This document shows positions 1 to 25,629 of a stretch of DNA of 25,629 nucleotides, in pieces. The position numbers were made by a program, and so were the translations under genes. The notes below the pieces were generated by a model. The model ran no database searches, was not told the origin of the DNA, and was given only the letters and a program-made list of their open reading frames with translations. Origin of the DNA: a virus; the IMG/VR virus record IMGVR_UViG_3300045999_011399, positions 1-25,629 of that record; one strand, given 5' to 3'. The first letter of the stretch is position 1, and each line of letters opens with the position of its first letter.

Positions 1-804
1 GAAATCCAAACGGCCCTGTTCGCCAAGCGGAACGAGCTGATCCAGCAGGGCGTCTCGCTGCAGAGCACTCAGGCTCGGGAGCAGCTTCGGCTCACCGAGG
101 AGGTGGCGCGCGGCAACGTCCGGCTGGAAAAGGCGCAGCAGGAGGCCCAGGCCTGGAAGAGCATCTGGGACGAGGCGGGCCAGGGTGTCACCAACTCGCT
201 CTCGAACGCCTTCCTGTCGGCCTTCGACAAGAGCAAGAAGGCCGGCGATGTGCTGCGCCAGGGCCTGTCGGACACCTTCCGCAAGATGGCCGCCGACATC
301 ATGGCGCAGGCGCTGAAGCCGCTGCAGGACGCGCTGTTCAACATCGCCAAGACCATCGGCGCGTCGATCGTGAGCAGCATCGCCGGCCCCAGCGTTCCGC
401 TGGCGGCCTACCCCGGCGCGGCGAACGGCGCCTACTTCGCGGGCGGCCGGGCGAGCTTCGCCTATGGCGGGGTGGTCAACAGCCCGACCATGTTCCGCTT
501 CGCCCAGGGCGGGGTGATGCGGCCGGGGATCATGGGCGAGGCCGGGCCCGAGGCCATCATGCCGCTGCGACGCGGGCCTGACGGCCGGCTGGGCGTCTCG
601 GCGGCCGGTGCCGGGGGCGGCGGCGGGAGCACCTACAACATCTCGGTCAATGTCGACGCCTCGGGGCGCAGCAGCAGCCAGGAGGCGCAGGGCGGCGACG
701 CGGCCGACAATCGCGGCCAGCGCCTGGGCGAGGTCGTGGCGTCCGCCGTCCGGGCCGAGATCATCCAGCAGCAGCGCCCGGGCGGGCTGCTGGCCAGGAG
801 GTAA
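1..804 (+). CDS. Tail tape measure protein, C-terminal part (5' truncated)
   Basis: The reading frame is open from the first base, so this is the last 267 residues of a longer protein. Tape measure proteins set tail length and help pass DNA across the envelope. The visible part starts with a charged helical stretch rich in Q, E, R and K (about residues 1-60). An amphipathic segment follows, then a Gly/Ala-rich tail with GGVVNSP, FAQGGVMRPGIMGEAGPEA and a Gly run. The motif GGVM-x-G-x-MGEAGPEAIMPL is characteristic of the C-terminus of lambda gpH-like tape measure proteins. It ends with TAA, and gene M starts 3 nt later. Its position directly before M, L, K, I and J supports the call. The ATG at base 103 is internal and should not be used as a start. 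Confidence 0.9.
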   Translation, partial: EIQTALFAKRNELIQQGVSLQSTQAREQLRLTEEVARGNVRLEKAQQEAQAWKSIWDEAGQGVTNSLSNAFLSAFDKSKKAGDVLRQGLSDTFRKMAADIMAQALKPLQDALFNIAKTIGASIVSSIAGPSVPLAAYPGAANGAYFAGGRASFAYGGVVNSPTMFRFAQGGVMRPGIMGEAGPEAIMPLRRGPDGRLGVSAAGAGGGGGSTYNISVNVDASGRSSSQEAQGGDAADNRGQRLGEVVASAVRAEIIQQQRPGGLLARR

Positions 805-807
805 GAC

Positions 808-1143
808 ATGGCGACCTTCATCTGGGCGCCGGACTGGCGAGCGCAGCAGCAGCGGCGGCCGCGGGTTCGGGTGGCGCAGTTCGGCGACGGCTACCAGCAG
901 CGCTCGGCCGACGGGATCAACACCGACCCCCGGGTCTGGCAGCTCACCTTCGGCAACCGCGACGACACCGAGGAGGCGGCGATCGATGCCTTCCTGACCG
1001 CACGCGGCGCCCTGGAGGCGTTCGACTGGACGCCGCCCAGCGGCAGCGCCGGCAAGTGGGTCTGCGCGCAGTGGTCGTCCTCGCTGGAGACCTACGGCGC
1101 CACCACGATCACCGCCACCTTCGTCGAGGTGTTCGAGCCGTGA
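808..1143 (+). CDS. M: Minor tail protein M-like (tail tip)
   Basis: The 111-residue product matches the lambda gpM / phage minor tail family in length and motifs. These are an N-terminal F-x-W-x-P-D segment, then VRVAQFGDGYQQRSADGIN, an aromatic WQLTFGNRD strand, a conserved FDWTPP-type segment and a C-terminal WSSSLETYGATTITATFVEVFEP. The FGDGYxQR signature is typical of the family. gpM acts in tail tip assembly next to gpL. The start ATG lies 3 nt after the tape measure stop, with a GGAGG-type Shine-Dalgarno inside the end of that gene. The stop codon overlaps the GTG of the next gene (GTGA), which suggests translational coupling. It would be transcribed as part of the late tail operon. 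Confidence 0.9.
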   Translation: MATFIWAPDWRAQQQRRPRVRVAQFGDGYQQRSADGINTDPRVWQLTFGNRDDTEEAAIDAFLTARGALEAFDWTPPSGSAGKWVCAQWSSSLETYGATTITATFVEVFEP

Positions 1144-1841
1144 GCATCACCGGGGACCTGCACAAGCTCGACGCCGGCGCCTGGGTCGACCTCTACGCGC
1201 TCGACCTCACGCCGCTGTCGGGCGGGATCGTGCGCTTCCACGCCGGCACCAACGCGCTGCGCCAGCCGGTGGTCTGGCAGGGCGAGACGTACCAGCCCTT
1301 CCCGATCCAGGTGGAGGGCTTCGAGCTGGACGGCTCGGGCAAGATGCCCCGGCCGCGGCTGCGCGTGGCCAACGTCTCCGGCGCCATCTCGGCCCTGGTG
1401 CGGCAGTACGACGACTTCGTCGGCATGCGGCTGACCCGCAAGCGCACCATGGTCAAGTTCCTGGATGCGGTGAACTTTCCGGGCGGCACCAACGCCACGG
1501 CCGACCCGCTCTCGCACCTGCCCGATGAGACCTACTTTGTCACGCAGAAGACCTCCGAGACCAAGGTGCTGGTGGAGTTCGAGCTGGGCTCGGCGCTCGA
1601 CCTGCAAGGCGTGATGCTGCCACGCCGGCAGATCGTGTCGGGCATCTGCGCGTGGCGCTACCGCGACGCCGGCACCTGCGGCTACAGCGGCGGGCCGGTG
1701 GCCGACCGCTTCGACCAGCCGACCAGCATCCTGGCCCAGGACAACTGCAGCCACACCCTGGCCGGCTGCAAGCTCAGGTTCGGCGCCAGCGCCGTCCTGC
1801 CGTTCGGCGGCTTCCCCGGGGCGGGTCAGGTCAGCCGATGA
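1140..1841 (+). CDS. L: Minor tail protein L-like, cysteine cluster
   Basis: The product has 233 residues from a GTG start that overlaps the M stop as GTGA. The frame is open further upstream, but the gpL-type N-terminus (VSITGDLHKLDAGAWVDLY) and the overlap fix this start. gpL of lambda sits in the tail tip, and its C-terminal domain binds an iron-sulfur cluster through four cysteines. Here four cysteines are placed similarly in the C-terminal part, at about 170 (SGICAWRY), 180 (GTCGY), 203 (DNCS) and 210 (AGCKLRFG). The cluster is inferred from this pattern. The protein precedes gpK, as in lambda, and its TGA overlaps the K ATG (ATGA). Confidence 0.92.
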   Translation: MSITGDLHKLDAGAWVDLYALDLTPLSGGIVRFHAGTNALRQPVVWQGETYQPFPIQVEGFELDGSGKMPRPRLRVANVSGAISALVRQYDDFVGMRLTRKRTMVKFLDAVNFPGGTNATADPLSHLPDETYFVTQKTSETKVLVEFELGSALDLQGVMLPRRQIVSGICAWRYRDAGTCGYSGGPVADRFDQPTSILAQDNCSHTLAGCKLRFGASAVLPFGGFPGAGQVSR

Positions 1842-2548
1842 CGTGGCAACGCGAGGCCGAGCGGCAGGCGGCCGCAGCGGCCCCTGCCGAGGCCTGCGGG
1901 CTCCTGATCGTGCGCCGAGGCCGGCTGCGCTACCTGCCCTGCGCCAACGTGGCCGACGCGCCCCTGGAGCGCTTCCTGATCGATCCCGAGGCCTTCGCCG
2001 CGGCCGAGGACGAGGGCGAGGTGGTGGCGGTGGTGCACAGCCACCCGGGCGCTTCGAGCGCGCCGTCGCCGGCCGACAGCGTGGCGCAGCGGGCATCGGG
2101 GCTCGACTGGTGGATCCTCGGCGACGATGGCTGGCGCTTCATGCCGGCCCCAGGCGTCAAGCCCTATGCCGGCCGGGCGTTCACCCACGGGGTGAACGAC
2201 TGCTACTCGCTAATCCGCGACTGGTTCTGGCGCGAGCGGGGTGTGCTGCTGTCGGACTACCCGCGCCGGGACGACTGGTGGGAGCACGGCCAGGACCTCT
2301 ACCGGGCGCACTTCGCCGAGTGCGGCTTCGTCGAGGTGGCCGAGGCGCGGCCCGGCGACGCGCTCCTGCTGCGCATCGGAGCACCGGTGCCAAACCATGC
2401 CGCGATCGTCCTGCCGGGTGGCAGAATCCTTCATCATCTGGCCGGCCGGATCTCCGGGGTCGACACCTACGACCGGCTCTACCGCGAGCGCACCACGCAT
2501 GTCCTCCGCCACGCCGCAACCGCTGCGCACGATCCGTTTGCTGGGTGA
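1838..2548 (+). CDS. K: Tail assembly protein K-like (JAMM/MPN plus NlpC/P60 peptidase)
   Basis: The 236-residue product carries two peptidase domains in the lambda gpK arrangement. The N-terminal half has a JAMM/MPN+ metalloprotease signature: Glu18 in AEACGLL, then HSHP (67-70) and a downstream S-x-x-D ending at Asp80. The C-terminal half is NlpC/P60-like, with catalytic Cys122 in HGVNDCYSLIRDW and His187 in NHAAI. Such proteins are thought to process tail tip components or cut peptidoglycan during DNA entry. The start ATG overlaps the L stop (ATGA). A longer open frame upstream reads through L in another frame and is a shadow. The end overlaps the next gene by about 50 nt. Confidence 0.92.
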   Translation: MTWQREAERQAAAAAPAEACGLLIVRRGRLRYLPCANVADAPLERFLIDPEAFAAAEDEGEVVAVVHSHPGASSAPSPADSVAQRASGLDWWILGDDGWRFMPAPGVKPYAGRAFTHGVNDCYSLIRDWFWRERGVLLSDYPRRDDWWEHGQDLYRAHFAECGFVEVAEARPGDALLLRIGAPVPNHAAIVLPGGRILHHLAGRISGVDTYDRLYRERTTHVLRHAATAAHDPFAG

Positions 2549-3110
2549 TCTCGGCCGGCGGTTCGGCCGCGAGCACCGGCTGGCGGTGGCGTCCCCGGCC
2601 GAGGCGATCCGGGCGCTCTGCGTCATCCGGCCGGGCTTTCGGCGCTACGTCGAGAGCCGCGAGCGGTGGTTTCGGGTGCTGGTCCGCAAGGCGCCGGTGG
2701 CCGACTTCGAGCGCGAGCTGCACCTCCACCACGACCCGCTGGCGACCTTCACCATCGCCCCGGTGATCGGCGGGGCGAAGTCGAAGTTCTTCCAGATCAT
2801 CCTGGGCGTGGCGCTGATCGCCTTCGCCGTCATCAACCCCTTGGGGCTGGCGGCGATCTCGGTTGCCGGGACGACGGTGGGCGCCATGGCGATCGGCGCC
2901 GGGATCTCGCTGGTGATCGGCGGGGTGGCGCAGCTCCTCGCACCGACGCCCGACTACACCGAGCCGGTCGAGAACCAGCCGAGCTACCTCTTCAACGGCC
3001 CGGTGCAGACGACCCAGGTCGGCTACCCGGTGCCGGTGGGCTATGGCGAGCTGATCGTGGGCGGGGCCCGGATCTCGACCGGCATCTGGTCCGAGGACAT
3101 CCCGACATGA
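2499..3110 (+). CDS. I: Tail assembly protein I-like
   Basis: The 203-residue product fits the lambda gpI tail assembly family. Visible traits are an N-terminal basic region (LRTIRLLGDLGRRFGREHRL), then FTIAPVIGGAKSKFFQIILG, a long hydrophobic Gly/Ala-rich stretch at about residues 100-143 and the C-terminal segment containing YPVPVGYGELIVGGARIS. In lambda, gpI acts with gpK and gpL in building the tail tip before gpJ. The ATG at 2499 was chosen because the family N-terminus begins there. It lies inside the end of the K gene, an overlap typical of the lambda K/I junction. The TGA overlaps the J start as ATGA. Confidence 0.88.
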   Translation: MSSATPQPLRTIRLLGDLGRRFGREHRLAVASPAEAIRALCVIRPGFRRYVESRERWFRVLVRKAPVADFERELHLHHDPLATFTIAPVIGGAKSKFFQIILGVALIAFAVINPLGLAAISVAGTTVGAMAIGAGISLVIGGVAQLLAPTPDYTEPVENQPSYLFNGPVQTTQVGYPVPVGYGELIVGGARISTGIWSEDIPT

Positions 3111-6100
3111 AAGAAGACAGGGACAGCCTGCGATCGATCGCCAAGGCCCGCGTCGTCGATGCGGTCTGCGAGGGCCCGATCGAGGGGCTGGTGGCTGGCC
3201 TGCAGTCGATCTTCCTGGACGGCACGGCGGTGCAGAACCGGGACGGATCGGACAACTTCAGCGGGGTCGACGTCGCCGTCCGGCTGGGCTCGCAGGCGCA
3301 GGAGCGGATCGACTGGGTGGGCGGGGTCGAGGACGCGTCGAGCGTCGGCATCGAGGTGCGCGAGGGCGTGCCGATCGAGCGCACGATCACGGATCCCGCG
3401 GCCGACGCTGCGCGGGTGCTGATCACCCTGCCGGCGCTGCTGCAGCAGCAGGAGGACGGCGACATCCGGGGCACCTCGGTCGAGTACCAGATCGCGGTCA
3501 AGACGGCATCGGGTGCCTTCGTCGATCAGGCGGTGGACTTCCGCTGGGTCAAGGTCGCGGGCTCCGGGCAGGGCTTCAACAACGGCACCACCTCGGTCAC
3601 CGCATCGAAGCTGCAGGGCGTGGTGCGCGCTTCCTGCGGCCTGACCTTCGGCGAGAACGGCTTGGAGCCAAGGCGGCTCGTCGTGCGCGTGCAGTACCGC
3701 GTGCCGGCCGGGTCCTGGACCACGATCAAGACCTTCGACCACATGGCAACGGTCGGTAATGCGGACGACAGCGACGGCTACTACTCGGATGGGGCGTTCA
3801 TCTCATCCGTCGCCAGTACTGGATTCTGGCAGGGGACGCTCGGCAGCTTCGAGTCTGAGATCACCGAAGGCACGGCCTACGAGGTGCGCACGCTGATCGT
3901 CTCGGGCGCGTCCGCGGCGTGGTTCTCGCCGCTGGAGGAGCTGCGCCGGACCAAGCTGCTGCGGATCGAGGGCAAGAGCAGCTCGGCCTACCAGCGCGGG
4001 CACCTCGTGCGGCTGCCGGCCGGCGGGGCGCCATGGACCATCCGGGTCACGCGGGTCACGCCCGACGCCAGCAACAACCGGCTGCAGAACAAGACATTTT
4101 GGGACAGCCTGACGGCGGTCTACGAGGAGAAGCTCAACTACCCGCACACGGCCCTGGTCGGGCTGGCCTTCGACGCCAAGCAGTTCAGCAGCATCCCCGA
4201 GCGGGCCTACCATCTGCGGCTGCTCAAGGTGAAGGTGCCTAGCAACTACGACCCGATCGCCAGGACCTACGCGGGCTCTTGGGACGGCACCTTCCAGGTG
4301 GCGTGGTCGAACAATCCGGTCTGGTGCTGGTACAACCTCGCCACGAACCCGCGCTACGGGACGGGCGACTACATCGCCGAGGCGATGCTCGACAAGTGGG
4401 CGCTCTACGAGATGGCCGTCTACTGCGACGAGCTGGTCTCCGACGGGCGCGGCGGGCGCGAGCCGCGCTTCACCTGCAACCTCTACCTGCAGACCCGGGA
4501 GGAGGCCTACCGGGTGCTCCAGAACATGGCGGCGATCTTCCGCGCCATGATCTACTGGGGCTCCGGCACGCTCAACCTGAGCCAGGACCGGCCGTTCGAC
4601 CCGGTGTACCTGTTCACCAACGCCAACGTCGTCGACGGCGCCTTCGAGTACAACGGCAGCAGCCAGAAGGTCAGGCGCAACGCCGTGCTGGTGGCCTGGA
4701 ACGACCCGGCCGAGCGCTACCGGCAGGCGGTCGAGTATGTCGACGATCCCGAGCTGATCGTCCGCTGGGGCTACGTGGCCCAGACCGAGATCGTGGCGCT
4801 GGGCTGCACCAGCCGGGCCATGGCCTATCGGGTCGGCCGCTGGCTGCTCTACACCGAGCGGTACGAGAGCGAGATGGTCTCGTTCGAGACCGGCCTGGAG
4901 GGCAACATCCCCCGGCCGGGCGACATCATCCAGGTGGCCGACCAGCACCGCGCCGGGGCCAGGATCGGCGGCCGCGTGGTGGCGGTGCCCACCTCGACCA
5001 CGGTCACGCTCGACCAGGCCGTCACGCTGGCGGCCGGGGTCACCTACACCCTGGCCGTGCTCAACGACGCGGGCGAGCTGGAGGAGCGGACGGTCACCAC
5101 GGGCCAAGGCGCGACCGCGACGCTGACCGTGGGCTCGGCCTGGACCGGCGGCCTCTCCGCGCAGAGCATCTGGGTGCTGTCCTCGCCGGTGCTGGAGCCG
5201 GAGCTTTACCGCGTGGTCTCGGTGGCCGAGCGCGAGAACGGCGCCAAGTTCGCGGTCACGGCGCTCCTGCACAACCCGTCCAAGTACGCCGTGGTCGACG
5301 AGGGCGCCTCGCTGACACTGCGCACCACCACGGTCCTGGCGGATCCGCGGGTGGCCCCGCCGGCACCGTCCGGGCTCGCCGCCAGCGACACGATCTACGT
5401 CGACAGTGCCAAGGTCGTCCGCTCGAAGATCACCTTCACCTGGACGCCGGTGCTCACGGGCTATGTCCGCGGCTACGTGGCGTCGTTCCGGCTGGCCGAC
5501 GGCAACTGGATCGCCCTGCCGGAGACGCAGACCCCGGCGGCCGAGATCATCGACGTGATCGACGGGGCCGAGTACCAGCTCCGGGTGGTGTCGGTGAGCC
5601 AGCTCGGGCTTTCCAGCGACACCGCGTCGGCGATCACCTTCACGCCGCTCGGCAAGGCGGCGCCGCCGGCCACGGTGGGCGCCCTGACGGCCACGATCAA
5701 CGCCACGGGCGCCCAGGCCGAGCTGTCCTGGCCGGCGATCGGCGACCTCGACCTCGACCTCTACGAGGTCCGCCTGGGGGCCGCCTGGGACGGCGGGACC
5801 GTGGTCTTCCGCGGCAAGTCGCTGAACGCCACCGTGCCGATCACCGGGCTGGCGATGACGTTCCGGGTGCGGGCCCTGGACACCTCGGGCAGCTACTCGG
5901 CCGCCGACTCGGCCGCCACGATCACCATCCAGCCGCCCGGGCAGCCGGTCATCGTGGCCGAGGTGATCGACAACAACGTGCTCCTGCGCTGGCAGGACGT
6001 GCCGGGCTCTCTGGCGATCAGCACCTACGAGATCCGCCGCGGTTCTACCTGGGCCGGGGCCGATGTGATTGGCACCAAGACCGGCCTCTTCACCACCGTC

Positions 6101-6904
6101 TTTGAGACCCAGGCCGGCACCTTCACCTACTGGGTGGCTGGCATCGACCGGGCGGGCAACTACGGCACGCCGGGGCAGGTGGCCGTGCCGGTCTCGGCCC
6201 CGCCCGACTACGTGCTGCAGCTCGAACAGGCGCCGGTCTGGTCGGTGCTCAGCAACGCCGCGGTGTCCGACGACCGGCTCTATTTGCCGGTCTCGGCCAG
6301 CGAGACCTGGGAGACGCACTTCACCTCCCGCGGCTGGACGTCGCCGCAGGACCAGATCAACGCCGGCTATCCGCTCTACATCCAGCCGGGCGAGAGCAGC
6401 GGCTACGCCGAGGCGGTGATCGACGCGGGCTCGACCCTGCCCAGCTCGAAGATCACCATCACGGCCTCGCTGGGGGCGATCACCGGAAGCCCGTCGGCCG
6501 CCTACACGATCAGCGTGAGCAACAGCAGCGCCAGCGGGCCCTGGACCGACTACGCGGGCTCGCAGGCCTACGCCACCGCCTTCCGCTGGGCCAAGGTCAA
6601 GATCGCCGTGACCGGCGGCATCGCCGAGGTGTTCAACGCCATCGTGCGGATGGACGTCAAGGAGCGAACCGACAGCGGAGAGGCCGCGGTCAGCGCCGGG
6701 GATTCCGGCGGTACCACGATCAACTTCACGGTGCCATTCGTCTCAGTCAAGTCGATCACGGTCACGCCAAAGGCCACTACGGCCCGGATTGCGATCTACG
6801 ACTTTGCCGGGGGCGCCAACCCCACCTCGTTCAAGGCCCTGCTCTACGACACCGCCGGCAACCGCGTAAGCGGGACCGTGTCGTGGCAGGTATCCGGAGT
6901 CTGA
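3107..6904 (+). CDS. J: Tail tip / host specificity protein J-like
   Basis: The 1265-residue product is of the lambda gpJ class, the central tail tip protein that contacts the host receptor. The N-terminus (SLRSIAKARVVDAVCEGPIEGLV) is the conserved gpJ opening that joins it to the tail tip. The middle contains the gpJ core with PTYGTGDYI-like (NPRYGTGDYIAE) and WGSGTLNLSQDRP-like segments. From about residue 745 there are fibronectin type III-like repeats, with PPAPSGL and APPATVGAL boundaries and W-x-P strands. The last 80 residues (GTTINFTVPFVSVKSITVTP) look like a small beta-sandwich tip domain common at J C-termini. The start overlaps the I stop (ATGA). The tip region after base 6700 has slightly lower GC. 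Confidence 0.93.
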   Translation: MKEDRDSLRSIAKARVVDAVCEGPIEGLVAGLQSIFLDGTAVQNRDGSDNFSGVDVAVRLGSQAQERIDWVGGVEDASSVGIEVREGVPIERTITDPAADAARVLITLPALLQQQEDGDIRGTSVEYQIAVKTASGAFVDQAVDFRWVKVAGSGQGFNNGTTSVTASKLQGVVRASCGLTFGENGLEPRRLVVRVQYRVPAGSWTTIKTFDHMATVGNADDSDGYYSDGAFISSVASTGFWQGTLGSFESEITEGTAYEVRTLIVSGASAAWFSPLEELRRTKLLRIEGKSSSAYQRGHLVRLPAGGAPWTIRVTRVTPDASNNRLQNKTFWDSLTAVYEEKLNYPHTALVGLAFDAKQFSSIPERAYHLRLLKVKVPSNYDPIARTYAGSWDGTFQVAWSNNPVWCWYNLATNPRYGTGDYIAEAMLDKWALYEMAVYCDELVSDGRGGREPRFTCNLYLQTREEAYRVLQNMAAIFRAMIYWGSGTLNLSQDRPFDPVYLFTNANVVDGAFEYNGSSQKVRRNAVLVAWNDPAERYRQAVEYVDDPELIVRWGYVAQTEIVALGCTSRAMAYRVGRWLLYTERYESEMVSFETGLEGNIPRPGDIIQVADQHRAGARIGGRVVAVPTSTTVTLDQAVTLAAGVTYTLAVLNDAGELEERTVTTGQGATATLTVGSAWTGGLSAQSIWVLSSPVLEPELYRVVSVAERENGAKFAVTALLHNPSKYAVVDEGASLTLRTTTVLADPRVAPPAPSGLAASDTIYVDSAKVVRSKITFTWTPVLTGYVRGYVASFRLADGNWIALPETQTPAAEIIDVIDGAEYQLRVVSVSQLGLSSDTASAITFTPLGKAAPPATVGALTATINATGAQAELSWPAIGDLDLDLYEVRLGAAWDGGTVVFRGKSLNATVPITGLAMTFRVRALDTSGSYSAADSAATITIQPPGQPVIVAEVIDNNVLLRWQDVPGSLAISTYEIRRGSTWAGADVIGTKTGLFTTVFETQAGTFTYWVAGIDRAGNYGTPGQVAVPVSAPPDYVLQLEQAPVWSVLSNAAVSDDRLYLPVSASETWETHFTSRGWTSPQDQINAGYPLYIQPGESSGYAEAVIDAGSTLPSSKITITASLGAITGSPSAAYTISVSNSSASGPWTDYAGSQAYATAFRWAKVKIAVTGGIAEVFNAIVRMDVKERTDSGEAAVSAGDSGGTTINFTVPFVSVKSITVTPKATTARIAIYDFAGGANPTSFKALLYDTAGNRVSGTVSWQVSGV

Positions 6905-6905
6905 C

Positions 6906-8348
6906 ATGGCCAACTGGGCAAACCCGACGCTCTCCAGCAGCTACACCAACTTCCTGGCCGATTTGAAGGCTCGCGACGAGGATCTCGCCCGCGGGCTCGA
7001 TCCGGCTGTGGCCACGGTCACCAGCCCGCCCGTCAACGCCATCCGCTGGAACTCGGCGTCGAAGAAGTGGCAGAAGTGGTCGGGCAGCGCCTGGGGCGAT
7101 CTCTCGGCGTCCTACGCGATCAACGTCGAGGGCACGCTGGCCGCGCCTGCGGGCTCCGTGGGCGCGCCGTCGATCGTCTTCCAGGGCTCGGCCACGACCG
7201 GCTTCTACCGGCCTGCGGCGGATCGCGTCGCGCTGGCGATCGCGGGCGTGCAGCGCCTGTTCGCGAGCAACACCGGGCGGTTCTCCTTCGGTGCCGGCGA
7301 AAGCCCGCAGGGCGTGGTCTCGATCGCGGGCGGCGACTTCGTCGTGCAGGAGACCGGCGCCGACCGGGCGCTGGCGTTCCTGAACGCCGACGGCTCGGTG
7401 GCCTACGGGCAATTCGGGGCGGCCAGCTCCGGCTCGAACAACCGCGTCTTCGTGGCGAACCCGCGCACCGGCGGCACCGTGGCCTTGAGCGTGGCCGGCA
7501 CCGACCGGGTGACGGTGAGCGCCACCGGCGCCACGTTCGCCGTGCCGATCTCGGGCTCGGGCTCCGGTCTGACCTCGCTGCCGGCCGGCCAGCTCACCGG
7601 CACCGTGGCGGTGACCAATGGCGGCACGGGGAAATCAACTTTGAACGCCAGAGCCTTACTCGGCGTCACGGACCTAGGGGCTATTGACGATACTTTGATT
7701 CCGGCAACGGAAGGCGAATTTATTTATTCTAGTCCTGCAAACATTGGCCCTGGCGCGCCTATTTTGTGGTTTAAGACGTCGTTCGTCAATCGGTTGAAAA
7801 ACGTCCTAAACGCAGGAGGTGATGCGCCGGTCTACGCCTGCCGAGCCTGGGCCACATTCAGCAACGTCGAGGTCTCTGGAACCTATTCACAGTCTGGCAC
7901 GACTATCGCGATCACTATCAACGGCCACGGCATGAATTCCGGCGAAGGGGTTTATCTAGATTTCACCAGCCCTGATCCCGGTGGCAGCGTCGATGGCTTC
8001 TTCACTGTTTACAACGCCACCGCAAACACCTTTCAGGTTGATGCTGCCAGCAGCCTGACGGTCTCTGGAAATGTCACCCGGAAGGTGCACGTGCGCGCCA
8101 GAGGTAACGTTGCTTCCGTGGTCCCGCAGGCCGGTGTGGCCTACCGGATCAGTTTCACCACGCAGTTGGCAGACAGCCAATATGCGTGGTCCGGCAGCGT
8201 GCGATTCGAGGGTGCCAATCCGCAGGGGATCATTTGCGCCACGACCAACTGCTTGAAGAGTACCGGCTTCCTCGACGTCGAGATCGGCAACTCGGCCAAC
8301 GCCTTCAACATCACTTCGTCCGAGATCCACGTCATGGTTTTCCGCTGA
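6906..8348 (+). CDS. Tail fibre protein with exchanged-looking C-terminal domain
   Basis: The 480-residue product starts 1 nt after the J stop, with a CGGAG ribosome site upstream. The N-terminal part (WANPTLSSSYTNFLADLKARDEDLA) probably anchors to the tail. It continues with the tail-fibre signatures GSATTGFYRPAADRVALAIAG and SGSGLTSLPAGQLTG, then VTNGGTGKSTLNARALLGV at about residues 237-255, a well-known junction motif of phage tail fibres. After this motif the DNA becomes clearly AT-richer (about 7630 to 8250) and the protein changes to a Ser/Thr/Asn-rich beta-type domain, probably the receptor-binding part. GC rises again toward the end. The role is inferred to be host recognition. No chaperone-type gene is evident after it. 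Confidence 0.85.
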   Translation: MANWANPTLSSSYTNFLADLKARDEDLARGLDPAVATVTSPPVNAIRWNSASKKWQKWSGSAWGDLSASYAINVEGTLAAPAGSVGAPSIVFQGSATTGFYRPAADRVALAIAGVQRLFASNTGRFSFGAGESPQGVVSIAGGDFVVQETGADRALAFLNADGSVAYGQFGAASSGSNNRVFVANPRTGGTVALSVAGTDRVTVSATGATFAVPISGSGSGLTSLPAGQLTGTVAVTNGGTGKSTLNARALLGVTDLGAIDDTLIPATEGEFIYSSPANIGPGAPILWFKTSFVNRLKNVLNAGGDAPVYACRAWATFSNVEVSGTYSQSGTTIAITINGHGMNSGEGVYLDFTSPDPGGSVDGFFTVYNATANTFQVDAASSLTVSGNVTRKVHVRARGNVASVVPQAGVAYRISFTTQLADSQYAWSGSVRFEGANPQGIICATTNCLKSTGFLDVEIGNSANAFNITSSEIHVMVFR

Positions 8349-8379
8349 AAATCGCCAGCCTCGTCACCAAGGAGCCCCC

Positions 8380-8595
8380 ATGCGCTACACCATCACCTTC
8401 GAGAACCTCGACACGGCCGCCGTCAATCTGCTGGCGAGCGCTCTATCTGCCCGGCCCTGGGCCGAGGCGAACCCGTTCATGCAGGCGCTGATGCAGCAGG
8501 TGCAGGAGCAGGAGCACGCCGCCGCCGTCGTGCGGCCTGCGCAGCCGGAAAAGCTGCCGCCGTCGGTCGATTCGCCCGCTCAGGGCGAAGGCTGA
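8380..8595 (+). CDS. Small conserved-looking phage protein of unknown function
   Basis: The 71-residue product is preceded by a good AAGGAG site 6-7 nt before the ATG. It has an N-terminal RYTITFENLDTAAVNLLASAL segment that looks like one strand and one helix. A Gln/Glu-rich helix (MQALMQQVQEQEH) and a Pro-rich tail follow. There is no signal peptide or membrane segment. It sits between the tail fibre and the holin, a place where tail-fibre-associated or small lysis-region genes are common. I do not recognise a function. GC content returns to that of the surrounding late genes. Confidence 0.65.
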   Translation: MRYTITFENLDTAAVNLLASALSARPWAEANPFMQALMQQVQEQEHAAAVVRPAQPEKLPPSVDSPAQGEG

Positions 8596-8634
8596 CAGAA
8601 TCCGTCCATTGCCACGCCGCCCGGATCTGCCACG

Positions 8635-8883
8635 ATGGACAAAGGCCACGAGATCGCCAGCCAGACGCTGGACGCGACCATCGCCGCCACCGGCTCGAAG
8701 GCCACCTACACGGGCGCCGGCATGACCGTCGGGGGGTGGCTGCTCAGCAGCGAGTTTGCCGTTCTGGTCGGCATCTTTATCGGCGTGGCTGGCTTCCTGG
8801 TGAACTGGTTCTACCGCCACCGCCAGGACGTGCGCGAGCGCGCCGAGCATCTCGCCCGCATGAAGCGATACGAGAACCCATGA
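8635..8883 (+). CDS. Holin, HP1-type single-membrane-segment family
   Basis: The 82-residue product has a Thr/Gly-rich N-terminus and one clear hydrophobic segment (about residues 38-60, GWLLSSEFAVLVGIFIGVAGFLV). This is followed by NWFYRHRQD and a basic, Arg-rich tail. The core GWLLSSEFAVLVG...VNWFY matches the HP1-type phage holin family. Holins oligomerise in the inner membrane and time lysis; with a signal-anchored endolysin the holin can act as a pinholin that collapses the membrane potential. The stop is 1 nt from the endolysin ATG. The ribosome site is weak, and a different start is not obvious. Confidence 0.82.
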   Translation: MDKGHEIASQTLDATIAATGSKATYTGAGMTVGGWLLSSEFAVLVGIFIGVAGFLVNWFYRHRQDVRERAEHLARMKRYENP

Positions 8884-8884
8884 C

Positions 8885-9367
8885 ATGAACCGCGTCAGGA
8901 TCGCCCTCGCCGCGCTGTCGCTCTCGGCTTCCGGGCTGGTCGGCATCGCGGTGTTCGAGGGCTACCGCGAGACGGCCTATGTGCCGGTCGCGGGCGACGT
9001 GACGACGATCGGCTTCGGCACCACGCGGCACGCCGATGGCAGCCCGGTGCAGGTGGGCGAGCGCACCGACCCGATCCGGGCCTTGACCCGCAAGCTCGAC
9101 GACGTGCGCAGGTTCGAGGGCGCGCTCAAGACCTGCGTCACGGTGCCCTTGCACCAGCACGAGTACGACGCTTTTTTGTCCCTGGCCTACAACATCGGCC
9201 CGAGCGCCTTCTGCAGCTCGACGCTCGTGCGCAAGCTCAACACCGGGGACTATGCCGGGGCCTGCGACCAGATCCTGCGCTGGGACAAGTTCCAGGGCCG
9301 GACGCTGCGCGGGCTCACCCTGCGCCGGCAGGCGGAGCATCGCCAGTGCCTCGCGGAGGGCGCGTGA
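8885..9367 (+). CDS. Endolysin, signal-anchor-release lysozyme (GH24 type)
   Basis: The 160-residue product is of the phage lysozyme class (T4/P21 type), which cleaves glycan strands of peptidoglycan. Residues 5-22 form a weakly hydrophobic segment rich in Ala, Ser, Gly and Leu after a basic start (MNRVR). This is typical of a signal-arrest-release anchor rather than a cleaved signal peptide. The catalytic Glu is probably Glu25 in VFEGYRETAY, followed by GDVTTIGFGTT, the usual Thr/Gly-rich strand. The Asp usually 9 residues after the Glu is a Pro here; Asp38 may substitute. EYDAFLSLAYNIG and a C-terminal LRGLTLRRQAEHRQCL are family features. There are four cysteines (124, 149, 182-type spacing not checked) that may form redox-sensitive disulfides. 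The stop overlaps the spanin GTG. Confidence 0.88.
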   Translation: MNRVRIALAALSLSASGLVGIAVFEGYRETAYVPVAGDVTTIGFGTTRHADGSPVQVGERTDPIRALTRKLDDVRRFEGALKTCVTVPLHQHEYDAFLSLAYNIGPSAFCSSTLVRKLNTGDYAGACDQILRWDKFQGRTLRGLTLRRQAEHRQCLAEGA

Positions 9368-9930
9368 TCTTCCTGCAGCGCTACGCGCACACCGCCTGGG
9401 GGCTGGCGCTGCTGGTGGCGATGACGGCCTGCTTCTGGCTCTACATCGACCGGCTGCAGACCGAGCGCGAGCTGTCGTCTGCGGTGGCCGAGCTGGCCGA
9501 GGAGCGGGCCGCCCGGGACCGCGAGCGGGCCGATCTCACCGCTGCCGCCTTGCGCGAGTCCGAGCGCGCGCGGGCGATCGAGACCGAATGGAGAACCCGA
9601 CATGACGCGGCTGCCGCTGCTGCCCAGCAGCAAATCGATCGGTCGCGGGCTGACGCCCGTCTGGCTCGCGCTGCTGGTGACAGCCTGCGCAACCGGGCCG
9701 AGGTCTACGCCCGCCAGTGCCCCGGCCAAGGCGCCGCAGCCGGCGTCCGTCCCGGCGCTTCCGTCACAGGCGCGGCAGCCGGCGGCCCCGGCGCTGTGCT
9801 CGCCGACGTGCTCGGACGGCTGGAGGCGGCTGGCCGAGAGCTTGCTGCCGTGGCCGATGCCCGAGGTGCCGCCGGAACCGCCTGCGAGCGGGCCCACGAC
9901 GCGCTGAGCGGCGCCGTGCCGCCCGACTGA
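9364..9930 (+). CDS. Inner-membrane spanin (Rz-like, DUF2514-like)
   Basis: The 188-residue product starts from a GTG overlapping the endolysin stop (GTGA). It has an N-terminal membrane segment (about residues 10-27, TAWGLALLVAMTACFWLYI) followed by a long charged coiled coil. That coiled coil (ELSSAVAELAEERAARDRERADL and onward) is the topology of an i-spanin. The central AAAAAAQQQIDRSRADARLARAAGDSLRNRAE and the C-terminal GAVLADVLGRLEAAGRELAAVADARG plus ACERAYDAL-like end (ACERAHDALS) resemble the DUF2514 phage family. i-spanins join an outer-membrane lipoprotein to fuse the two membranes in the last step of lysis. A complete Rz1-type gene lies inside it in another frame, which supports the role. 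Confidence 0.83.
   Translation: MIFLQRYAHTAWGLALLVAMTACFWLYIDRLQTERELSSAVAELAEERAARDRERADLTAAALRESERARAIETEWRTRHDAAAAAAQQQIDRSRADARLARAAGDSLRNRAEVYARQCPGQGAAAGVRPGASVTGAAAGGPGAVLADVLGRLEAAGRELAAVADARGAAGTACERAHDALSGAVPPD
9602..9907 (+). CDS. Outer-membrane spanin lipoprotein (Rz1-like), nested inside Rz
   Basis: The 101-residue reading frame lies wholly inside the i-spanin gene, shifted by one base. It has a basic N-terminus, a hydrophobic stretch (PVWLALLVTAC) and a lipobox LVTAC with Cys29 as the expected lipidated residue. The mature part is very Pro-rich (PAKAPQPASVPALPSQ, PWPMPEVPPEPP), typical of Rz1 o-spanins. Because the whole gene, signal included, is embedded, this is the lambda-style nested arrangement. 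The start ATG is preceded by GGAGAACCCGAC, a plausible ribosome site. The mature protein is expected at the inner leaflet of the outer membrane, contacting the i-spanin C-terminus. Confidence 0.85.
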   Translation: MTRLPLLPSSKSIGRGLTPVWLALLVTACATGPRSTPASAPAKAPQPASVPALPSQARQPAAPALCSPTCSDGWRRLAESLLPWPMPEVPPEPPASGPTTR

Positions 9931-9955
9931 TCCCTTCCCCCAACCGGAGGCCGCC

Positions 9956-10237
9956 ATGCGCCCGTTTGCCCTTCTCTTGGCCCTCCTGCTGGCCTTGCCG
10001 GCATGGGCGGCGACGATTGCCGTGGTCCGCGCCGAAGACGGGGCGCTGCTGGCGCTCACCGACGAGCTGGGCCCATGCCTCGGCGGATCGCGGCAGGCGG
10101 TCTGGACCAGCGCCGACGGCAAGGAGCGGGTGCCGGGCTGCTGGCGGCTGTCTGGGGCGGTGGTGCAGGTCGCGTTTCTTGACGGCGATGCAGTCGAGGT
10201 GCCGGTCAGGCTGCTGCGCCGGCCAGACAACGTCTGA
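9956..10237 (+). CDS. Small secreted or periplasmic protein, unknown function
   Basis: The 93-residue product has a strong CGGAGG ribosome site 6 nt before the ATG. Residues 1-18 (RPFALLLALLLALPAWA) form a classic signal peptide with an Ala-x-Ala cleavage motif before ATIAVVRA. The mature part is about 75 residues with two cysteines (GPCLGG and VPGCWRL) that could form one disulfide in the periplasm. It has beta-type alternating sequence and no further membrane segment. It is the last gene before the terminator of the late operon and follows the spanins. That position suggests a lysis-related or superinfection-related role, but I do not recognise the family. Confidence 0.75.
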   Translation: MRPFALLLALLLALPAWAATIAVVRAEDGALLALTDELGPCLGGSRQAVWTSADGKERVPGCWRLSGAVVQVAFLDGDAVEVPVRLLRRPDNV

Positions 10238-10238
10238 T

Positions 10239-10307
10239 CCCCACAAGCGTCCCGGTCGGTGCAAGAATCGACCCGGGTACTGATGGGGAATGCTCCTTGT
10301 GACGCTT
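10239..10307 (+). other. Structured 3' region with nested and crossing inverted repeats
   Basis: Between the last late gene and the terminator the sequence has several complementary arms. CCCCA (10239-10243) matches TGGGG (10284-10288), AAGCGTC (10245-10251) matches GACGCTT (10301-10307), and GGTCG (10254-10258) matches CGACC (10269-10273). CAGAC/GTCTG (10224-10236) overlaps the preceding stop codon. The first two pairs cross, so a pseudoknot-like fold is possible. It may be a processed or protected 3' end of the late transcript, or a small RNA. Function is unknown and only the pairing is seen. Confidence 0.4.
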
Positions 10308-10334
10308 CGGGCCGCCGCGCGCGGCCCGTTTTTT
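10308..10334 (+). terminator. Intrinsic terminator of the late operon
   Basis: A perfect 8-bp GC-rich stem, CGGGCCGC (10308-10315) with GCGGCCCG (10321-10328), closes a 5-nt loop and is followed directly by six T (10329-10334). It ends the rightward tail and lysis transcript. The opposite strand lacks a T run after the stem, so it works in one direction only. The leftward operon 1 ends 12 nt beyond it at 10347. Confidence 0.92.
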
Positions 10335-10346
10335 CTGCCAAAGCAG

Positions 10347-10640
10347 TCAGGGCGTGATGCGTCTGCCGTAGATCGGAATCATCCTTGCGTGCGCGGCAGG
10401 CCGCGTCGACTTGCGCCAGTCGATCACCTGCAGGCCCAGCCGGCGGAAGACGGCGCCGATCAGGTTCGGGTGCGCGTCCACGGGCGGCGGGCAGATGGCG
10501 TGCAGGTCGTCGGCGCTGACCCGGCCGCGCTCGTCGACGAGGCGCAGCATCTCGGCGCGGGCATGGACCAGCCACGCCACGTGGCGCGCCGCCACATGGG
10601 CGATGCCCTGGTCGCGCAGGTCCTGGCCTCGGGCGCTCAT
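10347..10640 (-). CDS. Probable winged-helix phage protein, last gene of leftward operon 1
   Basis: The 97-residue product starts with MSARGQDLRDQGIAHVAARH; its ATG overlaps the upstream stop (ATGA), which fixes the start. The body looks like a winged helix-turn-helix: two helices (residues 10-35), VSADDLHAICPPPVDAHPNLIGAVFRRLGLQVID, and a wing ending in the STRPAAHARMIPIYGR motif. Small phage proteins with HPNxxGAVFR...STRPxxHAR patterns occur in replication and early regions and are usually left as hypothetical. DNA binding is inferred and the function is unknown. The frame is open 48 codons upstream, but that part is the complement of neighbouring coding sequence. Confidence 0.75.
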   Translation of the reverse strand: MSARGQDLRDQGIAHVAARHVAWLVHARAEMLRLVDERGRVSADDLHAICPPPVDAHPNLIGAVFRRLGLQVIDWRKSTRPAAHARMIPIYGRRITP

Positions 10641-10885
10641 GCCGGCACCCCGAGCACGGCGAGCTTGGCCCGGGCGGCGCGGATGCTGGCCTGCCGCCAG
10701 TCGCGGGCGAAGGGCCGCTCCTGGCGCTCGCCGTCGTGCCACGTGTCGCCACAGCCGGCGCAGGTGACGGTGGCGCCGTACCACTCGAAATAGGCCGCGT
10801 GCGCCCGGCGCGGGCGCTCACAGGTCGGGCAGTCGATGACGGCGCAGCGCTCGTCGAGCGGGGCCGGGGCGTGGATGTGGATCAC
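10637..10885 (-). CDS. Small zinc-ribbon-like protein
   Basis: The 82-residue product starts at a GTG that overlaps the upstream stop as GTGA, with an AGGAGG site 7 nt before it. Cys pairs CPTC (about residues 20-23) and CAGC (about 41-44) are spaced as in a zinc ribbon; CAVIDC adds another cysteine. After them the protein is basic and helical (FARDWRQASIRAARAKLAVLG). This suggests a small nucleic-acid- or protein-binding adaptor of the early region. No specific family is recognised. It is part of the tightly overlapped leftward operon 1. Confidence 0.75.
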   Translation of the reverse strand: MIHIHAPAPLDERCAVIDCPTCERPRRAHAAYFEWYGATVTCAGCGDTWHDGERQERPFARDWRQASIRAARAKLAVLGVPA

Positions 10886-11478
10886 CGGTAGAGCCTCCTG
10901 AAAGCGTCGACGTCGCGCTGCTCGACGAAGACCTCGGCCTCGCCCAGTTCCCAGCGCACGGTGCCGAGCAGGCCCGGCAGGTGGAAGTATGCGGCCGGGA
11001 CGGTGTCGCCCCGGGCGTAGATGTGGCAGGGGTGGATCGACTGCGCCATGGGCCAGCGGGCGGCCACGGCGTCGATGACGGCGGCCTTGTGCGCGGCCCT
11101 GGCGCGGGCTTGCGCGTCCTCCTGGGCCATGCAGGCGATGCTGCAGAACACCCGGCGGCCGCGCTCGAAGAAGCCGAAGCCGGCCGGGTCCATCGGGTGG
11201 CCGTCCGCGTCCAGCCGGTCCTCGTGCGGCTCCTCGCGCTCGACCCGGTGGCCGCAGTGGCCGCACTCGAACCACCAGCCAAACTCGTAGAGCGCCCGCT
11301 GCGGCACCGGGCCCGGGGCGTAGCCGTCGAACTGCGGGGCGCGGACGCAGGTCACGCCCTCCCAGTCGGCGCCGAGCTTCGACGCGCCGGCCCTGCGCGC
11401 CGGGGCGTTCGACACCGCGAAGACGACGTGGGCCTGCTCGTCGTCGCTCACCGTGTAGGCCTTGAGAGGCTTGCTCAT
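10882..11478 (-). CDS. Conserved phage protein with Cys4-type zinc finger
   Basis: The 198-residue product starts with MSKPLKAYTVSDDEQAHVVFAV; the ATG overlaps the stop of the upstream microprotein (ATGA), and a GGGAGA site precedes it. A beta-rich N-terminus with WEGVTCVRAPQFDGYAPG leads into WWFECGHCGHRVE (CxxC) and later VFCSIACM (CxxxC). These together make a probable four-Cys zinc site. A helical Ala/Arg-rich middle and a C-terminal alpha-beta part follow. I have the impression of similar hypothetical proteins in the early regions of phages of GC-rich Gram-negative bacteria, but I cannot name a function. The longer open frame upstream overlaps other genes and is not used. Confidence 0.75.
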   Translation of the reverse strand: MSKPLKAYTVSDDEQAHVVFAVSNAPARRAGASKLGADWEGVTCVRAPQFDGYAPGPVPQRALYEFGWWFECGHCGHRVEREEPHEDRLDADGHPMDPAGFGFFERGRRVFCSIACMAQEDAQARARAAHKAAVIDAVAARWPMAQSIHPCHIYARGDTVPAAYFHLPGLLGTVRWELGEAEVFVEQRDVDAFRRLYR

Positions 11479-11564
11479 GTCGGATCTCTCCCGAAAATTT
11501 CCCAGCAGCGACGGCAGATGATCCAGCCGCGCATGGCGGGCCGGCTGCAGTGCTCGCACTTCAT
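11475..11564 (-). CDS. 29-residue zinc-knuckle-like microprotein
   Basis: This reading frame is easily missed because of its length. It begins MKCEHCSRPAMRGW and contains two CxxC pairs (Cys3/Cys6 and Cys17/Cys20), enough for a complete small zinc knuckle. It is coupled at both ends: its ATG overlaps the stop of the upstream gene and its TGA overlaps the start of the downstream gene, each as ATGA. A GAGG sequence lies about 9-10 nt upstream. The double overlap and the Cys spacing support a real gene. The function is unknown; a protein- or RNA-binding role is a guess. Confidence 0.7.
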   Translation of the reverse strand: MKCEHCSRPAMRGWIICRRCWEIFGRDPT

Positions 11565-12244
11565 GGCTGTCTTGCCTCGCTGTCGACGCGCTGGAACTCC
11601 ACGACCCATACCCACGGGTTGGAGGCCCAGGAGCCGGGGCCGTAGATCGACCGCCAGAGGTCGCTGTACTCGTGCACCGGGTCAACGTCTGGCGAGTGTT
11701 CGATGCCTTCGGCCCAGAAGTCCGCCGCGCTGACATCCTGCAGCCGCTCGACGCGCACGCCGGTCACTTCCAGCGTGATGCGGCTGGCCCAGCGGGGCAT
11801 GTGGATTGGCGGGCGCAGCTTGCCGACCCACTCGGGATGCTCCCGCGGCGCGCAGTCTGAGGACTGCCATTCGCCCGCGCTCCACGGGCTGTTGCAGGCG
11901 TAGCCGCCGGCCTCGTACTCGACGGTCATGGAGCGCGGCGACAGGTCGCTGGGCTTGGTGCCGTCGTGCTTGCGGCCCACTCGCCACGCCTCCCGCACCC
12001 ACAGACGGTCGCCGGGCCGGCCGTAGCGGCAGGCCACCCGATGGGCGGCGCGCAAGTGCGGCAAGGATCCGGCCCCCCAGGTGGCTTTTCCCTCGTCGGC
12101 CCGCTGCGTGCTGGCCACGCACCAACCCGCCCAGGCGTGCCCGGCCGGCGGCTGCGGCTGCACCACCCGCCGCGTCTGCATCTTCGTCCCGGCCAGGATC
12201 GCACGCACCATGGGCCCGCTGAAGATGATGGGCCGCTCAGGCAT
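11561..12244 (-). CDS. ASCH-like conserved phage protein
   Basis: The 227-residue product belongs to a common phage family often labelled only as a hypothetical or 'morphogenetic' protein. Its features are the N-terminal ERPIIFSGPMVRAILAGTKMQTRRV, then YGRPGDRLWVREAWR, IHMPRWASRITLEVTGVRVERLQDVS, and the C-terminal GPGSWASNPWVWVVEFQRV. The pattern of G-x-K-x-Q-T-R-R and PGDxLWVRE is that of an ASCH-like (PUA-related) fold, which suggests RNA or modified-nucleotide binding. The exact role in phages is not known to me. The start overlaps the upstream gene by 8 nt and the stop overlaps the microprotein start (ATGA). Confidence 0.85.
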   Translation of the reverse strand: MPERPIIFSGPMVRAILAGTKMQTRRVVQPQPPAGHAWAGWCVASTQRADEGKATWGAGSLPHLRAAHRVACRYGRPGDRLWVREAWRVGRKHDGTKPSDLSPRSMTVEYEAGGYACNSPWSAGEWQSSDCAPREHPEWVGKLRPPIHMPRWASRITLEVTGVRVERLQDVSAADFWAEGIEHSPDVDPVHEYSDLWRSIYGPGSWASNPWVWVVEFQRVDSEARQP

Positions 12245-12452
12245 GGCGCGGCTCCTTGGGCGGGTGGCAGTGCAGGTGCTCGGCCGTGAACTGCTTGGAG
12301 ATCGCCACGAAGAGGCTGATCGAGGACGGCAGGGTCGGCTTGTAGGTGATCCCGCAGTGATCGCAGCGGAACTCCTGGCTCACGAGGTCCATGACGACGT
12401 GGTCGCTGCTCGGCCGGCGGCGCGCGGGCGCGCTGGTGGATGGCCCGGTCAT
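12237..12452 (-). CDS. Small CxxC/HxHC zinc-binding-like protein
   Basis: The 71-residue product starts with an ATG that overlaps the stop of the XRE-type gene (ATGA). After a Ser/Arg-rich N-terminus it has FRCDHCGITYKP (CxxC at about residues 30-33) and a helix (SSISLFVAISKQFTAEH). It ends with HLHCHPP, so Cys-Cys-His-His/Cys ligands are available for one zinc ion. Similar short proteins with CxxCG and a C-terminal H-x-x-C occur in phage early operons. Function is unknown. An alternative internal ATG (VVMDLV) would give about 51 residues and keep the zinc site. Confidence 0.75.
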   Translation of the reverse strand: MTGPSTSAPARRRPSSDHVVMDLVSQEFRCDHCGITYKPTLPSSISLFVAISKQFTAEHLHCHPPKEPRHA

Positions 12453-12712
12453 GCGGCGTCCTCCTGGCGCGGCGGCAGCAGCTCGGCCGCGTCGACGCCC
12501 ATGATGCCGGCGGCCTGGACCACCTGATCGAGGCGCAGCATGCGGGCCCCGGCCTCGTGCCAGCGCACGGTGTTGAGCGAGCAGCCCAGGGCGTCCGCCA
12601 GGGGCCGCAGGTAGACCTTCTGGCGCCGCCGGACCTCGCGGAAGCGAGAGCCCAGGGCCGCGTTCTCCGGGCTCGTGGCCAGCGGGATGGTGGCGCTGCG
12701 ATCATCCGCCAT
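12449..12712 (-). CDS. XRE-family helix-turn-helix regulator
   Basis: The 87-residue product starts with MADDRSATIPLATSPENAAL and overlaps the end of the upstream recombination gene by 11 nt. The core FREVRRRQKVYLRPLADALGCSLNTVRWHEAGARMLRLDQVVQAAGIMGVDAAELLP is a compact XRE/Cro-type helix-turn-helix (about residues 22-78). LADALGCSLNTVRWHEAG is the helix 2-3 region. There is no C-terminal cleavage or oligomerisation domain, so it resembles Cro rather than CI. It is the only XRE-type protein I see in the window. It is therefore the simplest candidate to bind the palindromes at the three leftward promoters, including its own operon's promoter; this is an inference. Confidence 0.85.
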   Translation of the reverse strand: MADDRSATIPLATSPENAALGSRFREVRRRQKVYLRPLADALGCSLNTVRWHEAGARMLRLDQVVQAAGIMGVDAAELLPPRQEDAA

Positions 12713-13847
12713 AGGGCACCCCGGCCTGTTCCATGAGCTGCTTGACGGCGGTCGCGTACTTGGGCGTGTGCGCGGCGATCGCCTGCAGGATCTCGGCATT
12801 GGCGGCGACAAAGGCCGGCCGGACCGCCTGCGGCATGCTCGGCAGGTTCATCCCGATCCACTTCCACGCCGCCATCCAGTTCTTGCCTTCGGCCCAGGCC
12901 AGCATGGCCTCCTCGGGGATCTCGGGCACGGCCGGGCCGTCCTGCACCTCGCCGGTCTCGGGATCGACCGCCCGGGCGGATGCTGGTGTGGGCGGCGCCT
13001 TGCCGCCGGCGAAGGCGTCGAGCGACTTGGCGGCGCTCTTGGGGGCCGGGGTCGGGGCCGCCGTCTCGTCGTCGGCCTCGAACCACTCGGCCGGCGTGCT
13101 CATGCCGTCGCGCAAGCTGGCGTAGATCTTCTTCAGGCTCACCACCTGGGCGGGCTGGATCGCGTCGAGCCGGCGCTGGATCCGCTTCTCGATCTGGGTC
13201 TTGGTGACGGCGAAGGCGGCGAAGGCTTCGAGCATCTTGGCCATGGCCTCGGGGCTCGTGTCGGCCTTGGTGCGCAGCGTGGCCTCGGCCTGCGCCATGG
13301 CGGCCTCGATGACGTCGCCCGGGATGATCGCCAGGATGCAGGCGCGGACCCGGCGCTGCGCCTGATTCGCCACCAGCTCGTAGATGTCGCGCTCGTCGGT
13401 GATCGGGTAGCCGCCCTTCTTGGTGTCGCGCCAGTGGCGGACCCGGAAGTGCGCCGGCCGGCGGGTCATGCTCTGCATGTCCCAGGCGTAGGCCTCGACC
13501 TCGGAGTAGCCGGCGCCGTCGGGGCCGACGCCGCGGCCGATCTCGCGGAAGCCGAATTCGATGTTGCCCCAGAGCTGGGCGATGGCCTCGGCCGAGCGGA
13601 TCGACGGCCCGTCGACGTCCGAGCCGCCGCGGCTGTACTGGTACTTGGCCACCTCGCAGAGCGACGGCCGGGTGAAGGCGTTCAGGATCTTGTCGACGGC
13701 CAGCCGCTCGTCGCGGGGAAACTTCTTGGCGATCACCAGCATCGCCTGCACCTCGGCGATGACGCGCTGCTCGCCGGCCTGGGCCAGGGCCCCGGTCTGC
13801 TGCTTGGCGGCCGGTGCCGCGAAGGGGTTGGAAACGAGGTCGTTCAT
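12702..13847 (-). CDS. Putative phage single-strand annealing recombinase
   Basis: The 381-residue product lies directly behind the lambda-Exo-like nuclease. Its N-terminal two thirds match in feel a phage family with Q-R-x-IAEVQAMLVIAKKFPRDE, FTRPSLCEVAKYQYSRGGSDVDGPSIRSAEAIAQLWGNIEFG, ANQAQRRVRACILAIIPGDVIEAA and VTKTQIEKRIQRRLDAI. The pairing with an exonuclease and the conserved basic core suggest a RecT/Erf-like or related annealing protein that promotes strand annealing during replication and recombination. The middle (about residues 255-300) is a Pro/Ala linker, and the C-terminus may bind SSB or replication partners. Assignment is by context and recalled motifs, not by search. The GGAGG site before the ATG lies inside the end of the exonuclease gene. 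Confidence 0.75.
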   Translation of the reverse strand: MNDLVSNPFAAPAAKQQTGALAQAGEQRVIAEVQAMLVIAKKFPRDERLAVDKILNAFTRPSLCEVAKYQYSRGGSDVDGPSIRSAEAIAQLWGNIEFGFREIGRGVGPDGAGYSEVEAYAWDMQSMTRRPAHFRVRHWRDTKKGGYPITDERDIYELVANQAQRRVRACILAIIPGDVIEAAMAQAEATLRTKADTSPEAMAKMLEAFAAFAVTKTQIEKRIQRRLDAIQPAQVVSLKKIYASLRDGMSTPAEWFEADDETAAPTPAPKSAAKSLDAFAGGKAPPTPASARAVDPETGEVQDGPAVPEIPEEAMLAWAEGKNWMAAWKWIGMNLPSMPQAVRPAFVAANAEILQAIAAHTPKYATAVKQLMEQAGVPYGG

Positions 13848-13850
13848 GGG

Positions 13851-14870
13851 TCAGTCCTCCAAGGGGGTCACGGTGAGAGCGGCGCGGTAGGTGCTGGCGT
13901 CCTGCCAGCGTGCGGGTATCTGCTTGGCCGGGCGCTCGATGACCGGCCAGGAGATCTTGAAGCCCGAGGCGCGCGCCCGTGGGCTGTCGCCCATGAGGGC
14001 GGCAATCCGCGCCTTGGTGTTGTCGGTGAAGGCCTCGACGCGGGCGAGGTGACGCTTGCGGCGCAGGTACTGCCGGCAGAGCATCGGCAGGGTGTTGTCG
14101 CCGCGCAGGTCCATCCCGGGATCCTTGGCGCCGATCTTCTGGCCGAAGCGGTACTGCTCGGCAATGGCGTCGTAGTCGGCCACCAGTGCCGGTGGCTCGC
14201 CGGCCTGCACGCCCTTCCAGAAGGCCTCGATCGCGTCCTGGATCTTGTCCTGGGTCGGGCCGTGGCGCTCGATCCGGCCGCGCTTGAGCTCGTTGCCGCC
14301 GACGCAGGCCACGACCCAGCCGTGGTCGGCATCGGAGACGCCGATCTGCGCCTGGAGCTGCAGCATGTACTTGATCGGGGGGACGAGGATCTCCTCGCCG
14401 TCGGCGACCCAGTCGCGGCGGAAGATCGAGAAGTCGATGTTCTTGAACTCGACCGGCGGCATGCCGGGCTGGTGGACCTCGTAGTCGAGCGAGCAGCCCC
14501 AGCCCTTGACCGTGGCGTGGGTCAGGTAGCGCCGGACCTTGCGGAGCTTCCAGCCGTCCCACTTCGAGGACGCCCAGGCCGCAAGCGCCGGCTCGATGAA
14601 CTTGCCGGCGTCGACACGCTCGACCCCGTCCAGGCTCTCGGGCTTGACCATGCCCGACTTCTCCAGCCAGAGCCGGTAGCCGCTCTTGAAGCTGGACAGG
14701 CACTCCAGGATGACTGCGCCCTCGGGCGGGGTCTCGTACAGGTGAAAGACGCGCTCCTCACCGGTGGGGAGTGCCCAGAGATAGAACAGCGAGGCGACCT
14801 CGCTGCCGCCGACGTTCTGCTCGCGCAAGGCAAGCCACTCGGCTTCGGATTCAAAATGGATCGATGGCAT
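13851..14870 (-). CDS. YqaJ / lambda-Exo-like recombination exonuclease
   Basis: The 339-residue product shows the YqaJ viral recombinase pattern of the PD-(D/E)xK nucleases. R16-x-x-NVGGSE (residues 16-24) is the entry motif, GKFIEP with Glu93 follows, and the catalytic centre is Asp129 in CSLDYEV and Glu141-Phe-Lys143 in VEFKN. QLQAQIG follows at about residues 166-172. Such enzymes resect DNA ends to give 3' overhangs for an annealing protein, here encoded next. The start ATG has an AGGAG site 8 nt upstream and is the first gene after the 14898-14926 promoter. It is therefore the promoter-proximal gene of leftward operon 1. Confidence 0.88.
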   Translation of the reverse strand: MPSIHFESEAEWLALREQNVGGSEVASLFYLWALPTGEERVFHLYETPPEGAVILECLSSFKSGYRLWLEKSGMVKPESLDGVERVDAGKFIEPALAAWASSKWDGWKLRKVRRYLTHATVKGWGCSLDYEVHQPGMPPVEFKNIDFSIFRRDWVADGEEILVPPIKYMLQLQAQIGVSDADHGWVVACVGGNELKRGRIERHGPTQDKIQDAIEAFWKGVQAGEPPALVADYDAIAEQYRFGQKIGAKDPGMDLRGDNTLPMLCRQYLRRKRHLARVEAFTDNTKARIAALMGDSPRARASGFKISWPVIERPAKQIPARWQDASTYRAALTVTPLED

Positions 14871-14897
14871 GTGCCGGGCTCCTGTTGTTGAAGCCCA

Positions 14898-14926
14898 ACT
14901 GTGTCACGCTGATGATACTTGGTCAA
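14898..14926 (-). promoter_or_regulatory. Promoter of leftward operon 1 with operator-like 16-mer (site 1)
   Basis: Read on the minus strand: TTGACC (-35, 14921-14926), 17 nt, CACAGT (-10 position, 14898-14903). The 16-mer TATCATCAGCGTGACA (14902-14917) fills the spacer and ends in the -10. Its outer arms TATCA/TGACA are complementary with one mismatch. The spacing to the exonuclease ATG at 14870 leaves a short leader with an AGGAG site. The -10 is weak (3 of 6), so the assignment depends on the similarity with sites 2 and 3. Confidence 0.5.
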
Positions 14927-14943
14927 CTTTTGGATCCGTCGGA

Positions 14944-15294
14944 ATGAAGCCGATCCGTTTGCATGCTGGAGCGAAAGGAAACAAGTTCGGCGCTGTGTCC
15001 GTCGTCGTCGATGGCCTGCGTTTCGATTCAAAGCGCGAGGCGGCGAGGTGGGGCGAGCTGCGCATACTGGAGCGTGCCGGGCTCATCTCCGGCCTGGAGC
15101 GGCAGGTGCGGTTCCCGATGGTCATAGCCGGCCAGCTCGTTTGCACATACGTCGCCGACTTCAGATACATGGACCGCGGATCCCAGGTCGTTGAGGACTT
15201 GAAGTCGCCGATCACGCGAAAGCAGGCCGACTACCGCATCAAGGTGAAGCTGCTCCGAGCGCTGCACGGCGTAGAGATTCGAGAGACTTCCTGA
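14944..15294 (+). CDS. DUF1064-type putative nuclease
   Basis: The 116-residue product begins MKPIRLHAGAKGNKFGAV and contains FDSKREAARWGEL, a conserved opening of the DUF1064 phage family. QVRFPMVI, YVADFRYMDRGSQVVEDLKS and KQADYRIKVKLLRALHG follow. The D-F-x-Y ... V-E-D-L-K order is that of a small PD-(D/E)xK nuclease (Asp in ADF; Asp/Glu and Lys in EDLK). Its partner in phages is usually the replication module, which begins next. A role in resolving DNA branches is possible but unproven. The frame is open upstream to 14869, but that overlaps the promoter, and the family N-terminus is at 14944. GC is lower than in neighbouring genes. Confidence 0.82.
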   Translation: MKPIRLHAGAKGNKFGAVSVVVDGLRFDSKREAARWGELRILERAGLISGLERQVRFPMVIAGQLVCTYVADFRYMDRGSQVVEDLKSPITRKQADYRIKVKLLRALHGVEIRETS

Positions 15295-15470
15295 TCCGAC
15301 GGTCGTTCAGAGGCCGGAAAGCCGACCGCGTGCTAACGTCGCGTCGCGCTCGGGTTCCGGGCGCCCGGCGCACAAGCCGGTGTTCGGCGGCCTAGCCCGA
15401 CGGGGCGAAAAGGCGGTGCACCTCCCCGCCCTGGCCATGCCGGCTTCAGGAGGGCCAGCGAGGTAAGGCG
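15295..15470 (+). other. Intergenic leader with GC-rich inverted repeats
   Basis: About 180 nt without a convincing gene. It holds CGGTCG paired with CGACCG just after the DUF1064 stop (about 15300-15330), with an inner GGC/GCC arm. It also has the perfect 12-bp palindrome CCGGGCGCCCGG (15357-15368) and a GGCGG...CCGCC hairpin (about 15411-15430). None is followed by a T run, so they are not intrinsic terminators. Tiny frames starting at GTG are possible but have no support. It may be a structured leader for the replication genes. Confidence 0.35.
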
Positions 15471-15506
15471 ATGCAGACGATCCCACGCCAGGGGGGGGGC
15501 AGATGA
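15471..15506 (+). CDS. Candidate 11-residue leader peptide (MQTIPRQGGGR)
   Basis: An ATG preceded by AGGTAAGG opens a frame of 11 codons that runs through the G9 tract and stops at a TGA overlapping the initiator start as ATGA. Its translation would carry ribosomes through the hairpin that holds the next start codon. No homology is expected at this size. Alternatively it is the true N-terminus of the next gene, shifted out of frame by a one-base miscount or polymorphism in the G tract. Confidence 0.35.
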   Translation: MQTIPRQGGGR

Positions 15507-15516
15507 CCACCCCCCC
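15491..15516 (+). promoter_or_regulatory. G9/C7 hairpin enclosing the initiator start codon
   Basis: Nine G (15491-15499) are followed, after 10 nt, by seven C (15510-15516). Seven G-C pairs can form with a loop of 10 nt that contains the ATG (15503-15505) of the next gene. The G tract also occupies the ribosome-binding position. In the mRNA this could limit initiation unless an upstream ribosome opens it. The long G tract is also prone to slippage and to sequencing error. Confidence 0.45.
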
Positions 15517-16549
15517 TTATCCCCACGACACCCGCGCCAAGGGCTGGCGCTTCGAGCTGGACCATGAACGGGTCCGGCAGTCCGATACCTGGGCGCTGGC
15601 GCCGCGAGAGATCCGGCCGTGGCTGCTCATGCTGTGGATGGTGGCCTGGGAACAGACACCCTGCGGCTCCCTGCCGGCGGATGACCGCCTGATCGCCGCT
15701 CGGCTGGACATGCCCATGGAGCTGTTCGCCCCGCATCGGGACGTGCTGCTGCGCGGCTGGTGGGCCGCCGAGGACGGCCGGCTCTACCACGACACCCTGG
15801 TCGAGCGGGTGCGCGAGATGATGAGCGTTCGAGGCGTCGACCGGGCCAGGGCAGATGCTCGCCGAAACCAGTTCGAGAAGGTCCGCGAGCGCGATGGGCA
15901 CGCCTGCGTCTACTGCGGGAACACGAAATACCTGACCCTGGACCATCTTGTGCCGCTATCTCGCGGCGGGTCGAACGACGAGGAGAACCTCGTCACTGCC
16001 TGCAGGCCTTGCAATTCCAAGAAGCGCGACCGCACCCCAGAGGAAGCCGGGATGCCGCTTCTTGCATCTGCTGCGGGGAGATGGTCCGCATACAGAAAAT
16101 CCGCCGGAGAAACACGGACGAACGCGGACGAACACGGAGAAACACGGACGAACAACACCGGAACCGGAACCGGAACCGGAACCAGTACCGGTACCGACAA
16201 CAAGAACCCTGCGGCCAACAGTGTTGGCGCCGCAAGCCCGAGCCGCGGGGCGCGGCTCGCCCAAGACTGGGTCCTGCCCAAGTCCTGGGGCGAGTGGGCC
16301 GTCGATGAGCTGGGCATGAGTGCCGAGCAGGTGCGCACCGAGGCCGCCAAGTTCCGGGACTACTGGTGCGCCAAGTCCGGCAAGGACGCCACCAAGCTCG
16401 ACTGGCAGGCCACGTGGCGCAACTGGTGCCGCAACGCCAAGCCCGCCACCAAGCCGCCGCCCGCTCCCGTCGACACCATGTCCAAGATGGCCAGGGTCCG
16501 GGACCTGCTGGGCGCATCCTTCATCGAGGTGAACACCCATGGACATTGA
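15503..16549 (+). CDS. Replication initiator-like protein with internal HNH domain
   Basis: The 348-residue product is a mosaic. Residues 10-108 (AKGWRFELDHERVRQSDTWAL, RPWLLMLWMVAWEQTPCGSLPADDRLIAARL) resemble the winged-helix N-terminus of phage replication organisers. Residues 123-180 form an HNH nuclease domain: CVYC (135-138), DH (147-148), NL (162-163) and CRPCN (167-171). Residues 200-235 are a repetitive linker (ETRTN, TGTGTGTST). The C-terminus (250-340, WGEWAVDELG, LDWQATWRNWCRNAK) is like the DNA-binding tail of initiators of this class. It precedes a loader-like gene, as O precedes P in lambda, and its linker DNA has tandem repeats. The HNH DNA seems somewhat lower in GC. Function is inferred. 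Confidence 0.75.
   Translation: MTTPPYPHDTRAKGWRFELDHERVRQSDTWALAPREIRPWLLMLWMVAWEQTPCGSLPADDRLIAARLDMPMELFAPHRDVLLRGWWAAEDGRLYHDTLVERVREMMSVRGVDRARADARRNQFEKVRERDGHACVYCGNTKYLTLDHLVPLSRGGSNDEENLVTACRPCNSKKRDRTPEEAGMPLLASAAGRWSAYRKSAGETRTNADEHGETRTNNTGTGTGTGTSTGTDNKNPAANSVGAASPSRGARLAQDWVLPKSWGEWAVDELGMSAEQVRTEAAKFRDYWCAKSGKDATKLDWQATWRNWCRNAKPATKPPPAPVDTMSKMARVRDLLGASFIEVNTHGH
16106..16153 (+). repeat. Tandem 10-bp repeats inside the initiator gene (candidate iterons)
   Basis: Four head-to-tail 10-mers at 16111-16150 read AACACGGACG, AACGCGGACG, AACACGGAGA and AACACGGACG. At a larger scale the 18-mer GGAGAAACACGGACGAAC occurs twice, 30 bp apart (16106 and 16136). A 10-bp period keeps the sites on one face of the helix. 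In lambda, the origin iterons lie within the initiator gene O, so this is a candidate origin; a slippage-grown linker is the alternative. Confidence 0.55.
16157..16198 (+). repeat. Tandem hexamer tract (ACCGGA)n
   Basis: Four exact ACCGGA units (16157-16180) are followed by three variants (ACCAGT, ACCGGT, ACCGAC). They encode the TGTGTGTGTSTGTD linker. The unit length keeps the reading frame when copies are gained or lost, so the tract may differ in length between related phages. It follows directly after the 10-bp repeats. Confidence 0.7.
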
Positions 16550-17306
16550 CCGCGATCTCGAACCCTTCGGCGCCATGCTCGACGCCGTGTGCGGCCTGCT
16601 CAGCCGCGGCGCCTACACCCCCAACGAGGTCTCGACGGCGATCTTCTTCCGCGCCCTCCAGCCCTGGCCGTTCGAGCAGATCCGGTCGGCGTTCGATGCC
16701 CATGTGCGCGATCCCGAGCGCGGTCGGTTCGTGCCGACCCCTGCCGACATCCTGGCCCAACTGCACGGCCGCACCGCCAACGACGGCCGGCCCGGGCCCG
16801 AGGAGGCGTGGTCGATCGCCATCCGCGGCATGGACGAGTCGGCCACGGTGGTCTGGACCGACGAGATCTGCGCCGCCTGGGCGGTGGCCCGGCCGGTGAT
16901 GCAGCTCGGCGACGAGGTCGGCGCCCGGATGGCGTTCAAGGAGGCCTACACCCGGATCCTGGCCGAGGCGCGCGCCAGCGGCACGCCGATGGCCTGGGTC
17001 ACCTCGCTGGGCCACGACCCCGAGCAGCGGGCCGCTGCGGTGCGCGAGGCCGTGGTGCTGAAGCGCCTGCCGCAGAGTGCCGCCGAGGCCCTGCTGCCGG
17101 CGCCACGCGAGGCCGTGCCGCTCCTGGAGGGGCCGGCCCCGGCCGGCGTGCGGGAGCAGCACCTGGAGCGCCTGCGCGGCCTGCGCGAGCTGCTGCGCCG
17201 GCAGAAGCCCGCGTCGCGCCACGTGCCGGACGGCGCCGCCGCCAGAACCTCGGCGCTCAAGCGCGCCACGGCCGCCCAGGTCGCCGCCTACCAGGGTGAG
17301 GCATGA
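16539..17306 (+). CDS. Probable replication (helicase loader-type) protein
   Basis: The 255-residue product has family-like segments: DRDLEPFGAMLDAVCGLL, FFRALQPWPFEQIRSAFDAHVRDPERGRFVPTPADI, NDGRPGPEEAW, VVWTDEICAAWAVARPV and GDEVGARMAFKEAYTRILAEAR. Similar proteins follow the initiator in phages of GC-rich Gram-negative bacteria. By position it could be a functional counterpart of lambda P, recruiting the host helicase; this is inferred and I do not see an AAA+ motif. It overlaps the initiator by 11 nt and has a GAGGTGA ribosome site. The C-terminal part (residues 180-250) is Ala/Pro/Arg-rich and probably flexible. Confidence 0.7.
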   Translation: MDIDRDLEPFGAMLDAVCGLLSRGAYTPNEVSTAIFFRALQPWPFEQIRSAFDAHVRDPERGRFVPTPADILAQLHGRTANDGRPGPEEAWSIAIRGMDESATVVWTDEICAAWAVARPVMQLGDEVGARMAFKEAYTRILAEARASGTPMAWVTSLGHDPEQRAAAVREAVVLKRLPQSAAEALLPAPREAVPLLEGPAPAGVREQHLERLRGLRELLRRQKPASRHVPDGAAARTSALKRATAAQVAAYQGEA

Positions 17307-17524
17307 ACCCTGGCGAGCGCATGGTCACGCTGGCCGACGGCCGCGAGGTCTCGAACTACAGCCCGGAGTGGCGCGAGGAGTGCCTCGCCCGCGACCTGCT
17401 GCGCCGGCCCCGGGACGAGCGGCTGGCGTTCTACGCGGCGTTCGGCAAGCGCAACGGCGAGGCGGCCGCCAAGGCGCTGCGCGACAGCGTCGTCCGCCTC
17501 TACCGGCTGGGGACGCCCGCATGA
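17303..17524 (+). CDS. Small conserved-looking hypothetical protein
   Basis: The 73-residue product starts in an ATGA overlap with the preceding replication gene and ends in an ATGA overlap with the next gene. Its sequence has VTLADGREVSNYSPEWREECLARDLL, then LAFYAAFGKRNGEAAAKALRDSVVRLYRLG. It is charged and helical, without Cys pairs, signal or membrane segment. The opening with LADGR and S-x-x-W-R-x-E-C-x-A-R recalls a small phage family near replication genes, but I cannot name a function. A second ATG seven codons in (MVTLADGR) is a possible alternative start. Confidence 0.7.
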   Translation: MNPGERMVTLADGREVSNYSPEWREECLARDLLRRPRDERLAFYAAFGKRNGEAAAKALRDSVVRLYRLGTPA

Positions 17525-17727
17525 AATGCCTTCGATGCGGCCGGCCGGTGCTCCGGCCCAAGGCCCTGCTCACGCTGAGCGACGGCAGCACGGTCTGCTG
17601 GGGCCCGAAATGCGCGGTCGTGGCCGGGCTGGCGCAAAGGCCCGAGAAACGCCGCGCGCGCCCTGGCAGCCCCGCCATCGCGGGTCCGCACCAGCTCGAC
17701 TGGGTCAACGCGCTGTGCAGCCTTTGA
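17521..17727 (+). CDS. Small zinc-ribbon-like protein
   Basis: The 68-residue product starts MKCLRCGRPVLRPKALLTLSDG, with CxxC at residues 3-6, and continues VCWGPKCAVVAGL with two more cysteines (about 29 and 34). This gives four ligands for a small zinc site. The rest is basic (RPEKRRARPG) and ends WVNALCSL. The CxxCGRPL...GPKC layout recurs in small phage early proteins that in my memory have no assigned function. It is coupled to the gene before (ATGA) and to the next small gene, whose TTG start overlaps its TGA. Confidence 0.75.
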   Translation: MKCLRCGRPVLRPKALLTLSDGSTVCWGPKCAVVAGLAQRPEKRRARPGSPAIAGPHQLDWVNALCSL

Positions 17728-17876
17728 TCCCGATCATTCCCGCGTGCATGGGCGGCTGGTGCCAAGCGCGGCAGAGCTGCAAGCACTACCTCGTGCCGAC
17801 CAGCCGCGAACAGCCGGCGGAGCGGCTGTGCCCACGAAACCGAGACTTCCCTGTGCCGGTTCTGCCCCCGCCATGA
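17724..17876 (+). CDS. Small Cys-rich protein (CMGGWC type), TTG or ATG start
   Basis: The frame contains ACMGGWCQARQSCKHYLV and PAERLCPRNRD, giving four cysteines spaced as in a compact metal site. The C-x-GGWC-x-x-R-x-x-C-x-H-Y ... PAERLC pattern resembles tiny conserved phage proteins. With the TTG at 17724, which overlaps the previous stop (TTGA), it has 50 residues and begins IPIIPACMGGW. With the ATG at 17748 it has 42 residues and loses the first cysteine, so the TTG start is preferred. It is the last gene of the rightward replication unit. Confidence 0.65.
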   Translation: MIPIIPACMGGWCQARQSCKHYLVPTSREQPAERLCPRNRDFPVPVLPPP

Positions 17877-17894
17877 GGCTTGTGCGGGATGGCG

Positions 17895-17922
17895 TCGGTT
17901 CCGGACATATCGACGTGTCGGG
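17895..17922. other. Inverted repeat between convergent units
   Basis: In the 52-nt gap between the rightward replication unit and leftward operon 2, CCGGACA and TGTCGGG flank an 8-nt centre (TATCGACG) and are complementary with one mismatch. It lies where both transcripts would end. There is no T run on either strand, so it is not a standard intrinsic terminator. A processing site or a weak bidirectional stop is possible. Confidence 0.3.
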
Positions 17923-17928
17923 GGCCTA

Positions 17929-18153
17929 CTACGATTGCCGGACAAGGTCGACGTAGGCGCCGAAGTGCCGGTCGAACACCTGGATGAGGTGCTCGTAGTC
18001 GCCGGACCGCATCTCGGCCAGGATGGCCTCGGCGTCGAGGCCCAGCTCGCGGGCGAAGCGGCTGGCCAGCCCCATGAGGACCCAGGCGTTCCCCTGCGGT
18101 CCTGCGAGGTCGATCTTGGGCTTCTGCCATGGAGAATTGCGCAGGATCGCCAT
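17929..18153 (-). CDS. Small conserved phage protein, last gene of leftward operon 2
   Basis: The 74-residue product begins MAILRNSPWQKPKIDLAGPQGNAWVLMGLASRFARELG and ends GDYEHLIQVFDRHFGAYVDLVRQ. The W-Q-K-PKIDL-GPQGNA...LMG motif is typical of a widespread small phage protein of unknown function, in my recollection found in many Gram-negative phages. It is mostly helical. The start follows the upstream stop by 2 nt and has a GGGGA site. The frame opens 10 codons earlier, but that part overlaps the upstream gene and does not match the family start. Confidence 0.82.
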   Translation of the reverse strand: MAILRNSPWQKPKIDLAGPQGNAWVLMGLASRFARELGLDAEAILAEMRSGDYEHLIQVFDRHFGAYVDLVRQS

Positions 18154-18155
18154 GG

Positions 18156-18569
18156 TCAGTCCCCCAGGCCCGGCACGCGCCATGGATCGAGGTCGTCGTC
18201 GCGCACCGGTGCCCGGGAGAACAGGTCGCGGGCCGGCCGGCGGCGCTGCGTCGCATAGGGCGCGATCGGCTGCAGGCTGGCCATGACGTTCCAGATCCGG
18301 TGATAGGCGCCGTGCAGGCGGTCGTTGCGCACCGAGTTCTTAAAATTCCCGTAGTCGAGCCCGAAGGCCAGCTCGGCCAGGACGTTGGCCACGTCCATGC
18401 GCGGGACCGTAGCGCGGAAGAGGTAGTCGCGGCCCGGCGTGCGCTGGACGGCGTGGCCGGGGAACACGCGCTGCAGGTCGCCCGGCCGGCGGGCGCGCAC
18501 CAGCAGGTGATCGGGCTGTCCCGGGGCGGTCACGATCGAGAAGAAGGCGTCGGAGAGGCAGATCCACAT
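18156..18569 (-). CDS. Conserved phage hypothetical (MWICLxDAF type)
   Basis: The 137-residue product starts MWICLSDAFFSIVTAPGQPDHLLVRARRPGDLQRVFPG and contains TPGRDYLFRATVPR and IDYGNFKNSV-like (LDYGNFKNSVRNDRLHGAYHRIWNVM). This MWICLxxAF...LLVRAR...GD...VFP...DYxFRA...YGNFKxSV pattern is recognisable as a common phage/bacterial hypothetical family without known function. The C-terminal 30 residues are Arg/Pro-rich. It starts 5 nt after the upstream stop and is followed by a 2-nt gap to the next gene, so it is part of leftward operon 2. Confidence 0.78.
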   Translation of the reverse strand: MWICLSDAFFSIVTAPGQPDHLLVRARRPGDLQRVFPGHAVQRTPGRDYLFRATVPRMDVANVLAELAFGLDYGNFKNSVRNDRLHGAYHRIWNVMASLQPIAPYATQRRRPARDLFSRAPVRDDDLDPWRVPGLGD

Positions 18570-18574
18570 GATGC

Positions 18575-18910
18575 TCAGGCCTCAAGGGTCTCGGCGTAGT
18601 CGAGGCAGGCGTCCATCACGGGCGTCCAGCGCGGGCCCTCGGAGTGGTCGGCGATGGCGTCCCAGCCCGAGTTGCCGAGGATGATGACGGCGCAGTGCCG
18701 GCCGCGCTCCTCCGGGTGATCGAACACGATCCGAGACTCGTCGACCGCGAACACGGCCTCCAGGACCTCCTCGTCGGTGCGGGCCGGCACGCGCTCGGCC
18801 GTGTCGTACCAGACAAAGGCGGGCGTGAACCCGGCCTCCCGGGCGGTCTTCAGCAGGAAAAGAACGACTTGGCGCTCCGTGGCTAGGCGGGCGGCGACTT
18901 CGATGCTCAT
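18575..18910 (-). CDS. Hypothetical protein of leftward operon 2
   Basis: The 111-residue product begins MSIEVAARLATERQVVLFLLKTAREAGF and has an AAGGAG site 7-8 nt before the ATG. It is an alpha-beta protein: VVLFLLKTAREAGFTPAFVWYD, a Glu-rich stretch with TDEEVLEAVFAVDESRIVFD, and CAVIILGNSGWDAIADHSEG. The GNSGWDxIxDHS segment looks conserved, but I cannot assign a family. There is no membrane or zinc motif. It is acidic, unlike the basic proteins around it. Confidence 0.7.
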   Translation of the reverse strand: MSIEVAARLATERQVVLFLLKTAREAGFTPAFVWYDTAERVPARTDEEVLEAVFAVDESRIVFDHPEERGRHCAVIILGNSGWDAIADHSEGPRWTPVMDACLDYAETLEA

Positions 18911-18943
18911 GGGGATGGCTCCTTGGTGGGGGTGGGTGATGGA

Positions 18944-19453
18944 TCAGGCGGCCTTCGGCAGGCGCTTCAGGGGCTTGCCGGTCTTGCCGAGCGTGGCTTG
19001 GTAGGCCATGGCTGCGGCGTGCAGCGCCTTGCGCTCCTCGGCGCTCATGGCGCGGCGGTACTTCGTGGCGCCGGCGTAGCCCACGAAGCTGCCGCCGCCT
19101 TCGGTCTCGATGCGCACGCAGGCGAGATCGGGCTGGTTCACGTAGCCGGCTTCTGCGCCGGTCACGCGCAGCACCTTGGCCACGCGCAGCCAGCGGGTGG
19201 GCTCGGTGTAGGAGCCGGCCGCGAAGCCCTCGGAGAGGATCAGGTCACCGGGCTTGAAGTCCTCGGCCGGAATCATGCGCTGCTCGTTGAGCCACGCCTG
19301 GGCGGCCAAGCCGCGCTTGGTGAGAACCTCGCCTCGGCCGGCGCAGCCGTAGCAGCGGCTGCCGTGCATCAGGTTGAAGGAGAACTTCCCGCTGCCGCCG
19401 CAACGGCCGCAGGTGGTGCTTTCGAGGAGGAGTTTCTTGGCGGGCTGGTTCAT
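18944..19453 (-). CDS. DnaJ-type zinc-finger phage protein, first gene of leftward operon 2
   Basis: The 169-residue product has near its N-terminus CGRCGGSGKF (Cys15, Cys18) and CYGCAGRGEV (Cys34, Cys37). These are two CxxCxGxG motifs of the DnaJ central zinc domain, but there is no J domain, so it is not a chaperone of the full type. The rest (KPGDLILSEGFAAGSYTEPTRWLRVAKVLRV, RIETEGGGSFVGYAGATKYRR) is beta-rich. Proteins with this layout occur in phages as hypotheticals. It is the promoter-proximal gene behind the strongest palindrome (19491-19506). The leader is short and the ribosome site weak. Confidence 0.78.
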   Translation of the reverse strand: MNQPAKKLLLESTTCGRCGGSGKFSFNLMHGSRCYGCAGRGEVLTKRGLAAQAWLNEQRMIPAEDFKPGDLILSEGFAAGSYTEPTRWLRVAKVLRVTGAEAGYVNQPDLACVRIETEGGGSFVGYAGATKYRRAMSAEERKALHAAAMAYQATLGKTGKPLKRLPKAA

Positions 19454-19486
19454 CGCGGTGGCTCGGGGTTCGCTGTCGATGTCGGT

Positions 19487-19514
19487 ACTGTATCACCGCC
19501 GTGATATTCCGCAA
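19487..19514 (-). promoter_or_regulatory. Promoter of leftward operon 2 with perfect operator palindrome (site 2)
   Basis: On the minus strand: TTGCGG (-35, 19509-19514), 16 nt, TACAGT (-10, 19487-19492). The 16-mer TATCACGGCGGTGATA (19491-19506) is a perfect palindrome in its 6-bp arms. Read on the plus strand it begins TATCACCGC, the lambda CI/Cro operator half-site. A protein bound here would cover the spacer and the -10. Transcription would start about 27 nt before the ATG at 19453. Confidence 0.6.
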
Positions 19515-19525
19515 GGGGTTTTGCG

Positions 19526-19549
19526 AAAAAAGAGCGCCTGAAGCGCCCT
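19526..19549 (-). terminator. Leftward intrinsic terminator upstream of leftward promoter 2
   Basis: On the minus strand AGGGCGC, a 5-nt loop (TTCAG) and GCGCTCT form a 7-bp stem with one G-T pair, followed by T6 (19526-19531 as A on the plus strand). It would stop leftward transcripts from the region above before they reach promoter 2. On the plus strand there is no T run. Confidence 0.55.
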
Positions 19550-19554
19550 GCGGC

Positions 19555-19584
19555 TTGTGCCCCGCCTGCGCTCGGTGCTATCGT
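19555..19584 (+). promoter_or_regulatory. Possible rightward promoter for the methyltransferase unit
   Basis: TTGTGC (19555-19560) and TATCGT (19579-19584) are 18 nt apart, and TGC before the second makes an extended -10. It lies about 60 nt before the ATG at 19646. The match is modest (3 and 4 of 6), so this is only a candidate. Confidence 0.3.
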
Positions 19585-19645
19585 TCCGGGCATGCTGGCA
19601 GCCGTGCGCGCCGGCCCGCTTCCCCCGCCCCATCACCGCCCCACC

Positions 19646-19912
19646 ATGCCCAACATCCACACCCCCGAGCGCCTCGAAGGCGAGTCCCGCGAGGCCTACG
19701 CCCTGCGCCGACGCGACAGCCGCGCCGCCCTGCGCGCCATGACGCTGGCCGGCATCGGCCGGCAGCGCCAGGAGCCCAGCAGCCGCGAGCAGCTCCGCGA
19801 CTCGCAGCGCCGCAGCGGCCATGGGCCGAAGGGCACCTACGGCCGGGGCCTGCTGGAGCCGGGCCGCCGCGCCCGCGCCCAGGCCATGCAGCAGCGCGCC
19901 GGAGAGCGGTGA
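19646..19912 (+). CDS. Small basic phage protein
   Basis: The 88-residue product begins MPNIHTPERLEGESREAYALRRRDSRAA and continues with SREQLRDSQRRSGHGPKGTYGRGLLEPGRRARAQ. It is strongly basic and Gln/Arg-rich. The IHTPxRLxGES...Y..RR opening and the G-rich R-x-L-R-x-S middle recall short phage hypotheticals near methyltransferase genes. The frame is open upstream to 19592, but the family-like start and sequence begin at 19646. No clear ribosome site is seen. It ends 2 nt before the methyltransferase ATG, so co-translation is likely. Nucleic-acid binding is inferred from charge only. Confidence 0.65.
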   Translation: MPNIHTPERLEGESREAYALRRRDSRAALRAMTLAGIGRQRQEPSSREQLRDSQRRSGHGPKGTYGRGLLEPGRRARAQAMQQRAGER

Positions 19913-19914
19913 CC

Positions 19915-21261
19915 ATGTCGGCAACCTTCGCCATCGAGCTGCGCCCGCTGGACAGCCTGATCCCCTACGCCCGCAACAGCCGGACCCACTCCGACGCCCA
20001 GGTCGGGCAGATCGCCGCCTCGATCGTCGAGTTCGGCTTCACCAACCCGGTGCTGGCGGATGCCACCGGCATCGTCGCCGGGCACGGCCGCGTCCTGGCC
20101 GCGCGCCGGGTCTACGACGCCGGCAAGGCCGTCCGCCTGCCCAACGGCCAGGAGCTGCCCAAGGGCACCGTCCCGGTCATCGACTGCACCGGCTGGAGCG
20201 AGGCCCAGCGCCGGGCCTACGTCATCGCCGACAACCAGCTCGCGCTCAACGCCGGCTGGGACATGGAGCTGCTCAAGGTCGAGATCGCCGACCTGCAGGC
20301 CGAGGGCTTCGAGCTGGGCCTCCTGGGCTTCGACGAGAACTTCCTGGACGGCCTCCTGGCCCCGCCGGAAACCGAGGGCCTCACCGACCCCGACGAGGCC
20401 CCGGGCATCCCCGACGAGCCCGTGGCGGTGCTGGGCGACGTCTGGGTGCTGGGCCACCATCGCCTGATGTGCGGCGACAGCCTGGACCTCGCCGCGGTCG
20501 AGCGCCTGATGGACCGGGTCAAGGCCGACGTCCTGATCACGGACCCGCCCTACAACGTGGCCTACGAGGGCGGGACCAAGGACAAGCTCAAGATCAAGAA
20601 CGACGCCATGAGCGACGCCGACTTCCGGCAGTTCCTGCGCGACGCCTTCGTGGCCGCCGACGCGGTGATGAAGCCCGGGGCGGTGTTCTACATCTGGCAC
20701 GCCGACTCCGAGGGCTACAACTTCCGTGGCGCGTGCCACGAGGCCGGCTGGAAGGTGCGCCAGTGCCTGATCTGGGAGAAGGACAGCCTCGTCCTCGGGC
20801 GCCAGGATTACCAGTGGATCCACGAGCCCTGCCTCTACGGCTGGAAGGACGGCGCCGGCCATCTCTGGGCCGCCGACCGCAAGCAGACGACGATCCTCAA
20901 GTTCGAGCGGCCGAAACGCAACGACGTCCACCCGACCATGAAGCCGGTGGCGCTGATCGAGTACCAGCTCCTGAACAACACCAAGGGCGGCGACGTCGTC
21001 CTCGACCTGTTCGGCGGCTCGGGCACGACGCTGATCGCGGCCGAGAAGAACGGCCGGGTCGCCCGGCTGATGGAGCTCGACCCACGCTACGTCGACGTCA
21101 TCGTCACCCGCTGGCAGCAGTTCACCGGCAAGGTGGCGTTCCTTGAGGCCGACGGTCGGACCTTCGCCGAGGTGCTGGGCGAGCGGCGCCCTGGCAAGGT
21201 GATCGGCAACGCCTCGACCGACGACAAGCTCAAGAAGGCCCCGCGCAAGAAGGCCGCATGA
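19915..21261 (+). CDS. ParB-domain DNA methyltransferase (N6-adenine/N4-cytosine class)
   Basis: The 448-residue product joins two domains. Residues 8-115 are ParB/Srx-like (IPYARNSRTHSDAQVGQIAASIVEFGFTNPVL, AGHGR at 55-59, YVIADNQLALNAGWD). Residues 175-420 are an N4/N6 DNA methyltransferase: CGDS, then the catalytic DPPY (210-213) before the AdoMet-binding DLFGGSG (364-370). This order is that of the beta class. HPTMKPVALIEY lies between them. Such enzymes modify phage DNA and can protect it from host restriction. The GGAGA site lies 9 nt before the ATG; a GTG two codons upstream is an alternative. The much longer open frame upstream is an artefact. The specificity cannot be read from sequence. 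Confidence 0.93.
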   Translation: MSATFAIELRPLDSLIPYARNSRTHSDAQVGQIAASIVEFGFTNPVLADATGIVAGHGRVLAARRVYDAGKAVRLPNGQELPKGTVPVIDCTGWSEAQRRAYVIADNQLALNAGWDMELLKVEIADLQAEGFELGLLGFDENFLDGLLAPPETEGLTDPDEAPGIPDEPVAVLGDVWVLGHHRLMCGDSLDLAAVERLMDRVKADVLITDPPYNVAYEGGTKDKLKIKNDAMSDADFRQFLRDAFVAADAVMKPGAVFYIWHADSEGYNFRGACHEAGWKVRQCLIWEKDSLVLGRQDYQWIHEPCLYGWKDGAGHLWAADRKQTTILKFERPKRNDVHPTMKPVALIEYQLLNNTKGGDVVLDLFGGSGTTLIAAEKNGRVARLMELDPRYVDVIVTRWQQFTGKVAFLEADGRTFAEVLGERRPGKVIGNASTDDKLKKAPRKKAA

Positions 21262-21632
21262 TCGCCTTCCCGAAGACGCTGGCGTTCCGCTCCGAGCCGT
21301 ACCGCCGGCTGGTGGCGGCCCTGCCCTGCATCCACTGCGGCCGGCCCGGCCCGACGCAGGCGGCGCACCCCAGCACCGGGCGCGGCGGGGCCATGAAGAC
21401 CGACGACCGGCTGTGCTTTCCGCTGTGCGCGCCCCGCCTGGGCGATCCCGGCTGCCACGCCCGCTTCGACCAGGGCGCCCTGTTCACCAAGGCCGAGCGC
21501 CGGGAAACCGAGGCCGTCTGGTCCCGCGATACGATCCGCCTGCTGATCCGGCTCGGCCGCTGGCCGGACGGCATGCCACTGCCGCAGGTCGAAGGGTTGG
21601 AGGAGCCATGGGTCGGCGCATCATCGTCATGA
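21258..21632 (+). CDS. Ref-like / DUF968-like HNH nuclease
   Basis: The 124-residue product contains PCIHCGRPGPTQAAHPS (Cys24, Cys27, His37), then GAMKTDDRLCFPLC (Cys57) and GCHARFDQG (Cys66, His67). This is the Cys/His layout of small HNH nucleases related to P1 Ref, a RecA-dependent nuclease, and of DUF968-type phage proteins. The Asp-Asp and Lys before the second half are usual. It probably nicks or cuts DNA in recombination or host takeover; the exact role is inferred. It is coupled to the methyltransferase by ATGA, so the two are made together. Confidence 0.8.
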   Translation: MIAFPKTLAFRSEPYRRLVAALPCIHCGRPGPTQAAHPSTGRGGAMKTDDRLCFPLCAPRLGDPGCHARFDQGALFTKAERRETEAVWSRDTIRLLIRLGRWPDGMPLPQVEGLEEPWVGASSS

Positions 21633-21871
21633 CGCACAAGGGCTGGTTCGGGCTCTGCCCGGTCTGGGCCGGCGGTCTGCTCCAGGACCGGTGCTATATC
21701 GAGGCCCGCCACCGCTGGTTGGAGTGGCTCTTCGACGTGTCGAACGCGCTCTTTGCGCTCCGGCACACCGTGGAAGCAGCGCTGGGCGACGACGACCTGC
21801 GGTTCCCGCTGCGTCTGACCGGCGAGATCCGCCCGCGCCTTCGCGTGATCGATGACCCGGACGAGGCCTAG
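21608..21871 (+). CDS. Conserved phage hypothetical (THKGWFGLCPV type)
   Basis: The 87-residue product has an AGGAG site just before its ATG and overlaps the HNH gene by 25 nt. It opens MGRRIIVMTHKGWFGLCPVWAGGL, then AERH-like (EARHRWLEWLFDVSNALFALRH) and FPLRLTGEI. The pattern K-R-I-x-V-x-T-H-x-GWFG-x-CPV ... LTGE is, in my memory, a recurring phage hypothetical. The middle is an amphipathic or weakly membrane-associated helix pair. Function is unknown. Its TAG overlaps the stop of the convergent leftward gene (21868-21871). Confidence 0.75.
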   Translation: MGRRIIVMTHKGWFGLCPVWAGGLLQDRCYIEARHRWLEWLFDVSNALFALRHTVEAALGDDDLRFPLRLTGEIRPRLRVIDDPDEA

Positions 21872-22176
21872 CCCTTGACGCGCTTCTTCTGCGCCACATG
21901 CACCGTTGGCTTGCCGCCGATCACCCGATATGGCTCGCCGTCGGACTCGTAGAGGAATCCGGCCATGCCGTCGGCCTTGAGGGCGGATCTCCAGACGACA
22001 CCCTTGCCGCGCGGGTTCGGCACCCGGGCCGCCATCCGCTCCCGCCATAATGCGTCGATCACGGCTTGCGCCTCCTCCGGCCGGTCGCCCAGCCAGAGGG
22101 CGATCTGCGCTGCCGAAGCTCCCCCTGGGCACGCTGCGAACAGCGCCTGCAGATACAGGTGCCGCGGCGCCGTCAT
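21868..22176 (-). CDS. Winged-helix-like protein, last gene of leftward operon 3
   Basis: The 102-residue product begins MTAPRHLYLQALFAACPGGASAAQIALWLGDRPEEAQAVIDALWRERMAARVPN, which looks like a helix-turn-helix with a following recognition helix. A small beta wing (VWRSALKADGMAGFLYESDGEPYRVIGGK) follows, with a basic tail. This suggests DNA binding. No specific family is recognised. It is separated by 22 nt from the upstream gene. Its end meets the convergent rightward gene with a 4-nt overlap of the two stop codons. Confidence 0.7.
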   Translation of the reverse strand: MTAPRHLYLQALFAACPGGASAAQIALWLGDRPEEAQAVIDALWRERMAARVPNPRGKGVVWRSALKADGMAGFLYESDGEPYRVIGGKPTVHVAQKKRVKG

Positions 22177-22198
22177 GGGCGCCGATTGTGGCCGTGGA

Positions 22199-22561
22199 TC
22201 AGGCCATTGTGGAGCTCTTGCGCACGTTGATCGGCAGGCCCAGCGACCAGACCGAGGAGATCGAGCGGTTCTTGCGCGCCTGATACTCCCGCTTGTAGCG
22301 CGCCTGGAGGTCGACCTTCGGCCGCTTGACCGACTTGCCTGGGCCGGGCGCGATGACCGGGCGCGGGTAGCGCCTCGCCCCCTCGTGGTCCCAGACGTAG
22401 CCGATCACGTGCGCCCGCTGGCCGTGCACGGGAGATGTCTGCAGCAGGACATGCGCCGCCGCTGCCGCGTGCTTGCGGCTGATGCCCAGCGCGTCGGCCA
22501 CCTCGGACGCTGTCGCCGGCCCGTTCTCGCGCAGGTGCTTGAGGAACAGCATCACGCTCAT
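22199..22561 (-). CDS. Winged-helix DNA-binding protein
   Basis: The 120-residue product opens MSVMLFLKHLRENGPATASEVADALGISRKHAAAAAHVLLQ, a clear winged helix (helix 2-3: ATASEVADALGISRKHAAAAAHVL). This resembles the MarR/IclR-like phage proteins that control transcription or help replication. The C-terminal part is very basic (GKSVKRPKVDLQARYKREYQARKN). The start overlaps the upstream stop (ATGA). It could be a regulator of the phage or a host-takeover DNA-binding protein; its target is unknown. It is in the operon controlled by site 3. Confidence 0.8.
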   Translation of the reverse strand: MSVMLFLKHLRENGPATASEVADALGISRKHAAAAAHVLLQTSPVHGQRAHVIGYVWDHEGARRYPRPVIAPGPGKSVKRPKVDLQARYKREYQARKNRSISSVWSLGLPINVRKSSTMA

Positions 22562-22875
22562 GCCGCGGCCCCCTGCTGGTCGAGCCAGTGCTGCAGCGGG
22601 TGGATCTCCATCCCGAGCGCCTGGGCGATGGTCAGCTCCAGCATCGCACCCTTGGAGTCCATGTAGCCCGGCAGCAGGGCCACCGCGGTGCAGTCCATCA
22701 GCAGCACGATGTCCCGGCGCAGGTACTGGGCCCAGGTCAAGCCGGGCGCCTCGTGCTCGGCCGGGTTGGCCACCTCGAAGCCCAGGCCGCGCAGCGCCGC
22801 GGCGGCCGCATGGAACGCCGGGAAGTTGAGCTCCGGAAGCCCGCTCATCGGGCCGGAGACGTAGATCCGGATCAT
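22558..22875 (-). CDS. DUF4406 protein (nucleoside deoxyribosyltransferase-like)
   Basis: The 105-residue product begins MIRIYVSGPMSGLPELNFPAF and continues LRGLGFEVANPAEH, TWAQYLRRDIVLLMDCTAVALLPGYMDSKGAMLELTIAQALGME. This matches the DUF4406 / nucleoside deoxyribosyltransferase-like fold: YxSGPM, NFP, NPAE, a D-x-x-L-x-x-C-x-A segment and S-x-GA-x-x-E-x-x-x-A. Proteins of this fold bind nucleotides; an enzymatic role in nucleotide salvage or modification is possible. Both ends are coupled to neighbours by ATGA. Confidence 0.88.
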   Translation of the reverse strand: MIRIYVSGPMSGLPELNFPAFHAAAAALRGLGFEVANPAEHEAPGLTWAQYLRRDIVLLMDCTAVALLPGYMDSKGAMLELTIAQALGMEIHPLQHWLDQQGAAA

Positions 22876-23114
22876 CGCTTGGCCTCCGCCTGCAGTGCCT
22901 CGGCCGCCCGGATCAGCCGGCGGGCATCGCCTTCGACCAGCCCCGGGATCCTGGCATCGAACCAGATCCGGCCGATCTCGTCGTCCGTGAGCCGGCGCCG
23001 CGCCATGGCTCCGAGCATCGCCGCCCGAATCTCCTGGTGCAGCTCGCCGACGATGCGCTCGTGCGTGGCGATGGAGATGGTCGCCCCGCTTGGGTTCCTC
23101 TCGATGTCGTCCAT
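22872..23114 (-). CDS. Small helical hypothetical protein
   Basis: The 80-residue product starts MDDIERNPSGATISIATHERIVGELHQEIRAAMLG and has an AGGAGG site 6 nt before the ATG. That site lies inside the preceding microprotein. The frame is open far upstream, but the part above 23114 lies in the shadow of the two upstream genes. The body is helical with alternating charges (ARRRLTDDEIGRIWFDARIPGLVEGDARRLIRAAEALQ). No motif is recognised. Its stop overlaps the DUF4406 start (ATGA). Confidence 0.7.
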   Translation of the reverse strand: MDDIERNPSGATISIATHERIVGELHQEIRAAMLGAMARRRLTDDEIGRIWFDARIPGLVEGDARRLIRAAEALQAEAKR

Positions 23115-23191
23115 CAGTAACCTCCTGTCAGTACATGGACCGTGAAAGCCGCGAGCAGCGTCAGCGCCGCCGCGAGAAGAAGATCGCTCAT
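23114..23191 (-). CDS. 25-residue single-membrane-segment microprotein
   Basis: This frame begins MSDLLLAAALTLLAAFTV and ends HVLTGGY. Nearly all of residues 4-21 are hydrophobic, enough for one membrane helix. Its ATG overlaps the stop of the upstream gene (ATGA) and its TGA overlaps the downstream start (TGATG), so it fits exactly between two coupled genes. An AGGAGG site for the next gene lies inside it. The protein resembles tiny membrane proteins of phages in size and placement, but no function can be named. Superinfection exclusion or a membrane-protein modulator is a guess. Confidence 0.65.
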   Translation of the reverse strand: MSDLLLAAALTLLAAFTVHVLTGGY

Positions 23192-23622
23192 GCCAGCAGC
23201 CGCTCGCGCACCAGCAGCGCCGCCAGGAGCGCGATGCGGTAGCGCTGCACCAGCCGGGCATGGGTGCTGACGCCCAGGATGCGGCTTTGCCGGATCTGCT
23301 CGCGGTCGCCGCTCCTGGCCGCCCGGTAGAGCCGCTCGACTGACTTGGCGTAGGTGTAGGCCTTGCCGTCGACCGCGATCTCCGGCGGCGGAGGCAGTTG
23401 ACCCGCCAGCGCCGCCGCCTCGGCCGCCGCGGCCCGGCTGGCCCGCGCCTTGACGATCGCCTGCCCCGGCTGCAGCGGAACCCAGAACCAGCCGGACCCG
23501 TCGGTTTCGACCGCATATTCCTGGCCCAGGCTTGCCGCCATCCCGCCCGCGGCAAACGCCGCTTCCGCCGCTGCCGAGGCCTCTTCGGAACTCGGAAAGC
23601 GCATACTCTTCCATCCGATCAT
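23188..23622 (-). CDS. Hypothetical protein, first gene of leftward operon 3
   Basis: The 144-residue product begins MIGWKSMRFPSSEEASAAAEAAFAAGGMAASLGQEYAVETDGSGWFWVPLQPGQ, with an AGGAG site 9 nt upstream. It has an N-terminal Ala-rich helix, a short beta part with GWFWVPL, an Ala-rich central helix and a C-terminal helical segment with basic residues (RSRILGVSTHARLVQRYRIALLAALLVRERLLA) that is partly hydrophobic. I do not recognise the family. It is the promoter-proximal gene behind site 3 (23685-23713). Its TGA overlaps the microprotein start (ATGA). Confidence 0.65.
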   Translation of the reverse strand: MIGWKSMRFPSSEEASAAAEAAFAAGGMAASLGQEYAVETDGSGWFWVPLQPGQAIVKARASRAAAAEAAALAGQLPPPPEIAVDGKAYTYAKSVERLYRAARSGDREQIRQSRILGVSTHARLVQRYRIALLAALLVRERLLA

Positions 23623-23684
23623 TGCTGCAGACTCCTGCCGTTGAGATGCGAGAATTGTGGCGCATCACGCGCTCTCACGCAATC

Positions 23685-23713
23685 AGAATATCACGGAAAT
23701 GACACTACGTCAG
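23685..23713 (-). promoter_or_regulatory. Promoter of leftward operon 3 with operator-like 16-mer (site 3)
   Basis: On the minus strand: CTGACG (-35, 23708-23713), 17 nt, TATTCT (-10, 23685-23690). The 16-mer TGTCATTTCCGTGATA (23689-23704) fills the spacer as in sites 1 and 2 and agrees with site 2 at 12 of 16 positions (read on the plus strand). The site overlaps the TerS start codon region on the other strand. A transcript would begin about 56 nt before the ATG at 23622. Confidence 0.5.
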
Positions 23714-24190
23714 GGAAAGTCCGCACCGAAGGCAGCCGCGAAATCCGCAACCGCCGTGCCAGTGAAAAAACCTGCGCGCAAGAAGCCGGGCCCGCCGCCG
23801 TTCGAGCCCACGGCCGAGCAGCGCCAGCTCGTGATGCTGGCGGCGGCCATCGGCATGACGCACGAGCAGATCGCCAAGCAGGTGAACTACCCGACCGGGA
23901 TCCACCCGGAGACCCTGCGCAAGCACTTCCCCGAGGAGCTGGCGCAGGGCCCGGAGCGGGTCGGCCTGATGGTGGCCAGGAACCTCGTGGCGATCGCCTC
24001 GGACAAGACCCACAAGGCCAGCCACATCGCCGCCATGTTCTACCTCAAGGCCCGGCGCGGCTGGCGCGACGGCCATGGCGGGCCGGTCTCGGCCGAGGTC
24101 GAGGTGCCGGGCAAGGGCGGCGACGCGCCGGTGCGGTTCACGCTGAAGATCGGCGACCGCGACCCCAAGGCGGACGACAGCGTCGCCTGA
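23699..24190 (+). CDS. terS: Terminase small subunit
   Basis: The 163-residue product has a basic Ala/Lys/Pro-rich N-terminus (TLRQGKSAPKAAAKSATA, PVKKPARKKPGPPPFEPT). A helix-turn-helix follows in LVMLAAAIGMTHEQIAKQVNYPTGIHPETLRKHFPEEL, then a helical oligomerisation part (VARNLVAIASDKTHKASHIAAMFYLKARRGWRD). The GMTHEQIA...LRKHFxxEL...YxKxRxGWR pattern is that of HTH-type phage TerS, which recognises the packaging site. It lies 7 nt before terL. The frame is open from a GTG at 23657, giving 177 residues. The ATG at 23699 is preferred, but it overlaps the site 3 palindrome, so the true start is uncertain. Confidence 0.82.
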   Translation: MTLRQGKSAPKAAAKSATAVPVKKPARKKPGPPPFEPTAEQRQLVMLAAAIGMTHEQIAKQVNYPTGIHPETLRKHFPEELAQGPERVGLMVARNLVAIASDKTHKASHIAAMFYLKARRGWRDGHGGPVSAEVEVPGKGGDAPVRFTLKIGDRDPKADDSVA

Positions 24191-24197
24191 TCCTGGC

Positions 24198-25463
24198 ATG
24201 CCGGTCACGATCGAGTACGAGCGCCCGTGGCTCTACCCGGCGCAGCAGGCCGCGATCTTCGACGCCCGCGACCTGAACGGGCAGGCCGCGCGCTACGCGC
24301 TGATCGAGGCCTCGACCAAGGCCGGCAAGACCGTGGGCTGCATGGCGTGGCTGGTCGAGCAGGCGGTGATCCACGGCTCCCCCGGGCGGGCCTACTGGTG
24401 GGTGGCGCCGGTCTACCCGCAGGCCCGCATCGCCTTCCGCCGGATCAAGCGCGGCCTGCCGCGGGCGCTCTACCGCGCCAACGACGGCGAGATGACGCTC
24501 ACCCTGCCCAACGGGTCGACGATCTGGTTCAAGTCCGCCGAGAAGCCCGACAACCTCTACGGCGAGGACGTCTATGCCGCGGTGATCGACGAGGCCTCGC
24601 GCTGCCGTGAGGCGAGCTGGATCGCCGTCCGCTCGACGCTGACCGCCACCCGCGGGCCGGTGCGGATCATCGGCAACGTCAAGGGCCGCTCGAACTGGCA
24701 CTACAAGCTCGCCCGCAAGGCCGAGGCCGGCGAGCCCGGCATGGCTTACGCCAAGCTCACCGCCTGGGACGCGGTGGCCGGCGGCGTCCTGGCCCGGGAG
24801 GAGATCGAGGACGCCCAGCGCCTGCTGCCGGATAACGTCTTCCGCGAGCTCTACCTCGCCGAGCCCAGCGACGACGACGGCAACCCGTTCGGCCTCAAGC
24901 ACATCGACGCCTGCACCGTGCGCGAGCTGTCGCCGGCCGCCACCGTCTGCGTCGGCGGCGACCTCGCCAAGTCGATCGACTGGACCGTCCTGATCGGCCT
25001 GGACAAGCGCCGCTGCATGACCGGCTTCGACCGCTGGCAGAAGCTGCCTTGGGACAAGACCTCCGAGCGGATCCTGGGCCTCGTCGGCAAGGCGCCGACC
25101 CTGCTGGACTCGACCGGTGTCGGCGATCCCGTGGTCGAGGGCCTGACCAAGAAGCGCCCGACGATCGAGGGCTTCAAGTTCACCGCGACCTCCAAGCAGC
25201 AGCTCATGGAGGGCTTGGCCGTCGCCATCCAGAGCCACGACCTGGGCATCGTCGCCGGCCCGGTGATCGCCGAGCTGGAGAACTTCGAGTACCGCTACAC
25301 GCGGACCGGCGTCCGCTATTCCGCCCCCGACGGGTATCATGACGACTGCGTCATGGCGCTGGCCCTGGCGGTCGAGAAGCACCGCCAGCTCTCGCCTGCG
25401 ATGTTCAGCGCGATGGCGCCGGGCGGCGGCACCCGGATCTCGCCGTGGCTCGGCGGCAGTTAG
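24198..25463 (+). CDS. terL: Terminase large subunit
   Basis: The 421-residue product is complete and has both activities. The packaging ATPase includes a P-loop ASTKAGKT (residues 38-45, Lys44), SAEKPDNLYGEDVYAAVIDEASR with Walker B Asp131/Glu132 and IGNVKGRSNWHY as the coupling-type segment. The C-terminal nuclease is of the RNase H fold type, with acidic residues Asp255 (GGDLAKSIDWTV), Asp304 (LLDSTGVGD) and Asp382/383 (YHDDCVMALALA). It translocates DNA into proheads and cuts concatemers. It follows terS by 7 nt; the ribosome site is weak. The length is on the short side for TerL, mainly at the N-terminus. Confidence 0.93.
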   Translation: MPVTIEYERPWLYPAQQAAIFDARDLNGQAARYALIEASTKAGKTVGCMAWLVEQAVIHGSPGRAYWWVAPVYPQARIAFRRIKRGLPRALYRANDGEMTLTLPNGSTIWFKSAEKPDNLYGEDVYAAVIDEASRCREASWIAVRSTLTATRGPVRIIGNVKGRSNWHYKLARKAEAGEPGMAYAKLTAWDAVAGGVLAREEIEDAQRLLPDNVFRELYLAEPSDDDGNPFGLKHIDACTVRELSPAATVCVGGDLAKSIDWTVLIGLDKRRCMTGFDRWQKLPWDKTSERILGLVGKAPTLLDSTGVGDPVVEGLTKKRPTIEGFKFTATSKQQLMEGLAVAIQSHDLGIVAGPVIAELENFEYRYTRTGVRYSAPDGYHDDCVMALALAVEKHRQLSPAMFSAMAPGGGTRISPWLGGS

Positions 25464-25480
25464 AACCCCCGGAGAGCAGG

Positions 25481-25629
25481 ATGGCCGAAGCGACCCCCTA
25501 CAAGCTGAAGTTCGACCCGGCCACCATCGGCTCGACCGGCCTGCGGCAGTTCGGCGGCTTCGTCTCCGAGGAGTACCTCAAGGAGCTGCAGGGCGTCCGC
25601 GGCGCCCGCACCTACCGCGAGATGGCTCT
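25481..25629 (+). CDS. Portal protein, N-terminal part (3' truncated)
   Basis: Only the first 49 residues are visible. The protein starts MAEATPYKLKFDPATIGSTGLRQFGGF and continues with VSEEYLKELQGVRGARTYREM before the window ends. The STGLR...G-x-V-x-EE-x-L-x-EL-x-G-x-RG-x-R-x-YREM opening is that of phage portal proteins of the type placed just after terL. The ATG lies 17 nt after the terL stop, with a GGAGAG site upstream. The portal forms the ring through which DNA is packaged. The assignment depends on position and this short N-terminus. Confidence 0.75.
   Translation, partial: MAEATPYKLKFDPATIGSTGLRQFGGFVSEEYLKELQGVRGARTYREMA

Follow-up and report, generated by a model that had tools for sequence, protein, structure and literature searches.

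A putative Cro/CI-type operator within a promoter spacer of an uncultivated phage, shared with CI-bearing and CI-less relatives

Overview

The palindrome at positions 19491-19506 of the window, the whole 25,629-base stretch of viral DNA that was analyzed, is very probably a repressor-controlled on/off site and is treated here as a putative operator. The operator reading is well supported, as the promoter position, the conservation, and the recurrence of the site in related phages argue strongly for the repressor operator of the original prediction. With a probability of roughly 0.6, its reader would be a Cro-like protein of the phage itself (here sXRE) and in temperate relatives also a CI repressor, with the bound dimer occluding RNA polymerase.

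The window, with about 70% GC, is listed in IMG/VR as a linear virus record. Besides an early region it contains tail and terminase genes as well as a ParB-methyltransferase fusion (lysis and tail calls on the left side were made by eye). Megablast of positions 15000-25629 against named phages returned no match, and for TerL and the exonuclease the named-phage relatives are distant only. The DUF1376-like early gene at 15503-16549 contains an HNH endonuclease domain at residues of about 135-186, which the corresponding 296-aa protein of the related record G001 does not have; judged by this comparison, the domain looks like an in-frame insertion.

The palindrome and its promoter

The 16-mer TATCACCGCCGTGATA is placed exactly at 19491-19506 and reads TATCACGGCGGTGATA on the minus strand. 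Its arms TATCAC and GTGATA flank CGCC and form an inverted repeat that is perfect over 6 bp, as originally described, and the palindrome lies far beyond chance. Allowing up to 3 mismatches on both strands, the 16-mer was found at one place in the window, compared to 0.06 expected from dinucleotide shuffles, and TATCACNNNNGTGATA also occurs a single time. Its first nine bases are TATCACCGC, which we take to be the consensus half-site of the lambda operators. A 16-mer opening with a lambda-like 9-bp half-site had been predicted and was recovered in this form. The operator-family pattern TRTCAYNNNNRTGAYA, which was derived later and includes this site, matches the window three times (14902, 19491, and 23689), while 1000 order-1 Markov shuffles of the window averaged 0.003 matches and never exceeded 1. 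The features around the site are as follows, with G001 being a 59.7-kb phage record and the nearest relative.

19491-19506, minus strand: putative operator, from sequence; top score with the relatives-trained matrix; orthologous site at 23300-23315 in G001
19509-19514, minus strand: -35-like hexamer TTGCGG, from sequence; TTG at offset -8/-9, which is the family rule
19487-19492, minus strand: -10-like hexamer TACAGT, from sequence; TGA before it (extended -10); TAAAGT aligned in G001
18944-19453, minus strand: gene of a 169-aa protein with a CxxCxGxG zinc-finger-like segment, downstream of the operator
19531-19549, minus strand: terminator-like stem-loop with a T run, just upstream of the promoter; retained in the G001 alignment

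On the minus strand the layout is TTGCGG-AATATCACGGCGGTGA-TACAGT, with hexamers 16 bp apart and a spacer filled by the operator, the downstream half of which is overlapped by TACAGT. This promoter-like sequence has a TG extension and lies 37 bp from the zinc-finger gene downstream. The site as a whole is flanked on one side by the start of that minus-strand gene (ATG at 19453); on its other side are rightward reading frames from 19592. Because a consensus promoter scan of 17500-24300 called none, the promoter reading rests on weaker hexamers together with conservation. Directly right of the operator region, at 19915-21261, a ParB-like domain is fused to an N6/N4 DNA methyltransferase.

The 169-aa protein had no Pfam match, and its weak PHROG matches were to unknown families and to the anti-termination Q-like phrog_127 (E=0.0046). 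Its relative in G001 is 71% identical, and G001 carries CCCCTTGCAAAGTATCATGGCCGTGATAAAGT 5' of the small gene that precedes this relative. In the alignment of both phages the terminator-promoter-operator unit is common to the two, and at both 14902 and 19491 the operator arms vary at Y/R positions only. Conservation in related phages, raised with the original prediction, was examined and the site was found there, including the orthologous copy in G001. No comparable site was found in the 780 bp examined of L003, an AT-rich locus with a 51% homologue of the zinc-finger gene.

Two further operators in the window

The two other pattern matches and the operon behind one of them are listed below.

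14902-14917, minus strand: second operator TATCATCAGCGTGACA, in the exonuclease-operon promoter TTGACC-17-CACAGT; matrix rank 2
23689-23704, minus strand: TGTCATTTCCGTGATA, probably a third operator, with promoter-like surroundings for the minus-strand gene 23188-23622; matrix rank 3
13851-14870, minus strand: YqaJ/RecE-like exonuclease (PF09588, phrog_434), leading gene of the operon that follows the 14902 operator
12702-13847, minus strand: second gene of the exonuclease operon (phrog_3657, by PHROG), with sXRE next
12449-12712, minus strand: sXRE, 87-aa XRE protein with a Cro/CI-type HTH, candidate reader (HTH_31, AlphaFold, Foldseek)

A matrix built from sites that precede the exonuclease in five relatives, with the window contributing none, ranked the 19491 site first with 26.2, followed by 14902 and 23689 with 22.7 and 19.1, respectively. 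The best score over 200 Markov shuffles was 19.31, which makes the third site borderline with respect to chance in this test. Its counterpart in G001 is TGTCATTTCCATGATG, and since it overlaps the start of the small terminase gene (TerS) if GTG 23657 is used, its conservation may be partly coding. The 14902 site lies ~32 bp ahead of the exonuclease start and is orthologous to O1, which precedes the exonuclease gene in 24 other loci. Its tandem partner in the window is degenerate, and the 19491 site is single.

Operators in related phages

Relatives were located via the window's exonuclease and XRE proteins. The exonuclease-alignment scan yielded 44 loci from IMG/VR and 10 from 84,980 bacterial and archaeal genomes; the 44 loci with upstream sequence comprise the window and 43 of the 44, with L057 left out as it starts inside the exonuclease. 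A perfect TRTCANNNNNNTGAYA within 110 bp upstream of the exonuclease occurred in 25 of these 44 loci, and similar sites in the relatives were 45-62 bp ahead of the gene. The small XRE protein was present in all 25 loci with O1 and in 3 of the 19 without it, a co-occurrence without independence, as the phages are related and several of the 25 loci near-identical. In the listed set, a second site (up to 2 mismatches) followed 31-34 bp further upstream in 17 of 19 operator loci and a third one (up to 2 mismatches) in 8 of 19. Arrays of 2-3 copies with steps of ~32 bp are usual among the relatives.

Several loci depart from this picture. L062 has sXRE and, ahead of its exonuclease, nothing closer than a one-mismatch site; at 7257-7700 the small XRE profile matches it twice in tandem, and it shows no CI. 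Upstream of the exonuclease in L054/L055 (G008), the operators are TATCAGCGTCCTGATA and TATCGTCGCGCTGATA with the sixth base shifted, a pattern that suggests altered repressor specificity. The L054 variant TATCAG..CTGATA had no obvious matching change in sXRE, and covariation of the variants in L054, L061, and L023 with the recognition helix was not decisive for naming one reader. Exonuclease relatives without small XRE, CI-like gene, and operator occur in L024-L026 (Azospirillum), L059, and L060.

Across whole records, the operator pattern gave 65 sites in 17 of 19 family records (738 kb), and the reversed control pattern had no match in the same 19. No site was found in 16 more distant exonuclease phage records without sXRE (785 kb). 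Approximately 56 of 59 sites were intergenic, the 59 being those of the 65 that lie within loci given to a rough gene caller, which picked antisense frames for known window genes (12687-14891, 18932-19504, and 23705-24199). A TTG starting 8 or 9 bases before the site occurred in 36 of 138 strand contexts, with 1-7 at other offsets, from which the usual geometry is an operator between -35 and -10. CI-less records with operators held 24 sites in 279 kb, with up to seven in one record (G016).

Two matches were set aside or doubted. A match of L005 to the promoter-operator pattern lies inside coding sequence of an AT-rich phage and was dropped as chance, and the G001 match at 2890-2905 is inside coding on either reading (minus ORF 1765-3042; the caller took plus) and may be chance. 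The AT-richer relative G022 (L061, L120-L125) has seven sites that read TATCATNNNNATGAYA or its reverse, as well as a second CI-like HTH region near 27981. At G019:39375-39442 there are two operators 52 bp apart, one of which is identical to the window's 16-mer.

Candidate readers

The original prediction had allowed for a reader encoded by the phage itself, and this idea gains support from sXRE, an XRE protein of Cro/CI fold with homologues in every operator-bearing locus. It matches PF13560 (HTH_31) at 28.4 bits with a cut-off of 27, scanned as the longer ORF 12449-12811. The AlphaFold model has five helices in a Cro/CI fold with a mean pLDDT of 84. Among its Foldseek matches, at modest E of ~1e-3 to 7e-3, are C.AhdI, ClgR, and the lambda repressor 1lmb (operator complex). 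The gene lies ~2.2 kb downstream of the 14902 site and does not adjoin an operator, unlike CI in the relatives. The CI-less L056 and L058 carry a diverged sXRE, with NVIRF/NVIRY instead of NT[VIL]RW in the recognition region, and have no operator sites. An sXRE that occurs without sites counts against the proposed reading; given the divergence of this sXRE, their absence also fits sXRE as the reader and is confounded by kinship.

A CI-like gene was found directly upstream of the array and co-oriented with it in 18 of the 25 operator loci (two truncated or deleted), a count in which L064 (23 bits) is taken as CI-less and L043 (C-terminal remnant only) and L035 (HTH only) as CI. The seven loci without CI there are the window, L034 (G001), L046, L050, L051, L052, and L023, with C-terminal CI scraps in L050 and in G018, the record of L052. 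Where present, CI is located between the DUF1064 gene and the exonuclease; in the window this stretch is complete and contains no CI. In G001, whose exonuclease is 92-93% identical, no CI was detected beyond noise along the whole record at E<=10 with filters off. The C-terminal half of the CI-like proteins resembles LexA/CI repressors. Peptidase_S24 was found in none of 10 records in a six-frame search; against 5 CI-like proteins it gave one match at E=0.0044, below the cut-off, and DGDGLHP or similar stands at the expected S24 serine position. The nearest named-phage relative of the G007 CI-like protein is the CI-like repressor of Paracoccus phage vB_PyeM_Pyei1, with 31% identity over 81%.

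Integrase (PF00589) occurred in 7 of 10 CI-bearing records and in none of the 9 that lack CI (Fisher p = 0.003, kinship ignored and several records being fragments). Neither CI nor integrase was found within the 25,629 bases of the window. On the exonuclease tree the CI label requires at least 6 changes (with L043 labelled CI-less), so CI has been gained or lost repeatedly.

Proposed mechanism and alternatives

In the preferred reading, the 16-bp operator of a Cro/CI-type repressor would fill the -35/-10 spacer of the promoter for the leftward zinc-finger gene group, and a dimer on it would exclude RNA polymerase by promoter occlusion. sXRE would be produced from the exonuclease operon, the promoter of which holds a second operator copy, and would shut its own early operon as well as the 19491 promoter. 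Since the 14902 operator precedes the operon that encodes sXRE, we infer a Cro-like negative feedback. Binding and repression by sXRE, and likewise by CI, are predictions. In temperate relatives, the CI-like repressor encoded directly upstream of the array may use the same sites to maintain lysogeny; in the window lineage, CI is not seen and the sites are retained. Cross-immunity imposed by the CI of a resident prophage, as had been proposed, is plausible: the same operator occurs in temperate relatives that carry CI and integrase, and in the window CI was not found.

Alternatively, the sites may be leftover or retained targets of CI from prophages of temperate relatives, with the phage a CI-less, integrase-less lytic derivative that such lysogens block and whose sXRE ignores them. 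The position of CI beside most arrays, the distribution of integrase, the CI remnants in L050, L043, and G018, and the repeated label changes on the exonuclease tree all speak for this, as does the precedent of mycobacteriophage D29 on L5-type lysogens (PMC5712189, PMC6550527). We nevertheless consider it unlikely, since selection for staying blockable by prophages is not expected, the arms stay within consensus in two CI-less phages that diverge elsewhere, CI-less records hold up to 7 sites, and sXRE is kept in all operator phages.

Less likely still is a CI-like repressor of the phage's own, encoded in a part of the genome outside the 25.6-kb fragment. The window is indeed a linear fragment and CI adjoins the array in many relatives, but the usual place of CI is complete and empty here, and the nearest relative has none even in the permissive search. 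It is very improbable that the palindrome is bound by a host regulator, serves as a promoter element with no repressor, or arose by chance: the right half overlaps the extended -10 and could partly be promoter sequence, but the left half TRTCAY is equally conserved though not promoter sequence, the sites track sXRE phages and were absent from the other phages searched, tandem 32-bp arrays occur, and chance is excluded by the shuffle and matrix tests.

Beyond reading by sXRE and CI, a wider interpretation is offered tentatively, at less than even odds: CI and integrase may have been lost repeatedly to give lytic lineages, in which the genome-wide operator network would persist via the Cro-like protein alone and leave lytic phages prone to immunity from CI-bearing prophages of related phages. 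If true, this would provide several independent natural examples in which the operators outlast the lysogeny repressor as a network. The element itself is of an ordinary kind, but the pattern of a network retained after CI loss is unexpectedly clear and testable. Starting from a single palindrome, a regulon can be predicted for which the operator is defined, readers are proposed, and relatives both with and without CI are available. The identity of the reader and the prophage immunity of lytic derivatives thereby become directly testable in an uncultivated phage family. Searches of open-licence PMC literature on dispersed operators and repressor loss listed no report on this family.

Comparison with known systems

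The named-phage protein closest to the CI-like protein of G007, that of Paracoccus phage vB_PyeM_Pyei1, has no counterpart in the window. Lambda operators are 17 bp long and stand in tandem steps of ~24 bp. The likeness to lambda OR/OL lies in the half-site TATCACCGC and the dyad symmetry of the window site, in its overlap with an early promoter, in 2-3 tandem copies in many relatives, and in CI-like and Cro-like HTH proteins within the same phages among these relatives. In contrast to lambda, the sites are 16 bp long in the window and among the relatives' listed sites, and the tandem steps are ~32 bp. The array is not between divergent cI and cro, with the relatives' CI co-oriented upstream, and the Cro-like gene is downstream of two recombination genes. 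Further sites are scattered over the genome, and CI was not found in the window. Given these differences in length, spacing, and gene order, we do not assign the sites to the lambda operator type, and the link to lambda is one of resemblance only.

In phage P1 (C1) and phiC31 (c repressor), one repressor acts on dispersed operators, and the sites described here resemble these systems in being dispersed. A further parallel is mycobacteriophage-type L5/D29 organization, in which many repressor sites are spread genome-wide and are mostly intergenic (PMC5712189). The L5 stoperators are asymmetric 13-mers (PMC5712189), whereas symmetric 16-mers in promoter spacers are found here. D29 kept a functional integrase, and none is seen in the window. 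D29 is a natural lytic phage that lost its repressor, kept the sites, and is excluded by related lysogens, as reported in PMC5712189 and PMC6550527. Just as the sites outlast the lost repressor in D29 (PMC5712189), the window keeps its sites without CI.
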